From contig OV050030.1 in NCBI GenBank assembly GCA_920105625.2, forward strand, positions 68,725,807 through 68,789,806: a stretch of 64,000 nt of DNA, read 5' to 3'. The position numbers and the translations under genes are program-made. Below are positions 1 to 64,000 of this stretch, piece after piece. The notes under the pieces are model-generated. The model was not told the origin of the DNA. It made no database searches and saw nothing but the letters and a program-made list of their open reading frames with translations. This DNA comes from Clusia tigrina (Eukaryota; Arthropoda; Insecta; Diptera; Clusiidae). The stretch's first letter is position 1. Every line of letters begins with the position of its first letter.

Positions 1-678
1 GTGAACTTTATCAAATGGTTGTTTCGGTGTGTCAGTTAATACCATTTGCATCTTTGTTAGCTTCGAACTCTTGTTGGCCTGACATTTTGGATAACTCTTT
101 ACATATTTTTGTATATCTCTGAGCATACCTTTCCAGGCGTATACCCGTCTGATTCTCCCGTAGATTTTCCTAGACCCCCTGATGTCCGCCTAGAGGAGAA
201 TCATGCAAATCATTCTCGAACCACTCAATCCTGTTGGCTAGTAGTTTGTGTCTTTCGTTTCTTTTATTTCTACTTCTTCTGTGTCAACTACTGACCGTTT
301 AACATTGGTCTTCTCCCTGTCGGCCTTTGCCTTGGCTCTAGTTTGAACTACCGATATCTTTTCTTTTGTGGCACTCTGCTAAACGCATCTGCATTTAGGT
401 GATTTCTCTAAAACAATTTGTGCCGAAAACGTGCCAACCGAGAGGTTTTATCTTTAAGTTTCGGTATGTCTCTCAGCGGTTGATGGTCGGTATAAATCTT
501 GAATGGGCGTCCTTGGAGATATACCCTCCAATTTTTCGTGGCCCACACTATGGCTAGAAATTGTTTCTCTATTTTGGAATATCTCTTCTCTGTATCGCTA
601 ACAGCCCTGCTTGCGAATGCTGTTGGTCGGTCATTACCGACTTCCCCTTGTGGCAACACAGCACACAATGCTGCATTG
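1..678 (-). mobile_element. Ty3/gypsy fragment, part 1 (RNase H and integrase N-terminus)
   Basis: On the minus strand, 678 to 408 encodes a Ty3-type RNase H domain: CAVLPQGEVG, then FASRAVSDTEKRYS, EKQFLAIVWA and YTDHQPL. Below 408 broken frames continue through NADAFSRVP (the usual end of RNase H) into an integrase zinc-finger region, with GGHQGV near position 175 and a YPKCQANK motif near 60-80. Several stops and frame changes show that it is dead. The element runs off the left edge of the window. Its RT side continues at 4971-5350, so the two parts were one element before the LOA-like insertion at 685. Confidence 0.85.
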
Positions 679-684
679 CTAGCA
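679..684. repeat. Left target-site duplication of the LOA-like element
   Basis: The hexamer ctagca at 679-684 recurs at 4971-4976 on the other side of the LOA-like element. Removing the insert and one copy rejoins the Ty3 RNase H reading at the conserved TDAS(N) motif, which supports these junctions. Confidence 0.7.
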
Positions 685-1030
685 AAACCAAACCAACTTC
701 AAAACCAAAGGAGGGCGGTCCTCCCAAAAAAAAGACAGGGACGATCCTGTCCACCGGTAATACAAGATTGGTAGAGAAATCGATAGAAGCAGGAGGCAGA
801 GGAGGCTTAGGCGTTAGGGTTGGTCCTGGTAGCAGGGGACGGGGAGGCTTGGGAAAACCGGCTTCTCGTCTTGGTCAGAGGAGTGCTGAAGGGAGAAATC
901 CGGTGGAGGTGGTGAAAACCCAAACGCTGACTGCGGTTAAGGTGCCGGGGCTGCCCAGGTGATCAATCGGCAGCAGACAATAAAGGGGCCCAGCAGCTGA
1001 AAGAAGGTTGCTAGAGTAGGCAAGGGGAGG

Positions 1031-1841
1031 TTGGATAAACATGTCCGTCCGTCTAAGCAGGCCTTTTACTGCAAGAAGGCGGCCATGAGGGTCATGGCCA
1101 AATATGAGGCTCTAACCACGGACCAGCTCACTGAGGAGCAGGCCAAATCTGTAGAGTGGGCAAGGGGTATGCTATCCGGTTTGGTTAAACCGGCAGGTGT
1201 AGCCCCAAACAAACAACGTTCGGCTGAACAGACGGGTGAGGTCGCTAAAAGACAAAAAGTCAGCGGCCAGAAATACCCGTCTTACAGCGAAGTTGTCAAA
1301 GGTGGGGTGAGATGCTGGCCATCATAGACTGGAAGGAGGAGGAAGGGGTCATACACAAAGGAGGTGGAACTGAGTGGAGCAAGCGATTGCCCAAGTCTAC
1401 TTCCAGGTCTTGGAGGAAAACCCTTGACCCCCTCCTTTCTGTCACGATACGGGCTGGTATCAGAGCGGGGCATGCGATGACAGCAGGTCAGAAAAACTCT
1501 ACTAGATTGCGGTAAGCAAGGTTGGTGAGATTTAGCCGGGAGCCAGGCTTGAAGCCGTCAGCAGGGAAGAAGTTCCCAGCAGACCCAGATCCCGGGTCTG
1601 GATCCCGGCTAAGCCAGCTGAACAGGCAAAAATAGAGGAGATCTTCAGATCTTGCAATAGGGACCAGCCAACCCATAACTGGAGGAAACTTGAGGAGCCA
1701 GTAGAAGGTAGGAGACAGGTGTTGTTAAGACTCAACGCCGAGTCCCTTGCCCCACTGGCAGAGAGAAAAGGGGTAGTCATGTTCGGGTTCGTTGACGCAA
1801 CTGTTCGGATCTACCGCAAGCTTTGGAACCCGAGGAGATAG
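1031..1841 (+). pseudogene. LOA-like ORF1 (DUF4780-type), frameshifted
   Basis: The first open part (1031-1327) is a basic, Lys/Arg-rich segment ending in YPSYSEVVKG, which resembles the linker ahead of the DUF4780 domain in ORF1 proteins of LOA-type elements. After frame changes near 1320 and 1500 the reading resumes with motifs such as GARLEAVSREEVPSRP and RLNAESLAPLAERKGVVMFG, which match the DUF4780 fold, and stops near 1841. ORF1 proteins of this class are thought to bind element RNA in the RNP. The copy cannot make a full protein. The copy at 31790-33032 is the same type but clearly a different family. Confidence 0.65.
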
Positions 1842-1999
1842 ATGGTGACAAGGCTAACGTGTGTGGCGGTAGTGAAGAAGGTTTGTCCAGCAGCCAAAGG
1901 TCGACTCACTCAGAGCAGCTGACAGGGGTCAATAATGAAAAAAGATGGAGAGTGTCGAATGAAAATTAATACTCTGACCATCGTTATATAGAATACGAA

Positions 2000-3724
2000 T
2001 TGAACTTCCCAGTATCTCCAGTTAAGACCTTTAGGAATATACGGAGAATGGACTGGGGAAAGTATAGGAAGACTCTCGGGACCTCACTGCCAAGAAATTC
2101 CCCGTCTGACCCCACAGACCCTGTGAATTTAGACGGGCTGATTAATCAGGTAACCAGGGCCTTGGATAGTTCACTGACAGCCGGGTGCCCGGTTGTAAAA
2201 CTATATAGAGGCAAGAACAAACCACCTTGGTGGTCAATGGATCTAGGCATTCTCGGGAAGTCCAATAGGCGGTTATTCAACAGGGCTAAAACTTCGGGTC
2301 TGCCCTCGGATTGGGAAGCCTACAAGGCTGAGCTAAAAATATACAGGAAAGCAACCAGAACTGAGCAACGAGAGTCCTGTCAAAATTATTGTAGGGATGT
2401 GAAAGAAACATCGGAAGCAGCTTGACTACGAAGAATTCTAGGGATGACACCACACAACCTGGGCTACCTAAAAGGTCCGGGTGATGTGTGGAGCGAATCG
2501 AGCGAGGAATCTTTGGCTATTCTCTTAGACTCGCATTTTCCAGGTATTGGCACGGTGGAGGGTAATAACTCGACATCCATGAGCAGGTAGTCTGAGATAA
2601 GAAGTGCGATAGTTACAGTCGAGAAAGTTGAGTGGCACATTAACACTTTGGGTCCATACAAATCTCAGAGTCCGGATGGAATTTACCCAGCAGAATTGCA
2701 ACAATCATTGGACATAAGTACGCCCTGGGTTGTCACTGCAATTAGAAGCCGTCTTAACATGGGCTATATTCCGCTGAGATGGAGAGAAACGAAGGTTGCC
2801 TTCATACCCAAGGCAAGCAGGTCCTCTCATGTAAATCCTAAAGACTTCAGACCAATCAGTCTCACGTCTTTCCTCCTAAAAACATTGGAGAGATTGATGG
2901 ATGCATACTTAAGGGAAGTTATACCAACTGGTAGAATCTCCTCGGCACAGCTTGCATACACGAAGGGCAAATCGACAAAGACGGCGTTACACGTACTTAT
3001 TGGTATAGTGAAAAAAGCCATCCAGTAGAAGGATTTTGCACTGGCGGCGTTCATTGACATAGAAGGAGCTTTTAACAACATAAATGCGAACGCCATTACG
3101 GGAGCGTTAGAAGCTCTGTGCGTTGATCCTCATATGGTTGCGCTGATAGAGACTCTATCCGTCAACAAGAATTTAACTGCTAGCTTAGGCACCTACACTT
3201 TAAGCAGACAGGTCTGCAGAAGCACTCCTCAGGGAGGAGTCCTCTCCCCCCTGCTCTGGAATTTGGCGGTAAATTCATTACTGCTAGCCCTAGAGAGGGG
3301 GGGTTGCCATGTCGTCGCCTATGCTGACGACTTGGCAATTGTGATCAGAGGGAAATATCCAAACACTCTTATGGATATTTTGCGATCTAGCATGGCCAGG
3401 CTCACTGGTTGGACGGGAAAAAAGGGATAAGGGTTAAACGCCAATAAAATGGAAATAATCCTCTTTTCTAAGAAAAATAGAACTTCCAGCTAGCATACAA
3501 ACGTGTGGAAACTCCGATTTAAGAAGACAGTCAAATATTTGGGAGTAGTACTAGATAGGAAACTTACCTGGAAACCCAATATTGAAGAAAGAGTTAGAAA
3601 GGCCAATATTCCTTTTTACACATGTCAAAAAGCGGTCGGAAAAAGGTGGGGGTTATCCCCACGAATTATGCACCGGCTGTACATTTCGGTGGTCAGAAAA
3701 TTGCTATATGGAATACTGGTATAG
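2000..3724 (+). pseudogene. LOA-like ORF2, reverse transcriptase region
   Basis: 2000-2425 encodes the linker that follows the endonuclease (the PPWWSMDL motif is typical of this position). 2648-3028 holds the RT fingers (SPDGIYPAELQQ, FRPISLTSFLLKTLERL, AYTKGKSTKTALH). A stop at 3026-3028 interrupts it; then 3134-3430 has the palm with STPQGGVLSPLLWNL and the catalytic AYADDLAI. 3503-3724 holds the thumb (KYLGVVLDRKLTWKPNI). The RT active-site aspartates are kept, but at least three stops or frame changes break the frame. No endonuclease domain precedes it. Confidence 0.85.
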
Positions 3725-4873
3725 AGGCCAGCCACTCAGAAACAAAGCTATTTGAAGCTTCTGAGCAAGGTCCAAAGAATGGCTTTTCTATGCATCTCTG
3801 GTGCTTTAAGGACCACTCCAACCAAAGCATTAGAAGTAAAACTCAACCTGCCTACATTAGAGCTGGTAGGGAAACAAGTGGCCGCCACATCAGCACTACG
3901 GCTGAAATGTGCGGCGTTATAGCATGATTGGCAGATTGGTCACTCGACTACTGCGCATACCTGGAGTAGTTCTACCCAACACATTGACCACTATATACCT
4001 AATCTCAACTTCGATAGGCACTTCCAAACATATATTCCGTCTGGAATGGAGTGGCAAACACCAATGCCATGGAGAAGGGGGGAACTGAATTTCTACACTG
4101 TCGGATCCAAACTTGACGATAGAGTCGGCTTTGGAGTTTTCTCAAAAGAACTGGAACTGGAACTTTCTTTCCGTCTTCTCGACCACTGCAGGGTTTATCA
4201 AGCAGAGGGCCTAGCCATAAAGGAGGTAGCCATCTACTTAAATAGACATGCCGTAACAAAGAATATTATAAATAGCTTGCTCAGGACTGCCGGGCAGCCC
4301 TAAATTATGTCAGAACCGTTTTCAGGGTCCGCCTTATATGGGTTCGGGGACATAGGGATATTGAGGAGAACTGTACGGCTTATAAGTTAGCCAGACGGGG
4401 TACCAACCTTCCTTTATGCACGGACAGATCCGAGGTTGCAATACCAATTACCACCTATAAACTGATGCTGAAGGATAGGGTTGTGCGTGAGGCCAATGAG
4501 TCTTGGGCACACGAGGGCACTTGCTTAACGACCAGACTAATGTGGCCGGAGCTTAATAGAAGGAGACTTGAGATCTTAAGACTTGCTTGCCCTGTCGAGA
4601 TAGGATATCTCTAAGGTCGAGGCTTGTGTAACTGGTCAATGACTGTTCGGCAGGTATGCTCTCAGGCTGTGAGTATTGTCTCTTGAATACTGCAGAAGCT
4701 GTGGGGATGAGGAGGAGACTGTGGACAATATCTTCTGTAGTTGCTCCGCTCTGGTTAGAAGCAGAACGGGCTCTTTAGGCAAATACGCTTTTAGCTCTCC
4801 TACAAAAGTTTCTAGCGCGAAGGTCAAACGAATCCGGCGCTCTATTAGGGCTTCGAAATGGTTCGACGAGTGA
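3725..4873 (+). pseudogene. LOA-like ORF2, RNase H and C-terminal Cys motif
   Basis: Downstream of the thumb, 3770-3900 carries a broken connection region. 4046-4303 contains an RNase H start (YTVGSKLDDRVGFGVFS; the usual TDGS has become TVGS, so a catalytic Asp is replaced) and the DHCRVYQAEGLAIKE helix. The later GHRDIEEN motif is readable in another frame near 4345-4370. 4676-4873 ends with CRSCGDEEETVDNIFCSCSA, a Cys/His cluster often seen at the C-terminus of R1/LOA-type ORF2. Several stops make it non-functional. Confidence 0.75.
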
Positions 4874-4970
4874 ATCGGAGGTGCATTGTTACGCGGTGGT
4901 ATCACAATGGGCCGATGGTTGTCTGAGTGAGCTGGTCCTTAGACCGGCTGCCACGTTAACCTAACCTAAC

Positions 4971-4976
4971 CTAGCA
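4971..4976. repeat. Right target-site duplication of the LOA-like element
   Basis: Second copy of ctagca, directly after the element's cctaa-type tail and directly before the resumed Ty3 sequence. Confidence 0.7.
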
Positions 4977-5350
4977 TCGGTGGTCAACAAAAAAGTGCTC
5001 AAAGTCGGGGTACGCCAAAATCGGCGAGCTAATTATCTCATTTAGCCTCTCGAACGCTTGTTGACAGCATTCGATTTTGCTTCTTTACGTAGCAACTCAT
5101 TAATTGGCAACGCAATTCCGGCTAGTCCTTCTACGAACTTTCTATAATAGTTCAGTAGTCCTAGGAGTGATTGCACTTATTTTCTATTTCTTGGAATTGC
5201 CATATTCTTTACACATTCCAATTTCTGGCAGTGCTCCTGCCTCTGAACAACGATGGCCTAGACAATGTTATGTTTCTCTATCTATAAATTATCAGAACGC
5301 CCTGATATATGAAATACATTTCATAATGGGTCACCCTGAATTCGATGATG
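4977..5350 (-). mobile_element. Ty3/gypsy fragment, part 2 (end of RT and connection)
   Basis: Reading the minus strand downwards, the sequence gives the Ty3 RT end: LLNYYRKFVEGLAGIALPI, then QQAFERLNEIISSPILAYPDFEHFF, which leads straight into the TDAS motif cut by the LOA-like insertion. Frame changes occur around 5035 and 5150. Above about 5250 the similarity fades. A 159-codon plus-strand frame at 5104-5583 overlaps this antisense and is not taken as a gene. Confidence 0.75.
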
Positions 5351-5648
5351 GCGTGGATATAACGCCTAGATATAAGGCCAAAGGCCGATCTTGGAAATTG
5401 AGCCTCAAGGCTCAGAGATTCATTTTATTTTGCCACAAGGCAAAGACAAATAAAATACTTATGCCTGTTTTGATGGTCAGCACAAGTCTGATTTTTAATT
5501 TTAACTTTGGTTTACAAGAAACTTCTTATAACATATTTCTTAATCACCAATCAATATCAATTCATTCACACACTCTTGCATAACTATTTAAATATATAAT
5601 ATGCAAGTAAATGAAATGTATTGATTGGTTCTTACTAATTCTTAAATA
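5351..5648. other. AT-rich noncoding stretch
   Basis: No convincing coding signal. It contains near-palindromic words (gccaaaggc, gcctcaaggc, gccacaaggc) and an AT-rich end. It may be LTR or leader sequence of the Ty3 element A separated from 6583-6842 by the DNA-transposon insertion, but no second copy is available to prove this. Confidence 0.35.
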
Positions 5649-6580
5649 TCGGGTTTTTCAATAAGAGCGCTACAGAAGTTTTTTTTAAATAAAACAAAAC
5701 CGGTATTAGATATCAATGAAATTCTTTATTCCTGTGAAAGTACGTTCGATGCCATTATCTATGGAACTCGATTTCTTTTGCATGGCCACCACGGGCACGC
5801 TTGCAGAAGTCCAGACGCTGAACCCAATTTTCAACGGTTTTCAAGCATAAATCGGCCGATACTGCTGCAATTTCACGTTCGATATTCGTACGAAGTTCAT
5901 CAATCGTCGCTGGCTTGTTGGCATAGACCATAGATTTGGCGTAGCTCCACAGGAAATAATCTAACGGCGTCAAATCGCACGACCGAGGCGGCCAATCGAC
6001 TGGGCCATTTCGTGAGATAACACGTTCACCAAACTTGGTTTCCAGTAAATTGATTGTGGCATTCGCTGTGTGGCTTGTGGCGCCGTCCTGTTGGAACCAC
6101 ATGTCCTCCAAGTCCATATTATCCAATTAGGGCCAAAAATATTCGGTTATCATTGAACGGTAGCGATTCGCATTCACAGTAATGTGCCGGTCTTGATCAT
6201 CACGGAAGAAGTACGGCCCAATGACGCCGCTGGCCCATAAACCGCACCAAACCGTAATTTTTTCGGGATGCAATGATGACTCATGGAGTACGTGTGGATT
6301 GCTGTCTAACCAATAATGCATACTTTGCTTATTGACGAAGCCATTCAGCCAGAAATGAGCCTCATCATAAATTGGACGTAGCGCTCTTAAAGTTGAGGCG
6401 ACTGACTCCGAATTTCGGTAGTAAATTTTAATAATTTCGACTCGTTGTTGGCTCGTATATCTTTGCATGATGAAATGGGAAACCTTACTGAAGAGAAATG
6501 TCAAAAGAGCGGGGAAAAATATGTCGTCGTTTGCTGTCACTATCGATTTACTTTTGTAGCGTTTCTTTTGAAAAACCCTT
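5649..6580 (-). mobile_element. Tc1/mariner-superfamily element, internally deleted (copy with TIRs)
   Basis: Imperfect terminal inverted repeats start with gggtttttca and share a second block (cgctaca) about 12 bp further in, at both ends. The element is flanked by TA at 5647-5648 and 6581-6582. It is only 932 bp. The minus strand carries a transposase with a central deletion. The superfamily is supported by TA target duplication and the DDE motif wording. Confidence 0.85.
5755..6540 (-). pseudogene. Tc1/mariner-like transposase, deleted and with a stop
   Basis: The N-terminal part (6475-6390) has the helix-turn-helix start RYTSQQRVEIIKIYYRNSES, typical of the DUF4817-annotated transposases common in arthropods. 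At LRPIY it jumps directly to DEAHFWLNGFVNKQ, the first catalytic Asp region, so most of the DNA-binding domain is missing. A TAA near 6127 splits the frame. The second part keeps WFQQDGATSHTA (second Asp) and WPPRSCDLTPLDYFLW (third acidic residue). It cannot be an active transposase. Confidence 0.85.
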
Positions 6581-6582
6581 TA

Positions 6583-6842
6583 TTTATCAGAGGGTAAATC
6601 CTATGTACATTCAACATGCTTGATCATCATATCTTCGCTGCGGCACTGACTGTCGATTATTTATTGACAGATATTTCGACTGCATTACCCGTTTGCAATT
6701 TGACGCCATTGCACTTGAAAGAGTGCAAGCGCGCCGCACCAGGCAATGAACTGCTTTGGTGGTCGCACAAGGGTAGCTCGCTACGGCTTGCATCCTCGCG
6801 CTCAAGTTACGCGCTCCGATCAGCATGCATACATACACTACA
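6583..6842 (-). repeat. Probable 3' LTR part of Ty3 element A
   Basis: On the minus strand a purine-rich tract (aagaggaggga, about 6843-6853) is followed by TGTAGTGTATG, a normal polypurine tract/LTR start. The segment is directly downstream of the integrase of element A. It is cut by the Tc1/mariner-like insertion. No 5' copy of this LTR is visible near 11.2-11.8 kb, so the call rests on position and the PPT. Confidence 0.5.
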
Positions 6843-6974
6843 TCCCTCCTCTTACAGATTAATTTATATTAGTTGACCATAAGGCAATCTATATAAATTT
6901 TTTACTTTTTACTTATTTAAACCTTAAGTTTACATTTAATAAGATTATTATTTTGAATTTTAACAATGTTATTA

Positions 6975-8129
6975 TTTGTTTTCTATATAACTATTGGAAC
7001 CAGTTTGTTTCATTATTAAGTATGGTCCCTTGTATAGTAAGTCTAGTTTCTTCCTATTATTATTTTTTAAATATACATAACATTCGCTTTAAAATTAGTT
7101 TTTTTCATATTTAGTTGTTGACTGCTTTGTAAAATTTTATGTTGTGCTAAGAGGGTGCTAGCTTGGTGCTGAGCATATTTTAATTTTAACTTTAACTCGC
7201 GACAATAGTTATCGATATCATATATTCTTGATTTGTCTTTAAGTATTTCACAAGGTAATGTGGATAACTTTCCATAAATAAATTCAAAAGGAGTATATCC
7301 AGTTGTTACATGCGATGTCTTGTTATAAAATAAAGTGTAGATTGGCAAAACTTCATCCCATGTATATTGCTGTTGTAGGCACATGAGGTATTCATTAAGC
7401 ACTCTGTGATTTATTTCAATTGACCTTAAAGGCTCATGGTAAAATGGAGCTGAGACGGATTTGTCTATATTTAATTGATTACATAGATTATTCAATAACT
7501 CATTTGTGAATTCGGTTCCTTTGTCTGTCCGCAGTTTTTTGAAGCATCCCTATTTCAGTATAATGTGTTCAACTATAGTTTTTGCTACAGTGACTGCATC
7601 TTTGGACTTTAAAGAAGCCGCAATCACGAATTTTGTGAGGTCGCATTGTGCTGTAAAAATGTATCTAAAGTCATTTGACGGTCGCACGGGTCCTACATTG
7701 TCAATTATCATTTGTTCTAAACAACCACTTAGTATTTCTGTGACGGTAAACCGTTCTTTTGTGTGTCTTAGAATTTTAGCTCTGACGCATATGTTTCAAT
7801 TGTTTATGAAATACTTTACCATATTTCATACTCTTCCATATGTACTTTTGATTTAACCTAGCTATAGTTTTTTGTATGCCGCAGTGCCCTCCATAGTTTG
7901 TGTTGTAATAGTTTTCCATCAATATATTCTTTTCTACTTCGTCTAATATCTCAAGTGGAGATTCATATATGAGCAACTTTAAACAGCTTGTTTTAGTTCT
8001 CTTCAGATCATTAAAAATTCTTTTAAATTCTGTGACTCCTATTTTCTTTAATAGCTCGTGATCAAATGCTATGCATAGACTTTGTATCTGTGTATTGCTC
8101 ATTTTGTATATGAGGTTCTTCAAAACCAA
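6975..8129 (-). pseudogene. Integrase of Ty3 element A
   Basis: The upstream piece (8129-7776) includes the zinc-finger region with GGHCGIQKTIARLNQKYIWKSM. The catalytic core between about 7750 and 7500 is frameshifted. The C-terminal part (7495-7067) has FYHEPLRSIEINHRVLNEYL, then VTTGYTPFEF, and a final DLLYKGPYLIM motif at about 7040-7010, after a stop. The core Glu position (normally VERNH) reads IEINH, so the catalytic Glu may be misplaced. Confidence 0.75.
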
Positions 8130-8342
8130 TTTTATTTCTGGTAGAGTGTCATTCTCATATCTGGCAATCGTTTATCTGCTTCTATCTTTAATTTGGGCCT
8201 CTTATTATTTATTTTTGTTCCGACATAGTTCATTTGCACAAATTTTAATTTATGTAGATTCTTGGTATCAGATATTGAGGTTGCATCCCATATGTGTAGC
8301 CGATCACACTGCAACTCACAAGTGGTCTGTGGTCTGTGTACA

Positions 8343-9189
8343 CTATGAATTTCTTGCCAAATAAGTATGGCCTGAAATAATAATACCCCAGTGTATCGCT
8401 AAAAGTTGTTTCTCAATCACTGATTTATTCAGCTCATCCTTGAGTGGTCTACTTCCGTAGGCGATTGGTTTGTCTTTACCAACTTCTCTTTGTGACAAAA
8501 TTGCACCTAAAGCATGACTGGACACATCAGTGGTTAATATGAAAGTTTTAGAGAAATCTGGGTATCTTAGTATAGGAGGGGACATTAGTTTTTGCTTAAA
8601 TGTTTGGAATGCAGCTTCACATTTGTTATCCCAATGAAATATTATATTTTTCTTTCATAGAGTATTTAATGAGTTCACAATGTCTGCGAAGTTATTTACA
8701 AATCTTCGATAATATATAGTTGCAAAATGAAACAAATCTCCTAGTTTCATCGGTATGCATAGGCTTTGGGTAGTTTTTAATACCATCATATTTGCTGGGA
8801 TCAATAGTGATACCATCAACAGTTATTAAATGTCCCAAATAGACTACTTCAGACTTCTGGAAGTTACATTTTGCTGGATTTAGTTTTAAGTTATATTGTT
8901 GTAGTTTTGTAAATACTCGCATTAGATTGATAATGTGCTCTCTAAGATTAGTGCCGAACACAATGATGTCATCAACATAGAGAAATGCTGATCCCTGGAG
9001 CCCACTGAGCGCTAGTGATAACATACGTTGCAAACTGTTTGGAGAGATTTGCAATCCAAACGATAGACGTTTGAAGTGAAAGTGGCCTGAACTAGTTGAA
9101 AATGCTGTTAACGGCCTGCATTCTGGTTTAAGAGGAATCTGATGAAAAGAGCTTGTCATGTCAAGTGTTAAGAAATATTTTGCTTTATT
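8343..9189 (-). pseudogene. RT and RNase H of Ty3 element A
   Basis: 9159-8692 covers the RT palm: MTSSFHQIPLKPE, FKRLSFGLQISPNSLQRM, and the catalytic FLYVDDIIVFG, then KCNFQKSEVVYLGHLI. A frame change and the weak stretch 8692-8586 follow. 8585-8343 begins RNase H with LTTDVSSHALGAILSQ, then NKSVIEKQLLAIHWGI. The final RNase H part near 8340-8130 is out of frame. Catalytic residues are mostly readable, but the frame is broken at 9160-9190, 8690 and 8343. Confidence 0.85.
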
Positions 9190-10250
9190 TCATTTATTAA
9201 GCACATCATCTAAGCGAGTCAGAGGAAATTTGTCATCCACTACTCTTTTGCTTAGTGCTCGGAAATCAACGACCAATCTCCATTTCTTTTCATCACCTTT
9301 GCTCTTTTTTGGTACCACCAGCAGAGGTGGATTGTAAGGGCTAACAGATGGTTCAACAATGCCATTTTGTATTAGTTCATGTACTTGCCTGTCTACCTCA
9401 TCTTTTTGCATATGTTGTAATTTGTAGTTTTTTATATATATTATATTAGATACACTTTGTTCGTAAAAATTGTTTATCGAGAGTGTTTCTCCTTCTAGGT
9501 GAAAAATATCCTGATATTTACGACATATGTCAATAATTGCAGTTTCTTCTTTACCGCCGAGTTTCTTTAGTTTCAAAAGGTCTTTAATTGCTGCGAATCT
9601 AGCTTCAGCATTATTTACTTTAGAATTTCTTCTTCCTACAACATACAAATTTGCTATTGGTTCTATTTTGAGTGAAATATTTTTTAAAATGACTTCAGAA
9701 TTTGTAGTATTAATAATTTGTATGTGTTTGTGTGCATCTTTGGGTATAAGTGTATTAGCTACAAAAACACCCTTTGCTATCTCCTTGCTGTGAACTAATA
9801 GCGGAAGGTAGGCTATTTGCGCTGATAGTGTGTATACTATTTGAGTTCTTGGTTGTATTGCTAGTGTGTTAGCTATTCTTAGCTGAGTGCAAATGAGCAA
9901 GGTGACCTGCTCATCATTTATATGGGTTTGTAATGTACAAGTTTCATAATCTAACTTACATCTATATTTAATGAGGAAATCTCTTCCTAATATGCCATTT
10001 GTTGCTAGAGGTGTTTTATTACCTACTAAATGGAGTTTATGCACAAATGTTTGATTTTCTATACTTAGTTCTAATTCTACTAAGCCTAAATAAAAAGTTG
10101 TGTTATCTAATATACCCTTAATTAAAATGCATTTCTTTCTAACTATAATATTAGGTTGACATGTTCCTCTTTTATTATTGAAATGTCTGCCCCCGTATCT
10201 ACTAAAAATTTTAAATTTCTACCTGCCTTCACTTCAGGAATTCAAATTTG
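9190..10250 (-). pseudogene. Protease and RT N-terminus of Ty3 element A
   Basis: Above 10044 the aspartic protease motif LVDTGADIS is readable near 10215-10190, with a frame change before the long open part at 10044-9190. That part holds the protease end (GILGRDFLIKYRCKLDYE), the linker, and the RT start (IIEP-type GIVEPSVSPYNPPLLVVPKK and WRLVVDFRALSKR), and ends in a stop just after FPLTRLDDVLNK, where an RT continues in living elements. Confidence 0.85.
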
Positions 10251-10269
10251 GCTCTGACTACTCCCAGTT

Positions 10270-11165
10270 TTGAAGGGATTCCTTCCTTGGCTAATTCCTT
10301 CTGAGGAATTAACTCTTGGTCTGTTGAAATTATTCCCACCTTGTCTCCTGGGTGGATCCGGGCGCCTTGTCGGTGGCTGTCTCATAGTCTAATCTCATTA
10401 TGTTCCCCCTAGGCACTGTAGACTTGCTTCATGGCCATGTGATTTGCATTTCATCTGTGTTATACGCTCCTTTGACTGTGTTATACGCTCCTTTCTCTAA
10501 CCATGATAGCAGAAGTGAACATGTCCTCCCTGTTTCCCACTGCAGCCGGGTTGCGGAGACCCACCACGAAAGTTGTTAGCGCCGACTTGCCAACTTCGTA
10601 TAATAACGCTGTATCTTCAACGCCATTGTAGTTATTTCCTATTATTTCCTGGGCCCTCATCTGAAGTGACCCTAAACGCCTGGCAAAGGCGCGTATGTCT
10701 GCACTAGCCAGATGTTTCCCGATTCTGATCTCTTGCGTTACGTCTTCCAGAGTTCTCTCTTTTAAATAAGTTTTCCTTAGGAAGCCGTAAAGCTCGTCTG
10801 CACTGGCGAATTGCTTTGGCAGTACAAGGTTATATATATCTCCAAACAACCTTTGCTTAACACAGTCAAAGAAATCCTGCAATTCATAAAGGCTTATGCT
10901 TCTCCTTGCAAGTTCACGCCCCTGAATGAGCCTACTGACTTCTGACCATAAGTCCTCCGAAGAAGCACTAATGAACACGCTGGCCACTGTTTTCGAAATC
11001 TCTCCTATACCTATCTTTTCTATACTGCCCGTTTGTGGTTCTTTTCAAAATTAAAGTCCATCGTCTGGTTTTCATTATTCATTGCTGCCCGAGCCTCCAA
11101 TGATTCTTTAACTTTATTTGATGATTGCATCGAATGCCACTTCATAAAACCATAATCTGATTATG
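10270..11165 (-). pseudogene. Gag of Ty3 element A
   Basis: The main open part (10987-10481) is a 168-residue helical Gag-like segment with LWSEVSRLIQGRELARRS and EELYGFLRKTYLKERTLEDV-type wording (DELYGFLRKTYLKERT). It is similar in layout to the Gag of element B at 29647-30105. A short N-terminal piece in another frame starts near 11150. A 21-bp tandem duplication (tgtgttatacgctcctt, 10458-10498) adds stops at the C-terminal end. A basic, zinc-knuckle-less tail is readable near 10260-10380. Confidence 0.65.
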
Positions 11166-11765
11166 ACTACGCAGTTTTTTCTACACACAAAATGGACTTC
11201 AACTCAAACAAAATTTTTTTTATTTATGCTGGTTTCAAATAAAAGTACGAACATTATCAGACTTCTAAATCTCATGATTCAATCATGACAAATTTATTAA
11301 ACAAAATTCCGCCGAAAATTCTCTCTTATACTCGTATATGTTCTTACTTTACTTTTTTTCCATTACAAGTTCCACATCCGTTATCTGCTGGCATCCATTG
11401 AGTCCTTCCATTAATGCAAATTGGTCCCTGAGTTCCTCACAGATGCTCCTTGACTTCCTCCAATTGTCCTTTCACCATCTTTAATGCTCCCAAAAATACA
11501 TATAAAATGGCTATATGCTCGACAAAAACCGAAATTGGCTTTTAAGACAAAAGTGTCATGATTCAATCCCGGTAAATTTGTATCCATAAAAAAAAATTAA
11601 CCTCTTATAAGCTAATTCAATTCATAAACTGCAAAAGTTTAGAATAAAAATTCAACATGCCCGTTTGATCCTTACTGATTTCTTCTCTCTAATTATTCCT
11701 TAGAACTTCTCCCCCGCTTTTCTCCACCAAATGAAAATTGAATATTAAAAAATATGCAAACCATT
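11166..11765 (-). repeat. Leader/LTR-like region shared by Ty3 elements A and B
   Basis: About 600 bp of AT-rich noncoding sequence that aligns well with 30110-30690, for example tgattatgactacgcag, gtgtcatgattcaatcc and gaacttctcccccgctttt. It lies upstream of gag on the minus strand in both elements. It should hold the 5' LTR and primer site, but I could not fix LTR ends. Confidence 0.6.
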
Positions 11766-12190
11766 TGTCGACGATCCGAGCGTAGAGGTCTAGAAAATTG
11801 AACTCTTGCAGTCACCCTCAAATAAGTTCCAAACACAGGCACGATGACTGCTAAATCCTTTTGTTTATTTTTCTATATTCGTAAAAATTCATACAGATAT
11901 ATATATAGAAAATATAAAATATAAAGACAAATTAACTTACTCCTTTTTTGACCTCCGGCGACTTGCTCGATTGACTACCTAATAAAGCAAACCCGTTTAA
12001 GCAAAACGGATTTACTTTACTTGGCGGCAAAACGTCTGTCCCAAAGGTCAAAGTACAAACTAAGTTACATTGAGGTGCAAACGAGACAAAAATACAATAC
12101 ATTTTTACTTATGATTAACGAATGCATTAAGCCCCGTTCACATGAATATAACCTACATATGAATTTAAAATAATAATTCAATTAATAACA
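11766..12190 (-). repeat. 3' LTR of the BEL/Pao element
   Basis: On the minus strand the polyprotein stop is followed by the purine tract aagagggga and then TGTTATTAATTG at 12190. The proposed LTR ends in CGTCGACA at 11766, giving 425 bp with TG..CA ends. The 5' LTR is outside the retained part, so the far end is inferred from the point where similarity to element B's leader stops. Confidence 0.65.
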
Positions 12191-12197
12191 TCCCCTC

Positions 12198-15086
12198 TTA
12201 AGCTTTACCACCAACCTCGACGTCCAAAAAAGCAAGCTTTGACACGGGTCTCCTCAGGGCACCAGAATCCGTTTTGACTTCAGCTGATCGCGCAATTCCA
12301 TCAGACCCATGAAACAGTTGCACAACTCTGCCACGCCTCCAGTGAGATCGTGCTGCATTCACCTCACATATCAGCACAAGATCACCAATTCTCAGTTGCT
12401 TCGTAGGCAAGCACCACTTTCGTCGCCGCGTCAAATCCGGAAGGTACTCCTTTAGCCACCGCGACCAGAAATTATTTTTTAAATTTTCCGCCACTCGCCA
12501 TTGCTTTCGCAGACACATCAGCCTCGGCTCGTAAGTTGCCGGCGTCTGTGTAGAATTCATGCAGCCCAACAGAAGATGGTTCGGCGTCAGCGGTTCAGGT
12601 TCTTCCGGTGTAACTGGCAGATGAGTTAATGGTCTAGAGTTAATAATGTTTTCGGCTTCAACTAAGACACTATATAACGTGTCTATTCGCGGCGCATGTT
12701 CTTTCAGTATAATGTTCAGCGTCTTTTTGACTGACTGAACCAGTCGCTCCCATGCACCTCCTTCACTAGGATTGGCTGGAGTATTAAATATCCACTTAAT
12801 TCCCATTGGCGCTATGTGTAACTTAATGGCATCTTCATCTAAGGCTTTCCTCGCAAGTTGCAGCTCCTTTGATAGGCCCACAAAATTGGTGCCGTTGTCG
12901 CTGCGAATTTGCACTGGTACTCCTCTGCGGTTAATAAAATTGCGTATGCAGATCAGACAGGCATCACTTGATAAATCAGTGGCAAGCTCCAAATGTATTG
13001 CACGACAGGTTAAGCACGTAAATAAAGCGACCCAACGCTTCTCTTTTTGTCGACGAACAGTTACGTTTAAGGGGCCAAAGAAATCCACTCCGGTGTAAGA
13101 GAATGGACGTACGTAGGGTGTTATTCTGTCTATCGGCAAATTACCCATTTGCGGCTGTTGCGGGCGGGCTTTTCGCAATCTACATAACCTACAATGGGCT
13201 TGGACTCCATTCACTACTCGTCTTATCGACGGAATCCAGAAGCGTTGTCTTATTTCATTGATAACCGTTGAGACGTTAATGTGATTAAACCTCCGATGAT
13301 AGTAGTCAACTATCAAACGTGTGAGCGGATGCTCCTTTGGAAGTATTATCGGGTGCCTGGCGTCGACGTGTATCCAAGTGGCTCTTTCGATCCTTCCTCC
13401 AACTCGTAACAGACCATCTTCAGCAACAAACGGGTTTAACGCTTTAATTTGGCTCGTTACTTGAACCACGCCTTTTTGATATAGACTAGCATGCTCATCA
13501 GCAAATATTTTTATTTGAGCAACTTTACAGAGATGATTTTCAGCTGCCAACTCTTCTTCGGCGATGAGTTGACCCTTCTGTAGTACTCGTTGGGTAGCCT
13601 TTGCTTTTAAGTTGTGGACGTAGCGAAATATCCACGCCATAGTTCTCTTCAAACGTCTATAATTTGAAAATCGATTAATACTTGGTACAATTGTTTTTAC
13701 TTGCCTGGCTATCAATAAGATATGGTTGGCTCGCAATTCATCTTCGCTTCTGTCCATAGTAGTTTTCATAAGTAGTTGACTCGGCCATTCTTCTTTACTT
13801 TTTAGCAAAAATTCCGGGCCATTTTTCCATCTACCTGTTGCCTTGCTTCGCCTTGTAAATGATGCACGCGTTGCTTCATCTGCTGGGTTTAGTTCCCCTG
13901 GGCACCAAACCCAATCTTCCACTTGACTGCTTTCCAATATCTCGGCGACCCTATTTGCAACGTATTGTTTGTAAACCCGATGATCAGCTCTGATCCATCT
14001 TATTACAGTGTGCGAATCGCTCCAAAAATAAATTTTATTAAACTGTATTGAATGGCATTTTACTACGCTATCCTTCAGTCGTACGCCCATAACGGCTGCT
14101 TGCAGTTCCAACTTCGGGACTGAATGGTATCGTGTCGGAGCACAACTATTCTTTGCTGCTACGAATGCAAGCTCTATACCTGTAGGCGTTTGTGCTCTCA
14201 TGTACGCTACGACTGCACATGCCTCCTCACTTGCGTCTACGAAAACGTGCAGGTCCAGGGCAATATTGTCGAAATTTGTCAGGTAACAGCGTTGAATCCG
14301 AAAGTTTTCCACTTGTTTTAACTCCACCAGCCAGGCCTTCCATCGCTCAAACAGTTCGTCGGGTATTGGATCATCCCATCCTATGCCCCTCCTCCATATC
14401 GCTTGCATAAATAATTTTCCTGTCACCGTAAAGTTTCCCAGAAATCCAAGTGGATCAAAGATGGACATTACGACGCTAAGTACTTCACGCTTGGTTGGTT
14501 TCCTATAGAAGTTTACTATTTGTTGTGGCACCTTATCCAGTTGGAATACAAACACCAGTTCATCGGCCTTTGAACGCCAAAACATGCCCAGTATACGGTC
14601 CACGCGGCCGTCAATAGCTACATCTTCTTTTATGGCAGTGTTCGTGCTACCAAACGCTCTTTCAACTTTCGGTGAATTTGAAATTATATTTCTCAGCTCG
14701 AATCCTCCAGCGTTGTGAATACGTATGACTTCGCCGACGACCCGGATTGCCATTTCTTCTGTCTCAAAGCAATCTACATAATCATCAACGTAGTGTCGTT
14801 TTATTATGCCTTCGACGGCTCGTGGTATCTCACTGGAATAGTCTGCAGCATTTTTGTTTTTTATATATTGAGCAATTGTCGGAGAACACGTAGCACCAAA
14901 TATCATCCTCTCCATCACAAACACTTCCACAGGTTTTGTGGGGTTTCCATCTCTCCATAGAAATCGCTGATATTGTTGGTCTCTTTCATTTATTAACACC
15001 TGATGAAACATCTCTTTTATATCGCCACATACAGCAATCGGTGCTTCTCTGAATTTAGGAAATGAAGTTTCATCAAATTCGAACAA
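12198..15086 (-). pseudogene. BEL/Pao polyprotein, C-terminal 962 residues (RT, RNase H, integrase)
   Basis: A long uninterrupted frame on the minus strand. RT: CGDIKEMFHQ (first Asp, residue 22) and the catalytic YVDD at residues 99-102. RNase H: HVFVDASEEACAVVAY, PKLELQAAVMGVRL, FWSDSHTVIRWI and NPADEATR. Integrase: a zinc-finger region ending in CRLCRLRKARPQ, core motifs GVDFFGPL, IRSDNGTNF and GGAWERLVQSVKK (D, D, E all kept). The end matches the DUF5641-type C-terminus (RIGDLVLI, HWRRGRV). Gag, protease and the RT start are missing because copia-derived sequence abuts at about 15090. The frame is clean, so the element died recently; it cannot act alone. Confidence 0.9.
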
Positions 15087-15092
15087 CTCCTT
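15054..15092 (-). other. Outer breakpoint of the large inverted duplication (arm 1 side)
   Basis: Bases 15054 upward match the reverse complement of 63195 downward. Below 15054 arm 1 continues in the open BEL/Pao frame, whereas above 63195 the sequence is unrelated. About 37 bp of BEL/Pao coding sequence was therefore carried along with the copy, making arm 1 the ancestral arrangement at this edge. Confidence 0.85.
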
Positions 15093-15119
15093 CTATTTTT
15101 GTCCAACTTTTGTATGGCA

Positions 15120-15138
15120 ACGGAGCACTGTGCTCCGT
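15120..15138. repeat. 19-nt perfect palindrome near the copia 3' end
   Basis: acggagcactgtgctccgt is self-complementary around one central base. It lies between the copia stop codon and the BEL/Pao sequence and is kept in arm 2 at 63111-63129. Confidence 0.8.
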
Positions 15139-15196
15139 CTCAATACGAATATCCTCTACAAACTATATAAAATAATATAATTTTAATTCACATAAT

Positions 15197-15626
15197 TCAT
15201 TTTAGACCCGTCATTTCAGTTAGTTTTTCAATGTATATGTTTAGATAGGTTTTTCGTCAAGATATCAGCCACCATTTGGTTAGTTGAGACATACTGAAAT
15301 TCAACTTGTTTGTTTTTAGCAACTTCACGTACATAATGATATTTTAAATCTATGTGTTTTGTTTTTGAATGATATACATGATTTTTAACAAGAGATTAAG
15401 AACTTAAATAATCGCTTTTTATTGTTATAGGCATGTCTTCTTCATGGAATCCAAGTTCTGTTAATAATTTCTTTAAATAAACAGCTTCTTTAGCGCTCGT
15501 ACACCATACAACGTACTCTGCTTCTGTCGTACTCAACATTATAGTACTCTGTTTCTTCGATTCCCATGCCACGGATCCGCCACTCATCATGAAAACATAG
15601 CCAGAATATGACTTCCTATCTTTCAT
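15197..15626 (-). pseudogene. copia RNase H and C-terminus
   Basis: The frame 15626-15396 has the copia RNase H motifs DRKSYSGYVF, VAWESKKQSTIMLSTTEAEY and AKEAVYLKKLLTELGF. A nonsense change then stops it; the rest (HSKTKHIDLKYHYVRE, NQMVADILTKNLSK) continues in frame to the natural stop at 15197. The normal SDNQ-type motif reads SDYLSS, so a catalytic neighbourhood residue is altered. The upstream junction to the RT part (15626-15802) is also broken. Confidence 0.85.
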
Positions 15627-15801
15627 ATCACCAGCCCAATCTGCAAACGCGTAGCCATATATTCGAACACTGCTGGGGCGATACCATAATTTTAACTGCC
15701 AAGTTTTCGATAATTACCTCATAATGTGTTTGACGCCAGTCTGATGCTGGGTTGTTGGGATTGAATTACCCTGTGCCAATTTGAGAACAGAGTGCAGTAT
15801 A

Positions 15802-16949
15802 TCAGGTCTCGTGCAGATCGCTAAATACATTAGGCCTATCATCATAAGATGTCTTGTCAACTCTTTCAGCATGCTCGTCATCACATCTGGTATGAAACCC
15901 AGGATCCAAAGGAGTTGAAACTGATCGACAAGTCTTCATGTCGTACCTCTCCAATATATTGCGGAAATGTTGCTTCTGACTGACCGCTATTGCGCCGGTT
16001 TCTCCGCACCGCTTAATTTCCCAACCAAGGAAATAGGAAAGAGGCCCTTTATCTACCAACTTGAATTCCCTTGCCACCTTTGTCTTAATGAGTTCAATGT
16101 CTTCTTTGACCGCGCTACCTATAATTAAATCACCAACGTACACGGCTATTAGAATTAACTTGCCTTTTAACATCATTTTATATACACATGACTCCGTCTG
16201 GCACTGATGAAACCCGATGTTCTTTAGTAAACCATCCAGTTTTGAGTTCCATTCACGCCCCGATTGCATACCCATTTACAGCCAATTGCCTTTTGGTTCA
16301 GTGGTAGATCGACTAGCGACCATGTGCTATTCTCAATCAGTGCAGTGTATTCTTTTTGCATTGCATATAACCATTTTCCGGAATACGCACTATCCTTTAT
16401 ATCACTTACTGATTGTGGAACCTTGACATTGTCACTGTATTTCGCCAAATTAGCACAATTGTATTCTTTACGTGGACGTCCTGGCTTACCAGTTCTGATT
16501 AATTTTGGTCTTCCAGGCCCAATTCGCTTTGGATCCTCGTCATTGCTGCTAGGCTCATTTATAGTGTCGGCTGTTCTATCATCAGGCTCACCTGCTATTA
16601 CTGCTGGCACTGTATCATCATTATTAGCTGCATTGTTGTTCAGATATTTCAACAACTCCGATAGTTGATTAGCTTCTGAACCCATAAGCGTAGTTTCATT
16701 AAACTTTACGTCTCGTTTGGTCACTACCTTTTGTGATAGTAAATCGTACAGTCGGTATGCTTTCGACTGCTGTGAGTAACCGAACATAATACATTCTCTC
16801 CCTTTTGGGCGGAACTTCCGATTTTGCGTTTTGTCTAATGCGGTAGCTAAACATACGAACACTTTCAAATGCTTTACACTCGGCTTCATTCCGTGCCAAA
16901 TTTCGTTTGGAGTTGAATCTCCCAAGCGGTTGCCGGTGCTTCTGCCCAA
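15802..16949 (-). pseudogene. copia integrase end and RT with internal deletion and YVGD motif
   Basis: 16949-16224 holds the integrase C-terminal/linker region (PNEIWHGMKPSVKHLKVF, GYSQQSKAYRLYD) and the RT start (ALIENSTWSLVDLP, AIGCKWVC). It then jumps to QSGREWNSKLDGLLKNIGF in a second frame, so roughly the first third of the RT is deleted. The catalytic YVDD box reads AVYVGDLIIGS, which replaces the first active-site Asp by Gly. The YFLGWEIKR and AVSQKQHFRNIL motifs follow. The enzyme is dead twice over. Arm 2 shares both lesions. Confidence 0.9.
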
Positions 16950-16991
16950 AATTTTTCTCCTAGTGTACTAACATTGATCTGGCCATTTCGA

Positions 16992-17655
16992 CTATTGTAC
17001 GGTTCGCTCGCTCTGCCACTCAATTCTGTTGGGTGTATGTGGAAGCGTCAGCTGACGCGCTATCCCGATTAACTTCAAAAATTGGTCAAACGCGGTATTT
17101 ACAAATTCACGACCGTTGTCGCTATGAATTGCTTTAATTTTTCGACCCGGTTGGTATTCAACTAGACTTTTGAATTTTGTAAAACAATTGTCTTTTGATT
17201 TCATAAAAAAAAATTAAAAATTTTCGGGATTTATCATCGACAAATGTCAAAAAATATCGTGACCCACCGATCGACTGGGTATTAAATGGTCCACATACGT
17301 CAGCATGAACCAAATCCAATAGATTGTTTGCTCTATTTTCTGATGTTTGAGGAAATGCCTGTACGCACACTTTACTTTTCAACATTTCTGGCATTTGAAA
17401 ATTTTTAAAATCACGCACAATTTCTTTTGGAGCGAGTTCGCGTAAACAAATAATATTATTAATTCACATGACCATACCTGTTATGCCACCGTATAGATTA
17501 TTTGCCACACAAGAAATTTTATTCACACAAGAAAAATGGTTTCGAAACATGTACAAGTTGTTCTCTTTATATGCTTTGAACGATACCGTATTGTTTTTTT
17601 TATTTCTAATGATTACACAAATGTCGGTGAAGGTCACCTCTGCACCATACTCCAC
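16992..17655 (-). pseudogene. copia integrase region
   Basis: 17655-17464 is the segment between protease and integrase. 17418-17158 has LLDLVHADVCGPF (first catalytic Asp) and FLTFVDDKSRK. 17204-16992 overlaps in another frame and gives KAIHSDNGREF (second Asp) and PHTPNRIEW; the expected Glu motif (GVAER) is readable only in the next frame and after a Gly-to-stop change. Three frames are needed for one domain, so it is inactive. Confidence 0.85.
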
Positions 17656-17722
17656 GCTTTTGCTAACCGAGAAGACATTTGCTTGTAAGGAAGGAACATA
17701 TAAAACGTCTTTGAGAGTAAGA

Positions 17723-18486
17723 TTACTGCTCTTTGCCTTTTTCTTTTACCGCGGTGTGTTTTCTTTCACAGTCGTTCGCGAAGTGTCCTCTCTTATTGCA
17801 TTTATAGCACTTGCCGTTGTTCTTACGCCTGTTGTTATTGTAGTTGCTGTGGTGCCTAGCTCTAGTTGAATTATTGTTGTGCTGTGCGACATACGCTTTT
17901 TGGTTACTTTCCACTGTTTCGTTCTTTTTGCTCTGCGTTCGTATTCTTCTAAGAGTTTGACCTTGAGTGCGCTGTACTCGGGCAAAGTATCCCTCGTTTC
18001 CATGGCAATAACAAATTTTCGTACTGCTTTTGCAAACTAGACAACAGTATAATGGCCATAATCTCGTTTGTCTACAATGTCAGTAAATGCATTCAAAACC
18101 GCTGGCATATTATCGTCATCCGATATACGGAGATTCAGCGAGCTCTTGTATAAAGTCACCTTTATTGCAGGGCCTTTTGGTTTATATATGCCCTCGAGCC
18201 TCAACCACACTTCGGCTGACGTTTTGCAGTTCTTAATGTGGTTCAGCTGATTAGGTTTGACTGTCAAAACTATTGTTGCTAGGGCCTTCTCATCCAGCAA
18301 TTCCCACTCGTCACCATTAGACGCAATTTTCTTCAGCTTACCTGATACCACTTTCCACAACTCTGTACAAAATAAAACGCCGCGCATCTGGACACACCAG
18401 GTGTCATAGTTGTGTTCATCCAATGACGTATACACTCTATCCCATTGTTGAGCTGATCCCTTAGTCACGTTTTTCTTTATCCACAA
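17723..18486 (-). pseudogene. copia Gag
   Basis: 18486-18037 gives the Gag N-terminal domain (LDEHNYDTWCVQMRGVLF, WLRLEGIYKPKGPAIKVTLY). A frame change near 18040 and another near 17950 lead to the nucleocapsid part at 17914-17723, with a CCHC knuckle CYKCNKRGHFANDC. A usual protease DSGA-type motif is not seen, and the protease seems lost or unreadable between 17723 and 17655. Confidence 0.85.
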
Positions 18487-18568
18487 AAATTTTCATTTTA
18501 ATTTCTGGATTTTTTTCGGGCAACTTCGGACTTTTACTTCTCGTCTCAGGCATTTGGACACACCACGC

Positions 18569-18582
18569 CTGGGCCCATAACC
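18569..18582 (-). other. copia primer-binding site
   Basis: ggttatgggcccag on the minus strand equals the internal initiator-Met tRNA site used by copia in Drosophila. It starts three bases inside the presumed LTR end (TACA at 18586). Confidence 0.8.
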
Positions 18583-18585
18583 TAT

Positions 18586-18734
18586 TGTAGCAGATGTCCC
18601 AAGAAGAAAACATACGCGGAGAGTACTTAACGCATTGACAGTATATTAAAGACTTAATTCTAACGTAACAAAAAGAAAATAGCTTAATAAATAATAAAAG
18701 AGGAGATAGTGATATTCTTGTTGCCAACTCATAT
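18586..18734 (-). repeat. copia 5' LTR, main part
   Basis: This is the promoter-distal, larger part of the copia 5' LTR. Its first 22 bases (starting TGTTGAAATAG) lie at 25283-25304 beyond the inserted mdg1-like element; the ATAT target duplication is at 18731-18734. Confidence 0.65.
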
Positions 18735-19098
18735 TGTCATGGATAACGGTCATTGAACTAACAGACATATGAATCTAATGACCTAAAATCAATTAACAAT
18801 TGCAAAGTGTGCAACATTCCAAAGTGGTGCCGATATGAGACACCAACATTCAAGGCGACGGTCAACGACCGTGAAATGTGAGCCAGCACACATACGTCTC
18901 AAATAACTGACCCTTATCCATCGATACCTCTTGAGTCATCGAACAGTGATGTCATCGACGACTCAACTATTTTAAGTATAAATATAAGTCCAACATTGTA
19001 ATTGCAAGACAGTAGATAGTCGACTGTTAATGATTAATGTTCGGTAAATAAAGTTACATTTTAAACCATGGATTTAAAAACCCCGTCTAATCATTACA
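18735..19098 (+). repeat. 5' LTR of the mdg1-like element (arm 1)
   Basis: 364 bp, TG..CA. It differs from the 3' LTR at two seen positions (gcaacattcc/gcaatattcc and cattcaagg/cattcatgg). It appears identical at these sites to the 5' LTR of arm 2 (59152-59515). Confidence 0.92.
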
Positions 19099-19112
19099 TG
19101 GCGACCGTGGCA
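19099..19112 (+). other. Primer-binding site (tRNA-Arg type)
   Basis: tggcgaccgtggca directly follows the 5' LTR. The first 11 bases match the complement of the 3' end of fly tRNA-Arg(TCG), including CCA, from general knowledge of 412/mdg1 priming. Confidence 0.75.
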
Positions 19113-19298
19113 TAAGTGACGCTAAAAATAAATAAATTTTAAAAATAAATATTTTTTTAATAACAAAAAGTGTAACTTCAGTGAATATTTGCTTACAATA
19201 GACAATTGCTGAAAATGAACTGCTAAGCATAAAAAAAGTGGAAAAATTTAAAAAAAGATAAAGTATAGAAATATCCATGAAAAACTTCAATCAACACC

Positions 19299-19568
19299 AT
19301 GAGTTGGTGGAAAAAAGCAATAAGTATAGTGATGATAGCAATTTCTGGCTATGAAGTGGGAAAAGAAGTGCAACAGAAGAATACAGAAGTTGTAAAATAT
19401 ATAGACAAATGCCAAGAGAAAAGTGACAATCAAAACATCAAAACAATACCTTGGGAAATTATGTGTTTGATCGGAGCCTTGGTGCTAATAATGGCAATAC
19501 ATTCGGCACTCAAAAACTATTTAAAACGAAGGATACAACGTGTGGAAACACCAGCGGTCAGGATCTAA
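19299..19568 (+). CDS. Small membrane-type ORF ahead of gag (89 aa)
   Basis: It starts at the first ATG after the leader and lies between primer site and gag. The N-terminus MSWWKKAISIVMIAISG is amphipathic to hydrophobic; residues 50-68 (PWEIMCLIGALVLIMAIHS) form a good membrane span, followed by a basic NYLKRR stop-transfer-like end. The middle (residues 20-49) is polar and Lys/Gln-rich. The arm 2 copy (58682-58951) has the same predicted protein, so no damage occurred after duplication. Small ORFs upstream of gag are reported for the 412/mdg1 lineage; a function is not known to me. A translation-regulating leader ORF is the alternative. Confidence 0.6.
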   Translation: MSWWKKAISIVMIAISGYEVGKEVQQKNTEVVKYIDKCQEKSDNQNIKTIPWEIMCLIGALVLIMAIHSALKNYLKRRIQRVETPAVRI

Positions 19569-19837
19569 ACTATCTGAAAAACTATCTGGAGAAGAATTGC
19601 AGCTTCGTAAAGGACAACAAAAATCATCATCATATAAGATAAGAAATATTATTAAATTCAATTTCACAATATAAAACTAATATTTACAACTAAGTATTCA
19701 CATTAAAAACACCGTGCAAGCAACAATACACAAATGACAAGAAAATAATATAAACAAATAGACAAAATTAAGCTTTTTATTAAAACATGTAAATTTATCA
19801 ATGTTGCAATTTCCTAATTACGTATGGTTCATTTATT

Positions 19838-21060
19838 ATGTCCTCACCAATCACATGGGACGAAGTTTTGAGAAAATTGAATGAAATAAAGATCACTTTT
19901 GACAAATCGTACAAATGTTTAAATAAAACACCCCTACCATCCAAAATTACTCAACTAAAACATATTGGTATTCTTGCATGTCAGCATAATACAATTGCCA
20001 ATTTAGGTAGGACAATTTACCCGGTACTTAGCACAGACCATAAGCTAGAATTCGAAAATTATTTCACTTCCATTAAAAATAGACTGAAAGTACTAGTACC
20101 ACAAGAAGTACCAACAAGTATAACAAAATTACTTGACCTGACTATTCATTCATTACTTTGCAGCGAAAGCTCTGACACAGATACTGACTCATTAGAAGAC
20201 ACATTAAAAGAACAAAACGAAATAAACAATCTCAGCAATATGACACCTATCGAGTTCATTAACACTGCAACGAAATTGCTTCCAGAGATTGATGGCAAAA
20301 TTGAAAATTTAAATAAATTCATAAACGCCATTGATTTATTGGAAACCATAAAAGAAACCCATGAAAACATAGCAATTTCATTAATAAAAACGAAATTAAC
20401 TCACTCAGCAAGTACATTGATAACAAACGAGAGTACTATTCAAGCAATCAAAAGCAAATTACTTGCAAACGTGAAATACGAATCTCCACAGAGTATTTCA
20501 GCCAGACTTAATACCGTAAAGCAGCATAATAAAAGCGACAGTGATTTTGCCAAAGAAATTGAAACTTTATCATTGCAATTGGAGCAATCATTTATTGCGG
20601 ACGGTTTGACGACTGCACTAGCAAAAAGCTACTCCACTCAACATGCAGTGAAAACAATAAAAACAAATGCGAAATCTGAAGAGGTAAAATTGCTAATGAG
20701 GGCAGGTCAGTTCCCAACAGTAGGAGACGCTATTACCAAAATTTCTTGAGTTAAGTTCGGAAAGTTCAGGAACTTTACAAGTAAATTACATCAACAAATA
20801 TCGAAATTCCAACGTAAGATATAGGGGTCGTGGAAACAGATCATATCGTGGACAAAGAAGCTCTGCGAACCGGAATTATAATACACGGCGTAACGACTCT
20901 CACTCTGATAACAGAGACAACAATAATAGAAATAGAAATTATGGACACAACAATAATTATAGAGGACGCAGACATAATAATGGAAACGTTCGGTATACAG
21001 AGGCGTCGGAAAACGGGGATGTCCCCCAGTCCGCCCAACTGGGGAATGTATCGAATTAAA
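19838..21060 (+). pseudogene. Gag of the mdg1-like element (arm 1), frameshifted
   Basis: It begins MSSPITWDEVLRKLNEI and is predicted mostly helical. At 20749 the frame ends early because arm 1 has one extra c (attaccaaaa versus attacaaaa in arm 2). The RG/N-rich tail (RYRGRGNRSYRGQR, then DNRDNNNRNRN) continues in another frame to 21060. It also lacks about 15 bp near 20095 relative to arm 2, in frame. There is no CCHC knuckle; the RG-rich tail presumably binds RNA. Arm 2 has the intact form (57177-58412). Confidence 0.88.
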
Positions 21061-23776
21061 TGAGCACAGAATTTTAAATGTAAACCTCTGTTTAAACAAT
21101 TACATCAGAATAAAATCATCCTTAAGTCAGTCCACCTCTACATTTCTTTTAGATACAGGATCAGATATAAGTCTCTTCAAAACAAACCATGTAGACAATG
21201 CTACAATAAATATAAATCAAATATTCAACCTCAGAGGTATAGGCAGTGGTACAATAAAAACACTCGGTGTCACACAAGCAAGTCTATACATAAATAATTT
21301 AACAATATCTCATAATTTCCACATAGTCGATGATTCTTTCCCGCTACCTTGTGATGGTATAATAGGCTATGATTTCATAAAAAATTATAATTGTGTATTA
21401 GACTTCCAAAATTCTGGTCCAAGTTGGCTCATTATTAGGCCAAACTGTTTAAATATTGAACTAGAAATCGAAATATTGGATTCACATCAGGGGAAAATAC
21501 TCTCACTCCCAGCAAGAGCGGAGGTCATTAGAAAAATCGACATAACAAGTACGGAAAACGACCTCTTAATACCCAATCAGGAACTTGAAGATGGTGTTTT
21601 CATAGCAAATACAATCGTTAATACAAAAAACCCATATGTTCGAATTATTAATACAACGGATAACAACCTTTTTTTGCAGCAAAACACAATAAGAACAGAA
21701 AACCTTGATGACTATTACATTGTTAAAATAGATAAACAAAATAACAATCAAGAACGACAAACCAAAATTTTGAATAAATTAGCAAACAACTGCCCAATAC
21801 TTCATAGAGAAAAGCTAGTTCAACTCGTTTCAAACTACACAGACGTATTTGCTTTAGAAAGCGATGCGTGTACATACAACAATTTTTATAAACAGAAATT
21901 ACACTTAAACGAAAATAATCCGGTTTACATAAAAAACTATAGGACTCCTCATACTCATAAAGCCGAAATAAATAAACAAATAGAAAAACTGCTTAGAGAT
22001 GATATCATTGAACCGTCAGTCTCAGAGTATAATAGCCCTATACTTTTAGTCCCGAAGAAATCCTTACCAAATTCCTCGGAGAAAAAATGGAGACTTGTAA
22101 TAGACTATAGACAAGTCAATAAAAAATTAGCATCAGACAAGTACCCATTGCCTAGAATTGACGATATCCTTGACCAGTTAGGTCGTGCGAAGTATTTTTC
22201 GTGTTTGGATTTGATTTCAGGTTTTCATCAAATAGAGCTTGAGGAAAATTCAAGAAACGTTACATCATTCTCAACCGAACAAGGATCCTTTAGATTCAAA
22301 AGATTACCTTTTGGATTAAAAATAGCCCCAAACTCCTTTCAAAGGATGATGAATATTGCATTTTCTGGACTAGGACCGGGGAAAACTTTTATATATATGG
22401 ACGACCTCATAGTCATTGGATGCTCCGAAAAACATATGTTAGCAAATTTAAAATCAGTTTTCGAGATCTGCAGGAAAACAAATATTAAGTTGCATCCGGA
22501 CAAGTGTAAATTCTACGATTCACAAGTCACCTTCCTAGGACATAAATGCACAGACCAAGGCATTCTTCCAGATGAATCTAAATACGACAAGATTTTGTCA
22601 TACCCAAAACCAACGAACGCCGATGAATGTAAGCGGTTCGTAGCATTTGTAAACTATTATAGAAGATTCATACCAAATTTCGCAAATCATGCAGTACACA
22701 TAACAAAATTAACAAGGAAAAAATCCCAGTTCGAATGGACACCTGAATGCGAAAAGGCATTTCAATATTTTAAAAGTTGTCTGCTATCCCCAAAAATATT
22801 GCAATACCCTGATTTCAAAAAACCTTTTTGCATTACTACAGATGCAAGCAAAATTGCATGTGGCGCAGTTCTAAGTCAGAACCACAATGGTAAACAATTG
22901 CCAATAGCGTTCGCCTCTCGAACCTTTACTAAAGGGGAGAGTAATAAATCGGTCATAGAACAAGAACTTACCGCTATACACTGGGCAATAAATTTCTTCA
23001 AACCATACATTTATGGAACAAAATTTTTAATAAAAAGTGATCATAAACCACTTACATACCTATTTGCTATGAAGAACCCTTCCTCAAAGTTAACAAGAAT
23101 GAGGCTAGATTTGGAAGAATTTGATTTCGAAATTGAATACATTAAAGGAAAAGATAACTGCGGTGCAGATGCTTTATCGCGCATTGATTTTGGGCAAATC
23201 AAGCAGCTTAGGGAAGAAAACTTTGCTATCATACAGATGATTACTAGATCAAAATCAAAACATACTCATTTCCAAACTAATAAGAACATTATTGAAGCCA
23301 AAGAAACCTTACAACAACAAGTATATAACACGATTACGTTACAAGAAGTGAAAAAATTACCATGCCTAAAATTAACCACAAATGTGCACAATAAAACATT
23401 AGAAAATTCCTCACATTTAGTTTTGTTCCATGGAAAAAAGAAAATATTTAAATTAAACTCTAAAGATTTTATTGCTTATGGGAAAATTGAACTAGCGCAA
23501 TTATTTCCCAAACTTGAAAATATAGTTGGCAAAACAAACTTTAAGAGTATAAGGATTGCAATCAATGATAATTTATTTGAATATGTCGACATAAAGGAAT
23601 TTAAAAAGAAAGGCAATGAACACCAAAGCTTATTGAAATCACTTCAGCCACGCAAAAACTTGAAATACTACAAAAATATCATGATGACCCTGTTTTTGGA
23701 GGCCACCCAGGAGTCACACGATTCTTATCAAAACTACAACGACATTATGTTTGGAAAAACATGGCTTCAGACGTGA
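21010..23776 (+). pseudogene. Pol of the mdg1-like element: protease, RT, RNase H (arm 1)
   Basis: The frame is -1 to gag and overlaps its end, the usual Ty3 Gag-Pol arrangement. It has no ATG before the protease, so it would be made by frameshifting. Protease: LLDTGSDISLF near 21150. RT: EKKWRLVIDYRQVNKKL, FKRLPFGLKIAPNSFQRMM and the catalytic YMDD near 22395. RNase H: ITTDASKIACGAVLSQ, SVIEQELTAIHWAI, IKSDHKPLTY and GADALSRI. Around 23610 a one-base indel takes the frame out; the last about 55 residues before 23776 are out of frame, and the integrase zinc finger continues in the other frame. Both arms share this lesion, so it predates duplication. Confidence 0.9.
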
Positions 23777-24681
23777 AGTCTTATGTCAAAAACTGCCAAA
23801 AATGTAAACAAAACAAAGCCAGTACTAATCACCTAGAACCTTTAATAAAAACACCAACACCCGCAAGAGCTTTTGAATGTGTACAAATAGACACTGTAGG
23901 CCCATTACCAAAGTCATTTAATTCTAACGAATACGCGCTCACAATAATATGTGATGTAACTAAATTTCTCATTACAGTACCCATCCCAGCTAAGTCCGCT
24001 AATATAGTTGCAAAAGCAATAGTAGAGAACCTTATTTTAATTTACGGACCCATAAAACAAATATTAACAGATATGGGTACCGAATATAAAAACCAAATAT
24101 TTGACCAAATATGCAAGCTTTTACAAATAGAAAGAAAAACATCCACCCCTTATCACCACCAAACTTTAGGTACAGTAGAACGATCCCATAAAACATTTAA
24201 CGAGTACATAAGATCATACATTTCAACTAACAAATTAGACTGGGACCATTGGCTCAAATATTTCACGTATTGTTACAACACGACACCATCAACAACAAAT
24301 GGTTACACACCTTTCGAATTAGTATTCGGAAAAGCGCCAGTTCCATACGACTTTATACTAAATGGAACAATAAATCCGGTATACAACTTTGACGACTACA
24401 AAAACGAACTCCAATTCAAATTGCAAGTAGCTCAGAAGAGAGCATCAGAAATGCTAGAAAAGGCTAAAATAAAGACAAAACACATTTATGACAAGAGTGT
24501 AAATCCACAAAATATTCGGCCAAACGATATGGTATACCTAAAAGATGAAACCAATCACAAATTAGATAGTATTTTTAAAGGTCCATACAAGGTGATTGAG
24601 ACTGACCATTTTGGAAATTGCAAAATTGACACAAAATCTAAATCAATTATTGTGCACAAAAATAGACTAAAACTAGCATAA
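23620..24681 (+). pseudogene. Integrase of the mdg1-like element (arm 1)
   Basis: The zinc-finger half (GGHPGVTRFLSKLQRHYVWK) is readable from about 23620; the open frame with an ATG starts at 23761 and continues CQKC. Counting from that ATG, the catalytic triad is complete: Asp44 (QIDTVGPL), Asp104 (LTDMGTEYKN) and Glu140 (GTVERSHK), giving the D-35-E spacing. The C-terminal part has NDMVYLKDE and FKGPYKVIE, and the stop is at 24681. The only defect is separation from RT by the upstream frameshift. Confidence 0.9.
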
Positions 24682-24914
24682 GAAATAATAGATATTAAAA
24701 TATAAATAAATATACCTATATATAATTTATTTTTTTTTACAAAATAACTATCGGCCGATAGCTTTATATATTACAACCCTTACTTCAAAATATAATTTAT
24801 CCAATCATGTAATTGTTATAAGTTAAAAATAATATATACATATACATATAAATATATACATACATATAAAAGAAAAAAAAAGAAAGTTTTTTTTCTTTTC
24901 CCAAAAAGGGGAGG
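24682..24914 (+). other. 3' untranslated region and polypurine tract
   Basis: 233 bp, AT-rich, without env or other ORF. It contains a 12-bp palindrome tatcggccgata at 24751-24762 and ends in aaaaaggggaggtg-type purines (24903-24914) that should prime plus-strand synthesis. Arm 2 has about 34 extra bases just after the palindrome. Confidence 0.75.
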
Positions 24915-25278
24915 TGTCATGGATAACGGTCATTGAACTAACAGACATATGAATCTAATGACCTAAAATCAATTAACAATTGCAAAGTGTGCAATATTCC
25001 AAAGTGGTGCCGATATGAGACACCAACATTCATGGCGACGGTCAACGACCGTGAAATGTGAGCCAGCACACATACGTCTCAAATAACTGACCCTTATCCA
25101 TCGATACCTCTTGAGTCATCGAACAGTGATGTCATCGACGACTCAACTATTTTAAGTATAAATATAAGTCCAACATTGTAATTGCAAGACAGTAGATAGT
25201 CGACTGTTAATGATTAATGTTCGGTAAATAAAGTTACATTTTAAACCATGGATTTAAAAACCCCGTCTAATCATTACA
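24915..25278 (+). repeat. 3' LTR of the mdg1-like element (arm 1)
   Basis: 364 bp, the same length as the 5' LTR, with two differences from it. It is followed by the ATAT target duplication and then the first 22 bases of the copia 5' LTR in minus orientation. Confidence 0.92.
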
Positions 25279-25304
25279 ATATAAATACTACTACTATTTC
25301 AACA

Positions 25305-27479
25305 TTCTCTATTTTATATTTTTAAATTTTTTTTTCTTTTGTTTCTTTTTTTTATATTTGTTCTTTTATTTTCTATCTGATTCTCTTTTTTTTTAATTCC
25401 CCTTTTTTATGCTCTGGTTCTTCATTGACTCTATTTTTTCTTTTATAAAGTGTATTAATAATATTATTATTAGTATTATACCTTACACCATAATTAATTA
25501 TGAGTGCAAGGTGTTGGGGGAATGAGTACTAGCTACTGAGGCTTTACACCATAATTAATTATGAGTGCAAGGTGTTGGGGGAATGAGTACTAGCTACTGA
25601 GGCTTTCGACTAGAAGAGAAAAAGATTTTATAGAAAGAAGCATTTTGGAGACCAAGCCCGTGGCATATTAATAATAACATAATTCTATCATATATATAAA
25701 AAGGTCTTACTTTACACTGCGACCGCTGCTACCTGCTGGTCCGGGCGACGGCCCCCGTTGTCGGAGTGAAGTCTCTCGATGAACTCTGCATACCTCTCCC
25801 TTCTGTCTGGACCGGTACGTATGATATTCTAGGCTGGCGATTTGGTTTACCATTAATACTTTGCTTGTAGTGGCTTTCTTCTTTTGATTTATATAGCGAG
25901 CTCCCAGGGATGTAGGTGGTACTGCCTCTGCTTATAGTACTCAGCTTGTAAAATGCATTTGAAATACATAAAAGATTACAATACTCCTCCGTTATTTACT
26001 TTGCAGCAATACCAGTCTCTGTGTCTTCTTGGAGTAAATACTTTTCATATGTAAATCATATTTCATATGTTCATCCTCTAGATTGGACATATACCCTTTA
26101 ATGAAGTAATTGATTTCCGTGAGCCAAATTTCTTCTCCTTGTTTTATTTGGTAGTGGTTTCAGTCACCCTCCTTAAGCTTTTGCCCATCTTCAACTTGTC
26201 AAAATCGATTCTGTTTAGATTGTGACACACTACATGGACATTGTAACGTAAAATTGTCCAATGAAAAACATGACATGACAAATACTGTGGCCATATGCTG
26301 TTTCAAAAAATTTCATCGCCATTCATTCCCAATCCATCGAATAATACGATGGTCCCTTAGTCTGCACCATCTTCCGATATGCGCTGTTTCTGGAACTTCC
26401 TACTCCGATTCACATCATCAGAGCTGAATACTTATAATAATTTTCTTAGTTTCCTAGTTAACATTTTAGTTTGATATTTTTCTATATTTAAGTTTAGTGA
26501 AACATTTCATAAGTTAATTTAATAAATCAATTTTATCAATCTTATTTATTTTGTGAAATTCATATCATTTTTCTTTTTATATCATATATTTTAAAATCTT
26601 TCAATTCTGAGCAAATCTATTTGCCCCTCCGACATAAGCAAGAATATTTGAGATGAACCCGTTTCTATCAAAACTTTGTCAATTGTATGACTCAATTTTT
26701 CATCGCATCCAATTACTTAATCTTACTTTAATTTTTTAACATTATCGCGTGGTATTTATATACCCATAAACGAGTGTATTCTCCTACATCCTGTAACTCG
26801 CTCGTATATGACTACATTGCAAGCACTGTTAAATGCTTATAATTAATTGCTAAAGTTATTTCCCAATTAAGCTAAACATATTCTTTTTATATCAGCATAC
26901 ATTTTTTTCAATTTCCCACATGCAGTACTTTAATTTTTTAAGCGATAAAAAATATTGAAGCATATTTACATTTATATGTACCCTGCTGCAGTATGTATAT
27001 ATCTGCAAATACTCAGTTTTTCATCATACGTCCCTATATATTTACTTATACATACATACGTCTTCATGTCCAGAATACTAATTTATTTAAATATACGTTC
27101 GTACATTCATTCTGTATATTATACTCCTACATACATATATATACTAACTTCCACAAACGTTTCCGTAGCTTGCGCCTTGAAGCTCGTGCCCTGCGTTAAT
27201 GTTTACGCATCATATGTCCATGCAATAACTGCCGCATGTATGTGTGTATATACTTTATCTTATCATTTCTTGTTGAATTATTTTTAATGAACCTTTTTTA
27301 TTATTAAATATTTAAAAAATATTTTTCTCTTATTTTCTCTACAGCGCTTCATTCGGCTAAAGTGCCAAATGAGCATATTTATATTACGTCATTTTTTACT
27401 CGACCAAGTTTACTTGGTACACTTCTGGTGACATTGACTTTCGAAGTCGGAACTGTGCTATTTGATATACATACGTCAT
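25305..27479. other. Unassigned AT-rich noncoding sequence
   Basis: T-rich runs at 25320-25440, a 61-bp tandem duplication at 25483-25604, then mixed AT-rich sequence. Small frames at 26955-27287 and 27362-27568 are low-complexity or overlap the 3' side of Ty3 element B and are not taken as genes. Somewhere here the 3' LTR of element B should end (minus strand), but no LTR pair is available to define it. 25305-25397 is mirrored in arm 2 up to the N gap. Confidence 0.5.
25483..25604. repeat. 61-bp perfect tandem duplication
   Basis: Two head-to-tail copies of a 61-bp unit starting ttacaccataattaatt and ending ctagctactgaggct; the second copy starts at 25544. No coding content. Confidence 0.95.
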
Positions 27480-28090
27480 ATCAATTTCTTTTCATTGTTA
27501 TTCTTGTGCTTACACCTGTAAAACTTACACAGTCTTTAAATGTGTGGTCTCGTATGGAACAATTTTAATAAATTATTGTGGAGTTTTTTGGGTTTGCCTT
27601 TAATCGTTACCACCGTGGTAACTGGGCTGCGAATCTCTACCACCAAATACGGACCTATCCAAACAGGTGAGAATTAGTTTCTCCTAGCCTGATTCTTCAT
27701 TAGTACTTGGTCACCCACATAAAATACTACTGGGTTTAGTACCTTGTTGTGGGCTTCCCTGGCTATCCGTTTAACACGATCTTGGTTTTCTCTAACCAAC
27801 TCGTGCGCTCACTATAGCTGATATTTTCGCACTTTATTTGGGCCATCAGAATTGTATACTGGTGCACATTTGCGCTTCAACTTTGCTGGCATGTTGAAAT
27901 CAAATCCATAGAGTGTTCTAAACGGAGTTTGCTTCGTTGATACACGTACAGTATTGTTATGCACATGCATTGCAGTGGTCTCTTCTCCCCTTGTGACAAC
28001 ACTGCCCCAATGCTTCATTGCTGGCATCGGTGGCGACCTAATTATCTCTTTTATTCTGTTTGTCCATTCGAACTTTACTTCTTTTCGTAC
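27480..28090 (-). pseudogene. Integrase C-terminal part of Ty3 element B
   Basis: The minus strand reads NNTVRVSTKQTPFRTLYGFDF at 27960-27890, the late integrase core, then a stop, then the C-terminal module NPVVFYVGDQVLMKNQ near 27730 and SPVWIGPYLVVEIRSP near 27660 (out of one continuous frame). This is the family's chromatin/DNA-binding end. All three catalytic residues are deleted. Confidence 0.7.
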
Positions 28091-28159
28091 AACTTATCCA
28101 TCGGCATCATCTGATTAACCGATCTTAAATTCGGTTCCTTAAAGTTATCATAACTAGTG

Positions 28160-28210
28160 GTAACTTAGGCCTAAAATCCTTGTAGTAACTTAGGCCTAAA
28201 ATCCTTATTC
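28160..28210. repeat. Short tandem duplication (about 23 bp unit)
   Basis: taacttaggcctaaaatcctt occurs twice in a row inside the deleted pol of element B. Confidence 0.8.
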
Positions 28211-28735
28211 ATCAGGTAGCCTTTTTCTTATGCGTTGAGTACGTAAGCGTACACCGTACTCTTGTCAACGTACGTTATGGTTTCTCCCTTATACACGCCC
28301 TCCGCTAGTTGCTGCTTATGCAAAACAACCTTCCGAAGTTTCGTGTTTACTCTGGTTGACCTTACATCTACTACCTCCATACTACAATTCAAAACCCAAT
28401 TCACGGTTCCCTCCTGCCATGACTTTAACGGAAGAGTGAGGATTCGATTCTTATTATTATCATTTCTCTAGCGCATCCAGTATGGTGCGGCCCCAAAGAT
28501 AACCGGGGACAATTATCCCATCGCCCGGGATACCTTCCCTATCCAATTCCACTGCGTGCCACATAAAACTCATGCCCTTAACTTCACTGTGCCCTATTCT
28601 GAGCGACCTCAATGTCCTGATGTAACCTCCAAACCCTCCGTTAAGCGTTTTTACATCTTTTGGGTTAACTAGTCCTTTCCGTAAAACACTGGATTTTACG
28701 AGGCTAGTGTCCACCGCTGAGTCTACCAAAATCAC
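28210..28735 (-). pseudogene. Protease-like region of Ty3 element B
   Basis: The open part at 28735-28460 starts ILVDSAVDTSLVKSSVL, an aspartic protease active-site region in which the usual D-S/T-G-A reads D-S-A-V, so the flap glycine is lost. GDGIIVPGYLWGRTIL further on matches the second conserved G-hydrophobic strand. Out of frame, 28440-28210 continues with a linker reading (EGVYKGETITYVD). Inactive. Confidence 0.65.
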
Positions 28736-28745
28736 TAGCTTTGCA

Positions 28746-30105
28746 CTAGCTACTTCCTGCCAGGGCTATCTCGATGAGGGCATCACATATCCTGCTCACC
28801 ACGAAACAACGTACTTTTGTTTCCAAAATGGACGCGTATCTACTTCCTAACTCTTCAAATTTTTTCCTCCATGCACCGCAGTTATCCTTTACGATCCTGT
28901 ACTCCCTAAATATTATCATGATTATCTTAACTATAAACTCTCTTACCGCGTTCGCTGCGAATGGCATATACTTTCTAACCTTACTAAAACTTAACCTAAG
29001 TACTTGAATCATCACAGTTACCCAAACCAAAACGCAATTAAATTTTTTTTCCCGGAGAGACTCTTGCTCCTCCGTATCTTGAACGATAGTCCTCCCATTA
29101 CTCGTTACGTGGTATTGGAGAGCCTCTTGCTCCTGCTTCTCCTGGAATGTAGTTCTTACTTTACTAGTCGCACGTACTTCTGGCCTAATTCTTTCTTCCT
29201 TTCTTTTGGCTTTCCAGTCTACTGGCCTCGAGTGGGCCACTAAAAGTTTCCTTGGTCCGTTTGTTGGGATTGTTTTTCCTTGCATTCCGCAGCCCGATGT
29301 CCCATTCGTCCACATCAGGATTCTCGACTAGGAATCCTTGGTCTCTTTTTTGCGGAAATTGGCCCATCAATCCACCGACTGCACTTGTGTTCCGTTGCTG
29401 TACCGGACCTACCTCTGCAGGCGTATTAGTCCAGCAGATTCCACCTTATATCCCTCGCTGTTGAATTGCCGCCTCAGCAAAAGAGACCGCTTCAACTAAC
29501 TCTGTCATACTCCTCTGCGTTAGTCGTCTGTGTAATTTGCTAAATCCCTATTTATTAGGCCTGCTTTGAACACAGAAATCATACCTCGTTCTACTTGAGC
29601 CTTGTATGCTGCAATGCTTCCTGGAAGCTGCCTGTTGGCTTCCGTCTCAGCAGCGTTCACCCAAAGACCTAAGCATTCGTCCCCAAGTTCTCAGGTGCTC
29701 CCCGGGTTTCTGAGTGGACTCCTGAATTTCCCGTATGAGACAGTTGTAGGACTTTTGTTTTAAATATGTTCGATCCAAAAGTGCATATAACTCTGACAGG
29801 GTGCTTACTGAGCTATGCGCTAGTAAATCAAACGCATCAACTGTGATTCTTTGTCTAATACACTTTATTAAGTGTTCTCCGTCTGTTTCCGGATGACTCT
29901 GTTGCGCTAGCTCACAACCTTCTTTGAAGCGCCTGATCTCAGTTCTCAGATCATACAACTCGACTCCTGAGAAGATGGGCACCAACTTCTCCACAGCATG
30001 AGCAACTTCCAGAATGCCCATTTTACACCTGGTTTTCCTTATGCACTGCTTCCAGAGCCTTCCATGATTCGTTAACTTTATTTGACAATTGCATCGAATG
30101 CCCAT
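28746..30105 (-). pseudogene. Gag of Ty3 element B
   Basis: 30105-29647 has helical Gag content (VEKLVPIFSGVELYDLRTEIRRF, LSELYALLDRTYLKQKSYN) close to element A's Gag. Between 29647 and 29315 the frame is broken. 29315-28746 is a second frame with a Lys/Arg/Glu-rich middle and an apparent helical C-terminus (MIQVLRLSFSKVRKYMPF). No CCHC knuckle. I cannot tell whether the second part is Gag or the Gag-Pol linker. Confidence 0.6.
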
Positions 30106-30109
30106 TCAT

Positions 30110-30690
30110 AAACCATAATCTCATTATGACTACGCAGCTTTTTCTACAATACATATTTGTACAAAAAAAATTGCACTTCAACTCAAACAACAAAATTTTT
30201 TTTATATATGCTGGTTCTAAATAAAAGTACCAACATTGTCAGACTTCTTAATCTCATGATTCGACCACGACAAATTTATTAAACAAAATTCCACCGGAAA
30301 TTCTCTCTTATATATATTCTTCACGGATCCTCCTTGACTTCCTCACATGTATCCTCACATGTTCGCGCAACTCAATTTGTCGTTTCACCATATTTCATAC
30401 ACCTAAAAATTCATATAAAATGGCTATATGTTCGACAAAAACCGAAATTAAATTTACAGACAAAAGTGTCATGATACATTCCCGTTAATTTGAATCCATA
30501 AAAAAAAATTAACTGCCATTCAATTCATAAACTCCTAAAGTTTAGAATAGAAAATCAATATTCCCGTTTGCTCCTTACTGATTTTTCTCTCTAATCATTT
30601 CTTGGAACTTGTCCCCCGCTTTTCTCTACCATATGAAAATTTAATATTGAAAAATATGCAAAACACAAATCCCCCACCAAAAAAATCCTC
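30110..30690 (-). repeat. Leader/LTR-like region of Ty3 element B
   Basis: Homologous to 11166-11765 along about 580 bp with small indels, for example ctcattatgactacgcag, cttgtcccccgcttttctc and aaaaatatgcaaa. AT-rich, no coding signal. Confidence 0.6.
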
Positions 30691-31374
30691 ACAGCTAAGA
30701 CGACATACATATACAGTCCGCTCATACTGAAGGTTTATGTTTGCCCATTCGAAGCTGCGTGCAACAGCGCAATCGTTCCTGTATGTTTCAACTTCTTTGA
30801 CCAGCGCTACGACACCTTCAGGGTCCCAGAAGTAGCTACTTATAATACGCTATTATACTTGTACTCACCATTGTCCTATTTGGCGACATCTCGTCTGTTG
30901 CAGGATGCTTCGCCTGTTTCAGGGTTCTTTGCCATGGGTTTCCTCCTGTAGGTCCTTATGACCGGCTGCGATGTGTTGGCAGCCTTGTGGTCACAAATAC
31001 CGGCTACGCCAAAATATTGGGGTCCGTGGTTATCGTCGCTAATGGAGGTGGCGTCCTTTTGCTGCCGGTAATAGGCGCGGACGTAGACGAGTACCTGTTG
31101 GTTCCTAACAAGGGAAACACCGTCTTGTTATGTTTTTTAAAAGACAAGAGGTAAGAACTTTTATTCTTAAAATCATAAGTCTTATATACTATTTACAATG
31201 AATGCTTTCGGTCTAGCACCTTTCTGGTGTTCCAGTTATGCATCTGTTGATTGGCGTCAGTTGGTTAAGCCAACTGACCTACTCAATATAAATATATCGA
31301 TGGTGCATTCTAAATTCCGATGCCTTTCGTCAACTTGATTGCGGAACTATAACCCCATAAATACTATTTATTTA
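30691..31374. other. Unassigned region, possible minus-strand gag remnant
   Basis: Minus strand 30840-30690 is open for about 50 codons (DPEGVVALVKEVETYRND, then RSFEWANINLQYERTV). I recognise no family. GC content is higher than its neighbours up to about 31110, then AT-rich to the LOA-like insertion. The rest shows nothing clear. Confidence 0.3.
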
Positions 31375-31385
31375 TAGTATTTGCA
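31375..31385. repeat. Left target-site duplication of LOA-like copy 2
   Basis: tagtatttgca at 31375-31385 recurs exactly at 36552-36562. Confidence 0.85.
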
Positions 31386-31789
31386 GGTCGTTATGTCCGC
31401 AGTTATTCAAGGGGGCTAACAAGTATTTGAGTACATGCCGTAATTGAGTTCTGTATAACATCTCCTGGGTCTATCACCTCCACGTGGTAACGGCTGGTGA
31501 CAATTGTGCACTGGGAGTGATGTGCGATCCATTCCTGACCATGGATCCAACAGCGCATCTAGTGTATGGTTGCCTAAGATAGGTAGGGCGGACGGAGTAA
31601 ACCCCCCTAACTAAATGTGGTATGCGACACGTGCCTATTGGTTGGTTTGCAGCCAGGGGGTAATACCGGCTGTATTTCTTCGCAGCTATCTCCATACCCG
31701 CTCACCTCGAGGTATAATCACGACCTTGCCGTGGTATGGGGCGCTGCCACGGCCAACCACTATGCTTCCCCTTAAAATTGAAGATCACC

Positions 31790-33032
31790 ATGTCTGCTAA
31801 GGTGGACGGTGATTGTAAGAACAAGATGGAACAAACCAACATACAAACAAATAAAATTTCTTTCGACAAGCAGTCCCTAAATGCAATGGGGGCTATTGCC
31901 TCCATTTCTGAATCTGGCTCAGGTCAGGAAAAAATGTGTATGGCGAAAGCTGGGGCTACAGAACATAGTGGAAGTGGCGGTACTAATAAGCCAAGTATGG
32001 CTGGCCCATCTCGTACGGTGAAGCTGGCACCGGGGACAAACCTGGTTCCAGTGGAAGTGGCAGTACAAAAAGAAGTCTTGAGGAAGAGTCTAAAATTCAT
32101 ACGGCGGTTTCCGGGATTGGCCCTGGTAGACGTGACGGTATATCTAGGTCTAAAATGACTAATGTCTCCTCAGTGGTAAAGCTTACACGGCACAACTACA
32201 AGGAGAGACGCGCTGCCTTGAAGTTGCTGGAATATGTCAGAAGTGTCCCGGAGGGAGAGAGGTCGGAGAAACAAAAGTCCGCCATTAGCTTGGCAACAAG
32301 GATTACGGAGGGACTATCAGAGTTTACGAAACCGAACCCGCCGCCAAAACGTCATCTGTCGGACGATCCACCCAAAAACCCCAGCTGTATCAAGAGGCCA
32401 AGACGTCATGAGACTGTTCCCGCACCAAAAACCTTCAGGGAAGCAGTGCGAGGTCAGCAACTATGGGCCGTTGTGGAAGAAAGCAACATTGACGACACCA
32501 TTTCTGTTGAGTACTGGAAGAAAATAGAAGCCAGGCACTCTAGCACTTTCTTCCAGATTTTGAAGGAAAATCCTGGCTGAGCTCCTTTTTGTCGCGGTAA
32601 TGGATGACATAAAAACCACGTGAAGCTAATCGCATGTGCCGATCAGAGATCAACTGATCTGTACCGAATAGCCATCTTCAGAATCGGTGAAGTTTGGCAT
32701 GGGTCTAAGCTCGAGGTAATCTCGAGGGAGGATATCCCGATCCTGCCTGGATAGCAGCTGAACCATTTGTCCCTAAAATGGTTCTGGAGATGTTACGGGT
32801 ATGTAATCCGGAACTCCCGACATCATCGTGGAAGGTCAGAATTGAGGAGCCAAAAGGCGAGTACCGCAGTGCTACCTTTGTGGGGAGCATGCACTCGTTG
32901 GAATCTCTTTCGCGATCCGATAATGTCGTGAGCTTTGGATTCTCGTCCGTTACATTGAGGGTTTACAAAAAGGACGTGAGCATCTCTAATATAATGGACC
33001 ATGTAGGAGTTGTGGTAGACCCTGACGCCTAA
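31790..33032 (+). pseudogene. LOA-like ORF1 (DUF4780-type), copy 2
   Basis: 31790-32158 encodes a Ser/Gly-rich N-terminus; 32155-32580 continues with a basic helical part (RHNYKERRAALKLLEYVR, PPPKRHLSDD) and FREAVRGQQLWAVVEE, the usual entry to the DUF4780 domain; after the stop at 32578-32580, 32778-33032 resumes with NPELPTSSWKVRIEEP and VVSFGFSSVTLRVYK. Three frames are needed. Confidence 0.7.
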
Positions 33033-33099
33033 TCTCAGCTGGAAGAAGAGGCCAACACCACTTCTGCTGGCGGAGTTGGAACGTCAGTGGTAGAACCTG

Positions 33100-33700
33100 G
33101 CTCTGGTTCTGGCAAAGCAGTTGCGCTACGCAGGGCAGCATCCGATGGCAGTGTCTGTTCCTTATCGGATAGGGTGGCGCAAGCCACTCTGACTGATGTG
33201 GAGGAGCTTCTGGCATCGGACGTAGAACAGTACAGTAGAACAGCACAGTATCGTCATGCTACTTGGCCCACGATCACGAAGAGATACCAAGATCAGTTTT
33301 TAAGGATTTGGTGACGCACTCGCAAAGGTTAGGCGAATCTGATAAGTGCAAAGGTTAGGCGAAACTGATAAATGCTCATCACATCGTGTGGGGCAGCACG
33401 GACACTAATATGAGGGGTGATTGCCTTTTTGATTATTTGCTTGGAACTAACATGCAAATCTGTAATAGGGGTGTTAAACCTACTGTTGCAATTGGCATTA
33501 GGTAATATACGCCACCTTTGACTCTGACTCTGTTGTAGGAAGCATAAGGGAGTGGGTGGTGTTAGAAGAACACTTCTTCTCTGACCATAGATACATCTCG
33601 TTTGAAGTCGGCAAAACTCTACCTAACCTAAGTCTGGTTGAAATTTCAGGAAAACAGACTGAGATAAATATGTAGATCTATTTGGGCATACCTTAAATGT
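33100..33700 (+). pseudogene. LOA-like ORF2, endonuclease C-terminal part, copy 2
   Basis: Near 33370-33480 the plus strand reads NAHHIVWGSTDTNMRGDCLF and DYLLGTNMQICNRGV, the H/D-containing core of an AP-type endonuclease, and later FFSDHRYISFEVG near 33575, which holds the final catalytic SDH. Stops and shifts separate them, and the N-terminal half with the catalytic Glu is not found. Confidence 0.7.
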
Positions 33701-33743
33701 CTGTCCATCTAGCAAACCAAGAAGCATAGAAGGGATAGAAAAA

Positions 33744-35183
33744 ATGGTTGACTCTGTAACTGGCAGCCTGAACGTGGCCTTGGCAGAAACCTGTCCACTA
33801 AGGAAGCGGAGGAGAAAGCCGAAACCTCAGTGGTGGACGGAAGAGCTAAGCAAGCTTCGGGTAAACAGCAGGAAATATACACATCTTGAAAATGACTGGA
33901 AAGCATACAGAGAGGCTCTTAAGGTATTTAAGAAGAAGGTTAGAACTGCTCAAAGGTAATCATGGAAATCCTTTTGTGAAGAAGTAGAGGGGGCGACTGA
34001 GGCTTCTAGACTTCGGAAAATATTGGCGGGAAGCTCTCAGAACTGGGAGATTTTATAGATGATGAATGGCACATTCGCTACAACTAGTAAGGAGTCTCTA
34101 GAGCTTCTACTCAGCACGCATTTCCCAGGCTGCTCAGATATTACTGGGCACGAGAGGGAAGATACGTCAAATAGTGGGGAAGTTTGGATAGACGCTCTAT
34201 CTGAGGATCGACTCTTATGGGCCATTGAAAGTTTTAAGCCTTTTAGGTCCCCTGGTCCTGATGGTATTTATCCAGTTGAATTACATAAAACCGCTGGATA
34301 CCTGAAAGGCTGGCTGTTAGCAATCTTTGAAGGAAGCTTTAAATTTGGGTATATAACTCTTCAGTAGAGACAGGCTATAGTGGTCTTCATTCCAAAAGTC
34401 GGAAAAAGCTCACATTCTCATCCAAGCGACTTAAGACCGATATCTCTCTCGTCTTTTCTTTTGAAGGCTTTAGAGAGAGTGATAGAAATCCACTTAAGTT
34501 TAACGTTAGACAAGAATCTAATCTCATCGGCTCAACATGCTTATACAAAAGGGAAATCTGTAGAGACAGCTGTACATAACCTTATTTCCAGTGCACTAGG
34601 AGGAATTCACCCTGGCTGCCTTTCTTGATATTGAGGGGGCCTTTAATAATGTCAAAGGGGAGGCCATCACTGCATCACTTACAGAAATTGAGGTGGAAAC
34701 GAGCCTGGTAGGCCTCATAGGTAAAATGCTGAATAGCAGAATCATTGACGCGAATCTAGGAGCAGTTCTACGTAAGTTGGTGAGCAGGGGTACACCTCAG
34801 GTAGGTGTCCTCTCACCGTTTCTATGGAACACAGTTGCTAACAAACTCCTGATAAGATTAGAGGCGGTGGGATGTAAGATGGTGGCTTGTGCCGATGATG
34901 TTGTCATTGCTGTCTCTGGACAAATCCCATCTACACTGAGAGATTTGTTGCAAATGCTCTACATATTATTTCAAAGTGGGTGGAGGACTGTGGTCTTGGG
35001 GTAAATCCGGATAAGAATAAGGTCATTCTGTTCACTAAGAAACATAATATCCCGCAATTAGATCCAATTACTCTTAAGGGAAAAGCTCTATGGATTTCAG
35101 AAGAGACGAAATACTAGGGTCTTATAATCGATAGGAAGCTTACTTGGAAGTCAAACACCATAGAAAGAGCTAGGAAAGCTGGG
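33744..35183 (+). pseudogene. LOA-like ORF2, reverse transcriptase region, copy 2
   Basis: 33744-33959 is the linker (KPQWWTEELSKLR). 34059-34367 starts the RT (FRSPGPDGIYPVELHKT), 34380-34628 gives the fingers (SDLRPISLSSFLLKALERVI, AYTKGKSVETAVH) and 34693-35004 the palm with RGTPQVGVLSPFLWN. The catalytic box reads ACADDVVIAV, so Tyr is replaced by Cys although both Asp remain. The thumb (YLGLIIDRKLTWK-like) is near 35110-35150 with a stop. At least five breaks. Confidence 0.85.
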
Positions 35184-36355
35184 GTGGCTTTTTATGCCTG
35201 TAAAAGAGCTATAGGTAAAACCTGGAGAATTAAGCATAGTGTACCTCACTGGCTTTACACTGCGGTTGTCAGGTCCATTCTCCTATATGGAACTGTTGTC
35301 TGGTGGACTGCAATGCAGAAAAGGTCCTACTACGAAACACTTGGTAAGGCACAGAGATCAGCAGAATTAGCATTAAGTGGCACAATGAGAACGCCGCCAA
35401 CCTTGGCATTGGATATCATACTACATCTGTCACCCTTAGATCTCTTCTGCAAATATTTAGCGGCATGCTCCGCCATTCGGCTCCAGGCGAGCTCACAGTG
35501 GAAAGCTGTTCCGTATGGACATGCGACCAGAATCCTATATGGACATACCAAGTGACATTGAGGTATTTTTCCTTCTGTTTCGAAAGAAATTTTTGGGTTA
35601 GGATTCCTTCAAGAAAGGAATGGTTCGAGGGGGTTCCATCATCAGATACTCCCATTAGGATATACACAGACAGATCAAAAATGAATACCGGTGTAGGATC
35701 AGGAGTTTATTGCAAAATGCCCTCAATCAGTGAATCCATCAAACTAATGGATCACTGCAGTGTTTTTCATGCGGAAAGATCCGATCTTCAAGAAGCCTTG
35801 AATTCGCTGAGGATAAACGAGGTAACAGTCAAGGATATCTGAATTTTATCAGACAGCCAAGCTGCACTAAAGACTTTGAATGCATTACAAATAACCTCAA
35901 GGAGTGTCTTAGACTGTCGCCGATCTCTAAATGAGATGGCTAAACAATTCCATATCCATTTGTGCTGGATACCAGGACATAGGGATATACCCACGGAACT
36001 GCAAGGCTGATCACCTTACGAGCGACGGCACTTGTATGCCAAATATTAGTTGGCATATGGGTATACCTATTGCAAATTGTAAGCTTCTAATAAGCGAGAC
36101 CCTGATTAACTCTCCAAATCAGAGGTGGATTTGTGCCACTACCTGCGAAATCACCAGGCACACATAGCCGAGGCTAAATCTACGTCTGTTCAAGAATGTC
36201 AACAGACTACAAATTGGGACTGTGATAGGAACCCTCACTGGACATTGTCTAATAGGATGATTTCAATTGCAGCTCCAGGAACTAGGAGGAACTGTAATCG
36301 ATCTAGCATCTCTTCTGTACATGTCCAGCTTTTGCTAGAAATAGGGAGCGTTTAC
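35184..36355 (+). pseudogene. LOA-like ORF2, connection and RNase H, copy 2
   Basis: 35184-35555 is the conserved region after the thumb (AVVRSILLYGTVVWWTAMQK, LALSGTMRTPPTLALDIIL). 35465-35842 holds RNase H: IYTDRSKMNTGVGSGVYC (TDGS changed to TDRS) and MDHCSVFHAERSDLQEAL, then LSDSQAALK in another frame near 35850 and a GHRDIP-type motif near 35975. The rest to 36355 is scrambled. Confidence 0.8.
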
Positions 36356-36551
36356 TAGGATCCCAATTCTTAACAAATATAGATGGTCTATGCGAGTCAG
36401 GTGTTAACAACCTTCTTCGCTTTGTAAAGGCTCAGGTTGTTTCAATCTGGAGGGGAAGCGTAGCCATGCCTCGTATCCGTGGCTCACAACGGACCCATTG
36501 TTGGTCTCACTGGTTTATTGGTGAAGCGGCTGACTAACCTGCCTACCTACC

Positions 36552-36562
36552 TAGTATTTGCA
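36552..36562. repeat. Right target-site duplication of LOA-like copy 2
   Basis: Exact second copy of tagtatttgca, directly after the element tail. Confidence 0.85.
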
Positions 36563-36589
36563 CACTAAAAATAATGCTTTCTTAATTAG

Positions 36590-38000
36590 TTTAATTATTT
36601 TAATTAGTTTAATACTTCTAAATGCTACCTACATCAAATGTGCAGTGTCTATTAGGAGTTGGTGCTGTGAGTCAACTACACGCAGGTTTCTTTCATCTAT
36701 TCAGCTATGTTCATAAAGTCCTAGGAGTTGCCTTTAGTGGTCAGATGTTATTGTGGGACTTGGTACCCTATATAACCCTATAAACGGCACCGATAGTGAG
36801 ATGTTGCTGGTTAGGTTTAATGCATATATTGATTATCTGAAATTTATCAGAGCAGATATGTATATTCTTCTTCGAAATATTGGATATCATTACTTATAAT
36901 AACTGCGCTTCCATCCGTTGCATCATTACTGGGATGAACTGTATGTTACGTAGCAAAGTTTTTAAAATTTACATACGACTCATTTGTAAAATGAGTTTCA
37001 GATATGAGGCTAAGTCAATTTTTCCATTTTTTAGTATAGCTTCAACTTGGTTTTTTGCTTAAGCATTCCATGTCAGGATTCGTAGTGTACTTATCATTAT
37101 ATAAATAAGCTTTTTTCTATTTCACCTAGGCGACTATGTAATTGTTTGTTGAAAACTTCTTGTTTCTGTATAATGACAATAGGGTTAGCACATCGTATTC
37201 TTTTTCGTTTCTGTTGGTTGGATTTGAACCTGTAACAGCTCCAGCGTAGGTACGTCCATGTTGCATATTATTTGCAGACTCCGATGGGGCGGGGGGTACA
37301 TAGCGACCATTTTGCGGTTAGTGTGCTCCTATGTTAAGCTGTTTTTTACGCTGATCTCTTAACTTTTGTAACTCTTTAGCGACTGTGCAGCCACGGTAGT
37401 TAGCAGGATGTTCTTCACCACAATTGCAGCATCTTGTTTTTTGAGGGGTTTTCAGAGTGCACTTGCAGTTTCATGCCTGCCTGCGCATTTCACGCATCTT
37501 GCTTGCTTAGAGCAATAATTTTTGGTAAGTCCATAAGACTGACAGTTTTTGCATTGTGCTATAAGGCCGCTATTTATAACAGGTTCTATTTTAGCAATGG
37601 ACGTTAGCATAAAAAGGTTGAGGGGCTTTTTTGATTTCCACTGCAATTTATTGACAGCATTTAAGACTTTAAGTCCTTTATTTAGAAGATCGGTAGCAAT
37701 TTCTGAAGGAGGACACGAGTGATGAAGATTTTTTACTATAACCTTAATAGGACGTGATTGCTTGTCTTGGTATGTGAACCATGATGCTTCCCTTGCAGAG
37801 AAGAACGCTGTGAGATTTTCGTTGCGAATTTAGGATGTGGGTATTGTGTTACTTCCGGTTTTCGGTTGTTTATTTGGTATTGGTTTGTTTATAATGCAAG
37901 ATTGCTTTTTCTTTTTGAATTGATTTATAGTCTGAAATTGGCTGTAAATCTTTATTCTAAAATGTGGAGTTTTAGAACGTGCATACTATCATGGAGGGAT
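36590..38000 (-). mobile_element. jockey-like non-LTR fragment (ORF1 end and endonuclease start)
   Basis: Minus strand 38000-37300 reads an ORF1 with a PRE_C2HC-type domain (FTYQDKQSRPIKVIVKNLHH) followed by three Cys/His knuckles: CKNCQSYGLTKNYC, CVKCAGRHE and CCNCGEEHPANYRGC. Further down, 36950-36780 gives an AP-endonuclease-like piece (DGSAVIISNDIQYFEE and HLTIGAVY). It is frameshifted throughout and lacks the RT. Confidence 0.7.
37300..37880 (-). pseudogene. jockey-like ORF1 (Gag-like, CCHC knuckles)
   Basis: The longest clean piece is 37646-37452, with the first two knuckles. Upstream, FFSAREASWFTYQDK fits the PRE_C2HC domain; downstream, CNCGEEHPANYRGCTVAKEL fits the last knuckle. Such ORF1 proteins bind their RNA. 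The N-terminal region may be the separate piece at 41050-41340. Confidence 0.75.
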
Positions 38001-38263
38001 ATTTTGAATTATTTAATGACCGACGCTGTGGTCATATAATATTTCTGTATCAGGATATGTTATGTGACATGGAAAATCTGGCTTTTGAGGCACTAGGTTC
38101 CATGTTTGAATTTATTTTGCGGGAGTGATCATATTCAGTAAGATCGCAGTGTGTTTCTTATTGGAGTGCCCATGTGCCGTGGGATCGCAATGTGATGATA
38201 AGGAAGATGAATTATTTTTTGTTTGTTTTTTGAGTGCCTTAAATATGAATCAGTTTGTGTTTA
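38001..38263. other. Short noncoding stretch
   Basis: AT-rich, with gatcgcagtgtg and gatcgcaatgtg as a loose repeat pair; no gene seen. Confidence 0.4.
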
Positions 38264-38265
38264 TA

Positions 38266-39190
38266 CAGGGTGGCCCAAATGAGACCTAGTGATGTTAAAC
38301 ACGTGTAACTCTTGTAATAACGGGTTTTTTTTAAATGATTTATTTTAATATGTTAAATACATTTTATGGAAATTTAATGTGACTATGTGTGAAATATGAC
38401 ATCAGACAAATGACCACCATTTTGCTCGATACAGGCATTGGCTCTTTTTAGCGCATTTTGCATTACACGGCGTAATGTTTCTGGTTGCAGGCGCCGTATT
38501 TCGTCTCGAATATTCTACTTGAGCTGTCCAAGTATCTGTGGTTTGTTAACATACACTTTGTCTTTTAAATATCCCCATAAAAAAAAATCGGGCGCAGTTA
38601 AATCTGGTGAACGAGGAGGCCAAGGGAAATCTGAATTTCTTGAAATTATGCGTTCACCAAAAATTGTCAATAGTTTGCCTAGCAGTAAGCGCAGTGGCTC
38701 CATCTTGTTGAAACCACAAATTAGGATGTTGCTCCACCATTGGCCGCAAAAAGTTGTCGATCATTGTTCTGTAAGAAGCCCCGGAGACCGTTTCTGGCGT
38801 TCCATCCTCATTCTCAAAGAAATATGGGCCGATGATTTTTGTGGCCATAACACCGCACCAAACAGTGCATCTGATTGGATGTGATTGATGCTGATGTATT
38901 GCCCTTGGATTTTCGGAGCCCCACAACGGCGAAGTAAACTTGTAATCATGGAAGATGTGGGCACTGATCTTACATTAAAAAAACGGCGATAATTTCGCTG
39001 CGTCAGAAAAATTGATCGTTGAGAAGAATAATAAAATTCGATAATTTTAATGCGTTGTTGTGGACTGTACGTATTTATTTTAAATTTCCAAGAGTTCAGT
39101 TATAATCTGCAAAAAGAAAAAATAAATTATGTAAAAAAATAAAAAAGTTATTTGTGTTTCACATCAGATGGTCTTATTTGGGCCACCCTG
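38266..39190 (-). mobile_element. Tc1/mariner-superfamily element 2, internally deleted
   Basis: Terminal inverted repeats cagggtggcccaaat at both ends, extending with one mismatch to cagggtggcccaaatRagacc, with TA duplications at 38264-38265 and 39191-39192. Size 925 bp. It carries a deleted minus-strand transposase. Confidence 0.93.
38515..39075 (-). pseudogene. Tc1/mariner-like transposase, element 2, deleted
   Basis: The N-terminal helix-turn-helix start (YSPQQRIKIIEFYYSSQRS) is at 39070-39010. After a deletion the frame resumes with SPLWGSENPRAIHQ, so the first catalytic Asp (normally in SDEAHF) is lost. FEN and WFQQDGATALTARQT (second Asp) are at 38820-38670, and WPPRSPDLTAPDFFLWGYLKD (third) at 38625-38560, after a frame change at about 38660. 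It is a cousin of, not the same family as, the element at 5649-6580. Confidence 0.85.
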
Positions 39191-39192
39191 TA

Positions 39193-39985
39193 TATATTTT
39201 ATTTTTGAAGTTCTTTCCCCTTTTTTTTTCTTTTTTAAATTTCATTTTATTTTTATTTGTTCTTAAACCTGGAGGGTCAAAGGTAAAGTTATAAACTAAT
39301 ATCTGTATGCAACTGATATAATTTTAATGTATTCTTTTATTTTTTCTTATTTTACTGCTTTTCCCGTATACAGCGGATCCAGTTTGAAATAAAAAAACGG
39401 TTTATATTATTACAGTTCTTTTAACCTGAAGGTTCCCTTAGGAATCGCAGAGTTTTTAACTTGGGGTTGTGTGGCTTTTATAGCTTTAATTTTTGTATAT
39501 TTTTTTCGAGAACTGGAGTGCCTGGCTTTCAGGTTCGCAGTTGTGTAGATACATCAGTTGTATCAATATTTTATTTTATTACCACTAATAATACCGTGTG
39601 AAGCTTTTATTATAATTTCAGTACGTTTGACTTACATGCACCAGATTGTTGCCCATATGATAGTGTTGATGTGCTCTATACCGTAAGCGTTGTTCGCAAT
39701 GATGTATTTCCTGCTGGTTGCTGTTGCAGTCTTGTCTTTGCCACTGGTTACTGTTGCCGTGTTGTCTCTGCACTGGTTACTGTTGCCGTGTAGTCTCTGC
39801 TTCTGGTTACTGTTGGCGTGTTGTCTCTGCCTTTCTTGTTCTCCCAGCGACTATAAGGAGTCAAAACTGTGATTTTGTGGAGAATAACACTGATATGTTC
39901 TCAGTGTTAGATTTTCGTTAGTGATGTTCCGTCTCTGCTGACTCTTTTTCCCACTTGTGAACTATTATGTGAATTTATGTTAGTG
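39193..39985. other. Noncoding stretch with a 30-bp tandem repeat
   Basis: AT-rich, poly-T and poly-A runs at 39205-39400, then four units of about 30 bp at 39714-39831. The small open frames here come from the repeat. No homology recognised. Confidence 0.6.
39714..39831. repeat. Four-unit tandem repeat, about 30 bp per unit
   Basis: Units start ctggttgctg (39714), ctggttactg (39744, 39773, 39803) and contain ttgccgtgttgtctctgc with a few changes. Spacing is 30, 29 and 30. Confidence 0.85.
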
Positions 39986-39987
39986 TA

Positions 39988-40937
39988 CGAGGTGTGATAG
40001 AAAAATAACCGTTATTGTGTGATCAAAAAATGAAGTATTTATTTATTCATCAACAACTATCTTGTCCCCTTCAAAGTAATTCCCCTCAGATATAATACAC
40101 TTATGCCAGCGTTTTTTCCAATCCTCGAAAAACTTCTAAAACGTTTTTTTTGGTATCGCCAACAGCTCCTGTTCCGATTTTTCTTTTATCTCCTCAATCG
40201 TAGCAAAACGCTTTCCTTTCATCGGTGTCTTCAGTTTTGGAAAAAGGAAAAAGTCAGCGAGGGCCAAGTCCTGTGAATACGGTGGGTGAGGCATGATAAC
40301 GATTTTGTTTTTGTCCAAAAACAGCTCCTGAGCGATGTCCATGCGACGTTGTTTTTGCTCAAAATTTAGCAATTTTGGAACAATCTTCGCTGCCGCACGT
40401 TTCATGCCTAAAACATCCGTAAAAATTGTTTGGCATGAGCCGAACGATATGCCAACATCATCAGCAACCTCTCTGATAGTGATTCGACGATTATCCAAAA
40501 TCATTTTCTTCACTGCGTCAATGTTTTCATCGGTTGTCGGATGTGCTCGGGCGACCAGGACTAGCATCGTCATTGACATCTTCTCGGCCTTCCTCAAACC
40601 GGTTATACCACAATTGAACTTGTGTTCTGCTCATAGTAGACTCGCCAAAGGCCACAGTCAACATTTCAAATGTCCTTGCGCATTTAATTTCATTTTTTAC
40701 ACAAAACTGAATACAGTTTCTTTGATCCATTTTTTCGAATAGTACAAAATCGAAGAGCACACCAAAACACGACTAACCTTTTTATCTGTCAAAAACAAAC
40801 TGACAATCCAAAATGGGTGGTATTGCCAACATATATAACAGACATGTGTACCAACATAACAGAAAAAAAATGCGAAGATCGAACATACGTAACTCACGAA
40901 AAGATGAAAATAACGGTTATTTTTTGATCACAACTCG
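39988..40937 (-). mobile_element. mariner element, internally deleted
   Basis: Inverted repeats of about 29 bp (cgaggtgtgat..ataaccgttatt; the other end has cgagttgtgat) with TA at 39986-39987 and 40938-40939. Size 950 bp, against about 1.3 kb for complete mariners. It contains a minus-strand transposase of mariner type; the wording fits the rosa subfamily known from fruit flies (moderate confidence). Confidence 0.93.
40136..40730 (-). pseudogene. mariner transposase, deleted
   Basis: 40730-40527 starts MDQRNCIQFCVKNEIKCART, the N-terminal HTH, then NRFEEGREDVNDDASPGRPS. After one shift, 40597-40136 has the second HTH (RRITIREVADDVGISFGSC) and MKRAAAKIVPKLL, then jumps from DIAQELF to LDKNKIVIMPHPPYS. 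The first and second catalytic Asp (the GDE and HDNA boxes) are therefore deleted; the third Asp region PPYSQDLALADFFLF remains. Non-functional. Confidence 0.9.
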
Positions 40938-41049
40938 TATCTAGAATATTGATATGCCGTCAGTATTAGAGCTTTTATTGATGTTCCCTCAATAATAGGT
41001 TCTTATATTAAGCACACTGTTTCACATTATCACTTTCTTAACCATTAGT

Positions 41050-41340
41050 CGGTACATCGATGTTTTTTCTATAATCTTTGCTATCTGGAGTATTAACCTT
41101 AAAGACTTCGTTGCTTAGCAATTTAATTGTATATTATTTTTTGCGATGGGTGCCAACTGTTTGATTCAACATATTATATCCCTTGATACCTGATATCAAT
41201 GGTGGTGGTGGTGGCTTCCTAACTATGGTAGGCTTTTTTTTAGCTTTTATTTGAGCAAGTTGATTTGCATATGAGCTAGTTGTTGGTTCATCATCAATTA
41301 GTCAACCTCTGGTGAGGATTCCGCTTTTGGTTTTTTATTT
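41050..41340 (-). pseudogene. jockey-like ORF1 N-terminal piece
   Basis: Minus strand 41290-41050 reads KAKKKPTIVRKPPPPPLIS, then GIKGYNMLNQTV, TIKLLSNEVFKVNTPDSKDY. The order of a basic/proline segment, then an RRM-like start, is that of the N-terminal part of jockey/BS/X-type ORF1. It may be the other half of the ORF1 at 37300-37880, split by the two DNA transposons and 39193-39985. Confidence 0.55.
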
Positions 41341-41594
41341 CTATTTTTCTTATTCTTAATTTAATTTTATTTTAATCATACAAGAAGTTATAAAAACTTA
41401 TGCTGTACATTGGACTTAGCCACAATTGTATCTTAAATTAAAAACTTAAAGTTAAATTAATTCTATTGACAATGATTAGAAAACAACAAACTAATATAAC
41501 AAAAAACAAGAAAAATATATATTAAAATAAAAACAAAAGATAAAAAAAGAAAGAGGGTAGTAGAACTAGGAAGGAAAAGAGAAGAAATACAGCG
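41341..41594 (-). other. AT-rich 3' tail region of the CR1-like remnant
   Basis: Poly-T/TTTA-rich on the plus strand, as expected for the 3' UTR and tail of a minus-strand non-LTR element. No coding signal. Confidence 0.5.
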
Positions 41595-42520
41595 TCAAGT
41601 GCTACTACGAAAATAGAGATAAATAAGATGCTTGAAGTTGTTGTGGCTCACAATATTTTTTAAATCATTAGGTACGGAGCTCCATAGTCTAGTGGTGCCG
41701 ACGAAAAACATTTTAGCGAAGTTTCGGAACATAAACAGGCTGAAGCGCAACTTGTCATAAAGGTATAGCGGCGCCTTAGAGTATATTAATTTATGCATAT
41801 ATATACAATTTCTTGCATTTAAATAGCTCTCAATATCGCAACCCAGAACCATTTTACTCCAATATGAGATATGGTCAAATTTGCGCAAGCCATACACATA
41901 ACGAGTAGCATTATTGAATGACACTCGCAGTTTATGTAAAGACCGAGAGTCCAAACCACTATACACCACCGCAGAGTAGGTAATAATAGGCACAAGCAAT
42001 TGCACAACCAACATGAGCCTGGTTTCAACGAGAGTAAAGCGAGCAGACATCCTCAAACAGCGCAGAGTCATATACATTCTGCAAACCACATGGTTGATAT
42101 GATCCGAGCAAATCAATGACGAGTTCAAATGAAACCCAAGCACAAAAGTCTTGTTGACAAGTGTAATTCTTTTGAACTGTAAAGAATGCCTTTTAAACAA
42201 GCTCTTCTTCATCTGCTTGATATTCGAAGGCCTGAGCAGACTGATCACCAATTATTTTCTCATTGGTTGCCAGCTGTGACCTTAGATTTTTATTTTCATG
42301 TTTAAGTTGAGTTTGTTGCATAAAGTTCTTAGCTCTCACATGTTTTCCACTAAAGGGTCATTATATTCGCCACTAATGTGGGTCATATTTTGACAGTGTG
42401 CCATTAAAATATTTCGTAGTATACATCGGCAGTAGAAATGATAGCTTTTTTGACGCTCTCTAAATCGGAGCTTGCTGCTCCAAATTTCGTTGCTCTCAGC
42501 TCTTTATTTGTTTTTCGCCG
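41595..42520 (-). mobile_element. CR1/L2/jockey-group non-LTR remnant, arm 1
   Basis: The minus strand has an open 218-codon stretch (42251-41595) from the RT thumb to the C-terminus: LGFHLNSSLICSDHI, LVPIITYSAVVYSGLD, SFNNATRYVYGLRKFDHIS, WSSVPNDLKNIVSHNNFK. Just upstream (42520-42255) the frame reads an ORF1-like coiled coil ([32 protein letters not shown]). Endonuclease and most of the RT are thus deleted, fusing ORF1 to the ORF2 end. The mirror is at 51405-52304. The exact clade is uncertain. Confidence 0.75.
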
Positions 42521-42530
42521 CATAGCGAGA

Positions 42531-43087
<557 letters not shown>

Positions 43088-43190
43088 TGGCGATCCTGCC
43101 ACACCGATCCTGATTTTCTGACCAGACCGATCCTGAATTTTTTTGACCACACCAATGCAATTTTCCTTCAATGCCGATCCTGACAAACTG
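43088..43190 (+). other. Primer-site region with four repeats of a PBS-like core
   Basis: tggcgatcctgcc follows the LTR and resembles a degenerate tRNA-Arg site (tggcgaccgtg). The core cgatcctg recurs at 43091, 43105, 43128 and 43175. Confidence 0.6.
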
Positions 43191-43398
43191 GCACTTCTGA
43201 TGTCGAGTCCTGCCGAAATTAATTAATGTATTAAATTGATGTCCACAATTACGCAAACCTTGGCTATGGTGCATGAGGACATCATATGCAATTTCCACAT
43301 CCAGAAGGAAGACTCCAAGCTACAATATCATGCCCACCTCAAAAAACAGTAATAAGACAACGTAAAATCGACCAAAGTTCTTTTCAAGCCAATCCAAA

Positions 43399-43773
43399 AT
43401 GCAGTGCGATCTCATCAAAATGAATAATTGTGAGAGCACACCGAACAAAAAAAATTTACGCGTCAATTTTATTGAGAGAAGTTCTAAAGTGAAGGAGCGA
43501 CAGGAGAAGTTCCTAACCGCCAAATATGGTTTCCATCAGATGAGTGTAATACGAAAGCTACTGGCTTTGGAGATGTGGGTGTATGATGAACTGCAGAAAC
43601 TTTTTGATCCACCGGGCGAGGCAATCGAGGTAGACAACGATGAAATTTTAGATATGAACACAGATGACATAAAAATATCTCATATCATTAAGTTATTGTC
43701 AGTCTGTAAGCTACCACAATCGGAAATATCGAAATTTAGCAGCGATCTTTTGGAGCGTGCTAATACGCTGTAA
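43399..43773 (+). CDS. Captured PPP1R14/CPI-17-type protein phosphatase 1 inhibitor (retrocopy), 124 aa
   Basis: An intact intronless frame inside element C. It resembles the PP1_inhibitor family (CPI-17, PHI-1, KEPI; in insects called regulatory subunit 14B). Residues 31-53 (VKERQEKFLTAKYGFHQM and on) match the family's R-x-T-x-K-Y core: Thr40-Ala-Lys-Tyr aligns with Thr38 of human CPI-17, whose phosphorylation turns the protein into a myosin-phosphatase inhibitor. The helical part follows: LALEMWVYDELQKLF (55-69), acidic DNDEILDMNTDD, and ISKFSSDLLERANTL at the end. No retroelement protein has this pattern. Met8 is an alternative start. It would be transcribed from the 5' LTR. Whether it is expressed is unknown. 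The family call rests on my reading; a profile search is decisive. Confidence 0.72.
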   Translation: MQCDLIKMNNCESTPNKKNLRVNFIERSSKVKERQEKFLTAKYGFHQMSVIRKLLALEMWVYDELQKLFDPPGEAIEVDNDEILDMNTDDIKISHIIKLLSVCKLPQSEISKFSSDLLERANTL

Positions 43774-44300
43774 ACATTTAACTATTTTTGTATCTAATTC
43801 TACTAAACTATTTTTGTATTTAATATTAAAAAAAATATCTTTGACGTTAGTTGTAATTGTTCCTAAATTTAAAAAAAAAAATAATAACATAGGAAATGGT
43901 TATAATTTTAGCTTTACATAATTTTGTCTTTACAAACAGAGTAATCGAAATTTCTTACAAATAATTTATTTTAATATTATAGTTAAGCAACTTAATACAT
44001 TTAAATATTAGTTAAGAATCTTTAATATTTTTATATACGTGACTTTTAATTTAATTTAAAGACCATATATAATATATATGTTATTATTATAAATATATTA
44101 ATACGCATCAGAAACTAATTGATAATTCATATACATATGTAATGAAAGAAACATTAAACAAAAGCATTAGGAAATCAAGAAAAATTATAAAATTAGTTGC
44201 AAAATGTTGCAAAAACAACAAAATTAATGAAATTTTGGGCTTAATTTTTAATAGTAAATTCACAAAAACAAAATTTAAGTTTTGAAAAGAAAATAATGTT
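43774..44300 (+). other. Captured 3' UTR of the host transcript
   Basis: About 530 bp, very AT-rich, without retroelement coding similarity, between the stop codon of the PP1-inhibitor frame and the RNase H remnant. Its extent and AT-rich, stop-filled nature suggest a host 3' UTR copied with the coding part. No clear poly(A) run marks its end, as expected if template switching occurred before the tail. Confidence 0.55.
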
Positions 44301-44672
44301 TAGTTAAACCAGTAATTGAAAGAATTATTAGCCATTCATTGGGCTATTATTTATTTTCGACCCTACTTGTTTGGAACGAAATTCACAGTAGTAACAGATC
44401 ACAGACCACTAGTATCACTGTTTACACACAACAACCACTCATTTAGAATAACTTGTATCCGACTAGACTTGATGGAATAGGACTTTAAAATTATATACAA
44501 ACAGGGTAAAATTAATACAAACATAGATGCTTTGTCAAGAATAGAAATAAATTCCGACACATTAAAGGCAATGATACCTACAGTTATGGCAATCACAAGA
44601 AGCCTGAAGAAAAAAAAAACAGATGAAATCACTGAACAACCAAACAAGAGGAGCGCGCGCCTCTATATATAG
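44301..44672 (+). pseudogene. RNase H remnant of element C
   Basis: The frame resumes in the middle of RNase H: PVIE, then LLAIHWAIIYFRPYLFGTKF, VVTDHRPLVSLF, LDLME and the end INTNIDALSRIEI. A one-base break occurs after PVIER, and a stop replaces Trp/Tyr after DLME. The first RNase H catalytic Asp (TDAS) and everything upstream in pol are missing. Confidence 0.8.
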
Positions 44673-46067
44673 AACAGTACATCTTTATCGGATATTAGAA
44701 ATTTAAAACAGTTAAAGTGCAAAATTTTATAAGGGGATGAGCTCGAGCGAAATACGCGTAGAAATAATAAAAGCTTGCCAAATATTAGAGTCGACTATAA
44801 AAATATACTGATAGAGTTAAGCGATAATTCTGACTTAGTCCTCGGTATGGTCATGAGGAAGTTTACTCAATTTTTGATCAGTCATGGAATCGACAAGATC
44901 GCTCTTTGAAAAGAGGATACTTTGCTCGATCTTATTAATGAAGATAATTTAAAAGCCTTATATAAGAAAATATATATTGAGAATTAAGCTAAAGGGCGGC
45001 AAACTCCTGCTATAATTTTATTTGTGCCCCAACGTAATATAAATGATATAAATGAGCAAAAGAAACTCATACATGATAACCATTGCACGCAAATATCCGG
45101 ACATCCTGGAGTAAGAAGAACGTTATTAAAGTTAAAACAAAAATACATATGGAAAAGTATGACAAAAATGGTAAAGGCATATATAAATAACTGCGAGATA
45201 TGTTGCAAAAAACAAAACAACAAAATACATAAGAGGAAAGATGGTCATTATAGACACCCCATCGACAAGTTTCCAAATAGTAGAAATGGAGACAGTAGGA
45301 CCACTCCGTATTTCAAATGGATATAAATACATTTTAACGCTTCAATGCCAACTAACTAAATATATTGAAGCATATCCAATGTATACAAAAGAATCTTTAG
45401 AAGTTGCCAATACTTTACTAGAAAAATTCATACTAAAGTATGGAGGTTTTCATACAATAAAGACAGATATGGGTAGAGAATTCGTGAACCAGGTATTTGA
45501 CCATATGAGCAAAACGTTAAATTTTCAACATAAAACATCCACCCCTTACCATCACCAAACACTAGCATAGAAAGAAATCATAGAGTTCTCAATGAATACA
45601 TACGCACCTCAACAGAAGAACAGGAATGGGAAAAGGGTTTACCTTACTACGTTTTCTCATATAATACCACACCACACGTTGACACAGGCTACTCACCTTT
45701 CGAACTCATATTTGGAAAATTGCCAAACATTCTAAAAGATAAACAAGTGATCAAAACAGTTAGTCCGATCAACACTGAAGAATACCTAAATGAATTAAAA
45801 AACAGACTAGAAAATGCAAAGGACACTGCAAGACTTATACTCCAAAAATCAAAGGAGAAAAGAAAAATAAACTACGACATAGGAACGAATAGTTCATATT
45901 TTAATATAGGAGACTTAGTAATGCTAAGAAATATGTGTAGGAAAAAGTTAGACAGCCCATACATAGGCCCGTTTAAAATTATTAATAGACTAGGTGTAAA
46001 TTCTCTAATAGATAAGAATGGAAAAGATATCTTAGTACATAATAACAATCTTAAGAAATATAAATAA
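44673..46067 (+). pseudogene. Integrase of element C (arm 1)
   Basis: 45024-45240 has the zinc finger: HPGVRRTLLKLKQKYIWKSM and NNCEICCKKQ. The core at 45241-45570 reads VEMETVGPLRIS, where the first catalytic Asp (compare QIDTVGPL in the mdg1-like element) is Glu, then IKTDMGREFVNQ (second Asp) and HHQTLA before a frame break that hides the Glu motif (ERNHRVLNEY). 45720-46067 gives the C-terminus: FNIGDLVMLRNM and LDSPYIGPFKII. Dead in both arms. 44673-45000 is a broken linker. Confidence 0.85.
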
Positions 46068-46350
46068 GAAATATGTATAAGAAAAACTACACACATTAAG
46101 AAATACAAATAAGAAATATAAATAAGAAATTGAAATAAGAAAAAACAAATAAGAAATATAAATAAGAAATTCAAATAAGAAAAATACAAATAAGAAAGAT
46201 AAATAACAAATATATATACGAAAAACTAAACACACTAAGAAATACATATAAGAAAAATACAAATAAGAAATATAAATAAGAAATATATATAAGAAAAATA
46301 CAAATAAGAAAATATAAGTAAGAAAAATATAAATAAGAAAAACTAAATAT
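46060..46350. repeat. Degenerate minisatellite after the integrase stop
   Basis: About 20 units of 11-15 bp built on aagaaatataaat / aagaaaaatacaaat. The first unit overlaps the last integrase codons (AAATATAAATAAG), which suggests the array grew from the gene end. The opposite strand gives repetitive FLIYISYLYF frames that are not genes. Confidence 0.9.
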
Positions 46351-46455
46351 AGCCATATAGCATTGTAAAACCAAAACATAGCCAAGTATATATAAAAAAA
46401 AAAAAAATTTTTTTCCGAAACAAAAAAATTTCTTTTTTTCCCGGAGGATTAGTGG
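46351..46455 (+). other. Region before the 3' LTR with polypurine-like tract
   Basis: A-rich and T-rich runs followed by cccggaggattagtgg just ahead of the LTR. The purine tract is weak. Confidence 0.5.
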
Positions 46456-46965
46456 TGTAGTGTATCATGAAAGTCATGCATACCATACGCATGCCAGCGA
46501 TCGTTAAAAGAACTAAATGCACCAGAGAAATGTGTAGTGCACGCGCAGCATGATCACACACACACTCACTCCACAGGCTCAAAGCTTTCCTCTATCCCAC
46601 AACAATGCACTTAAAATAGGTTATGTGCAATTCGAACCTCAAAGGTCGGCCGTAGGCAAGAATTGCACATTCATAATTTATTGCTGGCATATGTGAATTT
46701 GATGACACATGGGGTATTGGAAATATGGAATGAAAATGGAACATTGATTGTAACAAAATTGAATGGTAGAAATAAGTATAAAAGAGCGTAGTTGTAAAAA
46801 TAAAATTCAGCAGACCTTGGTCGCTTCACTTAAAACATTTGGCTGCCTTAAGGCGCCGATATCTAAGTGCGCAAGCTCTCGCGCAGTCAAAATATTAAAT
46901 GAGCCCATCATCTTCGTAGGGTACATTCTGAAAGGCAACTCATAATATTATTGAGTGTTTATATT

Positions 46966-46968
<3 letters not shown>
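46456..46968 (+). repeat. 3' LTR of element C (arm 1), 513 bp
   Basis: Same ends as the 5' LTR, with a 209-bp extra block at 46515-46723 and a 39-bp deletion near 46809. The inverted arm 2 enters at 46659 within the extra block. Confidence 0.9.
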
Positions 46969-47040
<72 letters not shown>

Positions 47041-47275
47041 TCGAATATAGAAAAAAATTGGAAAAATCGAAAAAAAACCTGTCGTAACACTCTGGGTGGT
47101 CAAAATAAGACGTTTTGAAGTTTCGGTTTTTGACATTTTTTTTTTAATTTTTTTTCTTTAAACCCGTACTGAGAAAATACCTTTCCAACAAAGTACAAAT
47201 CATCAAAATCGGTTCGGCCAATCTCGAGTTATGAGATTACATCCCTTCGGACACTTTCTTTTATATACATATATA
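46660..47275. other. Loop (spacer) of the palindrome
   Basis: Non-mirrored 616 bp: the rest of the arm 1 3' LTR, a TA tract (46969-47039) and 236 bp of unassigned sequence with poly-T/poly-A runs and the phrase atcaaaatcggttcggcca, a wording I associate with dispersed insect repeats. Confidence 0.8.
46969..47040. repeat. (AT)n microsatellite, inner
   Basis: About 70 bp of AT directly downstream of the 3' LTR. Element C thus sits in TA-repeat DNA on both sides. Confidence 0.95.
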
Positions 47276-47868
47276 TTGCCTACGGCCGACCTTTGAGGTT
47301 CGAATTGCACATGACCTATTTTAAGTGCATTGTTGTGGGATAGAGGAAAGCTTTGAGCCTGTGGAGTGAGTGTGTGTGTGATCATGCTGCGCGTGCACTA
47401 CACATTTCTCTGGTGCATTTAGTTCTTTTAACGATCGCTGGCATGCGTATGGTATGCATGACTTTCATGATACACTACACCACTAATCCTCCGGGAAAAA
47501 AAGAAATTTTTTTGTTTCGGAAAAAAATTTTTTTTTTTTTTTATATATACTTGGCTATGTTTTGGTTTTACAATGCTATATGGCTATATTTAGTTTTTCT
47601 TATTTATATTTTTCTTACTTATATTTTCTTATTTGTATTTTTCTTATATATATTTCTTATTTATATTTCTTATTTGTATTTTTCTTATATGTATTTCTTA
47701 GTGTGTTTAGTTTTTCTTATATATATTTGTTATTTATCTTTCTTATTTGTATTTTTCTTATTTGAATTTCTTATTTATATTTCTTATTTGTTTTTTCTTA
47801 TTTCAATTTCTTATTTATATTTCTTATTTGTATTTCTTAATGTGTGTAGTTTTTCTTATACATATTTC

Positions 47869-48940
47869 TTATTTATATTTCTTAAGATTGTTATTATGTA
47901 CTAAGATATCTTTTCCATTCTTATCTATTAGAGAATTTACACCTAGTCTATTAATAATTTTAAACGGGCCTATGTATGGGCTGTCTAACTTTTTCCTACA
48001 CATATTTCTTAGCATTACTAAGTCTCCTATATTAAAATATGAACTATTCGTTCCTATGTCGTAGTTTATTTTTCTTTTCTGCTTTGTTTTTTGGAGTATA
48101 AGTCTTGCAGTGTCTTTTGCATTTTCTAGTCTGTTTTTTAATTCATTTAGGTATTCTTCAGTGTTGATCGGACTAACTGTTTTGAGCACTTGTTTATCTG
48201 CTAGAATGTTTGGCAATTTTCCAAATATGAGTTCGAAAGGTGAGTAGCCTGTGTCAACGTGTGGTGTGGTATTATATGAGAAAACGTAGTAAGGTAAACC
48301 CTTTTCCCATTCCTGTTCTTCTGTTGAGGTGCGTATGTATTCATTGAGAACTCTATGATTTCTTTCTATGCTAGTGTTTGGTGATGGTAAGGGGTGGATG
48401 TTTTATGTTGAAAATTTAACGTTTTGCTCATATGGTCAAATACCTGGTTCACGAATTCTCTACCCATATCTGTCTTTATTGTATGAAAGCCTCCATAGTT
48501 TAGTATGAATTTTTCGTGTAAAGTATTGGCAACTTCTAAAGATTCTTTTGTATACATTGGATATGCTTCAATATATTTAGTTAGTTGGCATTGAAGCGTT
48601 AAAATGTATTTATATCCATTTGAAATACGGAGTGGTCCTACTGTCTCCATTTCTACTATTTGGAAACTTGTCGATGGGGTGTCTATAATGACCATCTTTC
48701 CTCTTATGTATTTTGTTGTTTTGTTTTTTGCAACATATCTCGCAGTTATTTATATATGCCTTTACCATTTTTGTCATACTTTTCCATATGTATTTTTGTT
48801 TTAACTTTAATAACGTTCTTCTTACTCCAGGATGTCCGGATATTTGCGTGCAATGGTTATCATGTATGAGTTTCTTTTGCTCATTTATATCATTTATATT
48901 ACGTTGGGGCACAAATAAAATTATAGCAGGAGTTTGCCGC
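47869..48940 (-). pseudogene. Integrase of element C (arm 2)
   Basis: Same breaks as arm 1, including the Asp-to-Glu change in VEMETVGPL and the frame break after HHQTLA. Differences seen: LHEKFILNYGG for LLEKFILKYGG, ILADKQVLK for ILKDKQVIK, QKTKQKRK for QKSKEKRK. Confidence 0.85.
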
Positions 48941-49264
48941 CCTTTAGCTTAATTCTCAATATATATTTTCTTATATAAGGCTTTTAAATTATCTTCATTA
49001 ATAAGATCGAGCAAAGTATCCTCTTTTCAAAGAGCGATCTTGTCGATTCCATGACTGATCAAAAATTGAGTAAACTTCCTCATGACCATACCGAGGACTA
49101 AGTCAGAATTATCGCTTAACTCTATCAGTATATTTTTATAGTCGACTCTAATATTTGGCAAGCTTTTATTATTTCTACGCGTATTTCGCTCGAGCTCATC
49201 CCCTTATAAAATTTTGCACTTTAACTGTTTTAAATTTCTAATATCCGATAAAGATGTACTGTTC

Positions 49265-49640
49265 TATATATAGAGGCGCGCGATCCTCTTGTTTGGTTGT
49301 TCAGTGATTTCATCTGTTTTTTTTTTCTTCAGGCTTCTTGTGATTGCCATAACTGTAGGTATCATTGCCTTTAATGTGTCGGAATTTATTTCTATTCTTG
49401 ACAAAGCATCTATGTTTGTATTAATTTTACCCTGTTTGTATATAATTTTAAAGTCCTATTCCATCAAGTCTAGTCGGATACAAGTTATTCTAAATGAGTG
49501 GTTGTTGTGTGTAAACAGTGATACTAGTGGTCTGTGATCTGTTACTACTGTGAATTTCGTTCCAAACAAGTAGGGTCGAAAATAAATAATAGCCCAATGA
49601 ATGGCTAATAATTCTTTCAATTACTGGTTTAACTAAACAT
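49265..49640 (-). pseudogene. RNase H remnant of element C (arm 2)
   Basis: Mirror of 44301-44672, with the same missing N-terminal half. The downstream Arg-Ser-Ala-Arg stretch differs slightly near 49280 (gcgcgatcctc versus gaggagcgcgc). Confidence 0.8.
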
Positions 49641-50163
49641 TATTTTCTTTTCAAAACTTAAATTTTGTTTTTGTGAATTTACTATTAAAAATTAAGCCCA
49701 AAATTTCATTAATTTTGTTGTTTTTGCAACATTTTGCAACTAATTTTATAATTTTTCTTGATTTCCTAATGCTTTTGTTTAATGTTTCTTTCATTACATA
49801 TGTATATGAATTATCAATTAGTTTCTGATGCGTATTAATATATTTATAATAATAACATATATATTATATATGGTCTTTAAATTAAATTAAAAGTCACGTA
49901 TATAAAAATATTAAAGATTCTTACCTAATATTTAAATGTATTAAGTTGCTTAACTATAATATTAAAATAAATTATTTGTAAGAAATTTCGATTACTCTGT
50001 TTGTAAAGACAAAATTATGTAAAGCTAAAATTATAACCATTTCCTATGTTATTATTTTTTTTTTTTAAATTTAGGAACAATTACAACTAACGTCAAAGAT
50101 ATTTTTTTTAATATTAAATACAAAAATAGTTTAGTAGAATTAGATACAAAAATAGTTAAATGT

Positions 50164-50517
50164 TTACAGCGTATTAGCACGCTCCAAAAGATCGCTGCTA
50201 AATTTCGATATTTCCGATTGTGGTAGCTTACAGACTGACAATAACTTAATGATATGAGATATTTTTATATCATCTGTGTTCATATCTAAAATTTCATCGT
50301 TGTCTACCTCGATTGCCTCGCCCGGTGGATCAAAAAGTTTCTGCAGTTCATCATACACCCACATCTCCAAAGCCAGTAGCTTTCGTATTACACTCATCTG
50401 ATGGAACTTTTCCTGTCGCTCCTTCACTTTAGAACTTCTCTCAATAAAATTGACGCGTAAATTTTTTTTGTTCGGTGTGCTCTCACAATTATTCATTTTG
50501 ATGAGATCGCACTGCAT
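50164..50517 (-). CDS. Captured PP1-inhibitor retrocopy, arm 2, with 7-codon deletion
   Basis: Same frame as 43399-43773, 117 residues. A 21-bp in-frame deletion takes RQEKF directly to HQMSV, which removes Leu-Thr-Ala-Lys-Tyr-Gly and one Phe, the segment aligned with the regulatory Thr-x-Lys-Tyr of CPI-17. It is flanked by a short direct repeat (gttcc/tttcc), pointing to slippage. The rest is unchanged. If the family call is right, this copy should not act as a phospho-dependent inhibitor. Confidence 0.68.
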   Translation of the reverse strand: MQCDLIKMNNCESTPNKKNLRVNFIERSSKVKERQEKFHQMSVIRKLLALEMWVYDELQKLFDPPGEAIEVDNDEILDMNTDDIKISHIIKLLSVCKLPQSEISKFSSDLLERANTL

Positions 50518-50828
50518 TTTGGATTGGCTTGAAAAGAACTTTGGTCGATTTTACGTTGTCTTATTACTGTTTTTTGAGGTGGGCATGAGATTGTAGCTTG
50601 GAGTCTTCCTTCTGGATGTGGAAATTGCATATGATGTCCTCATGCACCATAGCCAAGGTTTGCGTAATTGTGGACATCAATTGAATACATTAATTAATTT
50701 CGGCAGGACTCAACATCAGAAGTGCCAGTTTGTCAGGATCGGCATTGAAGGAAAAGTGCATTGGTGTGGTCAAAAAAATTCAGGATCGGTCTGGTCAGAA
50801 AATCAGGATCGGTGTGGCAGGATCGCCA

Positions 50829-51408
<580 letters not shown>

Positions 51409-52304
51409 ATCTCGCTATGCGGCGAAAAACAAATAAAGAGCTGAGAGCAACGAAATTTGGAGCAGCAAGCTCCGATTTAGAGAGCGTCAAAAAAGCTATA
51501 ATTTCTACTGCCTAAAAGTATACTACGAAATATTTTAATGGCACACTGTCAAAATATGACCCACATTAGTGGCGAATATAATGACCCTTTAATGGAAAAC
51601 ATGTGAGAGCTAAGAACTTTATGCAACAAACTCAACTTAAACATGAAAATAAAAATCTAAGGTCACAGCTGGCAACCAATGAGAAAATAATTGATGATCA
51701 GTCTGCTCAGGCCTTCGAATATCAAGCAGATGAAGAAGAGCTTGTTTAAAAGGCATTCTTTACAGTTCAAAAGAATTACACTTGTCAACAAGACTTTTGT
51801 GCTTGGGTTTCATTTGAACTCGTCATTGATTTGCTCGGATCATATCAACCATGTGGTTTGCAGAATGTACATGACTCTGCGCTGTTTGAGGATGTCTGCT
51901 CGCTTTACTCTCGTTGAAACCAGGCTCATGTTGGTTGTGCAATTGCTTGTGCCTATTATTACCTACTCTGCTTTGGTGTATAGTGGTTTGGACTCTCGGT
52001 CTTTACATAAACTGCGAGTGTCATTCAATAATGCTACTCGTTATGTGTATGGCTTGCGCAAATTTGACCATATCTCATATTGGAGTAAAATGGTTCTGGG
52101 TTGCGATATTGAGAGCTATTTAAATGCAAGAAATTGTATATATATGCATAAATTAATATACTCTAAGGCGCCGCTATACCTTTATGACAAGTTGCGCTTC
52201 AGCCTGTTTATGTTCCGAAACTTCGCTAAAATGTTTTTCGTCGGTACCACTAGACTATGGAGCTCTTTACCTAATGATTTAAAAAATATTGTGAGCCACA
52301 ACAA
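51409..52304 (+). mobile_element. CR1/L2/jockey-group remnant, inverted copy (arm 2), cut by the N gap
   Basis: Mirror of 41637-42530. It includes the ORF1-like coiled coil and the RT end (51691-52304). SALVYSGLD replaces SAVVYSGLD. It stops at the gap after NIVSHN, at the point matching 41637 in arm 1. Confidence 0.85.
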
Positions 52305-52804
52305 NNNNNNNNNNNNNNNNNNNNNNNNNNNNNNNNNNNNNNNNNNNNNNNNNNNNNNNNNNNNNNNNNNNNNNNNNNNNNNNNNNNNNNNNNNNNNNNN
52401 NNNNNNNNNNNNNNNNNNNNNNNNNNNNNNNNNNNNNNNNNNNNNNNNNNNNNNNNNNNNNNNNNNNNNNNNNNNNNNNNNNNNNNNNNNNNNNNNNNNN
52501 NNNNNNNNNNNNNNNNNNNNNNNNNNNNNNNNNNNNNNNNNNNNNNNNNNNNNNNNNNNNNNNNNNNNNNNNNNNNNNNNNNNNNNNNNNNNNNNNNNNN
52601 NNNNNNNNNNNNNNNNNNNNNNNNNNNNNNNNNNNNNNNNNNNNNNNNNNNNNNNNNNNNNNNNNNNNNNNNNNNNNNNNNNNNNNNNNNNNNNNNNNNN
52701 NNNNNNNNNNNNNNNNNNNNNNNNNNNNNNNNNNNNNNNNNNNNNNNNNNNNNNNNNNNNNNNNNNNNNNNNNNNNNNNNNNNNNNNNNNNNNNNNNNNN
52801 NNNN
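52305..52804. other. Assembly gap (500 N)
   Basis: Exactly 500 N. The left flank matches arm 1 position 41637 and the right flank matches 25397, both in reverse complement, so the mirrored equivalent of 25398-41636 is absent here. Confidence 0.99.
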
Positions 52805-52922
52805 ATTAAAAAAAAAGAGAATCAGATAGAAAATAAAAGAACAAATATAAAAAAAGAAACAAAAGAAAAAAAAATTTAAAAATATAAAATAGAGAATGTT
52901 GAAATAGTAGTAGTATTTATAT
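52805..52922 (+). repeat. Arm 2 mirror of 25279-25397 (flank and start of copia 5' LTR)
   Basis: A-rich flank, then TGTTGAAATAGTAG, the first bases of the copia 5' LTR, then the ATAT target duplication at 52919-52922. Confidence 0.8.
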
Positions 52923-53286
52923 TGTAATGATTAGACGGGGTTTTTAAATCCATGGTTTAAAATGTAACTTTATTTACCGAACATTAATCATTAACAGTCG
53001 ACTATCTACTGTCTTGCAATTACAATGTTGGACTTATATTTATACTTAAAATAGTTGAGTCGTCGATGACATCACTGTTCGATGACTCAAGAGGTATCGA
53101 TGGATAAGGGTCAGTTATTTGAGACGTATGTGTGCTGGCTCACATTTCACGGTCGTTGACCGTCGCCTTGAATGTTGGTGTCTCATATCGAAACCACTTT
53201 GGAATGTTGCACACTTTGCAATTGTTAATTGATTTTAGGTCATTAGATTCATATGTCTGTTAGTTCAATGACCGTTATCCATGACA
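52923..53286 (-). repeat. 3' LTR of the mdg1-like element (arm 2)
   Basis: It shares the 5' LTR state at the two arm 1 variable sites but has its own two-base change (tatcgaaaccac versus tatcggcaccac). Confidence 0.9.
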
Positions 53287-53552
53287 CCTCCCCTTTTTGG
53301 GAAAAGAAAAAAAACTTTCTTTTTTTTTCTTTTATATGTATGTATATATTTATATGTATATGTATATATTATTTTTAACTTATAACAATTACATGATTGG
53401 ATAAATTATATTTTGAAGTAAGGGTTGTAATATATAAAGTTATTGGCATCGTGTGGGATGCTGGAATATAGAGCTATCGGCCGATAGTTATTTTGTAAAA
53501 AAAATAAATTATATATAGGTATATTTATTTATATTTTAATATCTATTATTTC

Positions 53553-54600
53553 TTATGCTAGTTTTAGTCTATTTTTGTGCACAATAATTGATTTAGATTT
53601 TGTGTCAATTTTGCAATTTCCAAAATGGTCAGTCTCAATCACTTTGTATGGACCTTTAAAAATACTATCTAATTTGTGATTGGTTTCATCTTTTAGGTAT
53701 ACCATATCGTTTGGCCGAATATTTTGTGGATTTACACTCTTGTCATAAATGTGTTTTGTCTTTATTTTAGCCTTTTCTAGCATTTCTGATGCTCTCTTCT
53801 GAGCTACTTGCAATTTGAATTGGAGTTCGTTTTTGTAGTCGTCAAAGTTGTATACCGGATTTATTTTTCCATTTAGTATAAAGTCGTATGGAACTGGCGC
53901 TTTTCCGAATACTAATTCGAAAGGTGTGTAACCATGAGTTGTTGATGGTGTCGTGTTGTAAGAATACGTGAAATATTTGAGCCAATGGTCCCAGTCTAAT
54001 TTGTTAGTTGAAATGTATGATCTTATGTACTCGTTAAATGTTTTATGGGATCGTTCTACTGTACCTAAAGTTTGGTGGTGATAAGGGGTGGATGTTTTTC
54101 TTTCTATTTGTAAAAGCTTGCAAATTTGGTCAAATATTTGGTTTTTATATTCGGTACCCATGTCTGTTAATATTTGTTTTATGGGTCCGTAAATTAAAAT
54201 AAGGTTCTCTACTTTTGCTTTTGCAACTATATTAGCGGACTTAGCTGGGATGGGTACTGTAATGAGAAATTTAGTTACATCACATATTATTGTGAGCGCG
54301 TATTCGTTAGAATTAAATGACTTTGGTAATGGGCCTACAGTGTCTATTTGTACACATTCAAAAGCTCTTGCGGGTGTTGGTGTTTTTATTAAAGGTTCTA
54401 GGTGATTAGTACTGGCTTTGTTTTGTTTACATTTTTGGCAGTTTTTGACATAAGACTTCACGTCTGAAGCCATGTTTTTCCAAACATAATGTCGTTGTAG
54501 TTTTGATAAGAATCGTGTGACTCCTGGGTGGCCTCCAAAAACAGGGTCATCATGATATTTTTGTAGTATTTCAAGTTTTTGCGTGGCTGAAGTGATTTCA
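53553..54600 (-). pseudogene. Integrase of the mdg1-like element (arm 2)
   Basis: Same open frame as arm 1, with all three catalytic residues. Four to five residue changes: AKAKVEN, FTYSYNTT, STTHGYT, LNGKINP. It is separated from RT by the shared frameshift near 54610. Confidence 0.9.
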
Positions 54601-57190
54601 ATAAGCTTTGGTGTTCATTGCCTTTCTTTTTAAATTCCTTTATGTCGACATATTCAAATAAATTATCATTGATTGCAATCCTTATACTCTTAAAGTTTGT
54701 TTTGCCAACTATATTTTCAAGTTTGGGAAATAATTGCGCTAGTTCAATTTTCCCATAAGCAATAAAATCTTTAGAGTTTAATTTAAATATTTTCTTTTTT
54801 CCATGGAACAAAACTAAATGTGAGGAATTTTCTAATGTTTTATTGTGCACATTTGTGGTTAATTTTAGGCATGGTAATTTTTTCACTTCTTGTAACGTAA
54901 TCGTGTTATATACTTGTTGTTGTAAGGTTTCTTTGGCTTCAATAATGTTCTTATTAGTTTGGAAATGAGTATGTTTTGATTTTGATCTAGTAATCATCTG
55001 TATGATAGCAAAGTTTTCTTCCCTAAGCTGCTTGATGTGCCCAAAATCAATGCGCGATAAAGCATCTGCACCGCAGTTATCTTTTCCTTTAATGTATTCA
55101 ATTTCGAAATCAAATTCTTCCAAATCTAGCCTCATTCTTGTTAACTTTGAGAAAGGGTTCTTCATAGCAAATAGGTATGTAAGTGGTTTATGATCACTTT
55201 TTATTAAAAATTTTGTTCCATAAATGTATGGTTTGAAGAAATTTATTGCCCAGTGTATAGCGGTAAGTTCTTGTTCTATGACCGATTTATTACTCTCCCC
55301 TTTAGTAAAGGTTCGAGAGGCGAACGCTATTGGCAATTGTTTACCATTGTGGTTCTGACTTAGAACTGCGCCACATGCAATTTTGCTTGCATCTGTAGTA
55401 ATGCAAAAAGGTTTTTTGAAATCAGGGTATTGCAATATTTTTGGGGATAGCAGACAACTTTTAAAATATTGAAATGCCTTTTCGCATTCAGGTGTCCATT
55501 CGAACTGGGATTTTTTCCTTGTTAATTTTGTTATGTGTACTGCATGATTTGCGAAATTTGGTATGAATCTTCTATAATAGTTTACAAATGCTACGAACCG
55601 CTTACATTCATCGGCGTTCGTTGGTTTTGGGTATGACAAAATCTTGTCGTATTTAGATTCATCTGGAAGAATGCCTTGGTCTGTGCATTTATGTCCTAGG
55701 AAGGTGACTTGTGAATCGTAGAATTTACACTTGTCCGGATGCAACTTAATATTTGTTTTCCTGCAGATCTCGAAAACTGATTTTAAATTTGCTAACATAT
55801 GTTTTTCGGAGCATCCAATGACTATGAGGTCGTCCATATATATAAAAGTTTTCCCCGGTCCTAGTCCAGAAAATGCAATATTCATCATCCTTTGAAAGGA
55901 GTTTGGGGCTATTTTTAATCCAAAAGGTAATCTTTTGAATCTAAAGGATCCTTGTTCGGTTGAGAATGATGTAACGTTTCTTGAATTTTCCTCAAGCTCT
56001 ATTTGATGAAAACCTGAAATCAAATCCAAACACGAAAAATACTTCGCACGACCTAACTGGTCAAGGATATCGTCAATTCTAGGCAATGGGTACTTGTCTG
56101 ATGCTAATTTTTTATTGACTTGTCTATAGTCTATTACAAGTCTCCATTTTTTCTCCGAGGAATTTGGTAAGGATTTCTTCGGGACTAAAAGTATAGGGCT
56201 ATTATACTCTGAGACTGACGGTTCAATGATATCATCTCTAAGCAGTTTTTCTATTTGTTTATTTATTTCGGCTTTATGAGTATGAGGAGTCCTATAGTTT
56301 TTTATGTAAACCGGATTATTTTCGTTTAAGTGTAATTTCTGTTTATAAAAATTGTTGTATGTACACGCATCGCTTTCTAAAGCAAATACGTCTGTGTAGT
56401 TTGAAACGAGTTGAACTAGCTTTCTCTCTATGAAGTATTGGGCAGTTGTTTGCTAATTTATTTAAAATTTTGGTTTGTCGTTCTTGATTGTTATTTTGTT
56501 TATCTATTTTAACAATGTAATAGTCATCAAGGTTTTCTGTTCTTATTGTGTTTTGCTGCAAAAAAAAAGTTGTTATCCGTTGTATTAATAATTCGAACAT
56601 ATGGGTTTTTTGTATTAACGATTGTATTTGCTATGAAAACACCATCTTCAAGTTCCTGATTGGGTATTAAGAGGTCGTTTTCCGTACTTGTTATGTCGAT
56701 TTTTCTAATGACCTCCGCTCTTGCTGGGAGTGAGAGTATTTTCCCCTGATGTGAATCCAATATTTCGATTTCTAGTTCAATATTTAAACAGTTTGGCCTA
56801 ATAATGAGCCAACTTGGACCAGAATTTTGGATGTCTAATACACAATTATAATTTTTTATGAAATCATAGCCTATTATACCATCACAAGGTAGCGGGAAAG
56901 AATCATCCACTATGTGGAAATTATGAGATATTGTTAAATTATTTATGTATAGACTTGCTTGTGTGACACCGAGTGTTTTTATTGTACCACTGCCTATACC
57001 TCTGAGGTTGAATATTTGATTTATATTTATTGTAGCATTGTCTACATGGTTTGTTTTGAAGAGACTTATATCTGATCCTGTATCTAAAAGAAATGTAGAG
57101 GTGGACTGACTTAAGGATGATTTTATTCTGATGTAATTGTTTAAACAGTGGTTTACATTTAAAATTCTGTGCTCATTTAATTCGATACAT
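54458..57190 (-). pseudogene. Protease, RT, RNase H of the mdg1-like element (arm 2)
   Basis: RT/RNase H is open from 56086 down to 54458 with only two residue changes from arm 1 (KNPFSKL, DFGHIKQ). Upstream, two extra single-base insertions not in arm 1 break the frame: a longer homopolymer near 56565 and a gagaga expansion near 56427. The protease (56910-56527 and above) keeps its end motif GIIGYDFIKNYN. Confidence 0.9.
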
Positions 57191-58412
57191 TCCCCAGTTG
57201 GGCGGACTGGGGGACATCCCCGTTTTCCGACGCCTCTGTATACCGAACGTTTCCATTATTATGTCTGCGTCCTCTATAATTATTGTTGTGTCCATAATTT
57301 CTATTTCTATTATTGTTGTCTCTGTTATCAGAGTGAGAGTCGTTACGCCGTGTATTATAATTCCGGTTCGCAGAGCTTCTTTGTCCACGATATGATCTGT
57401 TTCCACGACCCCTATATCTTACGTTGGAATTTCGATATTTGTTGATGTAATTTACTTGTAAAGTTCCTGAACTTTCCGAACTTAACTCAAGAAATTTTGT
57501 AATAGCGTCTCCTACTGTTGGGAACTGACCTGCCCTCATTAACAATTTTACCTCTTCAGATTTCGCATTTGTTTTTATTGTTTTCACTGCATGTTGAGTG
57601 GAGTAGCTTTTTGCTAGTGCAGTCGTCAAACCGTCCGCAATAAATGATTGCTCCAATTGCAATGATAAAGTTTCAATTTCTTTGGCAAAATCACTGTCGC
57701 TTTTATTATGCTGCTTTACGGTATTAAGTCTGGCTGAAATACTCTGTGGAGATTCGTATTTCACGTTTGCAAGTAATTTGCTTTTGATTGCTTGAATAGT
57801 ACTCTCGTTTGTTATCAATGTACTTGCTGAGTGAGTTAATTTCGTTTTTATTAATGAAATTGCTATGTTTTCATGGGTTTCTTTTATGGTTTCCAATAAA
57901 TCAATGGCGTTTATGAATTTATTTAAATTTTCAATTTTGCCATCAATCTCTGGAAGCAATTTCGTTGCAGTGTTAATGAACTCGATAGATGTCATATTGC
58001 TGAGATTGTTTATTTCGTTTTGTTCTTTTAATGTGTCTTCTAATGAGTCAGTATCTGTGTCAGAGCTTTCGCTGCAAAGTAATGAATGAATAGTCAGGTC
58101 AAGTAATTTTGTTATACTTGTTGGTACTTCTTGTGGTACTTGTAATTTATTAAAAAGTACTTTCAGTCTATTTTTAATGGAAGTGAAATAATTTTCGAAT
58201 TCTAGCTTATGGTCTGTGCTAAGTACCGGGTAAATTGTCCTACCTAAATTGGCAATTGTATTATGCTGACATGCAAGAATACCAATATGTTTTAGTTGAG
58301 TAATTTTGGATGGTAGGGGTGTTTTATTTAAACATTTGTACGATTTGTCAAAAGTGATCTTTATTTCATTCAATTTTCTCAAAACTTCGTCCCATGTGAT
58401 TGGTGAGGACAT
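57177..58412 (-). CDS. Gag of the mdg1-like element (arm 2), intact 411 aa
   Basis: Full-length Gag from MSSPITWDEVLRK to the stop that overlaps pol. It contains the 5-residue segment missing from arm 1 (around KVLFNKLQVPQ). The RG/RN-rich tail (RYRGRGNRSYRGQR) spans about residues 335-390. The capsid-like part is helical and no CCHC knuckle is present. Of the two copies this is the one with undamaged gag, while arm 1 has the less damaged pol. Confidence 0.9.
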   Translation of the reverse strand: MSSPITWDEVLRKLNEIKITFDKSYKCLNKTPLPSKITQLKHIGILACQHNTIANLGRTIYPVLSTDHKLEFENYFTSIKNRLKVLFNKLQVPQEVPTSITKLLDLTIHSLLCSESSDTDTDSLEDTLKEQNEINNLSNMTSIEFINTATKLLPEIDGKIENLNKFINAIDLLETIKETHENIAISLIKTKLTHSASTLITNESTIQAIKSKLLANVKYESPQSISARLNTVKQHNKSDSDFAKEIETLSLQLEQSFIADGLTTALAKSYSTQHAVKTIKTNAKSEEVKLLMRAGQFPTVGDAITKFLELSSESSGTLQVNYINKYRNSNVRYRGRGNRSYRGQRSSANRNYNTRRNDSHSDNRDNNNRNRNYGHNNNYRGRRHNNGNVRYTEASENGDVPQSAQLGNVSN

Positions 58413-58681
58413 AATAAATGAACCATACGTAATTAGGAAATTGCAACATTGATAAATTTACATGTTTTAATAAAAAGCTTAATTTTGTCTATTTGTTTAT
58501 ATTATTTTCTTGTCATTTGTGTGTTGTTGCTTGCACGGTGTTTTTAATGTGAATACTTAGTTGTAAATATTAGTTTTATATTGTGAAATTGAATTTAATA
58601 ATATTTCTTATCTTATATGATGATGATTTTTGTTGTCCTTTACGAAGCTGCAATTCTTCTCCAGATAGTTTTTCAGATAGT

Positions 58682-58951
58682 TTAGATCCTGACCGCTGGT
58701 GTTTCCACACGTTGTATCCTTCGTTTTAAATAGTTTTTGAGTGCCGAATGTATTGCCATTATTAGCACCAAGGCTCCGATCAAACACATAATTTCCCAAG
58801 GTATTGTTTTGATGTTTTGATTGTCACTTTTCTCTTGGCATTTGTCTATATATTTTACAACTTCTGTATTCTTCTGTTGCACTTCTTTTCCCACTTCATA
58901 GCCAGAAATTGCTATCATCACTATACTTATTGCTTTTTTCCACCAACTCAT
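58682..58951 (-). CDS. Small membrane-type ORF ahead of gag (arm 2)
   Basis: Predicted protein identical to the arm 1 copy at 19299-19568; single membrane span at residues 50-68. Lies between primer site and gag. Confidence 0.6.
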   Translation of the reverse strand: MSWWKKAISIVMIAISGYEVGKEVQQKNTEVVKYIDKCQEKSDNQNIKTIPWEIMCLIGALVLIMAIHSALKNYLKRRIQRVETPAVRI

Positions 58952-59151
58952 GGTGTTGATTGAAGTTTTTCATGGATATTTCTATACTTTATCTTTTTTT
59001 AAATTTTTCCACTTTTTTTATGCTTAGCAGTTCATTTTCAGCAATTGTCTATTGTAAGCAAATATTCACTGAAGTTACACTTTTTGTTATTAAAAAAATA
59101 TTTATTTTTAAAATATATTTATTTTTAGCGTCACTTATGCCACGGTCGCCA

Positions 59152-59515
59152 TGTAATGATTAGACGGGGTTTTTAAATCCATGGTTTAAAATGTAACTTT
59201 ATTTACCGAACATTAATCATTAACAGTCGACTATCTACTGTCTTGCAATTACAATGTTGGACTTATATTTATACTTAAAATAGTTGAGTCGTCGATGACA
59301 TCACTGTTCGATGACTCAAGAGGTATCGATGGATAAGGGTCAGTTATTTGAGACGTATGTGTGCTGGCTCACATTTCACGGTCGTTGACCGTCGCCTTGA
59401 ATGTTGGTGTCTCATATCGGCACCACTTTGGAATGTTGCACACTTTGCAATTGTTAATTGATTTTAGGTCATTAGATTCATATGTCTGTTAGTTCAATGA
59501 CCGTTATCCATGACA
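59152..59515 (-). repeat. 5' LTR of the mdg1-like element (arm 2)
   Basis: 364 bp; matches the arm 1 5' LTR at every variable site noted. Confidence 0.92.
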
Positions 59516-59667
59516 ATATGAGTTGGCAACAAGAATATCACTATCTCCTCTTTTATTGTTTATTATGCTATTTTCTTTTTGTTACGTTAGAATTAAGTCT
59601 TTAATATACTGTCAATGAGTTAAGTACTCTCCGCGTATGTTTGCTTCTTGGGACATCTGCTACAATA

Positions 59668-59681
59668 GGTTATGGGCCCAG
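59668..59681 (+). other. copia primer-binding site (arm 2)
   Basis: ggttatgggcccag, identical to arm 1. Confidence 0.8.
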
Positions 59682-59763
59682 GCGTGGTGTGTCCAAATGC
59701 CTGAGACGAGAAGTAAAAGTCCGAAGTTGCCCGAAAAAAATCCAGAAATTAAAATGAAAATTT

Positions 59764-60527
59764 TTGTGGATAAAGAAAAACGTGACTAAGGGATCAGCTC
59801 AACAATGGGATAGAGTGTATACGTCATTGGATGAACACAACTATGACACCTGGTGTGTCCAGATGCGCGGCGTTTTATTTTGTACAGAGTTGTGGAAAGT
59901 GGTATCAGGTAAGCTGAAGGAAATTGCGTCTAACGGTGACGAGTGGGAATTGCTGGATGAGAAGGCCCTAGCAACAATAGTTTTGACAGTCAAACCTAAT
60001 CAGCTGAACCACATTAAGAACTGCAAAACGTCAGCCGAAGTGTGGTTGAGGCTCGAGGGCATATATAAACCAAAAGGCCCTGCAATAAAGGTGACTTTAT
60101 ACAAGAGCTCGCTGAATCTCCGTATATCGGATGACGATAATATGCCAGCGGTTTTGAATGCATTTACTGACATTGTAGACAAACGAGATTATGGCCATTA
60201 AACTGTTGTCTAGTTTGCAAAAGCAGTACGAAAATTTGTTATTGCCATGGAAATGAGGGATACTTTGCCCGAGTATAGCGCACTCAAGGTCAAACTCTTA
60301 GAAGAATACGAACGCAGAGCAAAAAGAACGAAACAGTGGAAAGTAACCAAAAAGCGTATGTCGCACAGCACAACAATAATTCAACTAGAGCTAGGCACCA
60401 CAGCAACTACAATAACAACAGGCGTAAACACAACGGCAAGTGCTATAAATGCAATAAGAGAGGACACTTCGCGAACGACTGTAAAAGAAAACACACCGCG
60501 GTAAAAGAAAAAGGCAAAGAGCAGTAA
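59764..60527 (+). pseudogene. copia Gag (arm 2)
   Basis: Two frames as in arm 1: the N-terminal domain to a stop near 60201 and the nucleocapsid part with CYKCNKRGHFANDC at 60336-60527. Changes: KLKEIAS for KLKKIAS and ANDCKRK for ANDCERK. Confidence 0.85.
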
Positions 60528-60594
60528 TCTTACTCTCAAAGACGTTTTATATGTTCCTTCCTTACAAGCAAATGTCTTCTCGGTTAGCAAAAGC

Positions 60595-61258
60595 GTGGAG
60601 TATGGTGCAGAGGTGACCTTCACCGACATTTGTGTAATCATTAGAAATAAAAAAAACAATACGGTATCGTTCAAAGCATATAAAGAGAACAACTTGTACA
60701 TGTTTCGAAACCATTTTTCTTGTGTGAATAAAATTTCTTGTGTGGCAAATAATCTATACGGTGGCATAACAGGTATGGTCATGTGAATTAATAATATTAT
60801 TTGTTTACGCGAACTCGCTCCAAAAGAAATTGTGCGTGATTTTAAAAATTTTAAAATGCCAGAAATGTTGAAAAGTAAAGTGTGCGTACAGGCATTTCCT
60901 CAAACATCAGAAAATAGAGCAAACAATCTATTGGATTTGGTTCATGCTGACGTATGTGGACCATTTAATACCCAGTCGATCGGTGGGTCACGATATTTTT
61001 TGACATTTGTCGATGATAAATCCCGAAAATTTTTAATTTTTTTTTATGAAATCAAAAGACAATTGTTTTACAAAATTCAAAAGTCTAGTTGAATACCAAC
61101 CGGGTCGAAAAATTAAAGCAATTCATAGCGACAACGGTCGTGAATTTGTAAATACCGCGTTTGACCAATTTTTGAAGTTAATCGGGATAGCGCGTCAACT
61201 GACGCTTCCACATACACCCAACAGAATTGAGTGGCAGAGCGAGCGAACCGTACAATAG
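60595..61258 (+). pseudogene. copia integrase (arm 2)
   Basis: Same three-frame structure; FKNFKMPEM for FKNFQMPEM. Catalytic Asp motifs HADVCGP and IHSDNGREF are visible; Glu is out of frame. Confidence 0.85.
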
Positions 61259-61300
61259 TCGAAATGGCCAGATCAATGTTAGTACACTAGGAGAAAAATT

Positions 61301-62448
61301 TTGGGCAGAAGCACCGGCAAGCGCTTGGGAGATTCAACTCCAAACGAAATTTGGCACGGAATGAAGCCGAGTGTAAAGCATTTGAAAGTGTTCGTATGTT
61401 TAGCTACCGCATTAGACAAAACGCAAAATCGGAAGTTCCGCCCAAAAGGGAGAGAATGTATTATGTTCGGTTACTCACAGCAGTCGAAAGCATACCGACT
61501 GTACGATTTACTATCACAAAAGGTAGTGACCAAACGAGACGTAAAGTTTAATGAAACTACGCTTATGGGTTCAGAAGCTAATCAACTATCGGAGTTGTTG
61601 AAATATCTGAACAACAATGCAGCTAATAATGATGATACAGTGCCAGCAGTAATAGCAGGTGAGCCTGATGATAGAACAGCCGACACTATAAATGAGCCTA
61701 GCAGCAATGACGAGGATCCAAAGCGAATTGGGCCTGGAAGACCAAAATTAATCAGAACTGGTAAGCCAGGACGTCCACGTAAAGAATACAATTGTGCTAA
61801 TTTGGCGAAATACAGTGACAATGTCAAGGTTCCACAATCAGTAAGTGATATAAAGGATAGTGCGTATTCCGGAAAATGGTTATATGCAATGCAAAAAGAA
61901 TACACTGCACTGATTGAGAATAGCACATGGTCGCTAGTCGATCTACCACTGAACCAAAAGGCAATTGGCTGTAAATGGGTATGCAATCGGGGCGTGAATG
62001 GAACTCAAAACTGGATGGTGTACTAAAGAACATCGGGTTTCATCAGTGCCAGACGGAGTCATGTGTATATAAAATGATGTTAAAAGGCAAGTTAATTCTA
62101 ATAGCCGTGTACGTTGGTGATTTAATTATAGGTAGCGCGGTCAAAGAAGACATTGAACTCATTAAGACAAAGGTGGCAAGGGAATTCAAGTTGGTAGATA
62201 AAGGGCCTCTTTCGTATTTCCTTGGTTGGGAAATTAAGCGGTGCGGAGAAACCGGCGCAATAGCGGTCAGTCAGAAGCAATATTTCCGCAATATATTGGA
62301 GAGGTACGACATGAAGACTTGTCGATCAGTTTCAACTCCTTTGGATCCTGGGTTTCATACCAGATGTGATGACGAGCATGCTGAAAGAGTTGACAAGACA
62401 TCTTATGATGATAGGCCTAATGTATTTAGCGATCTGCACGAGACCTGA
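61301..62448 (+). pseudogene. copia RT (arm 2), deleted, YVGD
   Basis: Mirror of 15802-16949 with changes TGKRLGD, LDGVLKN and KQYFRN. Same deletion after AIGCKWVC and the same YVGD active-site change. Confidence 0.88.
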
Positions 62449-62623
62449 TATACTGCACTCTGTTCTCAAATTGGCACAGGGTAATTCAATCCCAACAATC
62501 CAGCATCAGACTGGCGTCAAACACATTATGAGGTAATTATCGAAAACTTGGCAGTTAAAATTATGGTATCGCCCCAGCAGTGTTCGAATATATGGCTACG
62601 CGTTTGCAGATTGGGCTGGTGAT

Positions 62624-63052
62624 ATGAAAGATAGGAAGTCATATTCTGGCTATGTTTTCATGATGAGTGGCGGATCCGTGGCATGGGAATCGAAGAAACA
62701 GAGTACTATAATGTTGAGTACGACAGAAGCAGAGTACGTTGTATGGTGTACGAGCGCTAAAGAAGCTGTTTATTTAAAGAAATTATTAACAGAACTTGGA
62801 TTCCATGAAGAAGACATGCCTATAACAATAAAAAGCGATTATTTAAGTTCTTAATCTCTTGTTAAAAATCATGTATATCATTCAAAAACAAAACACATAG
62901 ATTTAAAATATCATTATGTACGTGAAGTTGCTAAAAACAAACAAGTTGAATTTCAGTATGTCTCAACTAACCAAATGGTGGCTGATATCTTGACGAAAAA
63001 CCTATCTAAACATATACATTGTAAACTAACTGAAATGACGGGTCTAAAATGA
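62624..63052 (+). pseudogene. copia RNase H (arm 2)
   Basis: Same predicted protein and same premature stop as 15197-15626. Confidence 0.85.
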
Positions 63053-63195
63053 ATTATGTGAATTAAAATTATATTATTTTATATAGTTTGTAGAGGATAT
63101 TCGTATTGAGACGGAGCACAGTGCTCCGTTGCCATACAAAAGTTGGACAAAAATAGAAGGAGTTGTTCGAATTTGATGAAACTTCATTTCCTAAA

Positions 63196-64000
63196 GGATT
63201 ATGGAACGCAGAATTCAAAACTGACATCGGTTTTTCAATACCGGTTTCGGTTTTCTCATAAAACTAGTACTCATCTCCCCAAACCCTTGCGGCCATAAAT
63301 AAATATGGTGTAAAGTTTAATAATAATAATAAAATATCATTTCAATTATTGACCTAAGCTCAATCGTTTCCTTCGGTACTGGATACAACGCAATTTAAAA
63401 GACAACGCTAACTCACATTCTTAATGTGTGCCTACTTTTATATTAAGACAATGAAAATCACGTTTCTAATTAAGCATAGTTTTTATTCTGTAGCATCTGT
63501 TTCGAAGCTATATGAATTTTCTGATGATAAAGAAGACGAACGACTTAATAAGGACGAAAACTAATCTGCATTATCGTTCGTATTTTCATCTTGAACTATA
63601 TATTGCTCCATACATTTATCGGAGCCCAATAAAAATTTATTTCTGTGTTTAATATTTCTTTTTGTCGAAATCAATGGATCCGAAGATAACAACAAATGTA
63701 TCATTAAGTTTTATTAGTATCTTCTAGTCCCGTTTTTTGACAATGAGATAGCCGATGTTTTCGAACATTCTTATGGGATGCTTCCAACGCTTCTTCTGAC
63801 GAAGAACCTAAAAGGAAACATGAAAATTATTCTTATTCAAAAGATCAATTGAATAAATGTTACCAATTGGTAAATCAAAGAATTTGATTACTTCGCGTCC
63901 GTGGACCAAAACTTTGTGGACAGAACTAGTCATATTGTACCAATCATAATTCCTAGGTACAACTTCCTGGTCTCTTTAAGCAGTTGGCCAAACTGCTCTT
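63196..64000. other. Unassigned sequence beyond the inverted duplication
   Basis: AT-rich. It starts exactly where arm 2 homology ends. On the minus strand a short stretch near 63830-63650 reads GSSSEEALEASHKNVRKH and on, which reminds me of the C-terminus of unclassified insect transposon proteins, but frames are broken and I do not assign it. Confidence 0.5.

What the first reader, a model, noticed from the sequence alone, without database searches (positions are those of the whole stretch)
43250..44300. Host PP1-inhibitor (PPP1R14-type) gene captured inside an LTR retrotransposon
Seen: between the 5' LTR/primer site of element C and its RNase H remnant there is an intact intronless 124-codon frame with flanking noncoding sequence, and gag, protease and RT are gone. 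Known: the PPP1R14/CPI-17 family has an R-x-T-x-K-Y phosphosite core followed by a helical W/L-rich segment; the frame shows FLTAKY and LALEMWVYDELQKLF in the right order. Inference: template switching during reverse transcription copied a host mRNA (5' UTR, CDS, long 3' UTR) into the element, the way transducing retroviruses form. I know of LTR-mediated retroposition as a general mechanism, but not of this gene as cargo.
Basis: partly seen in the sequence, partly recalled or inferred. Interest (0 to 1): 0.9.

Follow-up and report, generated by a model that had tools for sequence, protein, structure and literature searches.

The report
Host gene riding in fly retrotransposons
In what is most likely a fly genome, an intron-free copy of the animal's own protein-phosphatase-1 inhibitor gene sits inside an LTR retrotransposon that lacks gag and reverse transcriptase, and well over a hundred matching stretches elsewhere in the genome show that the captured gene has multiplied, probably carried by the retrotransposons themselves.

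Summary
Window 43399-43773 is an intact 124-codon frame that passes Pfam PP1_inhibitor, between LTRs (42745-43087, 46456-46968) of an element without gag or RT. The parental gene is in the same genome (C3:91262-92026): four coding exons, three GT-AG introns, protein 97% identical to Drosophila. The window copy lacks all three introns and keeps host 5'UTR (from 43322) and 3'UTR (to 44114), so a spliced mRNA was captured. It is not a private event: 148 of 150 listed genome matches are neither the parental exon nor an unrelated retrocopy (window copies included; only part inspected). Fetched copies fall into two element types whose integrases are 49% identical (one pair) while cargo DNA is about 90% identical; some copies carry a shortened in-frame form. 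A cargo-less relative (L049) has RT and gag-like coding in the corresponding interval. Shared changes contain no stop codon (weak evidence), but amino acids change at a neutral rate and hit fly-conserved positions as often as chance, so host-like function is not visibly maintained. Template switching is the most likely mechanism; junction microhomology is inconclusive. The second window copy (50164-50517) is the other arm of a palindrome. New variant of a known kind.

The parts
42745..43087 (+). 5' LTR (343 nt, TG...CA); lacks about 206 nt present in the 3' LTR and has about 38 nt that the 3' LTR lacks
   Evidence: repeat families D4-D6
43088..43105 (+). primer binding site region TGGCGATCCTG..., directly after the LTR; the tRNA-Arg assignment is recalled, not tested
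   Evidence: sequence; the same start in L011, L018, L014, L049
43106..43321 (+). element leader plus a stub of uncertain origin
   Evidence: leader matches the other g1 copies; the last part is shared with g2 and basal copies; the later leader part does not match L049
43322..43398 (+). host-derived 5'UTR (77 nt before ATG)
   Evidence: 86% match to L040 1185-1261
43399..43773 (+). captured PP1-inhibitor (PPP1R14B-type) coding sequence, three introns absent; former exon joints at 43614/43615, 43689/43690, 43731/43732
43774..44114 (+). host-derived 3'UTR (about 43782-43874 within it is not matched in the parental locus)
44115..44300 (+). segment of unknown origin shared by g1 and g2 cargo elements
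44301..44672 (+). RNase H remnant, joined inside the motif NKPVIEKELLAIHW; 2 nt shorter than L049 just after the joint
44988..46067 (+). integrase remnant, several frame breaks
46456..46968 (+). 3' LTR (513 nt), followed by ATAT (possible 4-bp target duplication inside an AT repeat)
47276..51171 (-). mirror copy of the same element in the second palindrome arm, its 3' LTR truncated
50164..50517 (-). second cargo copy, 117 codons, 21-nt in-frame deletion that removes the LTAKYG loop

Best explanation
This is a processed (intron-free) copy of the host's own PPP1R14B-type PP1-inhibitor gene lying between the LTRs of a retrotransposon in place of gag and reverse transcriptase, and it likely entered by template switching during reverse transcription. 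Shown: the donor gene with its introns, a cargo-less relative of the element, intron loss, both host UTRs, LTRs, and well over a hundred further matches in the genome. Inferred: the reverse transcriptase, packaged with the host mRNA, would have switched from element RNA onto that mRNA and back inside the RNase H motif, giving a non-autonomous element mobilised in trans by relatives such as L049. Inferred: the cargo stretch later passed from one element type to another by the same kind of switch. The cargo is most likely a passenger: its frame stayed open along shared branches, but its amino acids drift at a neutral rate.
For: Pfam hit; 73% full-length identity to fly PPP1R14B; parental gene with three GT-AG introns (72, 239, 79 nt) absent from the cargo, with matching 5'UTR and 3'UTR; parental protein 97% identical to Drosophila. 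Element: LTR pairs bracketing cargo by self-comparison in 8 of 20 fetched loci (one of the 8, L010, is a mirror copy of the window element, and L014 is a tandem pair); L049 with RVT_1, RNase H and integrase domains and no cargo, matching g1 element L014 at 93% on both sides of an interval that is about 1.04 kb (cargo included) in L014 and 4.35 kb in L049. Copies: 150 of 350 candidates scored; 148 of 150 listed rows are neither the parental exon nor L030. Cargo copies form one clade against the parental gene and L030 (support 97). One g1 and one g2 integrase are 49% identical, against cargo dS 0.14 between the types.
Against: No transcript data. Junction microhomology not settled: the 5' joint differs between subfamilies, part of the g1 leader does not match L049, and 44115-44300 has no known source. 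Cargo could have entered as an ordinary retrocopy inserted into an already deleted element. No cargo-less g2 relative was seen (search did not complete). In 12 of 20 loci no bracketing LTR pair came out of the self-comparison. Most of the 148 rows were not inspected for element flanks. Copies were picked by similarity, which favours intact frames.
Confidence: 0.8

Rival explanations
1. A LINE-type machinery made a processed retrocopy that landed in an already internally deleted LTR element, which then carried it along.
For: An independent retrocopy of the same gene, L030, exists without similarity to the cargo flanks, so the mRNA has been retroposed by another route too.
Against: No poly(A) tract at the host 3' boundary 44114; the cargo interval stands for the gag-RT interval and the 3' joint lies inside the RNase H motif; L030 falls outside the cargo clade. 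Target duplications at the cargo edges were not searched for.
Confidence: 0.15
2. The cargo is a functional element gene: its product, a PP1 inhibitor, helps the element and is kept by selection.
For: No stop codon among 82 shared changes in 28 g1 and g2 copies (mirror copy left out) where 2.95-4.28 are expected, P(0) 0.014-0.052 (with the mirror copy 90 changes, P(0) 0.007-0.03); 69 of 85 full-span matches are stop-free; loop codons 36-49 hold 2 of 64 shared replacements against 7.2 expected.
Against: Shared replacement:silent changes 64:18, neutral expectation 2.6-3.4 to 1; 45 of 64 shared replacements at fly-conserved codons, expected 44.9; substitutions about as frequent in CDS as in UTR; single-copy changes are also scarce in the loop (3 of 83, expected 9.4), so that signal is not specific to shared branches. 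Indels: 0 in CDS against 3-5 in UTR per pair, but the pairs were chosen intact, so this carries little weight. Intact copies are over-represented by the search.
Confidence: 0.11
3. The frame is a separate host gene (an intronless paralogue) merely hit by LTR insertions nearby.
For: Frame intact, own UTRs.
Against: The same cargo-RNase H joint recurs in the window, L012, L014 and L017, on three contigs, with element sequence at both sides.
Confidence: 0.01

Closest known systems
LTR-mediated retroposition (Tan and coworkers, as described in passages of PMC5408686; the original was not read)
   Same: Host mRNA joined to LTR element sequence, explained by template switching in the particle; reported there for Drosophila and other animals.
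   Different: Here the chimera became a multi-copy family, and the cargo is found in two diverged element types plus a shortened form.
Bs1 of maize (passages of PMC7264820, and of PMC5408686)
   Same: LTR element that has transduced host gene sequence.
   Different: Pieces of several genes in maize; here one whole coding sequence with UTRs and over a hundred matches. [quoted passage not shown]
Pxyfem, PxyMasc retrocopies of Plutella xylostella (passages of PMC9674220)
   Same: Insect host-gene retrocopies joined to LTR gag sequence, multi-copy, tandem.
   Different: 11 partial, W-linked copies transcribed antisense that silence the parent. Here many copies span the whole coding sequence, lie in sense with the element and on several contigs; small RNAs untested.
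LTR-captured genes of rice and sorghum (abstract and outline of PMC3726574)
   Same: Host genes inside LTR elements, some neutral, some selected.
   Different: Many different genes; here one gene amplified.
PPP1R14 / CPI-17 family (abstract of PMC12347249)
   Same: Pfam PP1_inhibitor; T40-A-K-Y aligns with T-V-K-Y of CPI-17, the Thr38 site named in that abstract.
   Different: The cargo has replaced residues that are invariant or nearly so in flies.

Membership tests
PP1_inhibitor (PF05361, PPP1R14) | Pfam score above the curated cutoff | tested here: met
   24.8 vs 22.4 bits; the second window copy with 21.5 does not meet it
PP1_inhibitor (PF05361, PPP1R14) | phosphosite loop with Thr before [VA]-K-Y | tested here: met
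   LTAKYG in the window copy, absent from the 50164-50517 copy
PP1_inhibitor (PF05361, PPP1R14) | four-helix CPI-17 fold | tested here: inconclusive
   model mean pLDDT 57.4; 0 of 48 Foldseek matches at E<=0.001 and no CPI-17 chain among them; sequence match to CPI-17 chains only E 0.19-0.51
PP1_inhibitor (PF05361, PPP1R14) | inhibits PP1 when phosphorylated | not testable with these tools
   needs an enzyme assay
LTR retrotransposon | paired LTRs with TG...CA ends | tested here: met
LTR retrotransposon | primer binding site after the 5' LTR | tested here: inconclusive
   TGGCGATCCTG directly after the LTR in several copies and L049; no tRNA was compared
LTR retrotransposon | target site duplication | tested here: inconclusive
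   ATAT on both sides in L019; the window copy lies in an AT repeat; not the same flanks in L011
LTR retrotransposon | gag and RT | tested here: not met
   none recognised in the window copy or between cargo and RNase H in the nine of 20 loci printed; RT present in L049
LTR-mediated retrocopy (transduction) | introns of the parent lost | tested here: met
   three of three
LTR-mediated retrocopy (transduction) | host sequence bounded by element sequence on both sides, no poly(A) | tested here: met
   but 44115-44300 of unknown source lies between host 3'UTR and RNase H
LTR-mediated retrocopy (transduction) | microhomology at junctions | tested here: inconclusive
   joints differ among subfamilies

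The most novel reading that the evidence does not exclude
A host PP1-inhibitor gene has become an exchangeable module of LTR retrotransposons: captured once, amplified past a hundred copies, passed between element types whose integrases share only 49% identity, and held open in frame because its product, or the small RNAs its many copies seed against the parental PPP1R14B mRNA, benefits the elements.
Probability: 0.14. Interest if true: 0.88.

Novelty: new variant of a known kind. Interest (0 to 1): 0.62.

Why it matters
[quoted passage not shown] Here donor gene, cargo-less relative and over a hundred cargo matches are in one animal genome, with closer-to-parent and shortened forms, so the steps from a captured mRNA to a standing frame of retrotransposons can be followed. 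It also makes testable whether amplified host cargo silences its own parent: 86 of 351 25-mers of the parental coding sequence occur exactly in the loci fetched here.

Tried and rejected
Purifying selection on the cargo protein: tested by replacement:silent ratios and by position; not supported. My first count included the window's mirror copy, which makes private changes look shared; one search repeats it without. Host upstream exon as source of the stub before 43322: a 27-base pattern from it has 23 exact hits, none on C3 where the parental gene lies; the two hits fetched (L051, L052) carry cargo with residues 71-113 missing in frame. Source of 44115-44300: 40 of 241 candidates scored, not checked one by one for copies without cargo. 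Species identity: not determined; the parental protein is 95-97% identical to those of Drosophila, Zeugodacus and Stomoxys. Rhagoletis protein P0044 looked like a shortened cargo but reads as the ordinary protein without residues 73-97, probably an exon-skipping prediction. Structure search: uninformative, low-confidence model. Paper searches (open-access PMC only; listings, plus the papers named above) showed me no earlier report of this cargo. One search failed on a file name and was repeated.

Full report
What is there. The frame at 43399-43773 is intact, 124 codons, and passes the Pfam PP1_inhibitor cutoff. Its best relatives are PPP1R14B proteins of flies, over the full length at about 73% identity, while those fly proteins resemble each other much more. 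It lies between LTRs at 42745-43087 and 46456-46968 and is followed by RNase H and integrase remnants with broken frames. A second copy at 50164-50517 on the minus strand belongs to the other arm of a 5-kb inverted repeat and lacks 21 nt including the phosphosite loop. That repeat is part of a larger mirror structure: 52805-63195 mirrors 25397-15054, and C1:68825721-68835621 is a reverse copy of window 39954-49867 at 99.5%. The two window copies are therefore best read as one insertion duplicated, not two transpositions.

The parent. The genome (1.214 Gb, 666 contigs) holds one clear intron-bearing gene, found as a 95% match over residues 1-75. Reading L040 (C3:90001-97500) gives four coding exons with three GT-AG introns of 72, 239 and 79 nt and a 124-residue protein 97% identical to Drosophila. 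The cargo crosses all three joints without a trace of the introns. Host similarity begins 77 nt before the ATG (43322) and ends at 44114. The segment 44115-44300 is common to g1 and g2 cargo elements but has no convincing match in the parental locus as fetched, L049 or L050. Some basal copies keep host 3'UTR beyond that point (L042, L043), so the first capture probably held more of it.

The family. A DNA search with the frame scored 40 of 269 candidates and all 40 matched at 91-100%. A search with the Drosophila ironensis protein scored 150 of 350; of the 150 listed rows one is the parental exon and one the unrelated retrocopy L030, and the other 148, which include both window copies and their mirror partners, I count as cargo: 85 full-span, 69 of those without a stop. 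Many lie in tandem or duplicated regions and are not independent, and only those fetched were inspected. Twenty were fetched with flanks: 13 have the window-type leader (g1) and 7 only the stretch just before the frame (g2) (the grouping is mine). RNase H-integrase similarity to the window was detected in 15 of the 20 and a bracketing LTR pair by self-comparison in 8 of 20. Further small pieces gave copies closer to the parent (L041-L044, 6.8-9.2% different) and a form lacking residues 71-113 in frame (L043, L051, L052).

The cargo-less relative. A search with the RNase H stretch scored 40 of 540 candidates; 23 of the 40 begin at query position 8 instead of 1. Two of these were fetched. L049 has gag-like, RT, RNase H and integrase coding stretches (the frame taken as gag has no Pfam hit), no cargo, and matches g1 element L014 at 93% on both sides of an interval: about 1.04 kb in L014, with the cargo and some leader that L049 lacks, against 4.35 kb of gag-RT in L049. 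The 3' joint falls in the motif NKPVIEKELLAIHW. L050 is less complete on the 5' side.

Movement between types. The integrases of L014 (g1) and L027 (g2) are 49% identical and integrase DNA matches at about 63-67% (g2 against the window, against L049 and L050), whereas g1 and g2 cargo differs by about 10% with dS 0.14. The simplest reading is that the cargo passed from one backbone to another. LTR pairs differ by 1.5-5% in L011, L018, L019 and L028 (one piece of L027 by 6.5%, and the window pair also by large indels), while cargo and parent differ by 9.3-15.2% in g1 and g2, so the capture is probably older than these insertions.

Selection. Among 28 g1 and g2 copies (13 and 15, the window's mirror copy left out), changes present in at least two copies are 18 silent, 64 replacement, 0 stop; changes in single copies 25, 83, 3. 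The neutral replacement:silent expectation is 2.6-3.4, and 2.95-4.28 stops would be expected among the shared changes, P(0) 0.014-0.052. Shared replacements hit fly-conserved codons 45 times of 64, expected 44.9. Pairwise dN/dS is 0.96 within g1, 1.07 within g2 and 0.77 between, for the 9 and 6 stop-free full-length sequences used, two of the 9 being identical tandem copies. CDS and UTR differ about equally often. So the frame stayed open on shared branches, weakly more than chance, but the protein is not conserved as the host's is. The sample favours intact frames.

Interpretation. Template switching between element RNA and a packaged host mRNA explains intron loss, UTRs, the missing gag-RT and the joint inside pol in one step; it is inferred. 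Mobilisation in trans by relatives such as L049 is inferred. A function of the cargo is possible but the tests here favour a passenger.

Known work. LTR-mediated retroposition and Bs1 are known (passages of PMC5408686 and PMC7264820), as are silencing retrocopies in a moth (passages of PMC9674220). The amplification and exchange of one captured gene appear to be the new part, within the searches named in Tried and rejected.

Noticed in passing
window 15054-63195 and C1:68825721-68835621: Nested mirror duplications with a 500-N gap (52305-52804) and a 616-nt centre; could be a real palindrome or a haplotype misassembly.
   Followed up: partly
window 19793-24681 and 53553-58457: Another LTR-type element with long open gag and pol frames, in both mirror halves.
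   Followed up: no
L030, C3:147416512-147416883: Separate intron-free copy of the same host gene with one stop, outside the cargo clade and without similarity to cargo flanks.
   Followed up: partly
C1:365559571-365578160, C4:122959524-122963762, C2:73674460-73685962: Runs of cargo copies at about 3.7-3.9 kb spacing, as if tandem elements share LTRs (structure seen only in L014).
   Followed up: partly
L051, L052 and C1:83956080-83961340: A roughly 2.6-kb spaced run of the 27-base pattern; the two fetched pieces carry cargo lacking residues 71-113 in frame.
   Followed up: partly
window 44115-44300: Segment of unknown source between host 3'UTR and RNase H in g1 and g2 elements.
   Followed up: partly
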